Both the position numbers and the translations under genes were made by a program. Of a stretch of DNA of 54,224 bases, positions 1-54,224 are shown in pieces. How positions within the stretch are numbered: the first letter of the stretch is position 1; the number at the start of each line of letters is the position of its first letter. The notes below the pieces were generated by a model. It was not told where the DNA came from, did not search any database, and saw only the letters and a program-made list of their open reading frames with translations. The stretch is taken from assembly GCA_002162755.1 (NCBI GenBank), contig MAAS01000031.1, positions 2,678-56,901 on the forward strand. Reading direction: 5' to 3'. This DNA comes from Gammaproteobacteria bacterium 50_400_T64. Its GTDB lineage: Bacteria > Pseudomonadota > Gammaproteobacteria > Pseudomonadales > Porticoccaceae.

Positions 1-1
1 A

Positions 2-2404
2 GCCATGGCAATGGCGAAACGCCTGCAAAAGAAAAATAAAAGCACCACGTTTTTTGTCGATAAAAACTGTCACCCGCAAACCCTGGCCGTGGTTAAAACT
101 CGCGCTGCTTATTTTGGCTTTAGCGTGTTTGAAGGTGAGCCTGCAGCTGAACTGGCAACGACGGATTACTTTGCCGCGCTGTTGCAATACCCCGGTTCAT
201 CGGGCGACATCGTTGAACTCAAACCTTTAATTGATACGGTGCACAGTAAAAATGTACTGGCCATTGTCGCTGCCGATTTAATGAGTTTAGTGTTATTGCG
301 CTCACCCGGTGAACAGGGGGCCGACATTGTAATTGGCAGCAGTCAACGCTTTGGCGTGCCGCTGGGCTACGGTGGCCCCCACGCGGGCTACATGGCTTTT
401 CGCGAGCAGTACAAGCGCTCGGCACCGGGGCGCATTATCGGTGTCTCTGTCGACCAGCGGGGCAAGCCCGCTCTGCGCATGGCCCTGCAAACCCGCGAGC
501 AACATATTCGCCGCGAGAAGGCCAACTCGAATATCTGTACAGCTCAGGTATTGCTGGCATTAATGAGTGCCTTTTACGCGGTTTATCACGGCCCCGATGG
601 TCTCAAACGTATTGCCACGAAGATCCATCAACTCACTAACACGCTGGCCGCTCAATTGACGCAGGCTGGCTTTACGTTGCGTCACCAACGCTGGTTTGAC
701 ACTTTGTGCATAGACGTTGGCGAGCAACAACAAAGTATTTATCAACGTGCACAAGAGGCGCAGATCAACCTGCGAAAACTGGGTGACGATGCTCTGTGCT
801 TAAGTCTTAATGAAGCTAGCACGGCTGAATTAATTACAAAAATCGCCGCTATTTTTGGTGCCGATGAACTAGAAAAAGATGGGGTAGATGTAACACCCTC
901 GGGCATCCCCGATGCCTACCGTCGGCAAGACGCGATACTCAGCCACCCGGTGTTTAATCGCTATCACAGCGAAACTGAAATGCTGCGCTATTTAAAGCGC
1001 CTCGAAGCCAAAGACATATCCCTCACCAACAGTATGATTCCCCTCGGATCGTGCACCATGAAGCTCAATGCCACGGCCGAAATGCAGCCTATTAGCTGGC
1101 CCGAGTTTGCCAACATTCACCCCTTTTCCCCGCTGCAACAAACCAGTGGTTATCAGCAATTATTTATCGAGCTGGAACAAATGCTCGCCGCCTGCACCGG
1201 CTATGACGCGGTGTCACTGCAACCCAACGCAGGCTCTCAGGGTGAGTATGCCGGGCTGCTGGCTATCAGCGAATACCATCGCCACCGGGGCGAGGGCCAG
1301 CGCAATATTTGCCTGATACCCGCCTCCGCCCACGGCACCAACCCGGCCAGCGCCCAGATGGCGGGCATGGAAGTGGTCGTCGTTAAGTGCGATGAACAGG
1401 GCAATATTGACTTTGATGATTTACGCAGTAAAACCGAAAAACACAGCCAACAACTGGCTGCGTTAATGGTGACCTATCCATCAACCCACGGCGTGTTCGA
1501 AGCGCATATTCGTGACATTTGCCAGCTTATTCATCAACACGGTGGGCAAGTTTATATTGATGGTGCCAATCTCAATGCCCTGGTGGGTATTGCCGCCCTC
1601 GGCGACATTGGCGGCGATGTGTCCCACATTAACCTGCATAAAACCTTTGCCATCCCCCACGGCGGTGGCGGCCCGGGCATGGGGCCGATAGCAGTGGGCA
1701 AACACCTGCAGCCCTTTTTGCCCACTCACCCGCTATTGATGGACGCTAATCAATCGAAAGAGGCTGGCTACACCGTATCCGCCGCACCCTGGGGCTCGGC
1801 CTCCATTTTGCCTATTTCGTGGATGTACATTAAATTGATGGGCGCAGACGGCTTGAAACGAGCTAGCCAAATCGCCATTCTCAGCGCCAATTACATCGCT
1901 AAAAAATTACAGCCCCACTACCCCGTGCTCTACACCGGACAGAATGGCCTGGTCGCCCACGAGTGTATTATTGATATTCGCCCCCTCAAGGCCAGCAGCG
2001 GTATTAGTGAAGAAGATATTGCCAAGCGACTCATGGACTACGGCTTCCACGCCCCGACTATGTCCTTTCCCGTGACGGGCACGCTAATGATTGAGCCTAC
2101 GGAGAGCGAGTCAAAAGCAGAAATTGATCGTTTTATTAGCGCGATGATTAGCATTCGCAAAGAAATTGCCGACGTCGAAAGTGGCGAGTGGCTCCTCACC
2201 GACAACCCGCTGGTGAACGCCCCGCACACCCTCGACGATATTCTGGATGAGCAGTGGAATCGAGCCTACAGCCGCGAACAGGCAACCCGACCGGCAGCCT
2301 GGTTAAAAGAACATAAGTACTGGCCACCGCTGAATCGTATTGATAATGTTTATGGCGACAGGCATTTAGTGTGCTCTTGCCCACCCCTGTCAGACTATGA
2401 ATAG
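2..2404 (+). CDS. gcvP: Glycine dehydrogenase (P-protein), 5'-truncated by window edge
   Basis: PLP-dependent glycine decarboxylase, the P-protein of the glycine cleavage system, which passes the aminomethyl group to lipoyl-GcvH in the cytoplasm. About 800 residues are visible against roughly 950-960 for the family, so about 160 N-terminal residues lie upstream of the window; the reading frame is open from the first bases, so the ATG at base 5 is internal. The N-terminal pseudo-repeat ([21 protein letters not shown]) and the C-terminal half are both present. The PLP-binding lysine is in [16 protein letters not shown], encoded near 1640. The gene ends normally and looks intact. It is followed by a small lipoprotein gene on the same strand after 60 bp. 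Confidence 0.96.
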
Positions 2405-2464
2405 AACCACGCAATCAATTAGTATCAGAACCACGCTTCATTCAATTTAAAGAAAGAGATATTT

Positions 2465-2641
2465 ATGATCAATAAAGCACTGACTCGACTGACTCTATTA
2501 GCAGGCATCGCACTTTTACTCAGCGCCTGTGCGCCAGAAGTGGGCACAGAAGCCTGGTGTAAGAAACAGGCGGAAAAGCCCAAAGGTGACTGGACCAGCA
2601 ATGAAGCCGCTGACTACACCAAACATTGCTTATTTAAATAA
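2465..2641 (+). CDS. Small DUF3012 lipoprotein
   Basis: A 58-aa protein. It has a positively charged N-terminus (MINKALTR), a hydrophobic stretch and a lipobox ending LLSAC, so Cys22 should be lipidated and the protein anchored in the envelope. The mature part (CAPEVGTEAWCKKQ, then KGDWTSNEAADYTKHC) matches the pattern I know for DUF3012, a small family of unknown function with conserved Cys and Trp residues. The start ATG is preceded by an AAAGAAAGAGA purine stretch that can serve as RBS. It lies convergent to ftsH with a 30-bp gap and may be read with gcvP. Function unknown; family call fairly sure. Confidence 0.75.
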   Translation: MINKALTRLTLLAGIALLLSACAPEVGTEAWCKKQAEKPKGDWTSNEAADYTKHCLFK

Positions 2642-2671
2642 ACACACTCAATACAAGCGCCATGGCTTTGT

Positions 2672-4531
2672 TTAATGTTTATCGCTTGCCTGTGGCGACG
2701 CTAACAAACTAACAATATCCTCTTCCACAAGTGTCTCGTGCTCCAATAAAGCTGTGGCGAGACGCTTCAGGTCGGAGAGGTTTTCCTGCAATAAAGTCGC
2801 CGTTATCGCTTCGCACTTTGTAACCAGTGCCACCACTTCTCTATCAATCCGCTTCAAGGTGTCTTCACTGAAGTTCCTTGGCTGGGCAATGTCCCGACCT
2901 AAAAAGGGGTGTTCTTCCGACTGGGGGAAACTCACCGAACCTAGCTCTTTGCTCATGCCCCACTGAGACACCATTCTTCGTGCCAGCAGGGTCGCCTGTT
3001 TTAAATCATCCGCAGCACCCGTGCTCACATCGCCATAAATAAGCTGCTCTGCTAGCCGCCCGCCGAGCAAGATGGATATTCTTTCCTCCAGATATTCCTG
3101 GGTAAAGTTGTGCCTGTCTTCTTCGGGCATTTGCTCTGTAATACCGAGCGCTCGACCACGGGGGATGATTGAGATCTTACGCAGTGGATCACTGTGCTCC
3201 ATACGAAAGGCGGTAATGCCGTGGCCTGCCTCGTGATAGGCAATGCGCGCTTTTTCCTCTTCGCCGAGCACTTCCTCGCGCTCGGAGCCCAGCACCACCC
3301 TGTCACGAGCGTAGTCGAAATCTTCAGGGCTTACTCGTTCACGATTATCCCGTGCTGCTCTCAGTGCAGCTTCGTTGACCAGGTTTTCAAGGTCGGCTCC
3401 CGACATGCCCACCGTGCGTGCGGCAATGTCTTTTAAACAGTGCTCATCGGTGAGGGGAACCTTGCGAGTGTGCACCTCAAGTATGGTTTTCCGGGCGGCC
3501 ATTTCAGGTAATTCGAGCACCAGCTTTCTGTCAAAGCGACCGGGACGCATTAACGCGGGATCGAGCACATCGGGGCGGTTAGTGGCAGCAAGTACCAACA
3601 CCGCTTCGTCCGCTTCAAAGCCGTCCATTTCGGCAAGAATTTGATTCAGGGTTTGTTCCTGTTCGTCATTGCCACCGCCCATGCCGGTGCCGCGAACCCT
3701 GCCCACAGAGTCTATTTCGTCGATAAAAATAATAGCCGGTGCTTCCTTGCGAGCCTGTTCAAACATATCTCTCACCCGCGAGGCACCCACCCCCACGTAC
3801 ATTTCGATAAACTCGGAGCCGCTAATACTGAAAAATGGCACCCCGGCTTCGCCCGCCGTTGCTTTGGCGAGCAAGGTTTTACCCGTACCCGGTGCGCCCA
3901 TCAGCAATAAACCCCGGGGCATTTTTGCGCCGATGCTACGGTATTTATCCGGGTTTTTTAGAAAGTCGACAATTTCACGTAAGTCCTGCTTCGCGTGATC
4001 AAGCCCGGCCACATCATCAAAACCAATATGAATGCTTTCCTGTGCATGGCGTCGTGCTTTAGAGCGCGAAAAACTAAACATGCCACCAGCGCCGCCACCC
4101 ATTTTTTTCTGCATCATTCGGCTGCTATAAACAAAGAAAGCCAGTAATAACAGCCATGGCACAATGCCAATCAGCAATTGCATAACCACTGACATTTCCG
4201 TGGGTTCGGCCTCAATTTCAACCTCGTACTCTTCCAGCAGGGGCATAAAACCAGGGTCGTCTACGGGCGGCAGTATCACTTTAAAGGTGGCGGATTGATC
4301 GGTCGTGCCCGCTGCGGGGGAGGAGAATTCACCCTTAATAGTTTCGTTTTTTATGCTTATTTTCTTAATCTGCCCCGTGGCCACCTGCTCTTTAAAAGCC
4401 GTATAACTGAGGGTTTGCGGTTGCACAGAATAAAAATGCTGCACGGCTAAATAAATAACCAGAAACAGGAAGGTCAGACGAGTCGCGTGCCTGTACTGGT
4501 CATTGTCACTGACTTTCTTTTCATCTGGCAT
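2672..4531 (-). CDS. ftsH: ATP-dependent zinc metalloprotease FtsH
   Basis: Membrane-bound AAA+ protease that degrades misfolded and regulatory membrane and soluble proteins. From the chosen start it is 619 aa, close to the usual length. Two membrane segments (about residues 21-36 and 120-136) flank a periplasmic domain. The AAA module has Walker A GAPGTGKT (about 210), Walker B and the second region of homology; the zinc site is HEAGH (about 432), with the acidic third ligand in the [10 protein letters not shown] region. I prefer the ATG at 4531 over the upstream in-frame ATG at 4552 because GGAG stands 8 nt before it. The setting, last in a row with rnr and rlmB, is not the common rrmJ-ftsH-folP locus, so this may be a second FtsH copy. 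Confidence 0.93.
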
Positions 4532-4639
4532 GGTGAGTACTCCGACAAGCATGTATTGATGGATTCAGCGTTCCTGCGGTGTTTCTAAACTTGTAAGAAT
4601 CTATCAGATCATCTTAGCAATAACCGGAGAAGCCTAACT

Positions 4640-5293
4640 CTATTTATTCTTCCAGTCTTTGCGCCTTTCCTTCAAGCCAATGCGCTCCTGTATTTTCACC
4701 CGGCGTTCGCGAAAACGATAGCGCTGACGACGCATCATTTCTCGTGCGTGAAAAAGCGTCGGCACGTTGTAATGGTTTTTATTGAGAGTAAAAGTAATAA
4801 ATACTTCTTCCAGTGCCACCCAGATATGGAAAAAAATCACTCCACGAAAGAACAAAGAAGTATCCAGTAACACCAGAGAATAATAGGCGGGGGCCATTAA
4901 TATGGCTGCGAGCTTTGCCGACCAGGTGTGGTAACGAGGCAATTCATGAAACTTAAGTAAACAGCTTAATGTCGGCACACAATAAGTCCCTAAGCCCAGC
5001 AGGAAAAACCATTTTTCACGCTGAAAGACTTCCGGCCAAAGTAATATCAAACCGAATAGCATGGCCCCGTAGGTAAATAAATCGCCCCAGCTATCCAGCT
5101 TTACACCTAGCTCACTGCACTGATTCCAACGTCGCGCCAAATAGCCATCGAGACCATCTGTCAGTAGCGAAGCGGCGAGTAAAATAAGGAAGGGATTACT
5201 CTGGCCCTGATAGGCCAGATACAGCAACACCGGCACCAACACTAATCGGGAAGCGCTCAGGCAATTGGGAATATTAAAATTGGAATTCGCCAT
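4640..5293 (-). CDS. CDP-alcohol phosphatidyltransferase family protein
   Basis: Integral membrane enzyme of the family that moves a phosphatidyl group from CDP-diacylglycerol to an alcohol (PgsA/PssA-like). The full signature DG-x2-AR-x8-G-x3-D-x3-D is present near residues 47-69 (DGYLARRWNQ then GVKLDSWGD). Several hydrophobic segments follow. The C-terminal 50 residues are very basic (ERRVKIQERIGLKERRKDW) and probably cytosolic. Length 217 aa is slightly above PgsA. It starts 29 bp after the rlmB stop on the same strand. The alcohol substrate cannot be told from sequence alone. Confidence 0.85.
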   Translation of the reverse strand: MANSNFNIPNCLSASRLVLVPVLLYLAYQGQSNPFLILLAASLLTDGLDGYLARRWNQCSELGVKLDSWGDLFTYGAMLFGLILLWPEVFQREKWFFLLGLGTYCVPTLSCLLKFHELPRYHTWSAKLAAILMAPAYYSLVLLDTSLFFRGVIFFHIWVALEEVFITFTLNKNHYNVPTLFHAREMMRRQRYRFRERRVKIQERIGLKERRKDWKNK

Positions 5294-5322
5294 AAACTGT
5301 CGTCAGAATTAGTAAGCGACTA

Positions 5323-6108
5323 TTAGTCGCTACCACTCTGCTGTCGCTGTCTCACCACTTCAAATAAACAAACGCCAGCGGCGACGGAGACATTCAAGCT
5401 ACTCACCGTGCCCGCCATCGGCAACTTGACCAAGCTATCACAGGTCTCTTTCGTCAAACGGCGCAAGCCCTTACCCTCGGCACCCATCACCAGCGCGACC
5501 CCTATAGTGAAGTCGGTTTGATAAACGCCATCTTGAGCATCACCATCGGTGCCAATAATCCACAGCCCTTCTTGTTTGAGCTTATTCAACGTTCGCGACA
5601 AATTAGTGACGACGATCAGGGGCACAGAATCCGCCGCACCCGATGCGACTTTACGCACCACCGGCGTAATACCCACGGAGCGATCTTTAGTGGTGACAAT
5701 GGCATGCACACCCGCGGCATCGGCCGTGCGCAGGCAAGCACCCAGATTATGGGGATCGGTCACTTCATCGAGTACCAGCAACAATGCCGGTGCTTCAAGT
5801 TCTCTCAGGAGATTCAGCAAATAGGCTTCATCTTGAATCGCGCCCGCCGTGCAATGGGCAGCAACGCCCTGATGGTTTAGCTCTTCACCCTCTGTTGATT
5901 CATCGGCAAGCAGGGCATCGAGCTCTTTACGGGTCGCCCACAACCAGGGGATATCTTCCCGATCGGCCAGGGCCTGTATTTTTTGTTGGCGCTGATCTTT
6001 ACGCCCCCGCTGCAGGCGCAGCTCTTTTACCCGCTCGGCATCGGTTTTTAACAGGGCCTGTACCGCGTGAAGACCATAGACCCACTGCATTTCACTTGTA
6101 CTACTCAT
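5323..6108 (-). CDS. rlmB: 23S rRNA (guanosine-2'-O-)-methyltransferase RlmB
   Basis: SpoU/TrmH-family (SPOUT) methyltransferase that methylates G2251 in the P-loop of 23S rRNA using SAM. The N-terminal substrate-binding part begins WVYGLHAVQALL. The three SPOUT motifs are clear: NLGACLRTADAAG (motif 1), VMGAEGKGLRR (motif 2) and SLNVSVAAGVCLFE (motif 3), forming the trefoil knot. From the ATG at 6108 the protein is 261 aa, the normal size; an in-frame TTG lies 9 bp upstream. It sits downstream of rnr as in many gammaproteobacteria, but here one unrelated gene separates the two. Confidence 0.93.
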   Translation of the reverse strand: MSSTSEMQWVYGLHAVQALLKTDAERVKELRLQRGRKDQRQQKIQALADREDIPWLWATRKELDALLADESTEGEELNHQGVAAHCTAGAIQDEAYLLNLLRELEAPALLLVLDEVTDPHNLGACLRTADAAGVHAIVTTKDRSVGITPVVRKVASGAADSVPLIVVTNLSRTLNKLKQEGLWIIGTDGDAQDGVYQTDFTIGVALVMGAEGKGLRRLTKETCDSLVKLPMAGTVSSLNVSVAAGVCLFEVVRQRQQSGSD

Positions 6109-6266
6109 CTCGAACAACTCACTCCCAATACGCCCAACGGCAAGCCGCCATTAAACAGAGCTTAGTTTACCCGGTTCTGTCGGGCCGTAGCGAAATACTC
6201 TGGAGCGAGTTGCTCCTTGAGGTAAGACACTGCTACCGGGAGGCCCACGCAGAGAAAAGGCAGCAA

Positions 6267-7355
6267 CTAGATAGGCTCAGGTACCGGTATTCTGGCGATG
6301 TAATCAGACATTAAACTGCCCAAATACAAATGACCCTCGTGTTCGAGCACGCTAGTGACCATACCGATGGAGCTATCTTTGGCATCCATAAAATGGGTGA
6401 TGTTGCCGTCCATATCGACACCGACCAGCAGGCCGAAGGTCGGCAAATTCAGGCCGTAAAAAAACTCCGGTACTAGCGCCAGAAAACGCGGAAAGCGCAT
6501 CATCAGTTTCTTTTTAAAGGGCTGGGAGGCTAACGCTTCGAGTCGGGGAAAGCGCGGGTAGGCCAGCGCCACCCAGTAAGTGTCTTTGCCATTGTAAGTA
6601 ATATTGTCCGGCCCACCGGGCAGGTTCGACACGAAAGGTTCGCTCTGCCCCGCCTTCGGCCCCTTTAGCCATAGGCGCGTCACGCAAAAGCCGAGGGTTT
6701 GATTGACCAGCACATAGTCACCCTCTGGCCCTACCGCCACGCCGTTGGCCAGATGCAGTTTATCGAGCACGACACTGCTGCTTTTTGTCGCCGGGTCATA
6801 GCAGATCAACTCACCGAGGGGGTTATCTTCCATCATCGCGTAGTTGGCCTGGGCCAGGGTGTATTTGCTGGATATGTCGCTGAAATAAATTTTGCCGTCG
6901 GGGGCGATATCGAGATCGTCCGCCACGTTGTACAAACGGCCATCGACCTCGTCGCTCAACACGCTGACCTCGCCCTCGGGCGTGACACAAACCAGGCCTT
7001 TGTCGGCATCGCAAATAATTAAATTACCCGTAGCGTCGAACTTCATTCCCAACGGGTGACCGCCGGTATTGGCCAGTACTTCGGGGTCGGCCGAGCCATC
7101 GACAGGCATACGCATCACATTGCCATCAGTTAAACCCGTGTAGAGATAACTGTCTTTAATGGCCGTCGCCTCTGGCCCGGCCAATTGACCGCGCCAAAGC
7201 TTTTCGGCTTTACGTAATGCGTTTTTAAAGGCAAAGCGCCCTTCGTAGGCAGGGGCTTTGGGTGGATGCCAGGCCACTGGCTCAATCGCCACCGGCCAAA
7301 AGAAAATATAAAGTATCGATAAAAAAATAAAAACCAGCACTAATCCGACCATCAC
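6267..7355 (-). CDS. SMP-30/strictosidine-synthase-like beta-propeller protein, membrane-anchored
   Basis: A 362-aa protein with an N-terminal membrane anchor (GLVLVFIFLSILYIFFWPVAI, split here at its ends) followed by a six-bladed beta-propeller of the strictosidine synthase/SMP-30 superfamily. Typical blade motifs are seen: GHPLGMKFDATGNLIICDADKG, DLDIAPDGKIYFSD, and HLANGVAVGPEGDYVLVNQ. Members in bacteria are usually calcium-dependent lactonases or esterases, but the substrate is unknown. The gene lies 106 bp from rnr and 158 bp before rlmB in the same direction, so it splits the common rnr-rlmB pair. Confidence 0.8.
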   Translation of the reverse strand: MMVGLVLVFIFLSILYIFFWPVAIEPVAWHPPKAPAYEGRFAFKNALRKAEKLWRGQLAGPEATAIKDSYLYTGLTDGNVMRMPVDGSADPEVLANTGGHPLGMKFDATGNLIICDADKGLVCVTPEGEVSVLSDEVDGRLYNVADDLDIAPDGKIYFSDISSKYTLAQANYAMMEDNPLGELICYDPATKSSSVVLDKLHLANGVAVGPEGDYVLVNQTLGFCVTRLWLKGPKAGQSEPFVSNLPGGPDNITYNGKDTYWVALAYPRFPRLEALASQPFKKKLMMRFPRFLALVPEFFYGLNLPTFGLLVGVDMDGNITHFMDAKDSSIGMVTSVLEHEGHLYLGSLMSDYIARIPVPEPI

Positions 7356-7461
7356 TTTCTCCTTATATTTATAATTTTTAGCGCGTCATTTCCTCAGCAA
7401 TACCTTATAAATTTCTCTGCCTAAAATAGGCTAAAGCCGCACCCTGTCGTGTTAACAAAAT

Positions 7462-10071
7462 CTAATCGGTCGTGCCTGCTCTGCGCTTGGCATTAGACTT
7501 TGCTTTACCTTTGGTTTTTGGCCTGGGTTTCTTTTTACTTTTAACAGGGCTCTTGCCTTTAATCGGATTCTTTCCATTCTTTTTAGTGGCCGCTTTCTTT
7601 ACTTTCTTTTTTGGCTTTGCAGCAGCTTTAACGCCAGGCTCAGTTTTTGTATCAGGTTCGGCTTTACGCCCAACCGTTGACCCTGAACCGCCTGATCGCT
7701 TCCTCGGCTTTTTACCTGACTTGCCCGCCGGTTTTTTATCGCCCCGCTTGCCTCCCTTCGCGCCCTCTGTCGATGATTCACCGGCAGATTTAGCGGGTGG
7801 TTTACCACGCCGTTTCTTTACCGAACGCGTATCACCAGAGCCTTCAACTAAATCAAAATCAATTTTTCGTTCGTCAACATCAACGCGGGTGACAATAACG
7901 CTGAGCCTGTCACCGAGGCGGAACACCCGCCGCGTGCGCTCACCCACCAGACGATGGTGAGCCGCTTCAAAATTATAATAATCACGGGGCAGGCCAGTAA
8001 TGTGTACCAGCCCGTCAATAAATAAGTCATCGAGCTGTACGAATAAGCCAAAGCCCGTTACCGCCGTCACTACGCCGCTAAACTCATTGCCCACCTGGTC
8101 AACCAGATACTGGCACTTCAACCAGCTATCGACACTGCGCGTGGCGTCATCGGCGCGACGCTCTGTCATTGAACAGTGACTGCCCGCCTCGCTAATTTGT
8201 TCGGCGTTATAGGGATAGCTACTCGTTAAAGGCCAAAGCTCGGCACCCTCGACTCGGTTGAGATGGGCGACCCGCTTCTTACTGCGCAGCAAACCCCGAA
8301 TAGCGCGATGCACTAACAAGTCGGCATAACGGCGAATCGGCGAAGTGAAGTGAGAATAAGCCTCGTAATTCAGGCCAAAGTGGCCTTTGTTTTCATCCTG
8401 ATACACCGCCTGGCGCATGGAGCGCAACATAACAGATTGAATAACCGATGCGTCTGGCCGATCCGCTACCTGGCTGAGTACGGACTGGTAATCGAGGGGC
8501 GAAGGCGCATCACCACCCGGCAAGGTCAAACCAATTTCACCGAGAAACTCGCGCAAATTCTCGAGCTTTTCTTCTTTCGGCACTTCGTGCACACGGTACA
8601 GGGCCGGTAATTTGCTCTTCTCTAACAGGGTTGCCGCACAAACATTGGCGCTGAGCATGCACTCTTCAATCAGCCGGTGGGCCTCGGTGCGATCGGTGGG
8701 AATAATTTTTTCAATCTTACGCTCGGCATCAAAGAGGATGCGCGTTTCTGTAGTTTCAAAATCAATGGCACCCCGTACATCACGACGCTCACGCAAGGCC
8801 TTATACAAATCGTGCAGATGATCGACATGATCAACAATATGGGAAAACTGCTTGCGCACACCGCTGTCGGTATCGCCGCGCTGATCGATCATACTTGCCA
8901 CTTGTGTATAGGTCAGCCGTGCTCGCGAGTGCATTACCGCTTCGTAAAAACGAAAGCGCATCACCTTGCCAGAGGCATCGATGCGCATTTCACACACCAT
9001 GCACAGGCGATCAACCGCAGGCTGTAGTGAACACAAACCGTTGGACAACTTCTCGGGTAGCATGGGCACCACTTGTCCGGGGAAGTAGACCGAATTACCC
9101 CGCTGGAAAGCCTCCAGATCAAGTTCACTACCCGGTTTTACATAATGGGATACGTCGGCGATGGCGACATACAGCGTCCAGCCATTGCGGCTAGCGGGCT
9201 GGCAATAGACCGCATCGTCAAAGTCTCGTGCATCTTCCCCATCGATGGTGACCAGGGGGAGATCGCGTAAATCGACGCGCAGGTTTTTATCTGTTTCCAA
9301 AACATCACTGGAAATACGCCCCACTTCCTCTTCAAGTGCTGCCGACCAGGCATTGGGAATACCAAAATTGTGAATCGCAATATCGATCTCAAGCCCCGGT
9401 GCCAAATGCTCACCGAGCACGCTCGACACCCGTCCCGCTGCCTGATGCCGCCGGTCGGGTTGCTGAGTAATCGTCGCAACCACAATCTGCCCCGGCTCGG
9501 CACCACCCGTGCCATCGGCAACGAGTAACACATCCTGACTGATTCGCGGGTTATCGGGGCGCACAAAGTGAATGCCATTCTCGGTAAAGTAGCGCCCCAC
9601 CAATTGCTGGGTACGCCGCTCAACCACCTCGACAATCGCACCCTCCGAGCGACCCTTGCGGTCAGTGCCGGTAATACGCACCACCACCTCGTCGCCATCG
9701 AAGACGCGGCGCATTTGCCGACTGGACAGAAAGACATCCCCGTCCTTAGTCGGCGAGATCACAAAGCCAAAACCCTCGGGGTGGCCGGACACTCGGCCTT
9801 TAATCAAATTCATCTTATCGAGGGGGCCGTAGCCACCACGACGGTTGCGCACCGCCTGCCCATCCCTCTCCATCGCCCCAAGCCGACGCCGCAAAGCCTC
9901 TATGGCTGCGTCATTATCCAGCTCAAATACGGCACAAAGCTCTTCGTGGGTTAGCGGGCCAACGCTGGCCTCAAGATGTTTGAGAATAAACTCACGGCTG
10001 GGAATGGGGTTGTCATACTTCTCCGCCTCGCGGGAAGCAAAGGGGTCTGCCTGAACGTTTTTTTTCTTCAT
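7462..10071 (-). CDS. rnr: Exoribonuclease R
   Basis: RNase R, a processive 3'-5' hydrolytic exoribonuclease that degrades structured RNA. Order of domains: N-terminal winged-helix segment (about 20-75), cold-shock domains, the RNB catalytic domain with DGEDARDFDDAVYC near residue 280 carrying the metal-binding aspartates, a C-terminal S1 domain (GVVTAVTGFGLFVQLDDLFIDGLVHI), and a lysine-rich tail of more than 100 residues rich in KKR, PAKS and KPKKKVKK. Length 869 aa is slightly long because of this tail. The start ATG at 10071 begins MKKKNVQA. A GC-rich antisense frame over the tail is only a shadow. Confidence 0.96.
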   Translation of the reverse strand: MKKKNVQADPFASREAEKYDNPIPSREFILKHLEASVGPLTHEELCAVFELDNDAAIEALRRRLGAMERDGQAVRNRRGGYGPLDKMNLIKGRVSGHPEGFGFVISPTKDGDVFLSSRQMRRVFDGDEVVVRITGTDRKGRSEGAIVEVVERRTQQLVGRYFTENGIHFVRPDNPRISQDVLLVADGTGGAEPGQIVVATITQQPDRRHQAAGRVSSVLGEHLAPGLEIDIAIHNFGIPNAWSAALEEEVGRISSDVLETDKNLRVDLRDLPLVTIDGEDARDFDDAVYCQPASRNGWTLYVAIADVSHYVKPGSELDLEAFQRGNSVYFPGQVVPMLPEKLSNGLCSLQPAVDRLCMVCEMRIDASGKVMRFRFYEAVMHSRARLTYTQVASMIDQRGDTDSGVRKQFSHIVDHVDHLHDLYKALRERRDVRGAIDFETTETRILFDAERKIEKIIPTDRTEAHRLIEECMLSANVCAATLLEKSKLPALYRVHEVPKEEKLENLREFLGEIGLTLPGGDAPSPLDYQSVLSQVADRPDASVIQSVMLRSMRQAVYQDENKGHFGLNYEAYSHFTSPIRRYADLLVHRAIRGLLRSKKRVAHLNRVEGAELWPLTSSYPYNAEQISEAGSHCSMTERRADDATRSVDSWLKCQYLVDQVGNEFSGVVTAVTGFGLFVQLDDLFIDGLVHITGLPRDYYNFEAAHHRLVGERTRRVFRLGDRLSVIVTRVDVDERKIDFDLVEGSGDTRSVKKRRGKPPAKSAGESSTEGAKGGKRGDKKPAGKSGKKPRKRSGGSGSTVGRKAEPDTKTEPGVKAAAKPKKKVKKAATKKNGKNPIKGKSPVKSKKKPRPKTKGKAKSNAKRRAGTTD

Positions 10072-10124
10072 AAATTAGCGATAATTACCGGATTTTGGCG
10101 CGCCGAAAAAGCCGCCTCTGAGAA

Positions 10125-10153
10125 TTGACAATAGTGGGCCTAATCAGTAAAGT
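10125..10153 (+). promoter_or_regulatory. Sigma-70 promoter of tRNA-Leu(CAG)
   Basis: Consensus -35 TTGACA (10125-10130), 17-bp spacer, -10 TAAAGT (10148-10153). It is followed by a GC-rich discriminator (GCGCAACCCC), typical of stringently controlled stable-RNA promoters. It lies about 34 bp before the tRNA 5' end. Confidence 0.8.
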
Positions 10154-10186
10154 GCGCAACCCCGAACGAGTGCTAACTCGTACGTT

Positions 10187-10273
10187 GCCCAGGTGGTGAA
10201 ATTGGTAGACACGCTAGCTTCAGGTGCTAGTGATCGCAAGGTCGTGGAGGTTCAAGTCCTCTCCTGGGCACCA
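10187..10273 (+). tRNA. tRNA-Leu(CAG)
   Basis: Complete 87-nt class II tRNA including the encoded CCA. Acceptor GCCCAGG pairs with CCTGGGC; D-arm GGTGAAATTGGTAGACA; anticodon stem GCTAG/CTAGT with loop reading TTCAGGT, anticodon CAG (reads CUG); long variable arm TGATCGCAAGGTCGTG; T-arm GGAGG-TTCAAGT-CCTCT. Its 3' half is the integration site of the island that follows. Confidence 0.97.
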
Positions 10274-10279
10274 TTTCAA
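10214..10279 (+). repeat. attL: 66-bp direct repeat, left copy
   Basis: Starts in the anticodon stem of tRNA-Leu(CAG) and runs 6 bp past the CCA. It is identical to 50772-50837. The sequences diverge at once on both sides of each copy, as expected for att sites of an integrated element. The tRNA is kept whole on this side, next to the integrase. Confidence 0.93.
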
Positions 10280-10352
10280 GATATTGAATTTATTAAACAA
10301 ACACTCCTAAAAAGACCCAGCGTATCTTTCGTTCTATCTAGCACATTGGGTT

Positions 10353-10372
10353 TTGAGACCAAGTTGAGACCA
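10353..10372 (+). promoter_or_regulatory. Possible integrase arm-type sites (two TTGAGACCA)
   Basis: Two exact copies of TTGAGACCA at 10353-10361 and 10364-10372, spaced 11 bp, about one helical turn, and 75 bp inside attL. Phage-type integrases bind such direct repeats through their N-terminal arm domain. The role is inferred from position and spacing only. Confidence 0.4.
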
Positions 10373-10393
10373 GACAGGGACCACACCCACAAA

Positions 10394-10428
10394 AATTGAA
10401 ACTTCTATCATCCATGTAAGTTTCAATT
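10394..10428. terminator. Perfect 11-bp hairpin inside attL
   Basis: AATTGAAACTT, 13-nt loop, AAGTTTCAATT. The stem is AT-rich and no U-run follows, so a true intrinsic terminator is doubtful. It could instead be a protein-binding palindrome at the element edge. Confidence 0.3.
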
Positions 10429-10565
10429 CTCAAGGTAATCCGAGCTAAAAACCCTCATCCAAATAACTTTAATCGACCCAGAAACAGCAACAATCGCACC
10501 TCTAGGATCAACTTAATCGCCGAGTTCATATACTAACCGCGACACATTCAAAAAAATAAGAAGAT

Positions 10566-10595
10566 GAGCTGTAAAATAGACCTTATATACAGCTC
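10566..10595. repeat. Inverted repeat before the IS30 relic
   Basis: GAGCTGT (10566-10572) and ACAGCTC (10589-10595) with a 16-nt spacer, just before the decayed IS30 transposase frame. It could be a relic of the insertion sequence end or its promoter region. Weak evidence. Confidence 0.25.
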
Positions 10596-10599
10596 ACCT

Positions 10600-10972
10600 A
10601 TGAAGAAAGAGTAACGTTATCGGCCCTGTGCCAGCAAGCCTTTCAGTGCGTGCGATAGCACGTATCTTGAAGCGCCATCCCTCCACATTCGATAGAAGTC
10701 GCTGTCCTGTCACTGACGGTACTTACCAGCCATCTAAAGCACAAAGGCGTACACGGGCAAAGCGTAAACGATCACGGAGAAACAAGCACTACACCAAGAT
10801 GGATTTCTTGTTGATCTGCAAACTACTCAGACAAGCCTGGTCAGCCGAACGAATTGTAGGACACATCAGGCGTTTTCATCTAATGGCACGATGCAAAAAA
10901 CATGAAACGGTTTATCAATATATTTGGCAAAACAAGGCCAACCATGTCTGCATTTTCATGACAAGAAAATGA
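10600..10972 (+). pseudogene. IS30-family transposase, N-terminal relic
   Basis: The frame begins MKKE-stop-RYR (an eroded ..QEERYQI start), then shifts to ASLSVRAIARILKRHPSTFDR, matching the IS30 helix-turn-helix (LSVREIARELGRSPSTVSRE). It continues with TYQPSKAQRRTRAKRKR, LLRQAWSAERIVGHIRRF and HETVYQYIWQNK, all in IS30 order. The DDE catalytic domain is missing. An in-frame stop, at least one frameshift and the loss of the C-terminal two thirds make it non-functional. Confidence 0.75.
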
Positions 10973-11318
10973 GTTACTGCTCCTATTACGTAAACCACTC
11001 TCACAAGCGACACCCGAAATACTCATTTTTCTCTCACTATGGAGGTGGGTAACGCTACGCCCGATCATATCCAGCCCCGTGAACACAGAGGCACTATGGC
11101 TGTATACAACTACGAATAGCAAAGACATTTCCTAAAAGCCGTGAACTCACCGACTGAATAATATTTTGGTTTGATCTGTCATTGGACCCCAGGGTCAAGC
11201 TGACTATTAATCGGCGCGCCAGCCTAAAACGCTAATGGCGGGTGCCAGAAATTCACCTATTAACGCTCGAAGTGCCTAATTCAAATTCTGTAGAGGTGTG
11301 CTGGTAAGCAGAGCACGC
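10973..11318. other. 346-bp gap, no gene recognised
   Basis: Lies between the IS30 relic and the repressor gene. Probably decayed insertion-sequence DNA; I see no readable frame, RNA or convincing repeat. Confidence 0.5.
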
Positions 11319-11540
11319 CTAACCCTCCATCTCAGGCTCTTCATCAGCGATTTCCAAAAGGTCAGAAATCTCACACTTCAGATAGCGGCAAAGAGCTTCC
11401 AGCACATCAAATTCCACCCGCACCGCAGTCTCGTGGTAAAGCCGAGTAATCGTTCCTCGGTTAAGTCCGGTATCCCTTGCCACATCGGCAATTTTCAATT
11501 TCTTCTCGCCCATGATGCGAGACAAGTGGCACTTAAGCAT
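11319..11540 (-). CDS. Cro/C1-type HTH repressor of the element
   Basis: A 73-aa single-domain XRE protein. The helix-turn-helix is KLKIADVARDTGLNRGTITRL (residues about 15-35, given here in part), followed by VEFDVLEALCRYLKCEISDLLEI, the typical C-terminal half of the small YozG/Cro-like regulators, and an acidic tail. The ATG at 11540 is preferred to the in-frame TTG 6 bp upstream. It is divergent from the excisionase-integrase genes, the position of an element-encoded repressor; two related 15-bp sites lie in the shared promoter region. Confidence 0.8.
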   Translation of the reverse strand: MLKCHLSRIMGEKKLKIADVARDTGLNRGTITRLYHETAVRVEFDVLEALCRYLKCEISDLLEIADEEPEMEG

Positions 11541-11547
11541 CTTCAAA

Positions 11548-11562
11548 AGACCTTTTTGACCT
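11548..11562. promoter_or_regulatory. Candidate repressor operator 1
   Basis: AGACCTTTTTGACCT, 7 bp before the repressor ATG. Its reverse complement matches 12 of 15 bases of the site at 11620-11634. Likely autoregulation site; inferred. Confidence 0.45.
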
Positions 11563-11619
11563 TCTGCAGCACATTAATGCTTGCCACAGATCATAATAAT
11601 GGGTAAATTGACCTCTAGC

Positions 11620-11634
11620 AGATCAAAAAGACCT
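11620..11634. promoter_or_regulatory. Candidate repressor operator 2
   Basis: AGATCAAAAAGACCT, 33 bp before the excisionase start, a partly symmetric site (AGRTC-N5-GACCT). Together with operator 1 it brackets the divergent promoter region. Inferred. Confidence 0.45.
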
Positions 11635-11667
11635 ACCGCCATCTAACTTGAACACTAGGAAATCATT

Positions 11668-11883
11668 ATGACACGAACCTACCTGACAACCGAAGAGCTT
11701 TCAAAACGCATCAAATACACCCCTCGCACCATACGCAACCAGCTCAAAGACTCCGTCCTACTAGAAGGAGTCCACTACATCAGGCCCTTTGGTGGCCGAA
11801 AGATTCTTTATGTATGGGAAGAAATAGAGGAAGAAATGATTAAGCCCATAAATATCCAAAGATTGATGGCTGGAATTCATTAA
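11668..11883 (+). CDS. Excisionase-like HTH protein
   Basis: A 71-aa protein of the MerR-like/AlpA excisionase type: TYLTTEELSKRIKYTPRTIRNQLKD is a winged-helix recognition region, followed by a hydrophobic VHYIRPFGGRKILYVWEEIEEEM wing. Such proteins bend DNA at att sites and direct excision, and some act as activators. Start ATG with AGGA at suitable spacing. It ends 11 bp before the integrase gene, so the two are one operon. The role comes from fold and position. Confidence 0.75.
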   Translation: MTRTYLTTEELSKRIKYTPRTIRNQLKDSVLLEGVHYIRPFGGRKILYVWEEIEEEMIKPINIQRLMAGIH

Positions 11884-11894
11884 GGGGAAGAGTA

Positions 11895-13076
11895 ATGGGA
11901 ACTGTTAATCAACGTGGTGGAAAGCTATTTATTGATTTTCGCTACCAAGGCATACGCTGCCGAGAATACACAAAGCTTGATGAGGAGCCCAAAAATAGGA
12001 TACGTTTGAAAAAACTAATCGAACGTATCGAAGCAGAAATATTACTTGGCAACTTTGATTATGCCAATTACTTCCCCAACTCTAAGCGAGTCAATGTGTT
12101 CGACAGCATTGATCGGCGTAAAACGAAAAGCCTTGCCTGCACACCAAGCTTTGCCGATTTTACAGAAACCTGGTTTGCCGAGATGAGTGCTGAGTGGCGA
12201 AGCTCTTACACCAAGAGCACGCGACTTACTTTGAATAAATATCTTCTCCCGACATTTGGGGCAGAGTCCATCAATACAATCAAAAAGGCTGATGTGTTGG
12301 CCTTCAGAGCAAAACTGGTCAGTATGCGGGGGGAGAGTCGGACTAAACAAATGTCGGCCTCTCGCATCAATCACATCATGATGCCACTAAGAATGATTTT
12401 AAATGAGGCATCGGACCGCTTTGAATTTGTTACCCCATGGCAAAATATTAAACCCCTAAAGGTTCCTCGCACGGAGGTAGAGCCCTTTGACCTTGACGAA
12501 GTAAACACTATTATCGAACAGGTGCGGTCAGATTTCCGTAGCTACTATACAGTGCGGTTTTTTACTGGGCTGCGCACAGCCGAGATAGACGGCTTAATGT
12601 GGAGCAAGATAGATTTTAAGCGTCGACAAATACTGATTCATCAAACTTGGGTAGAAGGAGAGTTTGTACCCACGAAAAATGATGGCTCCTATCGGGCCGT
12701 TGACATGTCATCAATGGTTTACGAAGCACTGCGCGATCAACATCAGATGACAAAAGATAAACCCTACGTGTTCTGTAACAGCGTTGGCCGCCCACTTACG
12801 CATCAAACGGTAACAAATAAAGTATGGCACCCCTTATTACGCCATCTAGGCTTAAGTAAAAGAAGGCCGTACCAAACACGCCATACCGCAGCAACTCTAT
12901 GGCTGGCTGCAGGTGAGTCTCCAGAATGGATAGCCAAGCAAATGGGCCACAGCAATACTGAGATGTTGTTCAAAGTATACAGCCGCTATGTTCCAAACCT
13001 AACAAGGCAGGATGGTAGTGCGATGGAACGCATGCTGGAGCAACACTCTGAACAAAAAAGTAAAAACAAGGAGTAG
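11895..13076 (+). CDS. int: Tyrosine-type site-specific integrase
   Basis: A 393-aa tyrosine recombinase that should catalyse integration at and excision from tRNA-Leu(CAG). N-terminal arm-binding domain (about 1-65, GTVNQRGGKLFIDFRYQGIRC, DUF3596-like), SAM-like core-binding domain (about 85-185), catalytic domain with Arg in FTGLRTAEIDGL (about 224), RHTAATLW (about 329), GH in KQMGHSNTEM (about 351) and the Tyr in FKVYSRYV (about 361). All key residues are present. RBS AAGGGGAAGAG before the ATG. It reads away from the tRNA, next to attL, and is followed after 3 bp by a small unknown gene. Confidence 0.93.
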   Translation: MGTVNQRGGKLFIDFRYQGIRCREYTKLDEEPKNRIRLKKLIERIEAEILLGNFDYANYFPNSKRVNVFDSIDRRKTKSLACTPSFADFTETWFAEMSAEWRSSYTKSTRLTLNKYLLPTFGAESINTIKKADVLAFRAKLVSMRGESRTKQMSASRINHIMMPLRMILNEASDRFEFVTPWQNIKPLKVPRTEVEPFDLDEVNTIIEQVRSDFRSYYTVRFFTGLRTAEIDGLMWSKIDFKRRQILIHQTWVEGEFVPTKNDGSYRAVDMSSMVYEALRDQHQMTKDKPYVFCNSVGRPLTHQTVTNKVWHPLLRHLGLSKRRPYQTRHTAATLWLAAGESPEWIAKQMGHSNTEMLFKVYSRYVPNLTRQDGSAMERMLEQHSEQKSKNKE

Positions 13077-13079
13077 GAT

Positions 13080-13361
13080 ATGTCGAATGTCATTTATCTT
13101 AGATCAGCACAAAATTCGCAACAGACGAAAGAAGGTACATTTTCATATAGAAAATTAGCGAAAGTACTCTTATTGAAACTAAACCAAGAAAAAGTTGGTT
13201 ATATTGCTACAATTTTAGAGCCCAACGAAGACTTATCAGACATCGACAGCGTTATACACTGGTTGAAATTCAATCAGGAGAGGTTTGACAATCCGCTAGG
13301 TGTCAGCCAGTGTTATGAGTATTTATGTTATGAACTTAATGAGCGAATAGATACTGTTTGA
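13080..13361 (+). CDS. Hypothetical protein, integrase operon
   Basis: A 93-aa protein not recognised. It begins MSNVIYLRSAQ, has a basic helix-prone part (YRKLAKVLLLKLNQEK) and an acidic C-terminal half. It starts 3 bp after the int stop with AAGGAGTAGG as RBS, so it is surely translated from the int message. The short VIYLR start is seen in several small element-borne proteins, but I cannot assign a function. Confidence 0.7.
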   Translation: MSNVIYLRSAQNSQQTKEGTFSYRKLAKVLLLKLNQEKVGYIATILEPNEDLSDIDSVIHWLKFNQERFDNPLGVSQCYEYLCYELNERIDTV

Positions 13362-13444
13362 TACATGACTATTCAAAAAAACACCCTGATTGCCTTGGCG
13401 CTCGGTGCGCTGACGTATAGTAATCGTAATTGATAAATGCGCCA

Positions 13445-13930
13445 ATGATTGAAAACATGTGGGTAATTGATTTTGAAAGTTCCGGATTACATCGATCCAG
13501 CTACCCTATTGAAGTAGGAATGACTAATGGGCAGCAGGAGTACCAGGCTTTAATCTCCCCGATGGCACACTGGGCGTACTGGAGCGATGAGGCTCAACAG
13601 ATTCATGGGATAAGCCGTGGTGAATTATCACTAAATGGCAGACCTTCAGCTGACGTGGCCAATGAGCTAAACAACATACTAAATGGAGACGTAGTATATT
13701 GTGACGCGATAGCTTGGGATGGGTTTTGGGCTAGGGTGCTTTTTTCAGATAACGGCATTCGTCAGAAATTTGATCTTTGCGACATTAGCGATTTAATCAT
13801 AGGTAATGAATTGCTGGCAGAAACTTTTATAAATATAAGGCAGAAATTGATAGACTCAGGTGATTATAAATTACATCGAGCATTGGATGATGCAAGGCTA
13901 CTAAAAGCAGCCCTGAATGATGTTATTTGA
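13445..13930 (+). CDS. DnaQ-like 3'-5' exonuclease (DEDDh)
   Basis: A 161-aa single-domain exonuclease-fold protein. Motif Exo I is VIDFESSGL (D-x-E near residue 10), followed by YPIEVG; the middle has QIHGIS and Exo II DAIAWDGFWARVLF (D near 95); Exo III is HRALDDARLLKAAL (H-x4-D near 145-150). All four acidic residues and the His are in place, so an active nuclease is likely. I chose ATG 13445; a TTG lies 15 bp upstream. Found between the integrase genes and the recombinase cluster; substrate unknown. Confidence 0.8.
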   Translation: MIENMWVIDFESSGLHRSSYPIEVGMTNGQQEYQALISPMAHWAYWSDEAQQIHGISRGELSLNGRPSADVANELNNILNGDVVYCDAIAWDGFWARVLFSDNGIRQKFDLCDISDLIIGNELLAETFINIRQKLIDSGDYKLHRALDDARLLKAALNDVI

Positions 13931-14093
13931 ACTCAGGGAACACTATTAAAATTAACTAACAATAAACAGCCTGCAGATCTCTACGCCTTTCACATCAAAC
14001 AGTCAGGAACAACGCATGCACAAGAAGGCTGATTGCAAGATCAAGTTCGAACTAAAAATGATGTACTATTATCCAAAACCACATAACAATCGC

Positions 14094-14885
14094 TTATGAT
14101 AACGGGAGGTACATTTCTTTTGTTACTCGGTCGACTACTGAGAAATAGGATTCTAGACCGGCATCTTCCCTAATCATTGCATAATCATTTTCAGTAAAGA
14201 AACGCAGGCAATTTAGAATTACAAAACTACCTTTCCTCCTTACTTCTCCACTAAAATAACTTTCACAACTGAACTCGACATAGGGCGATTTAAAGAAATT
14301 ACTTTCAATTTCCTCCCTGACACCAGCCTGCTCGCTAAATTTCGCCTCCAACCCGCGATCAGTTTTACAGCATACAAGCTGGCATAGCGATTTAGAGCGT
14401 GAGATAGAGTCAATCATGAATATTCCATTTTCGTAGACAGCGACATCATTCACTATTTTTTTTATTGGAAAATGAACCGACTGAGATTCCCCATCAATTT
14501 CAACTTCCAACTCTAAGGCATGCTGAACAGATGACAAATTCATGATAAGTGAACGTCCAAATACAGTGTCATTAAGGGGAATACTAAAATATTCAAACAC
14601 CCTATTCAGAACGGCTTCTATTATTTGTTCTCCAGCTGCGATTCCAGGAAATCCAGAAAACTCATCGATCACACGACGTAATTCCCTTATCCTAATATCC
14701 ATAGAAACATGACTGTCAGTATAAATAACAAACGCCGACATTGAAGGAATGGCCACCATCTGTAGCTCTTTGAATATTTGTTTTGCCACTAGATCAGCAA
14801 GCATGAAGGGCTTGTGTTTACTTGTTTCGTTTAGACTCTTGCTCTCGAAAGCATTAAGCCCTACACGTAAGATTGTTCGATCCAT
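14094..14885 (-). CDS. Hypothetical protein
   Basis: A 263-aa protein of no family I recognise, soluble, without membrane segments. It contains SAFVIYTDSHVSMDIRIREL and FPGIAAGEQIIEAVLNRVFEYF and a C-terminal SFVILNCLRFFTENDYAMIRED. It lies downstream of the recombinase pair on the same strand, 259 bp away; it could be a third member of that locus but has its own leader. ATG start; no convincing Shine-Dalgarno. Confidence 0.6.
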   Translation of the reverse strand: MDRTILRVGLNAFESKSLNETSKHKPFMLADLVAKQIFKELQMVAIPSMSAFVIYTDSHVSMDIRIRELRRVIDEFSGFPGIAAGEQIIEAVLNRVFEYFSIPLNDTVFGRSLIMNLSSVQHALELEVEIDGESQSVHFPIKKIVNDVAVYENGIFMIDSISRSKSLCQLVCCKTDRGLEAKFSEQAGVREEIESNFFKSPYVEFSCESYFSGEVRRKGSFVILNCLRFFTENDYAMIREDAGLESYFSVVDRVTKEMYLPLS

Positions 14886-15144
14886 TAGAAATCCTTAGTC
14901 ATTGTAACAAAAGTAAAATGTGAGCGTTTAAAACTCTAGTTTTAAAATCAGCATGAATAAAATACCGACATTAAACCGGAAGAATGCTTTAAACGCAGGA
15001 ATATGATTGACTCTTAACATAAGCACCACATGCAAATACTATTATCGATTTCTGAAGCGCTAAGGACATCAACTACCCACATACTAAAATAATTTAGATA
15101 TCCTCGTTTTCGTTAATAACTTTACTAAATATGATAGTGCCATC

Positions 15145-18100
15145 TCATGAAACACGGGCTCCCGAACAAAGAACGAACATGAGACGATTTATTTGCTTTT
15201 TACTCGTTAACGTTCCAGATAGTTTTCGAATATTCAAAATAATATGCTGCTTTCTATTCTGCGTTCCTTTTTCTAAACTCTGATATTTTGACTTGAAACC
15301 TAATTCCGACAACCCCAATTTATTCAGCCTTCCTCTCACACTAGGATCTTTAATAGCCTGACCTTTAGATTGATAAAAAGCTCTATCTAAAACGACCCCA
15401 ACATCAATCAAGATGCTGACAAACGCAAATAAGTCATAATCATCATCAAAGAAATATTCTGAAGTACTTGAATGATAGGATCGACACCATGCTTGCAGAG
15501 CCTCTTGCAACGCATCAGGTTTATCGACTGCGATTATTTTTTTTAGTGCATTATCAACATTATTCCACTCAACTACGTTACGAAACTCTTCTGCTTGTGG
15601 CTCCGCTATAGCATCGCTTATCGCAAACCGTTCATAACCCGATACCTTTTCCGCTTGTGCTGCCAAATCGACGACAGCATTAACAATGTTTTGGGATAAA
15701 CTCATTCTCTGAGATGTTATGCTGACATCTCGACCATGTACGGCATAATTCGCGAGAAGACTGTGCACAACCACATAAGACAAGTCTTTTGAAACAGGTA
15801 GATAAAGGTCGTCGATAGAAATTTCCAGGGTCTCCACAAGCAGCACCGGCGGAGCTTGTGGATGGACGATTTCTTCCTTTAACCAGCTCAATAAATGGTG
15901 CGCTTCACGAGGCACTGCCAACCGATGACGCTTTTTTCGTATAGCTGCTTCTTTCCGGCCTAAAAGCAACCCCAACAGGCGATCACTTAAAGCGGGCATA
16001 TAGCACTGCGTATCAACCAGACTCATCCAATCGAGGATATGCAGATAACTATGAACGCTGGTACCCATTTCACTATGACCTAGAAGATCACTAATACCTC
16101 TAAGCCCGGTTACGCCTAGTGGCGCGGCTGGCTCTTGCCAACAGGCTGCATTGGTTTGCGTCGGTCGCAGCAAGTTAAAGAGTCCGGATTCTTTGCAGTT
16201 ATGCTTACCCCAAGGGCCATTCAACAACATTAATCGGCATGCGTAAGCATGTCGTAGGTGGTGAAAATGAACACGCCTATCCCCCGAGACGCGCTTAAGC
16301 AGTGCATTAATAATACGACTGACTAAAGTCTCATCGTATTTTTCTTTTAGATATGGATCTATACATAAGAACTCTCCTCCATTACTTTGGTTAACACCCA
16401 TCGTTTCTGGACGAGATAACATTGTCCCTACAAGCTGTTGCTCCTCTAGGGATATATTTTCCATTAACGGCACCATTCTTCTAGCGCTTGCTGATTTGAG
16501 TCTCCGCTCACTATTAGCCTGTACATTAATATAGAGACTAGACGGTGCGCGAAAGATAATGTCTGATTCCAATAGGGCGTATGATTCAGACCAGCGAAGG
16601 CCGAAGCGGTATCCTATGAATAATATCCATGCACAAAATTGATATTCTCGACGAATTTCACCCTGCTCAAGTAAAAACGATAACGCGAGCTGGTATTCTT
16701 TTGGCGTTATAAGATTTGCGTCCACTTTTCCACTGGTATTTTTACTTCCTGCTAGAGCAAAAATATCTGACCAATCAATTGCAGGGGCACGCCAGTTACG
16801 AACCAGGTAATCATGAAAATCATATAGCCTAGCAGCCAGGTTTTTCATCGCACCTATCGTGCTGCCTTCGACCACCTGTAGATAGCACTGCTGCCACTCA
16901 TCTGGATCGAAGTAGAGAACGCCTTCCGACATAAACTGGTGCATTTTATTGACAACGACGCACATATAATCGACGACTGTTTGAGATTGAATGTCGTTAT
17001 TATGCCGAGTTTTATTCTGGCACAGCCATATACCCCAGCAGCTGATAAGCTGCAAAAGAATCGGTAGTTCTTTACTCACCAAAATACCATTCAAGCACGT
17101 TGCTAGGTATGCTTTTTTCTGTCTTACAGATAGTTTTCCATTTCGGAATTTCTGCTTCTTTTTCTGGGTTGACGCATACTTATCAATGGCCTCAACTGTC
17201 AAAATATTGCGAAGATCATGATTAAATTCTGACAGGGATGTCATCCTTTTTGTTTTTACTGAAGAGGTAAGACTAGGTTCATAGCCTGATAGTAATTCAG
17301 GAGTCTGATGAAACTCTAAAAGTGCTCGCCCATAAATGAGGCGCGCATAAACTTTTAAATCGAACGGGGTATACTGCAGAGCACCAGACGAAGCCGCACT
17401 AACTGGGCCTGATGATTCAAATCTACTCAGTGTCTTTGCAATTTTTGAAAGGGTGAGAATGGTTAGTTTTACATTTTTATTTTGAAACCCAAGTCCCTTA
17501 GAAACAACCAGCAACTCTTTTTTTGCAAGTGAACTATCTAGAGAATCTTGTTCAGAAATACGTTTTGATAAAGCGGCTGTAACAGGATCAATGAACAAAA
17601 ACGGACTTCCTACAGTGGGTTCTTTTACACCAACCTGTAGTCCCATCACGCACTTCATTTCAACCAGAACACATGATCCATCAAGAACCTTCATTAGACT
17701 TTTATCGCTAGTTTCAAGAGAAAATAGAGCGAAGCAAAAAACCCTGATAGCGTTCTTCTGATACAGACCTACCTGACATTGGTCTTTCGCTATTTCCTCC
17801 ATATAACTAATGAGATTTTTACGGACCCGAACGGCTTGATTGTAATCATAAACATCTGACCGCTTCCACTGAGTCGCCTCCAGCCTCTCAATCCGCCCCG
17901 ACAAAAAGGTTGTCATCCTCGAGTTATTCTTCAAATATTGTGCAGAATATCTGGTAAAAAGTGCCAATGAATATTTAACCGGCAAGCTGTTTGTACGCAA
18001 CCGGTCTGCAAGTCGATTATAAATATCTTCGATTTGAGCTACTTGTAAATGTTCTTTTTTCTCAAGCTCGAGATCAACTTCTGATAGTAACTCCCTAATA

Positions 18101-18939
18101 AGCACCTTTACCCTATTTCGTTTTACTTCTCGACGCTTAAATCGCGAAACTGAACCCAGTTCCCTATTCAAATTAACAAACCTAGGCAAGCACTGCTCTT
18201 GAGAGAACTGTGGCCTGAAACTGCTCACCCGAGGCCTCCAACCCTCCGCCACTAATGCGTGATTCAAAAATTTATTAATATGCTGTCGTATATCACCATG
18301 AGATTCATGACAAAAATTCCCATTAGGTAGCACACGAGACTCCATATGCCCTAAACAACAAGCAGCTAGCCACGATGGAGCACCTTGGTTGACCAGAGTG
18401 GTTGCAATCCATTTTCTATGTATGTTCGATGGCACGGGCGTGTAGCGATAAAACATTTCACTAATATCAGTATTAGAAACACCCTCAACTCTTTCATTTC
18501 TTATGAAAAAAAATAGAGGCAGTTTTTGCGACTGCCTATAAGCAAGCATTTTCTCAAGCTCAAGCCTCAATTCTGACTGGGTTCGAGGCCTCAAAAATAT
18601 AATTAGATTTTTCAGATGATTAATGTAGTGGGAAATTTGTTCTCGGGCGATATCAGGAAGATACGCGAGCCGGTAGCGACGCGACTCGTTAGTCGCCTTA
18701 TCGTCAACCAATGCCAACCCAGCAGATTCATCCAACTGATATCGATAGCAAAATGGATCTTCTACTGGCCTATGCCCTGTTCCAAAAAGCATCAAGGCTA
18801 ATGTGTATTCAACATAGACATTATGATATTCGATCAGATTCTTGCGATCAGTATTATCGAGCTTGGCTTGTAAACCGGTGCTAATTTTTTCAACCGCATC
18901 GACAGGGGGCTCCCAAAGCCCTTCAATATTCATATCCAT
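15145..18939 (-). CDS. Giant tyrosine recombinase (1264 aa) with two catalytic-like regions
   Basis: About three times the length of a normal integrase. The C-terminal region carries a full active-site set: Arg in FGLRWSES (about 782), HHLRHAYAC (about 892), LLGHSEMG (about 955) and the Tyr in VHSYLH (about 963). The first 230 residues look like a second catalytic half without its own core-binding domain: GTGHRPVED (Arg57), then IHRKWIATTL where Arg175 fits the second Arg but His is replaced, then LGHMES (His198), with no clear Tyr. About 500 residues of helical sequence separate them. It overlaps the 508-aa gene by 10 bp, so the two are translationally coupled. Likely role: recombination of a mobile element nested in the island. 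The double layout is what I see; the function is inferred. Confidence 0.75.
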   Translation of the reverse strand: MDMNIEGLWEPPVDAVEKISTGLQAKLDNTDRKNLIEYHNVYVEYTLALMLFGTGHRPVEDPFCYRYQLDESAGLALVDDKATNESRRYRLAYLPDIAREQISHYINHLKNLIIFLRPRTQSELRLELEKMLAYRQSQKLPLFFFIRNERVEGVSNTDISEMFYRYTPVPSNIHRKWIATTLVNQGAPSWLAACCLGHMESRVLPNGNFCHESHGDIRQHINKFLNHALVAEGWRPRVSSFRPQFSQEQCLPRFVNLNRELGSVSRFKRREVKRNRVKVLIRELLSEVDLELEKKEHLQVAQIEDIYNRLADRLRTNSLPVKYSLALFTRYSAQYLKNNSRMTTFLSGRIERLEATQWKRSDVYDYNQAVRVRKNLISYMEEIAKDQCQVGLYQKNAIRVFCFALFSLETSDKSLMKVLDGSCVLVEMKCVMGLQVGVKEPTVGSPFLFIDPVTAALSKRISEQDSLDSSLAKKELLVVSKGLGFQNKNVKLTILTLSKIAKTLSRFESSGPVSAASSGALQYTPFDLKVYARLIYGRALLEFHQTPELLSGYEPSLTSSVKTKRMTSLSEFNHDLRNILTVEAIDKYASTQKKKQKFRNGKLSVRQKKAYLATCLNGILVSKELPILLQLISCWGIWLCQNKTRHNNDIQSQTVVDYMCVVVNKMHQFMSEGVLYFDPDEWQQCYLQVVEGSTIGAMKNLAARLYDFHDYLVRNWRAPAIDWSDIFALAGSKNTSGKVDANLITPKEYQLALSFLLEQGEIRREYQFCAWILFIGYRFGLRWSESYALLESDIIFRAPSSLYINVQANSERRLKSASARRMVPLMENISLEEQQLVGTMLSRPETMGVNQSNGGEFLCIDPYLKEKYDETLVSRIINALLKRVSGDRRVHFHHLRHAYACRLMLLNGPWGKHNCKESGLFNLLRPTQTNAACWQEPAAPLGVTGLRGISDLLGHSEMGTSVHSYLHILDWMSLVDTQCYMPALSDRLLGLLLGRKEAAIRKKRHRLAVPREAHHLLSWLKEEIVHPQAPPVLLVETLEISIDDLYLPVSKDLSYVVVHSLLANYAVHGRDVSITSQRMSLSQNIVNAVVDLAAQAEKVSGYERFAISDAIAEPQAEEFRNVVEWNNVDNALKKIIAVDKPDALQEALQAWCRSYHSSTSEYFFDDDYDLFAFVSILIDVGVVLDRAFYQSKGQAIKDPSVRGRLNKLGLSELGFKSKYQSLEKGTQNRKQHIILNIRKLSGTLTSKKQINRLMFVLCSGARVS

Positions 18940-20456
18940 AACTTTTTTAGAACTTCACGATAGCTATCCTGAAGAAGTTGAATATTCACATTCGCATAGT
19001 AGGAGATAATCGGTGGACGCTCGATTTCAGCTCCAGTGATCAAATAAGCCGCCAACGCGCCAACTGTGCTGACAGTTAAGAATCGTTTCGCTGCATTTTC
19101 AACCATGGACTCAGTTAAACGATAACGCCCATGGTCCCGCACTTCTGTTAGAATATTTCGACAACGTTCTAATACTTCAATTTCTGTGCCTATTGATGCA
19201 GGAGGAGAAACCATCCCCCGAGCATTTACATACTCTGACATCCAGTTTTTCAGTTCAGAGGGTAGTTTTAACTCTAGGTGGCTATACGGCTCCCGCCATT
19301 TACCTACGTCCCGCCCGCTGGGTTTGTAGCATGATGGCACAGGAGGGATTTTACGGATATACACCCCTTTAGGAGAAAATCGATTATCGCTAAAGTTACG
19401 AAGAAGAACCTTAAAACCCAGCGATGTAAAATAGTTTAGCGAGATCAATCCTGCACAAAATACCTCGACCTTACTTCCAGACTCTAATTTTTCAGCGAGA
19501 AAAGAACTAATACGTTCACATTCCGGCTGAATAAGCAGCCCTGAATTATAGGGCGACATTAGTGTCGCCTGCTCAAGCCAGTATGCTGACCGTCGACGCT
19601 GCTGATTAAGGGCAACATCGAAATTCAGATCCTCTTGATTTACCATCTGCTGAAATAGAATCCCTGTCTCAGCAGGCTCCTCATTGTTCGCATTTACTTC
19701 TGTTCGAGGCTCTATAACCTCGTACAAGCCCTCCAGTTTACCTGCGTCATCTGCTCGTAGAGAAACAGTTGATAACTGTTGGATTGTCTTTTTTTGTTTT
19801 TTTATCCTAACAATTTCTTGAGCAGGTGCCAGCTTCGTCTTTCTATTTCTAATTTCAAAAAATCTTAAGCCGATCAGATAGCCTATAGCTCGAATAAAAT
19901 CTTTCTTTGTCTTATGAAGTTTTTGCGTCTTAGCTATTTCCTGCAACGTGTGCGCCAGCTTCACAGTGTAGTCAGGACAACTCGCGGAAGGCAGCATTTT
20001 GAAAATTTCATAACGAAATGGAGGAGTCAATTCTCGCCCTTTTCTGATCTCATGCGCAACGCTATCCACCACTGAGTCACTAATATCGGAACAAATAACA
20101 AACTCTATTAATAAGATTTTTAAGCCATAAAATTGGCTTTTTCTCTCAGAGCTAACAGGTTGAAGAATGCACGCTAGAAATTCTAACTTAGATATCATTC
20201 CAGAGACAGGGTTCGACTGAACACCTCTCGTAATATGTCGATCAGGCTCCCCGTATTCTTTCAAATACTTCTGTGTCACTTCATGAATTTTTTTCCAAAT
20301 GGCTTCTTTTTGCAGCCTTATATCAATAGCTAACTGACTTAGATGAGCTAGCTCCTTCATGTAGATATATGATAATTCAGACGTGCTAGATATCCCTGCC
20401 AGACGGTGTAAACCCTGATACGTATCTATTTTCCCTAGAGTATACGTATCTCTCAT
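18930..20456 (-). CDS. Tyrosine-recombinase-fold protein, degenerate (508 aa)
   Basis: First gene of the pair. The N-terminal 280 residues are helical. The C-terminal 200 follow the layout of a tyrosine recombinase catalytic domain: FCAGLISLNYFTSLGFKVLLRNF (shown in part), then LELKLPSELKNWM, then MVENAAKRFLTVSTVGALAAYL, then IISYYANVN and LLQDSYREVLKKL. The first catalytic Arg and the His of HxxR are not where expected, so it may be an inactive partner, like the recombinase-fold helpers of multi-recombinase elements. The stop lies inside the start of the 1264-aa gene (ATG overlap). The upstream 350 bp holds its promoter and an IS3 relic. Confidence 0.55.
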   Translation of the reverse strand: MRDTYTLGKIDTYQGLHRLAGISSTSELSYIYMKELAHLSQLAIDIRLQKEAIWKKIHEVTQKYLKEYGEPDRHITRGVQSNPVSGMISKLEFLACILQPVSSERKSQFYGLKILLIEFVICSDISDSVVDSVAHEIRKGRELTPPFRYEIFKMLPSASCPDYTVKLAHTLQEIAKTQKLHKTKKDFIRAIGYLIGLRFFEIRNRKTKLAPAQEIVRIKKQKKTIQQLSTVSLRADDAGKLEGLYEVIEPRTEVNANNEEPAETGILFQQMVNQEDLNFDVALNQQRRRSAYWLEQATLMSPYNSGLLIQPECERISSFLAEKLESGSKVEVFCAGLISLNYFTSLGFKVLLRNFSDNRFSPKGVYIRKIPPVPSCYKPSGRDVGKWREPYSHLELKLPSELKNWMSEYVNARGMVSPPASIGTEIEVLERCRNILTEVRDHGRYRLTESMVENAAKRFLTVSTVGALAAYLITGAEIERPPIISYYANVNIQLLQDSYREVLKKLWI

Positions 20457-20789
20457 ATTTAAGCCTCAACCTGTGACATTACGTTCACCCGCCCTTACCA
20501 CGTCGCTATGATTCTTATCCAACTCTTTTACTCGAGCACATTAATACTCTGAACTATTAGATATTTCTGTTTTGTTGGATAAATTTGTAATCATTTTTTA
20601 TTCAATTCAGTGAATTTATATATGTGGCTTGAGTTTATTATGGTTATCAAATTTTCATATAACGCAAATGGCACCGATAAGGGCCTATTTTTATAAGGTT
20701 AGCTAATAATTATTCGCCACTCACACAATTTGAACAGGCATTATTTAACGAATAATGCATTAGTTCGACAGCGCAACACGATACTTACG
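20457..20789. other. Leader of the recombinase pair, no gene
   Basis: An AT-rich 333-bp stretch upstream of the 508-aa gene. It holds the short palindrome AATTCAGTGAATT near 20604 but no frame or RNA I recognise. The promoter of the leftward recombinase operon must lie here. Confidence 0.5.
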
Positions 20790-21215
20790 TCTACAGATTA
20801 GCTTTATCTCGCGGTGATCATCGACTTATACAGCGGTCTAGTTGTGGGTTGGTCTATGAGTCATACCATGGAAAAACGATTAGTCATCCAAGCTGTATTG
20901 ATGGTACTTTGGCAGAAGCAGCACGAAAACTCTGTGGTGTTTCATTCCGGTAGAGGCTCGCAGTTCACCATTCATGAATACCAGCGATTCCTGACGGATC
21001 ACAATATCGTATCCAGTATTAGTGCGGTTGGAAGCTGTTATGACAATGCAGCGACTGAAAGCTTTTTTGGATTATTAAAGCGTGAGAGAGTTAAGCGCCG
21101 ACATTACACGACTCGATCGGAGGCTCGTTCAGATATATTTGATTACATTGAACGGTTTTATAACCAAAAGAAGAAACGTAAACTGAAGAACAATCACCAA
21201 GCCGCCCTTAACTGA
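20790..21215 (+). pseudogene. IS3-family transposase (orfB) C-terminal relic
   Basis: Catalytic part of an IS3-type DDE transposase: TD-stop-LYLAVIIDLYSGLVVGWSM, where TAG replaces the Trp of TDWLYLAV; then VVFHSGRGSQFT, where Gly replaces the second catalytic Asp of HSDRGSQ; then GSCYDNAATESFFGLLKRE with the Glu; then FDYIERFYNQKKK. The 5' half including the first Asp region is lost. Nonsense mutation, catalytic loss and truncation make it dead. Confidence 0.85.
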
Positions 21216-21456
21216 GAGTCCGCTTGATCTGGGTAAAACCAAGCCTACTAGCCAATAGGTTAGGCTACTATTGTACAATTTATTTGACATCCAAGTTTTA
21301 GACTACAAAGGAAAACGATAATACGACTCACATAAGTGAAACTGGCTAGAGCCATCGATATGGCAGTCGATACTACTATGCACAGTTATTCTCTCATTGA
21401 AAAATTATAATTAGCAAATCCTCTGCAAAAGGATATGACTAGCATTTAATTCTATG

Positions 21457-21600
21457 TCAGTTTTTAATTTTTTTACTTTCGAATAAGTCATTGAGGATTC
21501 GCGCTTTACATTTCTCTGTATCACGACTCCCCAAGATAACTCCAAGAGCCAGAGTGGTAGTAACAAGAAGAAGGATTCCGAGCATGATATAGAGGGTCAT
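21457..21600 (-). CDS. Possible small single-pass membrane protein (47 aa)
   Basis: ATG ORF starting MTLYIMLGILLLVTTTLALG, a strong membrane segment, followed by a charged tail (SRDTEKCKARILNDLFESKK). The Shine-Dalgarno is weak (GTGAG). It stands alone between an IS relic and the RES toxin gene. Membrane-plus-basic-tail design is common in small membrane toxins and regulators, but I cannot assign a family; it may be spurious. Confidence 0.35.
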   Translation of the reverse strand: MTLYIMLGILLLVTTTLALGVILGSRDTEKCKARILNDLFESKKIKN

Positions 21601-21679
21601 TATAAAATCTCACAGCACTTTTTTAACGATAACATATTACCATCCCCGCGATCAGGTTGTCTCTATCCCATAAAGGACA

Positions 21680-21797
21680 AATTGACACGTACAGTCACTA
21701 GAATAAGTCAATATGGTCACTATAGGGTGCAATGCGCAGCGAAGTCCACTCCTGATATCCAGGCGCATTTTCATGACTCAGTTCAAGTATTACGACA
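21680..21797. repeat. 118-bp diverged repeat, copy A (mobile-element relic)
   Basis: Aligns by eye with 53910-54027: AATTGACACGTA at the start, AATAAGT in the first third, CATGACTC/TATGACTC and GTATTACRRCAA at the end, in the same order and total length. Both copies contain a short coding-like segment (HDSVQVLRQ here, YDSVSVLQQ there). Family not identified; both copies are decayed. Confidence 0.5.
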
Positions 21798-21940
21798 AAT
21801 ACAGTTACGCAATTTGCAAATCTAGAACTAACTCAGCAAATAGTCCAAAGCTTGGGTTGCCTTTTATTCATTCACTAAATTCGCTGGTGTCCTGTTGATG
21901 GGCTAGTGTATCCACTACAAAGCGTCATGTATCACTTGTC

Positions 21941-22387
21941 TTAAATCAATCGATTATCGTAGGGGTGGGATTGAGCATTAACAATTTTGGCATTCTTGGC
22001 AAGTTCGTGCCGAGGGTTTAGTAGGTAGTTATAGCTGTGTGGGATCAAGGCAGATGGAATCTTGAGTAATGCACTGCTGAGAGATGCCAACCATTCGTCA
22101 CCGGCACTACGGGTGCTATCACTATCACTCTGCCAAGCCTCAGGTAGCATTGATGTATCAAGCCGAGAAATTCCTTTCCGGCCAGTATATTCAACCTCAA
22201 GCAGCTGATAGGTGTCTGGAACTTCGGAAAGATCTAACTCGAAATGGACGAAGACTTCCAGCATAGCCAGAGCGGGACTTTCAGAGAGATAAACGACGGG
22301 GATGCCCCTGTTATGCCACCGCCCCGGTGTTTTGAGGCCTCCGATGCCTCTCAAGTCAGCGTAGTTGCTGATACGCCACAACTTCAA
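21941..22387 (-). CDS. RES-domain toxin (NAD+-degrading type), copy 1
   Basis: A 148-aa RES-domain protein; the family (MbcT, ParT, Res) consumes NAD+ or modifies targets with its ADP-ribose, arresting growth. Conserved features: LWRISNYAD with the N-terminal Arg, GRWHNRGIPVVYLSES, ALAMLEVFVH with the Glu, and a C-terminal NPRHELAKNAKIV. Length is normal for the family. The start codon overlaps the stop of the upstream antitoxin gene (ATGA), the standard coupled antitoxin-toxin order. Confidence 0.88.
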   Translation of the reverse strand: MKLWRISNYADLRGIGGLKTPGRWHNRGIPVVYLSESPALAMLEVFVHFELDLSEVPDTYQLLEVEYTGRKGISRLDTSMLPEAWQSDSDSTRSAGDEWLASLSSALLKIPSALIPHSYNYLLNPRHELAKNAKIVNAQSHPYDNRLI

Positions 22388-22851
22388 GCAAAGTACCCGG
22401 AATCAATTTGGTTCAGGGTGTCTTCCACCAGATGGGCACCGGCTTCCGTTTGAATAAGATCCGTTGCGGTTTGGTCGCCAAATTTCTTGCGTGGCTTGTG
22501 GAGCCAAATAGAGGCTTTGTCCTGGTTGCCAAATACTTCAAGAGCCAGCGCCTGGGTTTTAGCGGCACGTAGCCAGCGACCTGATTCTTCCTGAGTTAGA
22601 GGTTCTTTCTTGTTCTTGCGGTGTGTCAGTGTGCGCGGCTTAATGATCCAGCCAAGCTCTGCAGGTAAGGCCCCTAATTTCTTGATTTCATCGAACGTAA
22701 CCACGGAAATACCATTCTGAGTTAAGCGAACCTCATCCATGTCGTTTTCCAGGCTAACACCGACAATTTTACTCAGGCGTATACGCGCCCTGGTCATGGC
22801 GGTCTTTGTGAGTTGCTTTGAGGGTTTAAATGTTTGGGCTAAAGAGCTCAT
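22384..22851 (-). CDS. Xre/MbcA/ParS-type antitoxin of RES toxin, copy 1
   Basis: A 155-aa antitoxin with an N-terminal DNA-binding part and the C-terminal toxin-binding DUF2384 domain: ASIWLHKPRKKFGDQTATDLI, then TEAGAHLVEDTLNQIDSGYFA (each shown to 20 residues or fewer in essence), the hallmark ending of the family. It should bind and block the RES toxin and repress its own promoter. A perfect 12-bp inverted repeat stands just upstream. First gene of a two-gene operon. Confidence 0.9.
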   Translation of the reverse strand: MSSLAQTFKPSKQLTKTAMTRARIRLSKIVGVSLENDMDEVRLTQNGISVVTFDEIKKLGALPAELGWIIKPRTLTHRKNKKEPLTQEESGRWLRAAKTQALALEVFGNQDKASIWLHKPRKKFGDQTATDLIQTEAGAHLVEDTLNQIDSGYFA

Positions 22852-22869
22852 GAGTCATCTCTCAGGGGT

Positions 22870-22902
22870 GGCAATATGCCGATTATTATGCGGCATATTG
22901 CC
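22870..22902. promoter_or_regulatory. Perfect inverted repeat, RES/Xre operator
   Basis: GGCAATATGCCG (22870-22881), 9-nt spacer ATTATTATG, CGGCATATTGCC (22891-22902). Exact 12-bp arms 18 bp before the antitoxin ATG, with another AATATGC half-site directly beyond. The spacer contains a -10-like TATTAT read leftward or rightward. Expected binding site of the antitoxin or antitoxin-toxin complex. Confidence 0.75.
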
Positions 22903-23090
22903 AAATATGCAAGCCCTGGCTTGTTTGCGAAAAATATATTCGAGGCCATGCTCATAATTAGAGCCTCCTAAAAAAGTCACACCGTATAATCACCAATGGT
23001 GTGGCCAGCCCGAGAGTAACCACCTGCCGCTGGCCTTTACGTGCTCACATCGGCACTATTGAACGACCAAGCACAAGACAGAGAACAGTC

Positions 23091-23252
23091 ATGCTCAAGC
23101 TATCGCGCCGAACTGGCGAAACACTCGTTATTCAAACAGAGACAGAAAAAGTAACTATTCATTTTAAGATTGAGGGTAGTCGGGCGAAGTTGGACATCAA
23201 GGCACCCAAGTCGGTAAAAATATGGCGTGGTGAGATAGCTGAAGCAAAATAA
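23091..23252 (+). CDS. CsrA/RsmA-family RNA-binding regulator (island paralogue)
   Basis: A 53-aa CsrA-like protein: MLKLSRRTGETLVI matches the first beta strand of CsrA (Leu4, Arg6, Arg7), and KAPKSVKIWRGEIAEAK matches the C-terminal part with the RNA-binding Arg before GEI. It is 8 residues shorter than E. coli CsrA, and the middle (TETEKVTIHFKIEGSRAKLD) has diverged. The ATG at 23091 gives the exact CsrA start. Likely binds GGA-containing leader RNAs; on an island such a paralogue may rewire host or element translation. Confidence 0.8.
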   Translation: MLKLSRRTGETLVIQTETEKVTIHFKIEGSRAKLDIKAPKSVKIWRGEIAEAK

Positions 23253-23331
23253 GTATTAACACTCTAGCTGGCATATGAGCTTATATACAGCCAGCAGACA
23301 GTTTGCTCTTACATCATTTGAATGATAAATG

Positions 23332-23470
23332 TTAGAAGAGCGAGCGAAGGCTCAAGGCCTCTGCCTGCTTTAAACACAACTCAATGGCTCCATCTGGCGG
23401 ATATTTCCATTTCCGCAGGGCTCGGCGCACCAGGTTGCGCAGTTTAGCGCGCACACTATCACGCACCTGC
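23332..23470 (-). pseudogene. Type I restriction HsdR C-terminal remnant
   Basis: The minus-strand frame ending at 23332 reads VRDSVRAKLRNLVRRALRKW, then KYPPD and LCLKQAEALSL before its stop. This is the conserved extreme C-terminus of HsdR motor subunits (VRAKVRRLVKRYLRKYGYPPD type). Upstream the similarity is lost within about 50 codons and no hsdM or hsdS is nearby. A scar of a lost type I restriction system. Confidence 0.7.
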
Positions 23471-23628
23471 CATTTACCAGCCACGTCATTATTTGAAGTA
23501 CAGCAGGTATGTGCATTACGGCCACAACGGTTTAGCAGGTTTGCCTTGCATTCTCTTGCGCTAACTATTTTCTGCTGCGCATAACGTGAGGCATAATTTT
23601 TTTGTGCGCGTCGTAACCAAGCTCAGGT

Positions 23629-23673
23629 TTGAAAATCCTCGTGTCGGTGGTTCGATTCCGCCTCCGGGCACCA
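23629..23673 (+). repeat. Orphan tRNA-Phe 3' end (relic att site)
   Basis: From TTGAAAA (anticodon loop, anticodon GAA) to CCA, the 45 bp match the 3' part of a bacterial tRNA-Phe: stem AATCC, variable loop TCGTGTC, T-arm GGTGG-TTCGATT-CCGCC and acceptor TCCGGGC-ACCA. Upstream of the anticodon loop the sequence does not form a tRNA. The identity starts at the anticodon loop, the usual crossover core of tRNA-specific integrases. Not a functional tRNA; no 5' half is present in the window. Confidence 0.8.
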
Positions 23674-23686
23674 TGTGTTTAAAAGG

Positions 23687-23711
23687 CCTCGCAGAAATGT
23701 GGGACTTTTTT
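23687..23711 (+). terminator. Terminator following the tRNA-Phe fragment
   Basis: Stem CTCGCA/TGTGGG with a GAAA tetraloop (two wobble pairs) followed by AC and six T. It is probably the native terminator of the tRNA-Phe gene from which the fragment came. Confidence 0.55.
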
Positions 23712-23753
23712 GTTTCTGGCGTCTGGTCGCCCTCTGGTCTTTTGGGCCAGGGG

Positions 23754-24929
23754 CTAGATTAGGTGGTCGTCAGGTGTCTTCTCAAGCGGGGGAAGCTTTT
23801 CGATGGATTTAAGGTGCGAATGAATACGCTGACCAACTATTACATGGTATTCAAAAACACTATGAATCCAGTTTAGTGCTTTAACTTCTATATCCTCTTT
23901 CCCTTCAACAAAGTAATCTCTGCCAAAAAATCTTACGGGCTGACCTGAATCTAGACAGTCCCTAGCATATTGGGCTGAATAGTATAGTGGCATATCATTT
24001 ATCTCGTCAGTCGATATTCCAACATAAATCTTTTCTATCTCAATTACCGAAGTTGAATGTATGAGGTCATTCCGAAATTGAATGATCTCTGGAATCACGT
24101 TACTAACCTGCTGTGTTTTAACAATATCTTTTAGAACTTCGCATGAAATAAACTTAGGTTTAATCTTTTTTATCTCATCGTATTGCTTGTCTCTTGCCGG
24201 TTTGTACAAAATATTCGAATCGTCAATAGAGTTTATGTACTCGATAAGCTTGGCCGATAAATCTAGTGATGAGCAAATTGAGATTACGAGAGATGTAACA
24301 GCAGATGCAGCCTTATAGGAATCATTTCCACGATGAATTATTTCCTTAGACTTTGGCGGCTTTATTGCTTGATAAGAACTGGCAATGCATTTTCTTTGAC
24401 ACTTCAATAGATCGGTATAAGCGGATATCGACCGACCCAAAAGCGACATAATATCGTTACAGATTCTTTCAACCTGAGTGGTCATTAAGAACAGATCCAA
24501 GTCCTTTTTTCGAACGGGAAAGCCATCGACACTGCAGGATTTTATAAACTTATTATGAATGTCTTCTAAGATGGCCTTTGAACCGTCGCCATAACCACAC
24601 TCAAGGTAACCTACTGGAAACAACCCCATGATTGAACGGTAATGCTCTATTTCACCACGATTAAGGAGGCAACCTAATAAAGCATAATCAATATGAGCTA
24701 TGTAATAGTACTCCAACTCACTCCATCTGAAGTCTGAAAGGTCAGGGAAACTTGAATCCACATCTACAGTAACAAGCTTTTTTACCTTCGCTATTGAACT
24801 CGTAACCCCATCTAGATCTTCATCGTTTGAATTGAATGGCAATGAGCTATTGCCAAAGATGTCTTGAATAACATATGTCTCATTTTCAAGCTTCCTGATG
24901 AAGAGCCCTTTACTTGCAAAGTAAACCAT
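23754..24929 (-). CDS. HEPN-like protein of unknown function
   Basis: A 391-aa soluble protein, not recognised as a named family. Near residue 286 it has IQFRNDLIHSTS, an R-N-x3-H arrangement like the RNase motif of HEPN domains, preceded by long helices (SLDLSAKLIEYINSIDD; EVLKDIVKTQQVSNVIPEI), consistent with a HEPN fold. The N-terminal 150 residues (MVYFASKGLFIRKLENETYV) are of mixed structure. Low GC compared with the core. It is monocistronic, directly after the tRNA-Phe scar. A defence or toxin role is possible but not shown. Confidence 0.6.
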   Translation of the reverse strand: MVYFASKGLFIRKLENETYVIQDIFGNSSLPFNSNDEDLDGVTSSIAKVKKLVTVDVDSSFPDLSDFRWSELEYYYIAHIDYALLGCLLNRGEIEHYRSIMGLFPVGYLECGYGDGSKAILEDIHNKFIKSCSVDGFPVRKKDLDLFLMTTQVERICNDIMSLLGRSISAYTDLLKCQRKCIASSYQAIKPPKSKEIIHRGNDSYKAASAVTSLVISICSSLDLSAKLIEYINSIDDSNILYKPARDKQYDEIKKIKPKFISCEVLKDIVKTQQVSNVIPEIIQFRNDLIHSTSVIEIEKIYVGISTDEINDMPLYYSAQYARDCLDSGQPVRFFGRDYFVEGKEDIEVKALNWIHSVFEYHVIVGQRIHSHLKSIEKLPPLEKTPDDHLI

Positions 24930-25044
24930 TTTTATTCTCGGGGATCATAAATAACTCATTTAGGCTAACACCTCAACCCCAGACTTGCGAAGCAGGCTCT
25001 TTGAAAAAGAGTGCACACTTTACCAATCCACCTGCTTTGATTTA

Positions 25045-25623
25045 CTAAGTATCTGAGCTCGCACTAACTTCATTAGTTACTTGTTCTTCTTGGGAATCTT
25101 CAGCCGGTACTTTTGATGCCTTTTCAAACAACAGCTTTACTAGGTTAGCAGTATCACTTTGCGAGAGTCCCCCAGCGGCAGAGAGCTGGCAGATGCCATA
25201 CATTCCAATACTCAAAAATGTAGATTGATCAGTAACGGTGATTAATTTATCAAGGGCCTCAGCATACTTCCCGCTTAGTGATCCGGCTGCACCTTTAGTA
25301 AATATTTCGGTTGGTATTGCTGCTTCCCCTGAAGCTGACGTGGCATACATTGCCGGCTGAATACAACCTTTGCCTGTAGATGTTACAAACGCCCCGTTAT
25401 ATTCGGGAGACCACGTAATGATGTACCCTTGAACAGCATTTGATTCAGGCATTTGCATTTGAATTTGATTTCCATGTTTATCCAAACCATGCTGTACATT
25501 GCCATCGCCGTCTACAATAACGAAACTCATCATCGGCTTATCTGAGCCATACCATACTTTGTAGGCACTACAGCCCGACAGTACTGTTACTGATAGTATT
25601 AAAATTATTATTAACCTCATCAT
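25045..25623 (-). CDS. Putative lipoprotein
   Basis: A 192-aa protein with a signal peptide (MMRLIIILILSVTVLSGC) ending in a clear lipobox LSGC, so it is lipidated at Cys18. The mature part includes NAVQGYIITWSPEYNGAFVTS and a C-terminal acidic tail rich in Glu, Ser and Asp. A strong AAGGAGAAAGG precedes two adjacent ATGs. No family recognised. It sits between the HEPN-like gene and the helicase operon, on the same strand as both, but with its own leader. Confidence 0.75.
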   Translation of the reverse strand: MMRLIIILILSVTVLSGCSAYKVWYGSDKPMMSFVIVDGDGNVQHGLDKHGNQIQMQMPESNAVQGYIITWSPEYNGAFVTSTGKGCIQPAMYATSASGEAAIPTEIFTKGAAGSLSGKYAEALDKLITVTDQSTFLSIGMYGICQLSAAGGLSQSDTANLVKLLFEKASKVPAEDSQEEQVTNEVSASSDT

Positions 25624-25712
25624 CCTTTCTCCTTGGTTGGTATTGATACTTAACTCGTCATTAACAGGATTCGGATTCCCGTTAAGATCCCTTTATAGCA
25701 GAACTATAATTC

Positions 25713-25744
25713 CTGGTAATCTGGTAATCTGGTAATCTGGTAAT
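25713..25744. repeat. Tandem repeat, 4 x CTGGTAAT
   Basis: Four exact 8-bp copies in the leader upstream of the lipoprotein gene. Copy number could change by slippage and alter promoter spacing. The rest of the 372-bp gap between the lipoprotein and helicase genes shows nothing further that I recognise. Confidence 0.8.
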
Positions 25745-25995
25745 CAAGAGCAAACCAGACATTAGGGTGGCTCTGGAAAACCTGTCAATTTGTGTAAATC
25801 CCCCATACTACCTAGGAAGCCAAATTAAGTTGGCATAGCCGCTATTAATGGCAATACCTAAACAAGCACGCCTTGCAGTATATACAGAGGGGTGCTGGGT
25901 AAATTATCACTTGATAGGTGGATATGCGATATAACTTTTAGGAGCATCTCAATTTGAGCCCCATTTCTGAAGCAAGGAGTTTGTTTTGTTATGTA

Positions 25996-28203
25996 TCAGA
26001 CAGCTAGCTGATTCAGGATCCATTGCTTAGCAGCTGTAGAGTTAAACGCCTTTCGCCCATAGCCTTCGGTCAATAAATCTTCAGGCAGATACTCATCATA
26101 TTTTTCAACCAGTTTTTGCTGAATAGTAAGGGCTCCTGCCAGTTCAGTTTCATCCGGTAGCTCATCATTTGCTAGATCTATCAGATAGTTCTTTATATCA
26201 CCTGAATTTGAATTTTGCACTTCAATAACACCACCAAAATCACTACATACAAACCCACCCCTAATGAGTAAAACAGTAAGGGTGTTAACTACTTTATCGC
26301 CCATCCATGAGAAAATATAACAGTGATTACCGCTTTGATAGATGGGTTGCCTTCCTAGGCTGGCATCTTTAAAAAGATCCACTCCCTCTTGAAATAGCTG
26401 CCTTCCGAGATTATCCACAAAATCTATTTTCTGATTGCCTAGCTCAATGCGATAGTCACCAGTACGATAGATATTTAGCATCTCTTGCCGAACCCTGTCA
26501 TGAATCAACATACCGCTACCGTTAAACTTGGGAGGTTTACCACCTTTTGTAGAAGTAACATAGATAACTTTTTTGTCATCATCAATATCTGTTACTTTCC
26601 ACCTTCTGCCCCCAAATATAATGTGCTGATCCTTAAGGATAAGAGTGTCAACTGGTAGCGTTCCAAGCGTTTTACTTCCGGCTACGATGCGGAATTCTTC
26701 CGGTGTTTTAAAGACGGCATAGAAGGTATAGGAATTTGTAATACGTTCGCCTTCAATCCCCAAAACCAATTCACCGCTATTTAGCTGCTGTATCAATTGG
26801 ACTGTCCCCATATGGGACAAGAGCTGCTTGAAGTGCTGAACAGATATTTCTTTGAAAGACCCCTGCTCACATAATAAAGAGTAAAGCTGGTCTGCTCTGA
26901 CGCTACCCCACTGTGCTACCATGGCAAGGATCTGGTGCAAGAATGTAGAGAGATGCATTTGCTCTGTATCTGCTGGTTCGAACCAATTACTTACAATGAG
27001 TAACCGTATCATTGCCAGGGACTGAACCAGCTCTAACCTTAGACCATCCACGATATTAGATTTATCGCTCAATTCATTTTCAGTGATGAGCATTCTTAAA
27101 ATGGAAGGAGAATCCCTTCTACCAGATCGCCCCAACCGCTGACGTAAACTTGAGACAGAGTGGGGGGCAGTAACCTGTATTACAGAGCTCACTTTCCCTA
27201 TGTCGATACCTAACTCTAATGTCATGGTACAAATAGCTGTAGTCGGTAGGGTTTCCTTCTGCAATCTCGCTTCTAAATCTTCTCGGAGTTCTTTGGCTAA
27301 CGATCCGTGATGAGGGAAAAACTCATTCGGTACGACTTGCTGTTCGCACAAGTCACTTAATTGTGCGGCAATGCTTTCCGTTCGGCTCCGACTATTTGCA
27401 AATACCAGGTGTGAATCACCTCTACAGAGTTCATAAATTTCCTGACAGATCTGTTGTTCGGCAGATGTACATGTCTTATCAGACATAATATCAGTAGGCT
27501 CTAAATACCCTCTAACCTGCACTTTAATAGTACTTTGGTGCTTACTGCTAGTAATCGTTTCACAAGGCAGGCTTTTATTCGGCCTGAGAGAAAGGGGGAC
27601 TTTTTCAAGCTCTCCGAGTGTCGCACTTAGAGCCACCCGTGGAATCGGGTTGGAAAATCGCCCTGTAATATGCTCGAGACGAGTAAGAAGAGAGAGCAAC
27701 TGTTGACCGCGCTCCGTCCCAATAAACGCGTGAAATTCATCTATCACAATATATTTAAGTGAAATAAAGGCTTGCTTTACCCATCCCGCTTCTCTTACTA
27801 AGAGCGATTCCAATGATTCAGGAGTGATGAGCAGAATGCCTGAGGGATTATTTCTGGCCTTCTTTTTTTTTGATTGGAGGCTGTCACCATGCCACGGCGT
27901 GACCTGCATATCCAACATCTCACTTAAAGATTCTAGCCTGCGGTACTGATCATTAATCAGTGCTTTTAAAGGGCTGATATACAGAATACCAAAGCCACTT
28001 TTATCTTTTGCAATCGCACTACATGCAGGCAGAAAAAACGCTTCTGTTTTACCTGCCGCCGTTGATGCACTAATCAGCACATCCCGGTCGCCGGACAGGA
28101 TTGGTTCAATTGCCTTTTTTTGAATTTCTCTTAAATCAGGCCATCCCTGATTAAACAACCACTTTTGAACACGCTTATCAAGGCGTTGATATTCCTCTAT
28201 CAT
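25996..28203 (-). CDS. Lhr/BrxHI-like DEAD/DEAH-box helicase
   Basis: A 735-aa SF2 helicase. Motifs in order: IQKKAIEPIL (Q-like), SASTAAGKTEAFF (Walker A, about 45-55), ISPLKALINDQ (Ia), ITPESLESLL (Ib), VIDEFHAF (Walker B, about 157), ALSATLG (III), then the second RecA domain with LVFANSR, MTLELGIDIG and LRQRLGRSGRRD (VI, about 355). The C-terminal 350 residues are the extended part seen in Lhr-type helicases. BrxHI of type 2 BREX has this design and size. It overlaps the upstream ATPase gene by 4 bp (ATGA), third gene of a three-gene operon. Confidence 0.85.
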   Translation of the reverse strand: MIEEYQRLDKRVQKWLFNQGWPDLREIQKKAIEPILSGDRDVLISASTAAGKTEAFFLPACSAIAKDKSGFGILYISPLKALINDQYRRLESLSEMLDMQVTPWHGDSLQSKKKKARNNPSGILLITPESLESLLVREAGWVKQAFISLKYIVIDEFHAFIGTERGQQLLSLLTRLEHITGRFSNPIPRVALSATLGELEKVPLSLRPNKSLPCETITSSKHQSTIKVQVRGYLEPTDIMSDKTCTSAEQQICQEIYELCRGDSHLVFANSRSRTESIAAQLSDLCEQQVVPNEFFPHHGSLAKELREDLEARLQKETLPTTAICTMTLELGIDIGKVSSVIQVTAPHSVSSLRQRLGRSGRRDSPSILRMLITENELSDKSNIVDGLRLELVQSLAMIRLLIVSNWFEPADTEQMHLSTFLHQILAMVAQWGSVRADQLYSLLCEQGSFKEISVQHFKQLLSHMGTVQLIQQLNSGELVLGIEGERITNSYTFYAVFKTPEEFRIVAGSKTLGTLPVDTLILKDQHIIFGGRRWKVTDIDDDKKVIYVTSTKGGKPPKFNGSGMLIHDRVRQEMLNIYRTGDYRIELGNQKIDFVDNLGRQLFQEGVDLFKDASLGRQPIYQSGNHCYIFSWMGDKVVNTLTVLLIRGGFVCSDFGGVIEVQNSNSGDIKNYLIDLANDELPDETELAGALTIQQKLVEKYDEYLPEDLLTEGYGRKAFNSTAAKQWILNQLAV

Positions 28204-29525
28204 AATTTGAAATCAGCGAGCTCATCAGAATTTAAAATTTCGCCAGTCTCCTTGTCTACAATAACTTCATCCGTATTACTGGGGCGATCTCCTTCAATAG
28301 CTACCGACTGAACTAGCTGAGACCATTGCATAGAAGGATTTTGATCCAATACTGCCAACATATCTAAAAATGCTTTGATCGTGTTTCTAGGTGTACGGAA
28401 ATAAGCATCTCCAATAGTCTGACTGCAGTGGTGTAGGAATGATTTTAGCGCATCATCCGGAACCAGATATTTTGAAGTATCACCTTCAGCAAATACATGT
28501 CGCAAGTTCTTCAAGAGAATATACAGTTCCTCCGGCGTTAAGCTCGCTAAATGTAGCGCAGGGGATGAATAATCAATAACGCCTGCACGCTGCGCAAAGC
28601 TGTTTTCTGCTAAGCGTGACTGCAATGCTTCATAACTATATAGTCCTCTACGGGGATCCAATAAAAACTCTGGTGTTCCACCCAACAGGAATCCAATATA
28701 TTCTGCTGAACCCTGAAGGCAGTCATTTAAAATCCGTAAAATTTGCTCATAGTTTGATGTACGAGCCTGCGTGCTGCTTAACTTATAAAGGTTAACCATT
28801 TCATCCAGGTTAACGAGCAAGCCTTCATAGCCCGCCTGACGGACAAAAAGGCTCATAAGTTTTAACGCATCATAAAACGAACTATCTGAAATAATCGTCC
28901 TGACATCAAGATCCCTTCGAGCATCAGTCTTAGTAGTGTATTCGGCACGCAACCAACGAATAGCGTTAGATTTTAGCTCTTCATTATCCTGCTCATGACC
29001 GCTCCAGTAAGCATCAATAACTTTTGCAAAATCATATCCGCCAACCAGCTCTGATAGAGATGCTAGCTTTTGATGTATTACGGCCGAAACATCAGTATTC
29101 TTTTCAGCCGCTTCTTTACGAGCCTGGGTTACAAACCGCTCTACAACACTAGCTAATGCATTTCCGTCCGGCTTATTACGGGTTGCCAGATTTCTCATAA
29201 GTTCAGAATAAAGATTCCGTGCCTGACCTGAAGAACCGTGTACACGTCGATCTGGTGAGAGATCCGCATTGACCGTAACCAGTTTCTTTTCAAGGGCAAT
29301 AGAACGCACCACACTTAGAAAAAACGTTTTTCCTGACCCATAATCACCAATGATAAGTCTAAACGCTGCGCCACCTTCTGAGATTCTTCCAATATCCTTG
29401 TACAACGCTTTGACTTCATTGCTTCGCCCTACCTGTATGTGCTGAATCCCAATCTTGGGAGTCACGCCGGATTTCAATGACTGAATGATAGCGTCACGCT
29501 CTTTTAATCGGATCCGTTTTTCCAT
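28200..29525 (-). CDS. BrxD-like P-loop ATPase (DUF2791)
   Basis: A 441-aa AAA/STAND-like ATPase. Walker A is IIGDYGSGKTFFL (about residues 57-69), preceded by IQVGRSNEVKALYKDI; Walker B is GLLVNLDEMVNLYK (about 235-248). LLGGTPEFLLDPRRGLYSYEAL and FRTPRNTIKAFLDML match the features I know from the BREX ATP-binding proteins called BrxD or DUF2791. It lies between a TerB-domain gene (5 bp gap) and the helicase (4 bp overlap). BrxD and BrxHI occur together in some BREX loci, but no pglX, pglZ or brxC homologue is present here. Confidence 0.82.
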   Translation of the reverse strand: MEKRIRLKERDAIIQSLKSGVTPKIGIQHIQVGRSNEVKALYKDIGRISEGGAAFRLIIGDYGSGKTFFLSVVRSIALEKKLVTVNADLSPDRRVHGSSGQARNLYSELMRNLATRNKPDGNALASVVERFVTQARKEAAEKNTDVSAVIHQKLASLSELVGGYDFAKVIDAYWSGHEQDNEELKSNAIRWLRAEYTTKTDARRDLDVRTIISDSSFYDALKLMSLFVRQAGYEGLLVNLDEMVNLYKLSSTQARTSNYEQILRILNDCLQGSAEYIGFLLGGTPEFLLDPRRGLYSYEALQSRLAENSFAQRAGVIDYSSPALHLASLTPEELYILLKNLRHVFAEGDTSKYLVPDDALKSFLHHCSQTIGDAYFRTPRNTIKAFLDMLAVLDQNPSMQWSQLVQSVAIEGDRPSNTDEVIVDKETGEILNSDELADFKL

Positions 29526-29530
29526 AATAC

Positions 29531-31801
29531 TTAACCCTCTATCTCTTCTACGATTTCCTGATCGACATAAATAGCATCACCATCCTCTTCAAGTACAGCC
29601 GCATCTACCTTATCAAATGACCAGTCATTAATAACCTCCAATGCTCCACTTAGCATCAAACCCGAATCACGGCACACTGCTTCTACTTCATCACGTGACC
29701 ATTTATCTTTCCCTATCAGGCTTTCAAACAGAGAATAATGTTGCTTATCAATTCCGGGCTCTACCTCTGCAGCAGTATTCACAGCTGCTTCATTGGGCTC
29801 GCCTGCGGCTTCATCCTCCATAAATATCGCGCCTAACATGCTTTGTACATCTTTAGTCTCCGATTCATGTATTGCTAGAATACTTTCATTCAGCTGGAAT
29901 GAAGGAGAGGCAGGCGCACTAGTTTCTGATTGAGAGCTTGAAGGGCCTAAGCCAGCCTTACTTGATGACATTCCATGAATGTCTCTAGTAACAAGCGTTT
30001 TATCGAGACCTAGCAGGGTATAGAGTTTTTCGAGTTGCTTAATTTCTTCCGGATCTATTTTTCCATCTGCCATCGCAACACCGACAAGTATGCGGCTTAC
30101 AGCTGATTTTTCAGTTTTTCCGAGTAACTTCACTCTGCCTTTTAAACCTGTGGCATTTGAAGGTGTATTAAGTCTCCATACCAAATAGGCATGCAGTGAT
30201 CGTTTCTCGGTAGGCGATAGATTAGCATCATGGTCAATGAGCTGAGTTAATGAAATTAATTCCGCCTGATCAACATGTGAATCAATCGTGGCGACCATAG
30301 CCCCTAGACGCAGCGCCATACCCACTTCACTAAATGCTTTGGATGGTTCAAAATATTTACCGTGTCCTTCAGAAAATAGAACCAGCATTCCATCTACGCT
30401 CGTCTTAGCATGATGGTAACGTGTATCGGGGGCTATGCCATAACCAACTTTCTGTGCAAGATTCTGAATTAATTCAGCTTCCTTCTTATTAATCTTGGAA
30501 GGTAAAGGTGACTTGGTATATACCCAAAACTCTTCAACATTAACCAGACCATTCTTTGTTGAAATTGCATCACCTGCCCATTTCTTAAACTTCCCTAAAC
30601 CTAGCGAAGCTCCCAAATCACCAAGGTCGTCCGGTAGCAACAATAGGGCCTCAATATCAGTGCGGGAAGTGTCTGGTTTGGCGAGATACCGGCTATAGGC
30701 GTCTAATTCAGACGTACATTCATCTGCGATGGCAATAAGCTTATTTACGGGGCCTTTCAAGTGACTTGGGTCAGGAAGATCCTGTTGGGGAAATGATATG
30801 CCATGCAGGGAAGAACTGGCGGGATGATACGCAATCTTTAATCGTGTTTTATTGGGCTTGACGATAATGCCGCCCCCATATTTTTCACTATAGATACGTG
30901 TAAACATCTGGTTGAATTCATAGCCACAACGCCGTGCTGGTTTCTTCAGATTATAATCCGGATAGAACCGAATCCATGCCAATGCCAGTTCAGCGTGGAC
31001 TGGTTTCCCCTCGCTTACTGTAGTGGCAAGTCGATGTTTAAATAATAGGGAATCGCGTTTCGGGCTTCTTTCCAGCTCCGGATGTGATACTACGTGAGGC
31101 CGTAGCAGGCACATAATTTCCAATAGCCGTGTGGCGTAATTTGAAAATGAACGACTACTGCCGTAAATGCCCTGTAATCGTAGTACCTCATCAAAAAGCG
31201 CTTTAAATTCCGTGTCTTGTACTGTTTGATTTATCGAATCAACCGTAATGCGCCTCTCGAGACCATAGAAATAAATAAACACATAACCTAGGGGTGTCTC
31301 TGGATCAGCTCTGTTGCCGGCAAGCCAGTTAAGGAACGCACCACGCCCTTTAGGTGTGAGTGAGATAAACTTAGGCCAATACCCTAAACTTTCATCTTCA
31401 AAACTGGAAGGTTTGTTTTCAACTTTTAGCGAATCGTCAACCAGTGACGCCTCCACTCCATATCCGTCTAATGAACTGAGTTTTCCACCAAAATAAAAAT
31501 TACCGCTAGAATATTCTTCCCCCTTTATGATGATCGGCTCACCGGGCTTTATCCATTTCCCCGGCGCTTTGTTTTTACTTTTTTCTTCATCATAACCATA
31601 AGAAATACTGAAGGTAGCCAGATCGTCATCATCACGATTACTATTCGCTACTACCCGATTGCTTGTGGTCATGGTTACACGAATTTCATTTTCGGAACTT
31701 GGTTGACTAACCTTCTTAACTTGCTGCTTTGAGGCCGCTACTATTGCTTTGATGGCGTAGTACAAAATTACTGCGCCTCCTATTAATTGCCAGAGTGTCA
31801 T
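29531..31801 (-). CDS. Membrane-anchored TerB_N-TerB-TerB_C protein
   Basis: A 756-aa protein. Residues about 3-23 (LWQLIGGAVILYYAIKAIVA) form a membrane anchor. TerB_N follows (about 80-190): KWIKPGEPIIIKGEEYSSG, LSSLDGYGVEASLVDDSL, LNWLAGNRADPETPLGYVFI and FYGLERR. A TerB-like helical domain is near 560-620 (VSRILVGVAMADGKIDPEEI). TerB_C closes the protein (DKWSRDEVEAVCRDSGLM, INDWSFDKVDAAVLEEDGD). Proteins of this architecture are known from Ter-linked stress and antiphage loci. First gene of the operon; RBS TGAGGGA before the ATG. Confidence 0.88.
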   Translation of the reverse strand: MTLWQLIGGAVILYYAIKAIVAASKQQVKKVSQPSSENEIRVTMTTSNRVVANSNRDDDDLATFSISYGYDEEKSKNKAPGKWIKPGEPIIIKGEEYSSGNFYFGGKLSSLDGYGVEASLVDDSLKVENKPSSFEDESLGYWPKFISLTPKGRGAFLNWLAGNRADPETPLGYVFIYFYGLERRITVDSINQTVQDTEFKALFDEVLRLQGIYGSSRSFSNYATRLLEIMCLLRPHVVSHPELERSPKRDSLLFKHRLATTVSEGKPVHAELALAWIRFYPDYNLKKPARRCGYEFNQMFTRIYSEKYGGGIIVKPNKTRLKIAYHPASSSLHGISFPQQDLPDPSHLKGPVNKLIAIADECTSELDAYSRYLAKPDTSRTDIEALLLLPDDLGDLGASLGLGKFKKWAGDAISTKNGLVNVEEFWVYTKSPLPSKINKKEAELIQNLAQKVGYGIAPDTRYHHAKTSVDGMLVLFSEGHGKYFEPSKAFSEVGMALRLGAMVATIDSHVDQAELISLTQLIDHDANLSPTEKRSLHAYLVWRLNTPSNATGLKGRVKLLGKTEKSAVSRILVGVAMADGKIDPEEIKQLEKLYTLLGLDKTLVTRDIHGMSSSKAGLGPSSSQSETSAPASPSFQLNESILAIHESETKDVQSMLGAIFMEDEAAGEPNEAAVNTAAEVEPGIDKQHYSLFESLIGKDKWSRDEVEAVCRDSGLMLSGALEVINDWSFDKVDAAVLEEDGDAIYVDQEIVEEIEG

Positions 31802-32058
31802 ATTTCCCTCAATCGTTATTTTTCAAGTTACGGTTAACCACTACTATGCTCCCAACAATTAGAATATTTTTTTGTTCTTCTGGAGGGCTTGTAGCTTTCC
31901 TTTCTTTCTTCCTTTAACTACCAACTTCCACCGACCTTAAAGCCGGAAATTTTCCTCTGGCAAACAGTTTATACGCCGTTTTCTCTGCTAGATTTTGGTA
32001 TGCTCCAACCTATTTCGGGTGTCAAGACTTCATCATACATAGCACAATTCAATGAATC
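31802..32058. other. Intergenic leader of the TerB/BrxD/Lhr operon
   Basis: 257 bp with no gene. The leftward promoter of the operon must lie here; I see no clear consensus boxes and no operator-like palindrome. Confidence 0.4.
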
Positions 32059-32505
32059 TTATGCGTGGGAGAATAAGCCAAAATCAGGCACTCGGCAATG
32101 CTCCGCTCCTTCGACATACTGAAGCGCTATACACAATCTAAGTCTCCATTTGAGAAAAAAAACAATCCCCACCAACCAACCTAAACAGCACACCAAAACA
32201 AAAACCCCATTACCAGCATCATCCGTTACAGATAGCGTTAGTCGATAGGGTTCTGGCAGTGCAAAGCTGTGTTCTATGTACTTCAAGCCGTGTGCCACTT
32301 GCTGCTTAAGTAATTTGCCCATCAGTGGATAAACCGCTGCATCATCTCTGGACTGGATGTGTACCAGTGTTGTGTCTGCGTTATCCCAATACGCGATAGC
32401 CTTGGCTTCATTTTCAAAGGGCTCTAGCAGGCATTGTTTAAGGGCCTGTTCAACATTGGGGTCAATGGATAGTGTGTCGATGGGCCATGCGAATCTAACT
32501 TGCAT
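32059..32505 (-). CDS. Hypothetical protein with C-terminal membrane segment
   Basis: A 148-aa protein from the ATG at 32505, chosen because TGAGGA stands 8 nt before it; the longer frame upstream would run through a terminator-like hairpin. Soluble N-terminal half (MQVRFAWPIDTLSIDPNVEQ), then one strong membrane stretch (GVFVLVCCLGWLVGIVFFLKW, about residues 100-121). No family recognised. Confidence 0.55.
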   Translation of the reverse strand: MQVRFAWPIDTLSIDPNVEQALKQCLLEPFENEAKAIAYWDNADTTLVHIQSRDDAAVYPLMGKLLKQQVAHGLKYIEHSFALPEPYRLTLSVTDDAGNGVFVLVCCLGWLVGIVFFLKWRLRLCIALQYVEGAEHCRVPDFGLFSHA

Positions 32506-32552
32506 AGTGTGTTCCTCAGCGTGTGATATTTCTTGGGTGGTAGAACGACAAA

Positions 32553-32580
32553 AGCCCCCTCGCGATAAGGCGAGAGGGCT
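32553..32580 (-). terminator. Strong stem-loop with U-run (leftward)
   Basis: On the minus strand AGCCCTCTCGC, loop TTATC, GCGAGGGGGCT (one bulge or mismatch), followed by TTTTGT. It could end the umuDC transcript, which comes from the right, or attenuate the 148-aa gene whose ATG lies 48 bp beyond it. Confidence 0.65.
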
Positions 32581-32764
32581 AATGACGGCGAAGGGAAACG
32601 ACCTCATCAAAATCAAATGGGTTGTTTGTTTACATCTCGATGAGTGTTGTCGAGATGTCCACCTTTACCATATATCGTTAAAACCTCCCTTACTCAGGGC
32701 GGGCTATCTGGTGCTGACTGGGGCTATCTGCTTGTCTGGCTGACTAAGTATTACTCTGAACATA

Positions 32765-32876
32765 TATAAAAATACTGTAGAGCAATCTACAGCCCTGTAT
32801 GCCGTTATGCAGCAGGGTTAATCATGGGCTCCATCCTTAACGCGTCTTTCGTTGGGGATGGGACTGTTCTTTTTAA
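32765..32876 (+). ncRNA. Structured RNA candidate: three consecutive hairpins
   Basis: After an AT-rich TATATAAA box near 32763 come: hairpin 1, CTGTAGA-GCAA-TCTACAG (32775-32792, perfect 7-bp stem closed by a GNRA loop); hairpin 2, CCCTG...CAGGG (32793-32817) with an inner TGC/GCA; hairpin 3, CCATCCTTAACG-CGTCTTT-CGTTGGGGATGG (32831-32861, all 12 pairs formed, two of them wobble pairs), with CTTTTT at 32869-32874. It ends in a terminator-like manner 33 nt before a well-equipped small ORF. Either a small RNA with its own terminator or a cis-acting leader. No known RNA family recognised. Confidence 0.6.
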
Positions 32877-32906
32877 TTCTTTCAACGCTTAACCAAGGAG
32901 GTAACG

Positions 32907-33038
32907 ATGCCAATATTCGTCTGGTGGGCTGTGGTGTTGGTTGTTATTGGCTTTAGTGCGCAGGTCTTTCTGGATGATAAGACAGTCGGCAAGATGCGAT
33001 CTAGCAAATTATTCGGGGCAGATCTGCCCATCGAGTAA
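32907..33038 (+). CDS. 43-aa membrane peptide downstream of the structured RNA
   Basis: ATG ORF with a near-perfect Shine-Dalgarno AAGGAGGT, 5 nt before the start. It begins MPIFVWWAVVLVVIGFSAQV, one membrane segment, followed by FLDDKTVGKMRSSKLFGADL. Its last 38 bp overlap the 3' end of umuC on the other strand. No family recognised; coding is supported by the RBS and by the membrane-segment design. Confidence 0.6.
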   Translation: MPIFVWWAVVLVVIGFSAQVFLDDKTVGKMRSSKLFGADLPIE

Positions 33039-34254
33039 GATAGGAGGGAGATAACAACTCCTGCTTCATGGAAAACGAGGCTGCCCCAGCTTGTCGGGCC
33101 AATTTAACGGAGTGCCTTCCGTACTTACTATTAATTTGATCCATAACTGGCATAAGGTTTTTTGTTCCAGATACAGGGCTGGACAGCATATCCCTTTGCC
33201 AAAACTCTCGAGGCCGGATGTCTACCAGCCCTACTCCAGCTTTTAGGTACCGACAACCTGGCTTAAAAAGCTGGTTAGCAATTGCTATTGCCTCCTTGGC
33301 TATCAAACGCGAATCATCGCTACCACCTGGCAAGTTTACAGAGGCTTCTGCAGACAATCTTGACCGCTGATCCTGGCCCGATACAAGCCATACAGATACC
33401 CTACCGGCCAAGCTCTCCTGGTTACGGAGTTTTTCAGCTACGCGCACAGAGAAGGTGGTTACTGACTCAAGGACATCGTTTAGCTGATAGAGCTTAGTGC
33501 CGAAAGAGCGACTGCATATTATTTGCTGTTTGCTCGGGGGATTAAACTCGAAGGGGATACAATGCTCGCCGTTGAGTTCGCGCACTGTCCTTTCTAGCGG
33601 CAGGCCACCAAGTTTGCGGGCAACGCCTTTACCAAGCTGTGTCAGGTCGTAAGCGCTCTCCACCCCCATCGCCGTAAGTGATGCGTTCAATCGACGACCT
33701 ACGCCCCACACCTCGGCTACTGCAACCCGTTTTGCAAGCCACTCCCATTGATGTGCCTGAGTGAGGACGGCAACACCATTGATTTTGGGGATCTTCTTAG
33801 CGGCGTATTGGCCCAGCTTGCAGAGGGTTTTGGTGGGGCTTATAGAAACACCCATCGGTATGCGCTGTTCTTTCCACACGGTATCGCGTAACTGGTGCCC
33901 TAGGGGTTTCAGCGCGTCCTGGGAAATCCCGGTTAAATCAGTAAAACATTCGTCAATGCTATAGATTTCTATGGCCGGGGTCAGTCGCGCCACGGTCTGC
34001 ATGATACGGTCGGATACCGCACCATAGAGTGTGAAGTTTGAGCTGAACACCGTTACGCCGGTACGCTCAATTAGCTCACGCTGCTTGAAATAGGGTTCAA
34101 ACTTCTTAACACCAACGTCCTTGGCGAATTCATTTACGGCAATACAGACTCCGTCATTATTGCTCAAAACTGCAACACCTCTACCCCTCAGATCTGGTCT
34201 GAATATACATTCGCAGGAGGCGTAAAAACTGCGTTGATCACATAGGGCAAACAC
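33001..34254 (-). CDS. umuC: DNA polymerase V catalytic subunit UmuC
   Basis: Y-family translesion polymerase, 417 aa, the usual size. Begins MFALCDQRSFYASCE, with the first catalytic Asp and the steric-gate-region aromatic residue, then the second acidic motif YSIDECFTDLTG near residue 105, then the thumb (WGVGRRLNASLTAMG) and little finger. The C-terminus SPSYLTRWADLP matches the conserved UmuC end. It follows umuD after 3 bp in one SOS-controlled operon. Acts at stalled replication forks; needs UmuD'2 and RecA. Confidence 0.95.
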   Translation of the reverse strand: MFALCDQRSFYASCECIFRPDLRGRGVAVLSNNDGVCIAVNEFAKDVGVKKFEPYFKQRELIERTGVTVFSSNFTLYGAVSDRIMQTVARLTPAIEIYSIDECFTDLTGISQDALKPLGHQLRDTVWKEQRIPMGVSISPTKTLCKLGQYAAKKIPKINGVAVLTQAHQWEWLAKRVAVAEVWGVGRRLNASLTAMGVESAYDLTQLGKGVARKLGGLPLERTVRELNGEHCIPFEFNPPSKQQIICSRSFGTKLYQLNDVLESVTTFSVRVAEKLRNQESLAGRVSVWLVSGQDQRSRLSAEASVNLPGGSDDSRLIAKEAIAIANQLFKPGCRYLKAGVGLVDIRPREFWQRDMLSSPVSGTKNLMPVMDQINSKYGRHSVKLARQAGAASFSMKQELLSPSYLTRWADLPRIIC

Positions 34255-34257
34255 GGG

Positions 34258-34692
34258 CTATCGCGGCTCTAGGTAGTGAACGGCGTGTGTTACCACTCCC
34301 TCAATCACGACATCGAGTTCATCCGGTACCGGTATTGGGGGAAAGTCGGGGTTGTCCGATAAGAACTGACGGTTCTTGAGGTCGAATATTTTGCAGGCGA
34401 GTTCACCATTGATAGCCGCGATCACGATAGCTCCGTCCTTGGGTGTTATGGACCTATCCACAATCAGCAAGTCACCATCATGAATCCCCCGGCCTGAGAG
34501 TGATCGGCCAGAGGCGCGCACAAAATAGGTTGCTGATGGGTGGGCGATTAAGTGCTCATTGAGGTCGAGGTTTCTATCCGTAAAATCCTCGGCTGGGCTC
34601 GGGAAGCCACAAGGGACGGCGGTTAACTGGACAGGCAGCGCTTGGCATGGAGGGGATACGGGGGGTGCTGAGGCAATAATATCGACTTTCAT
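34258..34692 (-). CDS. umuD: UmuD, self-cleaving subunit of DNA polymerase V
   Basis: A 144-aa LexA-like serine protease fold protein from the ATG at 34692. Autocleavage site Cys28-Gly29 in VPCGFPSPAED; catalytic Ser64 in ASGRSLSG (Leu replaces the more usual Met after Ser); catalytic Lys101 in ELACKIFD. RecA filaments trigger cleavage to UmuD'. An upstream in-frame ATG (34713) lies inside the LexA box and would be a poor start. Expression by LexA derepression after DNA damage is expected. Confidence 0.95.
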   Translation of the reverse strand: MKVDIIASAPPVSPPCQALPVQLTAVPCGFPSPAEDFTDRNLDLNEHLIAHPSATYFVRASGRSLSGRGIHDGDLLIVDRSITPKDGAIVIAAINGELACKIFDLKNRQFLSDNPDFPPIPVPDELDVVIEGVVTHAVHYLEPR

Positions 34693-34698
34693 GGCAAC

Positions 34699-34718
34699 TA
34701 CTGTATATAACAACAGTA
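34699..34718 (-). promoter_or_regulatory. LexA (SOS) box of umuDC
   Basis: TACTGTATATAACAACAGTA, with exact CTG-N10-CAG spacing of the gammaproteobacterial LexA site. It stands 7 bp before the umuD ATG, so LexA would block both promoter clearance and the leader. Confidence 0.92.
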
Positions 34719-34988
34719 ATGATAGTCTTGAATTGTCTAAAGTGGCAAGCCAATCCCCCCCATCTTTAACTGGGTTGATATGACTTGGGTTAGGAGAATT
34801 ATCCGTTAGTTCACGTTAGGTGACATTCCTCTCAGAGCAAAGCATTAGATTAAAAACAGAAGGAATGTACTGTAAGCACCTATTTTATATGCGATTAAAA
34901 TACAAGGGTGATCAGATATAAATGAGCAAATCACTTGCAGGTAATATATACTAAAGGGCTATAGTAATTGTTACTAAAGAGGGAAGAT

Positions 34989-35657
34989 ATGCCTTCAAAA
35001 TCAGAAAAACCTTTGGGTAAAATTGAATTGGTTTTTGAAAACAGAGTGTTTGGCTCGAGTTCTGCCGAAGCATTTTATCCAGGGAAGGCACGACGTATAG
35101 ATAGCTTTTCCCCAATCGAAAGACCATTGGACGAAAGCCATCTAACAGGGTTAGGAAAGACCCAATTCATGCCAATACAACCAGTGAATCCAGGGGTATT
35201 GCGAATACCTCCAATATCCAAGGGTTCTCGGGATATTACAATATTCCAGGGCGAGCCTGTTTCTGTTGGCGAACCTGTTTCTGTTGAGACGATATCTCCT
35301 ATAGAAATAGCACGTCTAATCGGACACGGAATGAGGGGGGACTACCTTAAGAGGCTTTGTATTGGGATTCCACGAAATGTGATCGCTGCTACTTTGGGTA
35401 CAGCAACATCTAACTTCACCAAGCTCTACCACCGTCAGCTTACTAAAGTCCAGACAGATGAAATCAATGATTTAACCCTTGTTTGGGAAGAGCTGACTTC
35501 GTTCTTTGAAGGAGATGCTGACCTGCGTAACGAATGGTTAGAGACATCCATCCCGGCGCTATCTGATGCACAACCCATGGAGCTCTTAAGCACGATTGTT
35601 GGTCGCCAAGTTATTCGTGAGACTCTGGATGCTATGAGGTATGGTGAATTTGCATGA
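34989..35657 (+). CDS. Xre/MbcA/ParS-type antitoxin of RES toxin, copy 2
   Basis: A 222-aa antitoxin from the ATG at 34989, which has GAGGGAAG before it. The N-terminal 90 residues are unusual for the family and probably flexible (repeated GEPVSV). The DNA-binding part is around IPRNVIAATLGTATSNFTKL; the C-terminus WLETSIPALSDAQPMELL, then GRQVIRETLDAMRYGEFA, is the DUF2384 toxin-binding domain. Coupled by 4-bp overlap to the RES toxin. Not closely similar to copy 1, so an independent acquisition. Confidence 0.88.
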   Translation: MPSKSEKPLGKIELVFENRVFGSSSAEAFYPGKARRIDSFSPIERPLDESHLTGLGKTQFMPIQPVNPGVLRIPPISKGSRDITIFQGEPVSVGEPVSVETISPIEIARLIGHGMRGDYLKRLCIGIPRNVIAATLGTATSNFTKLYHRQLTKVQTDEINDLTLVWEELTSFFEGDADLRNEWLETSIPALSDAQPMELLSTIVGRQVIRETLDAMRYGEFA

Positions 35658-36169
35658 TTCTTTTTAAGATCATCAGCAGGGATTATGTAACAACTTGGGC
35701 TGACTATCAGAAAACAAGTTCTTTTCGCAATGGTGCCCGCTGGAACTCACCTGGTACACCTGCGATGTATCTCTCTTCAAACATTCAAAATGCCATGCTT
35801 GAAATCGCCAATTATTCAATTAGTCCTAAAATGGCAAATAAGCTATATCGTCTTGTGGTTTTTGAGTTTTCATCTTTGCGACTGCATGAATTGGCTCCAA
35901 AAGAACTGCCAAATAATTGGAATAAAGGCGTTCATGGAGTTAAAACACAAGGGGTAGGAGATAGACTTCTTACCTCTGATGAATACGATGGTTTCAGAGC
36001 CCCGTCAGTAGGGATCAATGGTGAGGTTGTTCAACACCCACTTAATGAGGTAAGGCAGACCGCCTACGCAAATATCATTGTGAATATTGAAAAGTATGGA
36101 CATGGCAAAGTGAAGTTAGTTGACTCCTGCAGTCCTATTTTCTCACGGCAGATGTTTACAGGCCCTTAA
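35654..36169 (+). CDS. RES-domain toxin (NAD+-degrading type), copy 2
   Basis: A 171-aa RES-domain protein: LFKIISRDY, NGARWNSPGTPAMYLSS (with the conserved Arg and Ser-containing loop), QNAMLEIANYS with Glu, and a C-terminal HPLNEVRQTAYANIIVNIEK where the usual NP(R)HP-x-F segment stands. Expected to deplete NAD+ when freed from its antitoxin. It is a longer and different lineage from copy 1 at 21.9 kb. Confidence 0.87.
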   Translation: MILFKIISRDYVTTWADYQKTSSFRNGARWNSPGTPAMYLSSNIQNAMLEIANYSISPKMANKLYRLVVFEFSSLRLHELAPKELPNNWNKGVHGVKTQGVGDRLLTSDEYDGFRAPSVGINGEVVQHPLNEVRQTAYANIIVNIEKYGHGKVKLVDSCSPIFSRQMFTGP

Positions 36170-36329
36170 CGCTCGCTTGATAAGGTAATTGAAATTGTGT
36201 GGTCGGTATTTACTGAGGCATGATCCTCACAAGGCGCTGCAATCGCTTGGCTTGGAGCCCGAAGAGGCCCTGGTGCCACAGCTCTCCAGGTTTGTCATCA
36301 ACTATGGATTTGCCGCGGTATTGTTATTA

Positions 36330-36770
36330 TAATGCTGATATTTCCTTTTTAAATCAGCAAGTTACCCCACTAAATCGGCGTTTACTCTACTAATTCTTCA
36401 AATACTTTACTAATCCGTTAAATATTCTACTAATTCTTTAAATATTCTACTAATTTGGCGTTTATTCCACTAATTCGACTTGATATTAGCGGGAAACCCC
36501 GTGATTTGGCCGAGATATACGAGATTTGGGGTGCAGAAATGCGTTGAATGAGCAATGCAGAGAAGTTGTAAGGCAGGTTTTTTGTACTCTTCGTTTTTTT
36601 GTAAGGCGATGTTTTTGTACATTTCGTGTTTTTGTAAGGCAAACATTTTGTATTTCTGGGGGTGTTTGGGGGGATGACTATCTTCTGGTTTATCATCTGC
36701 TATAGGTGTAGATCTGTATCCTTATTACAATGCAATAAAACTTAATAAAATTACTATAACTTAATATAGG
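36330..36770. repeat. Repeat module 1 of a gene-free control region
   Basis: Starts with ATGCTGATATTTCC..AATCAGCA, then six 20-bp iterons (36360-36483), a middle part, three GTAAGGC motifs (two of them preceded by TTTTTT/TTTTT), a G-rich GGGGGTGTTTGGGGGG and the 37-bp block from GATGACTATC to GCTATAGGTGTAG, which recurs exactly in module 2, followed by an AATAAAACTTAATA stretch. No plausible gene; the minus-strand frame beginning MINQKIVI is low-complexity. Confidence 0.75.
36360..36483 (+). repeat. Six tandem 20-bp iterons
   Basis: Units such as ACTCTACTAATTCTTCAAAT, ACTTTACTAATCCGTTAAAT, ATTCTACTAATTCTTTAAAT and ATTCTACTAATTTGGCGTTT follow each other in exact 20-bp register; the core is YWCTAATYYGNCGTTT-like. 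Two further copies lie in module 2 (about 36803-36843) and three in module 3 (about 37280-37342). Two helical turns per unit fits an array of protein-binding sites on one face, as at iteron origins or centromere-like sites. Confidence 0.75.
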
Positions 36771-37238
36771 ATGATATTTCCTTTTATAATCAGCAGGTTA
36801 CGGCACTAAAAACGGCATTTACTCCGCTAATTCGACGTTTATGGCTACGGATGAAAAACTCAAGCTGCCATGGATACCTCGGTAACTGGCTGATATTAGG
36901 CGAGTTTATCTATCTTCCTTCTTTTCGCTGCTTTAAAGCTATTATTTTGCCCAGGCAGTTTTAACGGGAAAACCCAGCGATTTTGATGAGAATTATGTGA
37001 TTGAGGGTGTTGAAAGGCACTGAAGAGGTAAATGAAGAGCAGTTGTAAGGTAGATTTTTGTACTCTTCGTGTTTTTGTAAGGCAAGAATTTTGTATTTCT
37101 GGGGTGTTTGGGGTGTTTGGGGTGTTTGGGGTGTTTGGGGTGATGACTATCTTCTGGTTTATCATCTGCTATAGGTGTAGAGCTCTATTCTTATTACAAT
37201 GCTGATAAAACTTAATATAATTACTACAACTTAGTATA
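36771..37238. repeat. Repeat module 2
   Basis: Same order of parts as module 1, spaced about 467 bp from it: GATATTTCCTTTTATAATCAGCAGG, two iterons, middle part with CAGGCAGTTTTAACGG, two GTAAGG motifs, the expanded G-rich repeat, and the exact GATGACTATC...GGTGTAG block. (The opening motif here is given by its ends: GATATTTCC ... CAGCAGG.). Confidence 0.7.
37101..37140 (+). repeat. Five-tract G-quadruplex microsatellite
   Basis: Five GGGG tracts separated by four exact TGTTT loops fill these 40 bases. Any four tracts meet the G4-N5 quadruplex rule. The matching place in module 1 has only two tracts, so the array has expanded or shrunk by whole 9-bp units. Confidence 0.9.
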
Positions 37239-37680
37239 GACAGAAGATTCTCTTTAAAATCATCAGGTTATAGAGAGCAAAATGGTATTTACTCCGTTAA
37301 TTTGACGATTACTCCGTTAATTCGGCGTTTACTCCACTAATTTCATTGGATGCCTGGTTGTGTGTCCGCAGATGAAAACCTCGCCCACCATAAAGACATA
37401 AGTAACTGATTGATATTAGGTTGGTTTTTATAGGTTATATGTTTTAAAGCGAATATCTAGGCCAGGCAGTTTTAACGGACAATTTAGCAAGTTTGGGGCG
37501 AAGGGAGTGACTGGGGTCGTTGAAAGGGGCTGAAGAAGTAATTGCAAAGCAGTTGTAAGGCCGGGTTTTTGTGCGATCCCGGTCGTTGTAAGGAAGAGTA
37601 AAAGTAATCGCCGATTATCGGCGCGCAATTCTATCAGGAGATGAAGTGGGGCCTGCTCTATATTTACCACCGAAAAGGGG
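37239..37680. repeat. Repeat module 3 (diverged)
   Basis: Begins TCTCTTTAAAATCATCAGG, three iterons with ACTCCGTTAATTCGGCGTTT as best unit, then GCCAGGCAGTTTTAACGG as in module 2, GTTGTAAGGCCGGG and GTTGTAAGG. The G-rich block and the GATGACTATC block are missing. More decayed than the first two. Confidence 0.65.
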
Positions 37681-38200
37681 ATAATTCATATTCCTAACAG
37701 CACCTTCAAACCGGGCATGCTCCTGGTTGCCACGACAAACTGTTCATTTCCATCGTTAACGGTTCATTTCCATCGTTAATCTCCCGTAAATTCTATAACC
37801 TATTGTTTCATATAGTATTTGTTGTCTTGGTTGGTTTATATCTAAGGATATGAACCGGTAGATTAATGGAGCTTTTTCAGGGGGTTTGTTGTTAAGTTGC
37901 TGTTTTAACTAAAGATTTTTTGTGAGGATGGTGGCAGGGAAATGAGTTTAGAGTTATTCCTCTATATAGCTTATCAGTCCAGGGCGCGGCCACCATCCTA
38001 TATTTAAGTACCAAAAAGGGTGTGTTTACGGGCTCTTTAGATTCAAGATTGGGTTACTCGGGTACAGGCATTGGCTTAACATGCTGTTTTAACTGAAGAT
38101 TTCTGTGAGGCGTTAAGACTGTAAATGAGCAATTTTTGTGAGGCAAGAAGAGAAACGGTGAATTTTTGTGAGGCAAGGGATGGTAAATGAACCCAGGCCC
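37681..38200. repeat. GTGAGGC repeats and other short repeats, gene-free
   Basis: Holds two tandem 20-bp copies of GTTCATTTCCATCGTTAA(C/T) near 37742-37782; GCTGTTTTAACT(A/G)AAGATT twice (about 37901 and 38083); and TTTTTGTGAGG-type motifs at about 37917, 38103, 38138 and 38166, the last two followed by CAAG. These seem to be a variant of the GTAAGGC motif of the modules. No gene seen. Confidence 0.65.
37705..37735 (-). pseudogene. Duplicated fragment of the 65-aa gene
   Basis: 31 bp that match 38498-38528 with one mismatch, coding (minus) RGNQEHARFE as in the intact gene. Only this core and a few following codons (AVRNM) remain. Confidence 0.6.
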
Positions 38201-38455
38201 GTCAGGTCGACGAGCCATTACTTATCACCTGGTTATGAGTAGTACCTGGGTCTGGGTTTCTAGAGTAACAAACAGCAAGCTACGTGCTCGCCACATAGTA
38301 GATGATGAAGCAGACCACTAATGAGCAAGCCAAAAGCGGCCTGATTAGGGCAGGAGAGCTCTCGGAAGCATTCTGAAGGTCGTCAGTAGGGCTGTCCTCG
38401 TCCGTGAGGGGGGGTGACGCTCAGAAGCGCTTCACGGACTTCGCAAGGGGCATTG

Positions 38456-38653
38456 TTAGCCCCAACGGTTTGCGGGGGCCATTTTCCTCACGGCTCTTTC
38501 AAATCGGGCATGCTCCTGGTTGCCACGATCAATCCTTGCCTGGTCTAAAGGGGTGAGCTTGGCAGACTTAATGACACTGGCTTCACAGAAGGCCATTTTA
38601 GAAAGGGCTGAGGCCGTGACGCTCGGTGGTTGGCCTGTTGAGTGCTTACTCAT
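38456..38653 (-). CDS. Small conserved-looking protein (65 aa)
   Basis: MSKHSTGQPPSVTASALSKM, then AFCEASVI and LDQARIDRGNQEHARFERAV. The Cys and the RGNQEHARFE motif look conserved because a second fragmentary copy keeps just that motif. Domain unknown; I recall similar short proteins in conjugative elements but cannot name one. It lies at the end of the repeat region. Confidence 0.5.
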   Translation of the reverse strand: MSKHSTGQPPSVTASALSKMAFCEASVIKSAKLTPLDQARIDRGNQEHARFERAVRKMAPANRWG

Positions 38654-38814
38654 CCTTCTTGCCTTGTTGTCCGCCCATGAGCCTTGATGGCATTTTCTTC
38701 TTGCTCGAAAGGTGCCTTAGTATCGATTTGATATAACTACCCATTTGTCGTAACTATAGATTAATAGGTTGCGAATATATTTTTCTGACAGATTAATCCG
38801 TATAAGCAAGCACA

Positions 38815-38935
38815 CTCTTCTACATGCCCAGCAGGCCTTCAAGCCAGCCTTGAATCGTTTTATGATTGAGTTTGAAGACCGACTAACGGATTACATTTAA
38901 CTAGGACAGTTACACAGAATTATTTACAGGCTCCT
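38815..38935 (+). pseudogene. IS256-like transposase 3' end relic
   Basis: Frame LHAQQAFKPALNRFMIEFED then RLTDYI-stop (to 38900), similar to the C-terminal tails of IS256-type transposases, followed by ACAGTTACACAGAATTATTTACAGGC, which resembles the terminal inverted repeat of that family (shown as ACACAGAATT...TTTACA). All else of the element is gone. The rest of 38654-38955 shows nothing further. Confidence 0.4.
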
Positions 38936-38955
38936 AATAATGAAATATCACGCAC

Positions 38956-41088
38956 TCAAAACGATGCTGTAAACCCGACCCCTCTTTTTTCACTCAACAC
39001 TCGACCCTGCACCTCATCCTCCAAACCATCTACCAACCCCAGCGCAGTAATACCATCGTCGGTTAGAGATAACCTCCTGACAACGGTTTTGAAGTCGCCA
39101 GGCGTTAAGTAATTAAATTTCAGCATTCGCTCTTCAACACTTGCCTTGTTGCGGCCAAAGGCCAGCTTATATTTTTTAAAGATAGATTGAAAAAACCCCC
39201 AGGCCTTTTCAGGTTCAAGATAGTTAAATTCAATCTTAAGATCGAAACGTCGCGCTGCAGCACCATCCAGCATATTACGATGATTGGTACAGGCTAGAAG
39301 GACACCATCAAACTCTTCCATCTGAACTAATAGCTCATTCACTTGTGTGACTTCCCAGGAGTGACTCGCACTGACTCTTGATCGAAGCAGACTATCTACT
39401 TCGTCCAGTAGCATAATAGCCCCCTCATCTTTACTCTTCTTAAAGGCGTTGGCTAAGTTTCTCTCTGTCATACCGACGTATTTCCCCAATATGTCTGATG
39501 CACGGAATTGACACAATGGCTTATTGAGTGCGTCAGCCAAATGTAAGGCAAAAGCTGTTTTCCCCGTACCGGGGGCTCCGTAACATAACAATCTTCCCTC
39601 GCCCCTTCTTTTCAGTCCCTTGATTAACGATCCCATCTCAACATTGGTATTGATGAGATCAATGCTATAGGGCAATGCCAGGGTGTTATTGTTTTTTGGA
39701 AGATTCAGAACAGGGTGACCCATTGCGCTTAGTGCGCCGTTCGCCAGGTTTTCAAATAAAACCCGCTCTTCGTCATCACCCTCTACATTAACCTGAGCCA
39801 TCACCTGTGTGACCTTGCTGATTAACGCGGGGCTAAGATGTCTGTTTTCAGATGCAGCACCAACCCAGTCACCCTTTCTCAGCCCATTTTTCTGGCAGGC
39901 CATTTCAATAAGCTTTCGTCTCGCCCCAGCTGACATTGAACGAAGGTTTATCACTATGTCGAATCGGCGTATATAAGCAGGATTGATGTGATCAACATGG
40001 TTAGCCGACCAAAATACGGGGACTATATTTGTCTCAAGTTGCTGATTAAACCAACCTTTTTTTGAATTACTAGCACGTGATTCTCTACCCCAGATATTAT
40101 CTGAGCGGGGGAAAACATCCTCCATTTCATCAAAGAGTAGAACTGTAGATTTTCTCTTTTCCAATAGCTGCTGACTTAACAAAAAAGCTGATAACCTGGA
40201 TGATCCTACCAGAGCCTCGTTATCAGAATCTACAGACTCTACTTCAAAAAGATCCACACCAATATCGCGGCAAAGCGTGTGTACTAATTGAGTTTTCCCT
40301 ATGCCTGGCAGGCCATAAATGAGGATGTTAGACCCAACCGTTCGCGCCTTGACGACACTCTTCAGATAACTCTTAATTAAGTCGTATTCCCCTCGATAGT
40401 CATTAAAGTTTTCCGGGCTGAGCAACGGTGGTTTTGCTTGTTTCACAAACTGTTCAATAAACCTGTGTTTATCTTGATGCGGTACAGACAGGCAATCACC
40501 CAAGCGATAATATGGCTTGAGCTTATTACCTAAACTATCTGCCGATGATGTCATTCTAATAAGCCCTGATTTGAACAACATTGAATCAGGGTCGACCGCT
40601 TGTGTAAGGGCGGCCTTTGGTCGATTGAGAATCACCGCTAACGCTTCAATAATATCTCCTCGCGTTAGCCGTTCTCCCAGTAGATCTAGCGCTTCATCTA
40701 ATTCTTCACACTTACTTCTTAACAGTAGAAATTCCAAAAGCTCTTCTTCAACTCTTGACAAAGAGAAGGCCGATCCCAAATTTTTTATGTTCTCAGAAAA
40801 GACACCTTTTATTTCGGCTACACTTGATTCCAGCTCCCTTAGTTTAGATGCCAATCGAATCGGTACGAAAATATCTTCATCGCTTTCCCCTGAATCACGC
40901 TGTATTCCCAGGTAGCCCACGTAAAGTTGAGCATCGGGACGAAACCCCCTTCCAACTTGTCTATAGCAGTTTAAATCCAGGAATATCCTTAAAATCCAGA
41001 TCATTATTTGTGATTTATGCAACACCTCTGTGGAGGGCTGCTCTGGGGTATAATTGGCGTTGAGCGGTTTGAACTTATCAGTCGTCAT
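38956..41088 (-). CDS. Tandem AAA+ ATPase (Ycf46/SpoVK-like), 710 aa
   Basis: Two AAA+ modules. The first has Walker A YGLPGIGKT (about 260) and Walker B VLLFDEMEDVF (about 316) with HINPAYIRRFD as second region of homology. The second has YGAPGTGKT (about 503), MLLDEVDSLL (about 556) and AAARRFD. The N-terminal 230 residues are helical with no family seen. No protease motif or membrane segment. The RBS AAGGG precedes the ATG. It is divergent from a WYL-domain regulator, sharing a 106-bp control region. Role unknown; unfoldase or remodeller likely. Confidence 0.82.
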   Translation of the reverse strand: MTTDKFKPLNANYTPEQPSTEVLHKSQIMIWILRIFLDLNCYRQVGRGFRPDAQLYVGYLGIQRDSGESDEDIFVPIRLASKLRELESSVAEIKGVFSENIKNLGSAFSLSRVEEELLEFLLLRSKCEELDEALDLLGERLTRGDIIEALAVILNRPKAALTQAVDPDSMLFKSGLIRMTSSADSLGNKLKPYYRLGDCLSVPHQDKHRFIEQFVKQAKPPLLSPENFNDYRGEYDLIKSYLKSVVKARTVGSNILIYGLPGIGKTQLVHTLCRDIGVDLFEVESVDSDNEALVGSSRLSAFLLSQQLLEKRKSTVLLFDEMEDVFPRSDNIWGRESRASNSKKGWFNQQLETNIVPVFWSANHVDHINPAYIRRFDIVINLRSMSAGARRKLIEMACQKNGLRKGDWVGAASENRHLSPALISKVTQVMAQVNVEGDDEERVLFENLANGALSAMGHPVLNLPKNNNTLALPYSIDLINTNVEMGSLIKGLKRRGEGRLLCYGAPGTGKTAFALHLADALNKPLCQFRASDILGKYVGMTERNLANAFKKSKDEGAIMLLDEVDSLLRSRVSASHSWEVTQVNELLVQMEEFDGVLLACTNHRNMLDGAAARRFDLKIEFNYLEPEKAWGFFQSIFKKYKLAFGRNKASVEERMLKFNYLTPGDFKTVVRRLSLTDDGITALGLVDGLEDEVQGRVLSEKRGVGFTASF

Positions 41089-41194
41089 TTAGTAACCCTT
41101 ATGTCAGCAAAGTCAGGTGTTATATTGCGTCAAAGAACCGACACCACATGTCGTCAAACAATTAATTACGGGGCCCTTAAGACGGGAACTTCTT
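41089..41194. promoter_or_regulatory. Divergent control region, AAA ATPase / WYL regulator
   Basis: Contains two direct GTCAAA repeats (TGCGTCAAAG and GTCGTCAAAC, about 27 bp apart) and a GTGTTA...CGACAC dyad. Likely holds both promoters and the WYL protein's own operator. Inferred from layout. Confidence 0.4.
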
Positions 41195-42355
41195 GTGGCT
41201 AAAACTCAGATTGACCGTTCTTCAGGATCGAAAGACACTTTAAATACTCCGCAGAGCGAACAAGAACTGCGGGCTCCTCAGGGTAATGCCACGCTCGACC
41301 GCTATTTCCTCGTTCTAGAGGTTCTTGAGGTCGCTCCCAGGTTTAAGACGACACAGCAGATTTGTGAGTTTCTTATATCCAGGGGGGATAGTGTTACGGA
41401 TAGGACCGTGCAGAGAATACTTAACTATTATGCAGACCATTTTCAGACCAAACTGCTATGCCGCAATAAACCGGAAGTCGCTGGAAGGCCGCCTAAAGAG
41501 TGGGCCTGGAGTAAAGCGGAGGGACCACCACAGTTTGGTGATATTCCTGCCCAAAACGCCTTAACCCTGCAGTTAGCCTCAGAGTTGCTCAAACCCATTT
41601 TGCCCGCCAGCTATCTGGATGATATTTCAAGAGATCTTAAGCGTGCCAGGCAGGCACTGGGCCAGATTGGTTCTAATTCCAGGAAAATCCCTCAAAAACT
41701 AGCTATATTCCCGCGAGGCCAGAGTCGCCTTCCCGCAACCGTCGACTCAGAGATACTTAGCACGCTCTTTACAGCCATTCTTACCGAGAAGAAGGTCTCC
41801 GCTAACTACACTTCCGGGAGCGGTGAGAAGCAACGTAATGCCCAATATATTCTTAATCCACTCGGGCTAATATGCCGCTTTGATAGCTTTTACCTGGTGC
41901 ATACCCGAGCACTAGAAGAAAGTAAGCAAGGCTCTGCCAACGTTGAAGAGTGGCTACTGCATCGCTTTAAAGTCGTCAATATTCGTGATGAAAAAGTCAC
42001 AGCACCTGACGGATTTGACCTCGCCAAGCATTGCCACAGCCCAGGGTTCTCCAAAAACACCTTTACCCCCGAACTCTCTCAGCTTGGCGCTGAGTTCGAA
42101 ATCGAACTGCTATTCCGGAAAGGTACTGCAAATTATGTGATGGAGCGGCCATTTAGTAATGACCAAACATACCGGACACAAGATGATGGTCGAGTGTTGA
42201 TAACCGCCACCGTCAAAAACAACCGCGAATTAATAACCGATTTACGTGATTTTGCCGATGATGTCGAAGTTCTATCTCCGCAAGCGCTACGGACCTATTT
42301 TGCAGGGGTTTCAAAAACCCTATATGAGCGATATCACCGCAAAGAAGAGTGTTGA
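41195..42355 (+). CDS. WYL-domain transcriptional regulator (BrxR/CapW-like)
   Basis: From the GTG at 41195 the protein has 386 aa; an upstream GTG at 41117 is also open, so the start is uncertain. N-terminal winged helix (FKTTQQICEFLISRGDSVTD, then RTVQRILNYY), then the WYL core near 190-265 (KVSANYTSG, YILNPLGLICRFDSFYLVHT) and a C-terminal WCX-like part. WYL regulators of this type sense nucleic acid or nucleotide ligands and repress defence genes. Divergent from the tandem AAA ATPase, its likely target. Confidence 0.82.
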   Translation: MAKTQIDRSSGSKDTLNTPQSEQELRAPQGNATLDRYFLVLEVLEVAPRFKTTQQICEFLISRGDSVTDRTVQRILNYYADHFQTKLLCRNKPEVAGRPPKEWAWSKAEGPPQFGDIPAQNALTLQLASELLKPILPASYLDDISRDLKRARQALGQIGSNSRKIPQKLAIFPRGQSRLPATVDSEILSTLFTAILTEKKVSANYTSGSGEKQRNAQYILNPLGLICRFDSFYLVHTRALEESKQGSANVEEWLLHRFKVVNIRDEKVTAPDGFDLAKHCHSPGFSKNTFTPELSQLGAEFEIELLFRKGTANYVMERPFSNDQTYRTQDDGRVLITATVKNNRELITDLRDFADDVEVLSPQALRTYFAGVSKTLYERYHRKEEC

Positions 42356-42808
42356 TCAAACCATTGGTACTGGACTATCGTCATGAACCAACCATTTTTT
42401 GAGGTTTACGAACCCTAATTCCGTGACCGGTAACCTTCTTGTCCAACCCTTTCCGCCACTTTTATCAATAATATTTTCGAACCCCTCTTTACATATCCCC
42501 GACGATATATACCCCAAATTATTTTTATCACTCGGACTTATCACTAGACAGATATCACCTTCATCCATCTTGAACTTATCTGATAATGAAATACTCTCAC
42601 TCCTTCCATGACTGAGTAATAACCGAATACTTTTATCAATGGACTCAATCCAGACTGTCACCCCATAACCTCTTCTAACACCGTTATCTTCTTTTAACCC
42701 TTCTATACTTGAATTAAACCCCATGCCTGTAAGGTGAGAAATAAACACATTGATCAAATTTTGATCCTTGGTGAAAGACTTTATTCCCTGGTTGTTGGTT
42801 GTCATCAA
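42356..42808 (-). CDS. Hypothetical protein (150 aa)
   Basis: Not recognised. A compact alpha/beta soluble protein: LINVFISHLTGMGFNSSIEG, YGVTVWIESIDKSIRLLLSH, GDICLVISPSDKNNLGYIS. It ends one base after the WYL gene, convergent to it. Low-GC codon use compared with the core genes. Confidence 0.55.
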   Translation of the reverse strand: MMTTNNQGIKSFTKDQNLINVFISHLTGMGFNSSIEGLKEDNGVRRGYGVTVWIESIDKSIRLLLSHGRSESISLSDKFKMDEGDICLVISPSDKNNLGYISSGICKEGFENIIDKSGGKGWTRRLPVTELGFVNLKKWLVHDDSPVPMV

Positions 42809-43128
42809 AAACTCCTAGTAATGTTTCGAGGAGTGCATGATGACCCGCCTATCCGTCATCTAATGTCGGAAATCGCGGGTTTGATAGCCAGCCCTTTAAA
42901 GCCGCCTTTTGAGTCATGACAAAATTAACTCGGTAGCCCAGCTAGAGACGGCGCGCCATGTGTAAATTGTTGAGTGATGGCGCTCCAAATCCTTCACATA
43001 TTCAAAACTGCTCTGCTGTTAAGGCTATTTGCTGGTGTCGATTCTAGGAATATCATGCCCTTGCAGGGTTCAATGACCAATCGGGTATGCATGCGAGATT
43101 CTCAACTACCTGTCAGGTTGATAGGCTA
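42809..43128. other. 320-bp gap, no gene recognised
   Basis: Between two leftward hypothetical genes. It contains GGCGCGCC near 42951 but no frame, RNA or clear repeat. Confidence 0.5.
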
Positions 43129-44016
43129 TTAAACGCCGATATTTTTATACTCAGACAGGACTTCAAGAGGGATATCTTTATCGGCGATAGAAAATAAAAT
43201 CATTTCTGTTTTTAACAGCCTTTTACTATCATCTTTATCATATAAGGCATCGGCGACCGCATTCATTATTTCAAGATAGGCTGAATATGATTTATTATTT
43301 TTAACATAAATTTTATTTTTAAGTTTTTTCAAAAGTGATGACTTGCTTCTTGAGTTCTTTCTTAATTCTACATCCTGCTTTAGAGCATCAGTCAAGTATT
43401 TATAACCAAGATCGCCATGCCTGATAAAAATCAATAAACTATAATCGAATAGATTCATGACAGTATTCCTTCCGCCTGGACTCGGAAGATAATAGTTGCA
43501 ACCAGAATCCGCTGTAAAAAGCAACCAATTCAATGAATAAATAACTCTCTCATCATAAATGGCATATTCTTGTGGCGACTTAAATGCAAAATATTTTGAC
43601 CAGCTAGCCACACGCTTAAACTGAAAGCCGTCTTCTTCCACACTAGTAATAATATCAAATAGATCAGTTTCAGATTTTCCATCTTTTTTTATAGAAATCC
43701 CCCCCCAATCTCCAACTATCCAGGCAGCATGTTTAGTCCGCCGTTCATAGCTCATTTCTCCGTTCAATTCCTCGTATAAATAATCTCTTAATGCTATTGA
43801 TTGTTTATATATACTTTTATGCTCCTGGCCTCTTAAACTTCTCACCCAATCCGGCGTCCAAGTATTGAACCGAGCGTTAATTATCTCAGTCTTCAAAGCT
43901 CCTCTCAGCGGCCACCTATAGAGTTCATGCAAACTGTTACGATAGGGATGTAATCGCGCCACTACCTTTTTAATTACGTCATCGGGGATTGAGTTAAGCA
44001 CTATCATATCAGTCAT
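43129..44016 (-). CDS. Unknown protein, third gene of nuclease-helicase operon
   Basis: A 295-aa soluble protein. Motifs that look conserved: KHAAWIVGDWGGI (about 95-107), ASWSKYFAFKSPQEYAIYDE and RVIYSLNWLL (about 140-170), and a lysine-rich stretch (KNSRSKSSLLKKLKNK). The IYDxRV-x3-LN pattern recalls proteins found next to restriction and defence genes, but I cannot name a family. It starts 8 bp before the end of the 133-aa-frame gene upstream, so the two are coupled. Confidence 0.6.
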   Translation of the reverse strand: MTDMIVLNSIPDDVIKKVVARLHPYRNSLHELYRWPLRGALKTEIINARFNTWTPDWVRSLRGQEHKSIYKQSIALRDYLYEELNGEMSYERRTKHAAWIVGDWGGISIKKDGKSETDLFDIITSVEEDGFQFKRVASWSKYFAFKSPQEYAIYDERVIYSLNWLLFTADSGCNYYLPSPGGRNTVMNLFDYSLLIFIRHGDLGYKYLTDALKQDVELRKNSRSKSSLLKKLKNKIYVKNNKSYSAYLEIMNAVADALYDKDDSKRLLKTEMILFSIADKDIPLEVLSEYKNIGV

Positions 44017-44386
44017 GGTTTCGCGGGTTCCCAGAAAAGTTGTTCCAGCAGGCGATTGCTGATGGGGTTAATTTAGCAGCATTTACTTGTCTGCCTGTTT
44101 TAGGGTTTATCCCGCTGTCACTCCTTTCTATAAACTCGTTGTTTATCTCAAAGAATTCATTTGATATTTGTCGGGTATCTCGATTGCCGCCTAGAATTCT
44201 TGCAAGACGATCTAAACCGGGATCAATGTCAGTTAAGGTCGCATTGCTTCCAAGTATTGGCATTTCGAATTCTACCCAGTCATGTCCTGCGCAGGAAAAC
44301 TGGTGCTGGCAATACCCGATCCATGCGGCGATGAAAGCCTCTAAATTGACGGTTTTCTCTGGATATAAAAAAGTTATTTCGCTCAT
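44009..44386 (-). CDS. Unknown protein, second gene of nuclease-helicase operon
   Basis: A 125-aa protein from the ATG at 44386, chosen because GGAG stands 6 nt before it (the open frame extends 8 codons further). It includes LEAFIAAWIGYCQHQFSCAG and DPGLDRLARILGGNRD. No family recognised. It begins 70 bp after the helicase gene and overlaps the next gene by 8 bp. Confidence 0.55.
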   Translation of the reverse strand: MSEITFLYPEKTVNLEAFIAAWIGYCQHQFSCAGHDWVEFEMPILGSNATLTDIDPGLDRLARILGGNRDTRQISNEFFEINNEFIERSDSGINPKTGRQVNAAKLTPSAIACWNNFSGNPRNHD

Positions 44387-44456
44387 TTGTAACTCCATTG
44401 AGATTAACATTATCGAAATATATTCTGTTCACACGTTAGCCTGAAACTCGATTAAC

Positions 44457-47400
44457 TCAGTTTCCACGCGTCAAGTACGTAAAAAACCCCGCTTTCTCCA
44501 TTTGTGCCACGCTGTTCACCTGACACTGATCTAATCCCTCGTTAGCGACAACTATGGCAAGGGCTTTAGCTCGAGATACGGCGACATTTAGCCTGTTCAT
44601 ATCAAATACGAAATCTAGCCCACGGCTCGATTCAGTAACATCACTAACGGCCATTGATATAATGACTACCGGGGCCTCCTGCCCCTGAAATTTGTCGATG
44701 GTACCGATCTTAATGTCATCACCAAGCGCTTTCTTGAGCAAATTTACCTGCATGTTAAAAGGGGCAACAATAAGAATATCCTGCTCTGTAATGGGGCTAG
44801 TTGTGCCGGTCTTATCGGTGTAGGTGCCGGTTTTCAATTCCGCTATTAACCCCTCTATCACTTCCACTTCTTCGTCGCTGCTCTGGCGATTGCCCTCATG
44901 GATTGCTGCTATTGGTAGTACGCCACTTTTCTGGGTAATCAATTTTGGGCTTGGCAAGTTGATGGATTGCTTAGCATTGTCTCCATCGGTTATTAGTTTT
45001 CCGTCGTAGATGGCCGTTGACAGGGGTCGACAGACAGCGGGATGCATTCGGTAAGTGCGCTCCAGAAATACCCCATACTCCGCCGGGATCACCTTGTGGC
45101 CTTTCAGCATGAATTCTAACGCTGATGAATCTGCCGGGCTGGGATGCGCGCCCTGAATAGGCTGCTCCAACTGCATTTGGTCACCCATCAGCACGATATT
45201 TTTAGCCGCACCTGACACGACAATCAGGTTAGCAAGGGCAACCTGACTAGCTTCATCGACGAATAGGTAATCGACGGGATGTTCGTGAGCTAGCTCATTT
45301 GCGAACCCATAAACCGTTGCACCAATAACATCGTAGTCTTCGTAAGGTGCATTTTTCGTAAATTTCATATTTGGTCGGTAATCCAGATTCGGATAGTTTT
45401 CTTTGGGGTAGAGCTCGTGAAATGCTGTGTTGCTTTTTGATGGGCTATATCCGACTTTCACCAACCTGGCGTCATGTCGTGTTTCAAGTAGTACTTCAGG
45501 CAATTTTTTAAGCAGATTCATGATGGCAGCGTGGCTGTTGGACATGATGCCAACGCGTTTGCCACCGTTTACGAGGGCTGTGATTACTTTTTCCGCAGTG
45601 TAGGTCTTACCTGAACCGGGTGGCCCTTGAATACAGAGGCAGCTACTGTTTAGTGTCTGAACTGTTCGGGTGATGGCATTGATGTAATCACTGTCCTCTG
45701 GGTAGTGCTGACGTGAAACGGGCAATGGGGGTTCGGCACTTGTAAAGCCAGGTGCCGCCCGTTCAAGTATCGCCCTGGTGACATCATTCAGCAGGCCAGA
45801 ATTAAAGTAGGCTTCTGTTATTTCACAGAGTCTGTTTTCCAGACCCTGGGTGTCGATATATGTCTCATTGCCGAGCAGGTTGAGTTGCGCCTGTTGCAAC
45901 ACCGGTTCCTCATCGGACGCTATGGTAAAGCTGACAAGTCCACCTTGTTTACCGGGTTCTAAAAAAGTGACGTTGTTTGCTGTGACATTACTCCCCTGCA
46001 CTAGCGCTGTTTTAACCTTGTCGGTTCTAATCGGCTGGTTTTGGTCGTAATTAGCGATGCAGTGTATTTTCTCTCCTACTAAGGTTTTCGTGGTGACGGT
46101 TATATTAAAAATCACCATGTCATCGTCAATTAGTTCTTCCGACAATTTCGACTGTCGTTCGTAATATGCCCAGCTCCCTGGTTTGCGCTCTCTTTCATGA
46201 AACTGCAGCAATGATGCAAGTAACTGGGCGGTAGGGTCGGCTTTATGGTTTGGGTTGTTCTCAAACTGGGCAACTAAAGCAATTTGCCGGGCGATTAAAG
46301 CATCCCGCTTTTCTTTGTTTTTGCCCCCTTTATCAGTGACCTCTTTCTCTATAATAATTGGTTCTATCGGGCTGAATTTAATGCCTGAGTTTTGTTGCTG
46401 CTCACGTAGCCACCCAGCCAGCTCAAGTGTCGATTCGCAATCATCAATGTTGTAGTCCCGTATCTCCTTAAGTGTTGACCATTCTGCCCAGTCAAACTGA
46501 TCCGGGGCATTTAACCAGTGGTCGTAACCATTATTAGCCCACTGGTTGTGCCCACCACTTTCACGCCAGTTTTCGTAAAAGACGATGGAATCTCCGCCAC
46601 CAGCCACATCGGTGGTGCGTTTGTCTCGATAGAGGTGTTCTACATTTTTAATCGAGTATTTGGGTTCGCCAATTAGCAGGCCATTTTTCACCACTTTGTA
46701 GAGATCAACAAACACACCCGCCGAGAGCATTTCATCTACCTCAGCTGACCTGGTTTGATAGCGGTTGGACAACTTGAGGATCGCAGTTATTTCGTAACTG
46801 GCGTAGTGATAAACGTGTAGATCACTGGCTGCCTGCCAGCGAGTATAAGTCCAGTCGATAAAGCCTTCGAAGGCTCTGCGTTCCTGCTTTTGGTCATGTG
46901 CCCACCAGTCTTTATAGGCATAGTCAGTACCCTGCGCAGCTTGCTGGTCATGATAGCTAACACCCCACAGGTACTCTAAGCCACCATCTTGTAGTGGCGA
47001 TCCTTCTATATCGAAGAAAATGTCGGATCTTGATGCTGCAGGGAGGGCCGACAGCCCTTTGCCATTATCATCTTCAATCACTTTAAACGCGGGTTTGTCC
47101 TGACCCCGTGAACTAAGTTGAATTTCGGCCTGCGCTTTAATTTTGTTATAGGTGCTGGCAGCAATTCCTTTTACTTTTACCAGCTCCGTGGTTGCTAGTT
47201 CAGTTAAGCTATTTACCCCAGCCTCTCTTAACCGCTGAATCTGTTTTTTGCGGATGCCTGCAACCAATGCAAGGCTATCGGATGCCTCCATTAGTTGACT
47301 TGCATAGCTACCCCAGGCGCCATAGCTACTCATTAGGGCAGGATCGGGCATGCTGTCTTCTTCGCCAGTAAACTCTTTCTGCGCGGTTAAGAACTGGGTT

Positions 47401-47984
47401 TTAAGATTCTGGAAATAGCTGTAGTAAGCAACGATAGGAAAACGCTCTTCGGTGTTGTCTCCTAGAACCACAGCAATTTCTTCGGGTAGTCGACCTTGTA
47501 CCTGCTCTAGCATCCAGCTGTAACAACAGAGCTGGACCATAAAGTAGGGTTTGGTGGATTTGGCAAGCTTCGTATCCCATGCTTCATAATAGTAATTCCC
47601 CAGGTCGGACGAACCCTCCCTGCGAACCAAAAAATCAGCGTAACCAGCAAAATCGTCTCGCTCCAGGTAGGCCTGGAAAATTACTTTGGCCCCCAATTTC
47701 ATTGCGTTTTTGGTTGCCTCTACAGCATTTTTTCTGGCACTAGTTATTTCTGTAACATTCTCTGCTCCATACTTAATTTTAAGAATTTGTAGGAAGCGGG
47801 CTTCATGCTCGTTACCCTTTGTGGCGAGCAGCCCCATTAACTCATCCTGGTCTTTTTCAATGCCTTCGAGTTTGTCGGGGTTATCTAATTGCAGACGAGT
47901 CATCCAGGAAGCGAAGGGTGACGTCATCTGCAGAACTAAATCTGAAGCTGAATAAATTATTTCATCGTGGCTATTTTTATACAT
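44457..47984 (-). CDS. TM0106-type RecB-like nuclease fused to SF1 (Dna2/NAM7-like) helicase
   Basis: A 1175-aa multidomain enzyme. N-terminal PD-(D/E)XK nuclease: GYADFLVRREG then YYEAWDTKLAK (catalytic Asp, Glu, Lys; about 113-140) and VQLCCYSWMLE. A helix-hairpin-helix (LREAGVNSLTELATTELVKV, about 240-275). An RNase H-like fold begins DIFFDIEGSPLQDGG (about 315). The helicase has Walker A CIQGPPGSGKT (about 786), Walker B LFVDEAS, GDQMQLEQP, TIDKFQGQEA and LNVAVSRAK. All motifs are intact. First gene of a leftward three-gene operon; likely acts on DNA or RNA ends in defence or repair. Confidence 0.88.
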   Translation of the reverse strand: MYKNSHDEIIYSASDLVLQMTSPFASWMTRLQLDNPDKLEGIEKDQDELMGLLATKGNEHEARFLQILKIKYGAENVTEITSARKNAVEATKNAMKLGAKVIFQAYLERDDFAGYADFLVRREGSSDLGNYYYEAWDTKLAKSTKPYFMVQLCCYSWMLEQVQGRLPEEIAVVLGDNTEERFPIVAYYSYFQNLKTQFLTAQKEFTGEEDSMPDPALMSSYGAWGSYASQLMEASDSLALVAGIRKKQIQRLREAGVNSLTELATTELVKVKGIAASTYNKIKAQAEIQLSSRGQDKPAFKVIEDDNGKGLSALPAASRSDIFFDIEGSPLQDGGLEYLWGVSYHDQQAAQGTDYAYKDWWAHDQKQERRAFEGFIDWTYTRWQAASDLHVYHYASYEITAILKLSNRYQTRSAEVDEMLSAGVFVDLYKVVKNGLLIGEPKYSIKNVEHLYRDKRTTDVAGGGDSIVFYENWRESGGHNQWANNGYDHWLNAPDQFDWAEWSTLKEIRDYNIDDCESTLELAGWLREQQQNSGIKFSPIEPIIIEKEVTDKGGKNKEKRDALIARQIALVAQFENNPNHKADPTAQLLASLLQFHERERKPGSWAYYERQSKLSEELIDDDMVIFNITVTTKTLVGEKIHCIANYDQNQPIRTDKVKTALVQGSNVTANNVTFLEPGKQGGLVSFTIASDEEPVLQQAQLNLLGNETYIDTQGLENRLCEITEAYFNSGLLNDVTRAILERAAPGFTSAEPPLPVSRQHYPEDSDYINAITRTVQTLNSSCLCIQGPPGSGKTYTAEKVITALVNGGKRVGIMSNSHAAIMNLLKKLPEVLLETRHDARLVKVGYSPSKSNTAFHELYPKENYPNLDYRPNMKFTKNAPYEDYDVIGATVYGFANELAHEHPVDYLFVDEASQVALANLIVVSGAAKNIVLMGDQMQLEQPIQGAHPSPADSSALEFMLKGHKVIPAEYGVFLERTYRMHPAVCRPLSTAIYDGKLITDGDNAKQSINLPSPKLITQKSGVLPIAAIHEGNRQSSDEEVEVIEGLIAELKTGTYTDKTGTTSPITEQDILIVAPFNMQVNLLKKALGDDIKIGTIDKFQGQEAPVVIISMAVSDVTESSRGLDFVFDMNRLNVAVSRAKALAIVVANEGLDQCQVNSVAQMEKAGFFTYLTRGN

Positions 47985-48660
47985 TTAAAATCTCTAATTT
48001 ATATCGAGCAGATTTAACTGTCAGTAAACATCAAATGCTTAACAAACCCTTGGGTATCACGTGGCATCCAAAGGGCATAGATAAAGATCAACGCTACCAA
48101 TGGATAAGCCCACTGGAATTGCCCTAATCGATTAGGCTGGTTATCCCGGCAATATAATTCCATCGACCACGACCTCTCCAAACAAGTGGTTTAGATGCGA
48201 CAAAATTGCTATGCAGAGATTAAAGAAAAACTATGTTCTGTACCCGCATTTACAAGACTAATTGTGTCGAGATAGCTTTTCCCTCGCTTGACTCACAAAA
48301 CCAGGACTATTCAGAGGGTTATATTCCGGTACTGAATTCAGTTTAGATCGACAACCCCAGGGTCAACAGCTAGCATTAATGCCAGGTCATCGAGGCGATC
48401 TGAAACGCTATAGTTCGGAAAATCTGACTTGATCTATGTCCCTGCCCCGGAAGAGGGTTAGCCTATTTTGATGGTTATCCAAACTCGGCCTCATCGACAT
48501 AACCGTAGCCTAAGTCCAAAAACAACTGAGTAGCTGTACTGGGCTGACTACTAAACTGTGGCCAGATTTACTTGACCATCACAAACTATTTGCGATCACA
48601 TACCAGGGACACAACAGGTAGTCCAAGCTGCGTAATTCATCTTATACCAGCCTCTCACCC
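47985..48660. other. 676-bp gap between nuclease-helicase and hipBA
   Basis: No intact gene. A short rightward frame ending LGITWHPKGIDKDQRYQWIS (to 48127) and broken frames after it may be decayed coding DNA, but I cannot tie them to a family. The leftward promoter of the nuclease-helicase operon should be at its left end. Confidence 0.4.
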
Positions 48661-48666
48661 TAAATT

Positions 48667-48782
48667 AGTATCGTGCGTGATGGTTTATACTTAAAGCAAG
48701 AACTCACAACAGAAATAATCACGCACAGTAACTTTTTATTGTTATCCCCTACATTCCCCGCTATATTATCCCGCACGATACT
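48667..48782. promoter_or_regulatory. hipBA operator region with nested inverted repeats
   Basis: AGTATCGTGCG (48667-48677) and CGCACGATACT (48772-48782) are exact reverse complements. GTGCGTGAT (48673-48681) and ATCACGCAC (48718-48726) form a second exact dyad that overlaps the first. Multi-site operators with looping are typical for HipB. The last arm ends 19 bp before hipB. Confidence 0.75.
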
Positions 48783-48801
48783 TTTAACTAACGGTCGGAC
48801 A

Positions 48802-49086
48802 ATGAAACAACAGAACCCTCACTATGGCCTCGTACGCTCGACTGATGAGCTTGGTCAACTCGCTCGCGACCATCGGAAAAGCCGAAAATTAACACTGGAA
48901 ACTGTTTCTGGCTTAGGTAACTTAAGTCCCCGCTTTCTTTCCGAGTTTGAGCGAGGCAAAGAGACAGCGGAAATAGGCAAAGTATTAAAAGCGCTGCGAA
49001 CCCTCGGGCTCGAGGTGATCATCCAGCCGCGAAGTGGCGCGAATCCGCCACCACTTTCTCTAGAACAAGGCCCGATCAATGACTGA
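48802..49086 (+). CDS. hipB: HipB-type antitoxin
   Basis: A 94-aa Cro/C1-type HTH protein: ELGQLARDHRKSRKLTLETV, then NLSPRFLSEFERGKETAEIG and KVLKALRTLGLEVIIQPRSG, the usual HipB layout ending in the short beta strand that pairs in the dimer. I start at ATG 48802; the open frame reaches 48673, but that part lies within the operator. It ends inside the start of hipA (8-bp overlap). Confidence 0.9.
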   Translation: MKQQNPHYGLVRSTDELGQLARDHRKSRKLTLETVSGLGNLSPRFLSEFERGKETAEIGKVLKALRTLGLEVIIQPRSGANPPPLSLEQGPIND

Positions 49087-50329
49087 TCCCAATTCACTTA
49101 TCGTGTGGAACAATCAGCACAGGGTAGGACGCCTCTGGTGCAACCCCGTGGGGGCTATGGGCTTTCGTTATGACGAGCAATGGATTGCAAAGGGTGGCTT
49201 TGCAATCTCCCACACGCTGGAGCTAAAAGAAAACAATTTCACGCCTGAAGGCGGGATAGCCCACCGCTTCTTTGCCAATTTATTGCCAGAAGCGGGTGCC
49301 AGAGAGAAGATTGTTCGTGATCTAAAAATACCGAATACCGACTTCAATCTCTTGCGCGCTATTGGTGGCGAGTGCGCTGGTGCTTTGTCGATCTTGCCAG
49401 AGGGAGAGCAACCACTAAGTCACTATAGCTACCACCCAATCGGCGACAAAGAACTACTCAACCTGGTCGCTCGTCGCGGCCAGTTATATACCTGGCCCAA
49501 ACACGAACAACCCCGTCTCTCGTTAGCAGGCGCTCAAGATAAATGCCCCATTCTCGTACAGGCGGGGCGCTACCTGTTACCCCAACAAGAGTCCCCCTCC
49601 AGCCATATCTTAAAATTTGAACTATCGGATTATCGCCATCTCCCAGCCTATGAAACCTTTACCACACAACTCGCCAAAGCCGTCGGTTTACCTGTCGTAA
49701 ATATAGAGCTGCGTTCTATCGATAAAACCCATTACGCACTGATTGAACGCTACGATCGAATTCAGGATGACAAGGGTGAGGTGCAACGCCTGCACCAGGA
49801 GGATTTTTGCCAGGCACTGGGCTACGGCTACGAACAAAAATACCAGGAGCACGGCGGCCCAACATTTGCCCAGTGCTACCAGTTAATTCGGGATGTATCC
49901 AGCGACCCGGCTAACGACCTGCAGCATTTATTGCATTGGCAGATATTTAATGTCCTCGCCGGTAATTCCGATGGGCATGGTAAAAATTTATCGCTGCTTT
50001 ATTTGGCCAATGGGGATATCCGCTTAACGCCTTTTTATGATCTGGTCTGCACCCGTGCCATAAAACGTATCGACGAACACCTCGCCTTTGCCGTCGGTGA
50101 CGAGAGAAACCCTAGCATGATCACTCGAAAGCACTGGCAAGCGCTTGCCTCACAGTGCGACCTGCGAGCACCGTTTCTACTCAATCAGGTACAAGCACTC
50201 GCAACTCAATTATTAGACCATCTTGGCGCAGTTAAAACGGCATTTGAATCTCAATACGGGGAGTATCCGGCCTTACAACGCATCGAGCAGCTCGTAAGTA
50301 AACAGTGCCAACGAGCCATGAAATTGTAG
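49079..50329 (+). CDS. hipA: HipA-type Ser/Thr kinase toxin
   Basis: A 416-aa kinase; HipA of E. coli phosphorylates GltX and causes persistence. N-terminal HipA_N (VWNNQHRVGRLW, FANLLPEAGARE, LRAIGGECAGALSI); C-terminal kinase with ILKFEL, catalytic loop LAGNSDGHGKNLSLL (about 297-310, Asp and Asn present) and metal-binding FYDLVCT (about 321). LSLAGAQDKCPI is the autophosphorylation-loop region, where the usual Ser appears as Ala in this reading, so the usual autoregulation may differ. GC content is higher than in the neighbouring cargo. Confidence 0.93.
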   Translation: MTDPNSLIVWNNQHRVGRLWCNPVGAMGFRYDEQWIAKGGFAISHTLELKENNFTPEGGIAHRFFANLLPEAGAREKIVRDLKIPNTDFNLLRAIGGECAGALSILPEGEQPLSHYSYHPIGDKELLNLVARRGQLYTWPKHEQPRLSLAGAQDKCPILVQAGRYLLPQQESPSSHILKFELSDYRHLPAYETFTTQLAKAVGLPVVNIELRSIDKTHYALIERYDRIQDDKGEVQRLHQEDFCQALGYGYEQKYQEHGGPTFAQCYQLIRDVSSDPANDLQHLLHWQIFNVLAGNSDGHGKNLSLLYLANGDIRLTPFYDLVCTRAIKRIDEHLAFAVGDERNPSMITRKHWQALASQCDLRAPFLLNQVQALATQLLDHLGAVKTAFESQYGEYPALQRIEQLVSKQCQRAMKL

Positions 50330-50396
50330 TTCAGTATTCAGCGTGAAATCGTGGGGCGGCTTATCCACAGAGTCCTAGCCATCCACTCCTTCATCC

Positions 50397-50556
50397 CTAT
50401 CTATTTAGCTGACTTTCACCCAGAGCTTGATGCAGTAGATTGAGCTTTGTTTCTTCTTGCTCCAGTAAACGCAAACCGGCACGTACAGTTTAACTGGCAT
50501 GGTCATGACGCCCAGCCTCTATCTCTGCATTAATAAATTTCTCGAAATGGTCGCTC
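50397..50556 (-). pseudogene. ParD-type antitoxin relic
   Basis: Minus-strand frame HFEKFINAEIEAGRHDHAS-stop-TVRAGLRLLEQEETKLNLLHQ (in two pieces around the stop), ending ALGESQLNR. This matches ParD antitoxins (FI..V..GRY.SASEVVRAGLRLLEE.E.KL..L). A TAA replaces the Glu codon after AS. No parE follows. Confidence 0.75.
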
Positions 50557-50771
50557 AATCTAAATGGCTATGAAGCCTTAAAACAGCTGATCAATTGCGA
50601 CCACATTTGTGACATACCTGGCAGGAAATAGCCTTTTAGCTCTAAGTTGGCCCACGATAATGTCCCTCAATGTACCTAAGAATATACACGTAAAATCATA
50701 GAGTTACGCAAAAACAGGCCCATAACATCAAATAACACACCTTAATATACAGCTACATAACGCCTATATTT

Positions 50772-50837
50772 CTAGCTTCAGGTGCTAGTGATCGCAAGGT
50801 CGTGGAGGTTCAAGTCCTCTCCTGGGCACCATTTCAA
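50772..50837 (+). repeat. attR: 66-bp direct repeat, right copy
   Basis: Exact copy of 10214-10279: the tRNA-Leu(CAG) 3' half plus 6 bp. It lacks the 5' half of the tRNA and so is not a gene. Marks the right end of the 40.6-kb island. Confidence 0.93.
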
Positions 50838-51060
50838 ACAACTCCGTAAGAAAGTCAACCGTATCAAAGCTAATCGTTCTTTTATAGAAGAGGACTATTC
50901 ACGGCCAGCGCTTTTTTGTAAAGACGGCCTGGCGTTCGAGCACTGCCCGAACCCTCTCCTGAGCACCACCTCAAACAACTCCGCAAGACACACTCATTTG
51001 CACCCCCGTTAATCGTTCTTTTATACAATAGGGTTATTCACGGCCGGCACTTTTTTGAAG
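50816..51060 (+). repeat. Tandem duplication of the att flank
   Basis: 50816-50923 and 50953-51060 are both 108 bp and align throughout: CCTCTCCTGGGCACCA / CCTCTCCTGAGCACCA, TCAAACAACTCCG, TAATCGTTCTTTTATA, and TATTCACGGCC then GC-CTTTTTTG. The second copy carries point changes, including one in the tRNA tail. Looks like an older, decayed att site. The remaining stretch to 51359 shows no gene. Confidence 0.8.
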
Positions 51061-51329
51061 GAGCTTGAACACTGGAGTGCAACACTGCAGCTTACAGTCA
51101 CGATGAAGCCCAGGCAGGCCGACAAGAAGGATCAACGGAAGCTAGGTCTGGGTTGCGTTAATTTACCGACATCAGGAGAAGCGCTCTTATTATCCTTTTC
51201 CCAGGTGGATTGTAAGCTCAGTTAACCTCTTGAATAATAAAGTGAAGTGACCTTCCGCTTACCGCAAAGCTATTGTGATAGTCGAGAGGGTTCCGTTGAA
51301 TAAGCTGTCATATGTGAAAATTAACTGAT

Positions 51330-51347
51330 ACCCGAGGCGTATCGGGT
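51330..51347. promoter_or_regulatory. Hairpin/operator before higB
   Basis: ACCCGA-GGCGTA-TCGGGT, then TACAC and six T ending 2 bp before the higB ATG. It could be the HigA operator or a terminator of upstream transcription overlapping the leader. Confidence 0.45.
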
Positions 51348-51359
51348 TACACTTTTTTC

Positions 51360-51638
51360 ATGACTCTATCGTTTAAACATAAGGGCCTTGAAAAACTCTT
51401 CAAATTGGGGAAAACCTCTGGCATTCAAGTAAAGCACTCAAAGCGACTTAAGCTTATTTTAGGCCGTCTTAATGCCTCTACTTCTCCAAATGATATGAAT
51501 TTACCAGGATTATTTTTGCACCCGCTAACTGGCAATAGATCTGATATACGGTCTGTTCGTGTTAGCGGTAATTGGAGAGTCACTTTTCGCTTTAATGGAG
51601 AGCATGCAGAAATCATCAATTACGAAGATTATCACTGA
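51360..51638 (+). CDS. higB: HigB-type RelE-superfamily mRNA interferase
   Basis: A 92-aa ribosome-dependent mRNA-cleaving toxin: SFKHKGLEKLFKLGKTSGI, HSKRLKLILGRLNAS, DMNLPGLFLHPLTGNRS, VSGNWRVTFRFNG and the C-terminal YEDYH, all family hallmarks with the basic catalytic residues and terminal His. Toxin precedes antitoxin, the inverse order typical for HigBA. No clear Shine-Dalgarno; it lies outside attR, next to the island. Confidence 0.93.
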   Translation: MTLSFKHKGLEKLFKLGKTSGIQVKHSKRLKLILGRLNASTSPNDMNLPGLFLHPLTGNRSDIRSVRVSGNWRVTFRFNGEHAEIINYEDYH

Positions 51639-51647
51639 GGTGAAATT

Positions 51648-51935
51648 ATGCTAATGCACAACCCACCACATCCAGGTGAAATTATTAAAGAGCTTTGTTT
51701 AGAGCCTCTAGAGTTAAGTGTCACTGCAGCAGCAGAGGCTTTAGGTGTTAGCAGGAAAACATTATCCAGCATAATAAATGATAAAGCTGGCATAAGCCCA
51801 GAAATGGCTGTAAGACTTTCCATAGCATTTAATACATCGTCAGAAAGCTGGTTGAACCAGCAATCGCAATACGATCTTTGGCGGGCTGAAGCCCATCGTG
51901 ACAAGCTCCATGTAAAGCCTCTCATTGCGGCGTAA
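51648..51935 (+). CDS. higA: HigA-type antitoxin
   Basis: A 95-aa XRE protein: [20 protein letters not shown], then [20 protein letters not shown] (helix-turn-helix) and [20 protein letters not shown], matching the HigA signature. It neutralises HigB and represses the operon. Begins 9 bp after higB with GAGGTG as RBS. Confidence 0.93.
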
Positions 51936-52155
51936 AACATATAGCCCTCCTCCCCAATGGCTCGCATTCACACCATGAGAAACCCGGATCGCGCGGACTA
52001 TCGGGTAGAAGAATTTGTTATGGGTGACCTGACTAGGTACTGTGCATCCTACATCGATACACAGATAGCCAAGACGTCCCGTTCTAGCATGCACCTCTAA
52101 ATTTTTAACAGCTCATGACGCAATAGCACTAAGAGGCAGTGGGAAAACTTCTGCA

Positions 52156-52473
52156 ATGGCAGTCATCATGCAACTCCGCACAGTCGGTGCCATTACGGAG
52201 TGGCATCATCGAAATCTGATTATTGAAGCGAGTAAAATGGGACTTAGAAAAACTGAAATTAATGGTATAGAACGAGAAAAAACACTGTTGATCGACATGT
52301 ATATTCAATCACTATCTTCTGATGGAATTTCACTCAAAGATATTGCGAATGAACTAATGCTTCCCATCGAAGAAGTCACTAATTTAGTTTTTCATCTCGG
52401 TGTTGTGAACTCCAGTAAAACAGATTTCACCCCTACCCCACCACGATCACCCGGACTAAAACTTGTTAAATAA
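52156..52473 (+). CDS. Hypothetical protein (105 aa)
   Basis: Begins MAVIMQLRTVGAITEWHHRN; the middle REKTLLIDMYIQSLSSDG and ISLKDIANELMLPIEEVTNL form a helix-turn-helix-like tail. This resembles the C-terminal part of some larger HTH/peptidase (ImmA-like) proteins, so it may be a truncated gene. The start has no strong RBS. Function unknown. Confidence 0.4.
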   Translation: MAVIMQLRTVGAITEWHHRNLIIEASKMGLRKTEINGIEREKTLLIDMYIQSLSSDGISLKDIANELMLPIEEVTNLVFHLGVVNSSKTDFTPTPPRSPGLKLVK

Positions 52474-52640
52474 CAAACAAGGAAGCGTTGAATATCAGAT
52501 GAAGATATATTACAGAAAACAGCTAATATTATAAGCGGTTTCCGAAATGGAAAATTTGATGTTGACCATGCAAATTGATGGATAATTAAAAATCATTCGG
52601 GTGTAATTGCGGGACAAACCACCCTTTACTACTACGCTCA

Positions 52641-53744
52641 CTAATACAATTCAAACACATTATTATCCTTCACAATCAATTCCATTAATTTAGGATTGAT
52701 AAACAACCTCTCCCTACCCTCACGCTGCTCAAGCAACACTCCAATACCGACCAACTTCTTTAAATACTCAGAGGCCGTCTGCCGCTTGGCAATATTGGTC
52801 TCTACCAGATTCGTTATGCGGCAATAGGGCTGCTCAAAGAGGGTATCGATCAATTCGCGGCTATATATTTTGGGGAGTTCTTTGCGGACATACTCTGCCG
52901 TATGATTTGCAAGATTGCGCACAGCGATAATTTTTTGAGTCGTCCATTGTGCTGTGCTTTCAACTGCGTCAAGCATATACAGCAACCAGGACTCCCAATC
53001 CTGTTCACGGGTTACTGCTAGTAAACCACTGTAATACTCATTTTTATGGGTGATGATATAACGGCTTAAATACAGGATTGGCAGGCTGAGTAATTCTTCC
53101 TGAACCAGATAAAGAATATTCAATATTCGACCGGTACGGCCATTACCATCGGTAAAGGGATGAATGGCTTCAAATTGGTAGTGCATCACTGCCATACGGA
53201 TAAGCGGGTCTAATTCAGGCTGCTCATGTAGAAACCTTTCCCAGTTACTCAACAGGTCTCGCAACACTTTCTCACCGACCGGAGGCGTGCAAATTACCTC
53301 ACCGGTTTTCCCGTTGGCCAACGTAGTACCTGGTACTTTGCGCACCGCCATATCCACGCCTTTAATCTGACTACAGATAGACTCTGCCATATTGGTGTTG
53401 ATTGGGCGCTGCCCTAATGACTGCCAACCTTCATATAAAGCACTGCGGTAGCGCAATGCTTCTTTGGTGGCAGGGTCTGCATGAGTATCGTCACCACCCA
53501 CAAATTGGAAAAGCCTGTCGGTAGTAGTAACGATATTCTCGATTTCAGAACTGTCTTTGGCTTCCAGTAACGGCAAGGTGTTAATCAGCATTGCCTGATT
53601 GGGAATAAGTTCAGCCGCTTGCTTGAGCTCAGCAAGGGCCGCTCTGGCACCGATGCAACGCTTTAATACAGCTTTGGTTTCCAGCTCAACGGCTGGGGGC
53701 AGCAGAGGAAGGTCGTTATAAGGCTTTTCGGGATTCCAGCTCAT
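52641..53744 (-). CDS. Fic-domain AMP-transferase-like protein
   Basis: A 367-aa Fic protein. The catalytic motif [12 protein letters not shown] (about 196-207) is complete with His, the anion-binding loop and both Arg. An N-terminal inhibitory helix is present: SSEIEN at 65-70 fits (S/T)xxxE(G/N), so this is a class II Fic protein, self-inhibited in cis. A C-terminal winged helix ([34 protein letters not shown]) is typical of this subgroup. AMPylation of host targets is expected from the family. A dyad lies just upstream. Confidence 0.92.
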
Positions 53745-53765
53745 ATGCTTATAAATTTTAGTTTT

Positions 53766-53792
53766 ATCGACATATTATGAGTTTATGTCGAT
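53766..53792. promoter_or_regulatory. Inverted repeat upstream of fic
   Basis: ATCGACATA (53766-53774), 9-nt spacer, TATGTCGAT (53784-53792), followed by a third half-site CATCGACA. Placed 22 bp before the fic ATG; the C-terminal winged helix of the Fic protein may bind it for autoregulation. Confidence 0.55.
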
Positions 53793-53909
53793 AGCATCGA
53801 CACGTCAAATAATTGAGTCGGTACTTTTAACTAATATGAACATATAGCCAGCAATATTCTCAACAATTACTCTTTCCGAGGATATGACTCTCACTACTCT
53901 GAAAATATA

Positions 53910-54027
53910 AATTGGCACGTATGATTACCAAAATAAGTGAGCGTGGTAGCCACAGTACTCAATATTGAGTGAAACTGCCGTTGGTATCCGAAGACGTTTT
54001 TATGACTCGGTTAGCGTATTACAGCAA
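53910..54027. repeat. 118-bp diverged repeat, copy B (mobile-element relic)
   Basis: Partner of 21680-21797. It opens AATTGGCACGTA, has AATAAGTGAGCGTGGTAGCC, and ends TATGACTCGG...GTATTACAGCAA. Lies between fic and tRNA-Leu(UAA). Decayed; family unknown. Confidence 0.5.
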
Positions 54028-54120
54028 TTAAACAAGCAACTGAAGCTGGTGATAATTGAGCTCATAAGAATTGAAAAAACGGGGAGATTTACTTTTTGTA
54101 CTTTAGATTATTGATTTTAT

Positions 54121-54207
54121 TGGTGCCCGGAGCCGGAATCGAACCGGCACGGCCGTGAAGCCGCAAGATTTTAAGTCTTGTGTGTCTACCAATTTCACCA
54201 TCCGGGC
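54121..54207 (-). tRNA. tRNA-Leu(UAA)
   Basis: Complete 87-nt class II tRNA with encoded CCA. Acceptor GCCCGGA/TCCGGGC, D-arm GGTGAAATTGGTAGACA, anticodon stem CAAGA/TCTTG with loop CTTAAAA (anticodon TAA), variable arm CGGCTTCACGGCCGT, T-arm GCCGG-TTCGATT-CCGGC. Its T-arm and acceptor differ by one base from the tRNA-Phe fragment at 23.6 kb over the last 25 nt. Confidence 0.97.
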
Positions 54208-54224
54208 AGTACTGCGGAGTGTTC

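Follow-up and report, generated by a model that had tools for sequence, protein, structure and literature searches.

The window, a 54,224-nt stretch of a contig from Gammaproteobacteria bacterium 50_400_T64, harbours an island of ~40.6 kb at a tRNA-Leu gene, bounded by an exact 66-bp direct repeat (Table 1). Inside the island lie two ORFs, P0002 and P0001, that overlap by 10 nt on the minus strand and whose products comprise the modules M1 (P0002) and M2 and M3 (both in P0001). An ORF check reproduced the coordinates and the overlap given in the original prediction, and its view of three tyrosine recombinase (YR)-fold modules in two overlapping genes is supported, with the fold of M1 deriving from profiles only. 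We hold with moderate confidence that this trio represents a multi-module tyrosine-recombinase machine. The neighbouring P0009 is the probable integrase of the island and presumably made the 66-bp repeat. Shango genes and other defence-like genes are also carried by the island; a PADLOC search returned no match for the trio itself.

Table 1. Features of the island and the recombinase trio (positions in the window)
Feature	Position	Strand	Remarks
Left copy, exact 66-bp direct repeat	10214..10279	+	Overlaps 3' part of tRNA-Leu(CAG), 10187-10273
P0009, PF12167/Phage_integrase integrase	11895..13076	+	Pfam domains; convergent with M2M3
M2M3 = P0001, 1264-aa protein	15145..18939	-	ORF
M3 module, P0001 residues 265-1264	15148..18147	-	Complete YR active site
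M2 module, P0001 residues 1-245	18205..18939	-	R57, K81, N172xxR175, H198; Phe209 in nucleophile column
M1 = P0002, 508-aa protein	18930..20456	-	ORF; C-terminal part (~280-508) a likely degenerate YR-like catalytic domain
M1 Tyr487 codon	18996..18998	-	36/36 in family alignment
Right copy, exact 66-bp direct repeat	50772..50837	+	Right end of island

Catalytic residues of the three modules

As predicted, the C-terminal part of the 1264-aa protein contains a full R-K-HxxR-H-Y active site, made up of R782, K815, H893xxR896, H955 and Y965. R896 and Y965 occur in all 39 relatives and R782, K815, H893 and H955 in 37-38 of them, and residues 773-904 match the Pfam family Phage_integrase (PF00589) with 27.1 bits, exactly at the gathering cut-off. 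A phmmer search of P0001 against PDB sequences gave no credible match. Judged by its catalytic set, M3 is a member of the tyrosine recombinase superfamily.

The N-terminal part of the same protein had been described as carrying R57, R175 and H198 and lacking a tyrosine. All of these features were seen, with Phe209 at the tyrosine column; K81 had been overlooked. In the M2 part of a 36-member M1-M2 alignment, R57, K81, G197 and H198 are invariant and R175 is present in 35 members; K81 and H198 we take, from YR enzymology, to be catalytic rather than merely binding residues. Tyr occupies the nucleophile column in only 8 of the 36 members, as often as Phe; His is found there in 4 and other residues in 16. 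M2 was not found to possess a catalytic tyrosine of its own. No tyrosine is invariant in the module, and the best kept, Y45 (29/36), is located N-terminal to Arg-I. The first His of the HxxR motif is replaced by Asn in 29 of 36 members, including the window protein. Residues 150-204 give a sub-threshold Pfam match to Archaeal phage integrase (E 0.09), and a family profile of 25 members aligned to two canonical integrases with hhalign probabilities of 74% and 84%. The M1M2 protein of a relative was modelled with AlphaFold, and its M2 part (561-790) has a mean pLDDT of 74 by blocks (40-92). For the model as a whole, the best Foldseek matches, at E values of 2e-3 to 3e-3 and with none under 1e-3, are an integron integrase, a staphylococcal integrase and XerD, in agreement with the recombinase fold expected for this part of the protein. 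By the hhalign matches and the relative's model, M2 (the first ~245 residues) is a YR catalytic domain.

M1 is far more degenerate. Across its 508 columns only Tyr487 and R138 (36 each) are identical in at least 34 of the 36 rows, and the invariance of R138 is doubtful as it falls in a gap-filled block, leaving Tyr487 as the sole robust invariant residue. A second alignment of 19 fused proteins, made with default settings, has Y516 alone invariant in the M1 part, and R603, K627, R723 and H747 invariant in the M2 part. The column matching the His of the GH motif contains His in 0 of 36 members, with its conserved Gly kept, and the column read as Arg-I contains Arg in 13; no Arg is invariant at YR positions, and the C-terminal domain of M1 therefore does not hold a full catalytic set. 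Position M1:451 is basic in most members (Arg 22/36, Lys 7/36) and might be a remnant of Arg-II. The recombinase-like C-terminus predicted for the 508-aa protein draws support from a profile match between M1 and M2 (185 columns aligned, score 34.7, probability 53%), against a best score of 16.5 for 60 block-shuffled M2 profiles and 12.4 for reversed M2. Structural modelling does not add to it: M1 alone reached a mean pLDDT of 53, with Cre and P2 integrase as best PDB matches at E values of at least 0.7, and in the fused M1M2 model its pLDDT is below 50, these models being built from alignments of 4 and 6 rows. For the C-terminal region of P0002 a degenerate YR-like domain is likely, though less secure than that of M2.

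Module order, distribution and the neighbouring integrase

The trio belongs to a diverged proteobacterial family of 36 members in which the order M1-M2-M3 is constant and the gene boundaries shift (M1 was placed by position in two members, G171 and G403, that its profile did not match). This conserved order among diverged relatives rejects chance ORFs as an explanation. Three layouts occur: [M1M2][M3] in 27 members, a single ORF in six and the window type, [M1][M2M3], in three. In a quick tree with long branches the three window-type members group together (SH-aLRT 98), with a one-ORF form as their closest sister (support 90); given this sister, the window layout would most simply have arisen when all three modules first fused and the gene was then broken at a different position. 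The original idea that two of three ancestral genes had fused is correct in that fusion is involved, and is refined by the commonest layout, where it is M1 and M2 that are fused and M3 that stands apart.

Among the genomes sampled, the trio was found in 18 of 369 from Gammaproteobacteria and in 20 of 398 from Proteobacteria, counts that include the source genome and weak matches. Plasmids of Acinetobacter, Vibrio and Ketogulonicigenium also carry it, with no island-type integrase nearby, and its proteins are annotated on the plasmid records examined as hypothetical protein or integrase. Relatives of the trio have an extra small gene upstream. On one Acinetobacter plasmid, replication and partition genes lie near the trio. 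A phage origin found no support: searches with P0001 and P0018 match no phage record; among 25 IMG/VR stretches matched by pattern with the M1M2 profile, none is a relative.

Genomes encoding the P0009-type integrase are enriched in the trio (10 of 12 versus 5 of 357 others, p = 1.7e-14), a figure for which the integrase profile came partly from the genomes tested and the E-value cuts were chosen with the E-values in view. Removal of the six integrase-seed genomes gives 4/6 versus 5/357 (p = 2.6e-6), and dropping the cuts as well gives 4/12 versus 8/351 (p = 3e-4). Counting against a general tie to the integrase, 30 of 43 trio loci are without one of this type within 7 kb, some of them ending at contig ends. 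No shared tRNA target of the other integrases emerged: among 12 of their loci, tRNAs were found in L057 and L098 only, none of them tRNA-Leu. The trio and the adjoining PF12167 integrase probably act together when the island is excised, integrated or rearranged, and probably do likewise in related islands and plasmids.

Known systems and mobility of the trio

RIT elements encode three consecutive separate recombinases, RitA, RitB and RitC. By description only, the trio resembles them and Tn554 (TnpA, TnpB, TnpC), which a table among the excerpts of PMC10214605 records as encoding several recombinases together. In the same excerpts, the operon of SEs has overlapping genes for several YR-fold proteins, one of which is catalytically incomplete, and also for a small accessory protein (PMC10214605). 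The operon structure, the incomplete partner and, in relatives, the extra small gene are shared with the trio; however, both IntA and IntB of SEs have RHRY, whereas in the trio M1 and M2 would share one set between them and a PF12167 integrase adjoins, and SEs are further characterised by strand-biased circularization and a 6-bp footprint. Membership of the SEs was rejected on hhalign comparisons with single SE-6945 proteins (IntA, Tfp and IntB), in which M3-IntA reached a probability of 29% and all others less than 4%. GInts (ginABCD) are likewise similar by description, comprising three YR-like proteins, of which GinC lacks the first Arg, and one small protein in islands; they are set apart by description too, as the excerpts mention no fused or re-cut genes (PMC5385486). 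Pht-type GInts have imperfect direct repeats of 10-11 nt at their ends, whereas the island here, as a whole, is bounded by the exact 66-bp repeat in a tRNA gene that P0009 presumably made. P0009 shares the PF12167 arm domain with integrases of the IntBPP-1 subgroup, for which the excerpted passage mentions no recombinase trio (PMC8138268). P0001 and P0002 had no match to GmtX, GmtY or GmtZ in NCBIfam at E 1, a collection that may hold no such models.

The original prediction that the trio could move on its own within the island was not borne out. It would make the trio a mobile element of the GInt/SE kind inserted in the island and moving by its own ends, which we regard as improbable: the plasmids free of a nearby island-type integrase and the small upstream gene, comparable to srap in SEs and ginD in GInts, speak for it, but only short imperfect matches, none convincing as terminal repeats, surround the window copy (13-23 kb), no SE-6945 protein similarity was seen and the trio is associated with another integrase. 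Nor was a clear empty site present among the best 50 of 224 Acinetobacter plasmid records matched, mostly through IS66 or replication genes, and the relatives are too diverged outside close pairs for the ends to be defined by DNA homology. We give a similarly small chance to the trio being island cargo with a non-mobility task, e.g. phage-defence DNA cleavage or plasmid multimer resolution. The defence-like genes in the same island and the replication and partition genes on the Acinetobacter plasmid are compatible with such a task; the negative PADLOC search and the association with one integrase family argue against it.

A possible split active site

In trypanosomatid bi-subunit TopIB, an enzyme with a fold kin to that of tyrosine recombinases, the large subunit bears the active site apart from the nucleophile. 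The latter, Tyr-222 in Leishmania, resides on the small subunit according to excerpts of PMC3759442. This eukaryotic topoisomerase is a precedent for an active site of related fold divided between two polypeptides, although in the trio the module with the Tyr comes first, upstream of the others. Flp also supplies its tyrosine across proteins, one protomer's Tyr acting in another's active site, but does so between identical protomers that are each catalytically complete, whereas the modules of the trio are unlike and the set would be divided.

Fusion of M1 with M2 in 27 of the 36 members, and of all three modules into one ORF in another six, makes it likely that they work together. M1 and M2 may form one composite active site, in which M2 would provide the residues for phosphate binding and general acid catalysis and M1 the nucleophile, Tyr487, acting in trans in the window and from the N-terminal side where the two are fused. 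M3 would be a second recombinase, giving the assembled complex both an M1/M2 and an M3 type of active site, an arrangement suited to a heteromeric recombinase whose two half-sites differ from each other. This we consider the best reading of the conserved residues, at about an even chance of being right. Somewhat more tentatively, the trio may be a naturally bipartite tyrosine recombinase with the nucleophile and the remaining catalytic set on different modules and cleavage obligately in trans, whose gene boundaries moved from [M1M2][M3] via one ORF to [M1][M2M3] with the machine unchanged.

The original prediction spoke of inactive partner domains, and that reading, in which M1 and M2 are catalytically dead and architectural, binding DNA and shaping the synapse while M3 alone cleaves, much as proposed for Tfp of SEs and GinC of GInts, is less likely than a split site. 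In M2, 28 of the 36 members have no Tyr in the nucleophile column and most are without the first His of HxxR, a replacement that could denote lost catalysis; M1 is without most catalytic residues; pseudo-enzymes that bind DNA can retain conserved phosphate contacts; and in the excerpted accounts SE and GInt systems each include a YR-fold protein with an incomplete set (PMC10214605, PMC5385486). Against this stand Tyr487 of M1 and the presumed catalytic K81 and H198 of M2, each present in 36 of 36, and because the M1 Tyr and the M2 R, K and H are invariant, a shared site fits better than inactive partners. Other observations count against a split site: eight M2 modules retain a Tyr, the family sequences are very diverged, none of the AlphaFold models (M1M2 fused, M1 alone) places Tyr487 in the M2 pocket, and M1 is not cleanly Tyr-only given the Arg in its Arg-I column and the basic M1:451, which together with the recomputed co-occurrence slightly lowers the odds. 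The eight tyrosines would also favour M2 as a complete cis-acting recombinase with its Tyr elsewhere in the module and that of M1 merely structural, but with no invariant Tyr in M2 and Y45 preceding Arg-I this is very improbable.

The trio defines a dispersed recombination system with a link to a single family of island integrases, and an arrangement with the Tyr and the remaining catalytic set on separate modules would be unusual. If the split site is real, cutting would stay locked until the unlike modules had come together, and the trio would provide a handle on how YR complexes order two strand exchanges.

Three modules in two overlapping genes

Two minus-strand genes whose open reading frames (ORFs) overlap by 10 nt encode three tyrosine recombinase (YR)-like modules, M1, M2 and M3, together termed the trio. 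M3 matches Pfam Phage_integrase with a score exactly at the cut-off and, below threshold, both XerC and XerD of NCBIfam; further NCBIfam matches are weak, sub-threshold hits to ribonuclease P. M2 gives a sub-threshold Pfam match to Archaeal phage integrase (P0001 residues 150-204, E 0.09), and P0002 retrieved nothing credible among Pfam, NCBIfam and PADLOC models.

Features of the window
Feature	Position	Strand	Remarks
Island	10214-50837		~40.6 kb
66-bp repeat, left	10214-10279
Integrase P0009	11895-13076	plus	PF12167 arm domain
P0001	15145-18939	minus	ORF, 1264 aa; M2 + M3
M2	P0001 residues ~1-245
M3	P0001 residues ~265-1264
P0002	18930-20456	minus	ORF, 508 aa; M1
IS3-type transposase remnant	20814-21215		upstream of M1; by eye
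RES-type toxin and Xre/MbcA-type antitoxin look-alikes	21941-22851		overlapping pair; by eye
SngA, SngB, SngC (Shango defence)	25996-31801		PADLOC E 7e-94, 6e-187, 4e-272
Double-AAA ATPase	38956-41088		partly similar to IetA
RNase H/helicase protein	44457-47984		1175 aa; partly similar to MkoA and MkoC
66-bp repeat, right	50772-50837

The original prediction had assigned a recombinase fold to both M1 and M2. Over 185 columns, a C-terminal M1 profile aligns with that of M2 at a score of 34.7 and a probability of 53%; none of 60 block-shuffled M2 profiles scores above 16.5, and reversed M2 gives 12.4. Against M3 the probability is only 13%. The AlphaFold model of a Halopseudomonas M1M2 fusion (6 rows) has pLDDT below 50 in M1 and a mean of ~74 in M2 (residues 561-790; range 40-92 in blocks of ten), and the entire model, compared with the PDB, has only YRs as its top matches, with E of 2e-3 at best and never below 1e-3. 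The M1 domain of the window modelled alone (4 rows) reaches pLDDT 53, its four top matches being Cre and P2 integrase at E of at least 0.7. Therefore, as predicted, there is good support for a YR domain in M2, and one in M1 is likely at the level of profiles only.

Shifting gene boundaries and spread of the family

The modules are divided differently between genes (brackets mark gene limits) among 36 family members. The layout of the window, [M1][M2M3], recurs in Arenicella and the metagenome-assembled genome (MAG) S010_25 (3/36 with the window); [M1M2][M3] is found in 27, including Halopseudomonas, Aeromonas, Vibrio, Ketogulonicigenium and Acinetobacter (in one, G009, M3 lies off the contig); and six have a single ORF of 1473-1941 aa. 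The 36 include two members without an M1 profile match (G171, G403) and two with weak M3 matches (G015, G223); excluded were members with incomplete M1 or M2 (G701, the second copy of G663, G431, G604, G089, G284), the Acinetobacter johnsonii and pittii copies, the second Arenicella record and weak matches. A quick tree unites the three [M1][M2M3] rows (SH-aLRT 98) and places a one-ORF form as their closest sister (support 90), and three layout changes are needed versus 8.5 in shuffles; the deep order is unsure because of numerous long end branches.

Relatives of P0002 occur in two other genomes among 369 Gammaproteobacteria, both with the gene order of the window, one with the second gene truncated. 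A scan of genome contigs confirmed four of 75 candidate stretches, namely two Arenicella records, S010_25 and one Halopseudomonas MAG. At E 1e-3, and with the own genome and weak matches counted, a profile from five M1M2 fusions matched 20 of 398 proteobacterial genomes, and one of 19 rows matched 18 genomes in the set of 369 Gammaproteobacteria. By tblastn, P0001 matched 182 plasmid records (180 from Acinetobacter), Halopseudomonas M3 matched 241 (234 from Acinetobacter) and P0002 none; phage records held no match to P0001 or Halopseudomonas M3. M1M2 is damaged in two of three Acinetobacter plasmid copies inspected (L005 4912-6865 and L006 4213-6477), with M3 open in both: a truncated M2 ORF preceded by an IS3-family element in A. 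pittii and a frame-shift close to the end of the A. johnsonii ORF. In one Arenicella MAG (L010 14018-15007) a convergent integron-type integrase directly follows the M2M3 gene.

The island and its integrase

The trio lies in an island at tRNA-Leu(CAG), delimited by an exact direct repeat that overlaps the 3' part of the tRNA gene. The double-AAA ATPase and the RNase H/helicase protein are possibly additional defence cargo. P0009 lies near the left island end, convergent with M3, and its family members share 45-57% identity with it. Of 43 loci examined, some of them cut by contig ends, 13 have an integrase of this family no more than 7 kb from the trio and 30 have none; the 13, counted by eye, comprise ten convergent, two in the same direction and one upstream and divergent.

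Ten of 369 genomes carry both integrase and trio (p = 1.7e-14), at E-value cuts set after inspecting the E-values, which kept 12 integrase genomes with E no higher than 6e-168 (six at 2e-91 to 2e-61 dropped) and 15 trio genomes (three at 1e-5 to 9e-4 dropped). Six of the ten are seed sources of the integrase profile; without seed genomes the association is 4/6 versus 5/357 (p = 2.6e-6), and without the cuts as well 4/12 versus 8/351 (p = 3e-4), the four non-seed genomes having integrase and trio on separate contigs. In one genus, trio and integrase blocks recur jointly close to an island end (by eye). The DNA upstream of the integrase (window 11374-11838) is conserved, at 66% over 492 columns, in L055 12657-13141, a distant locus, and is perhaps an attachment-site region.

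A small gene stands 5' of M1M2 in 24 loci. The profile made from these recovers 23 of them and one additional locus; direct matches link some pairs only, and one gene has a weak helix-turn-helix match. No such gene was detected in the window ORFs, and the IS3-type remnant lies in the corresponding stretch.

Catalytic residues and a putative composite active site

The M3 catalytic residues are conserved (R782 38/39, K815 38, H893 37, R896 39, H955 38, Y965 39), as are those of M2 (R57 36/36, K81 36, R175 35, H198 36), where the first HxxR position is Asn in 29/36 and the nucleophile column holds Tyr in eight, Phe in eight (including the window), His in four and other residues in 16. M1 keeps Tyr487, read as the nucleophile, in 36/36; it has no His after the conserved Gly (0/36), Arg in 13/36 at the column read as Arg-I, and a basic residue at position 451 in 29/36 (Arg in 22, Lys in seven), which may be a remnant of Arg-II. 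Of the 508 columns of M1, Tyr487 and R138, the latter within a gap-filled block, are alone in reaching identity in at least 34/36. Among 19 fused proteins aligned with default settings, Y516 is the sole invariant residue of the M1 part, followed beyond it by G552, R603, D626, K627, R637, N720, R723, G746 and H747.

From these residues we infer that M1 and M2 may form a composite active site, the tyrosine being supplied by M1 and the arginines, lysine and histidine by M2. The main rival is that both are dead DNA-binding modules, a role suggested for Tfp (PMC10214605), a YR-fold protein of SEs, known elements with several such proteins. A divided active site like that proposed here is known from Leishmania topoisomerase IB (PMC3759442); our search of the open-access literature found no description of the trio or of a split YR site.

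A composite site would be in keeping with M1 being fused to M2 in most members. With M3 as a second, complete recombinase, the trio would possess two unlike active sites suited to two unlike half-sites, an arrangement familiar from XerC/XerD.
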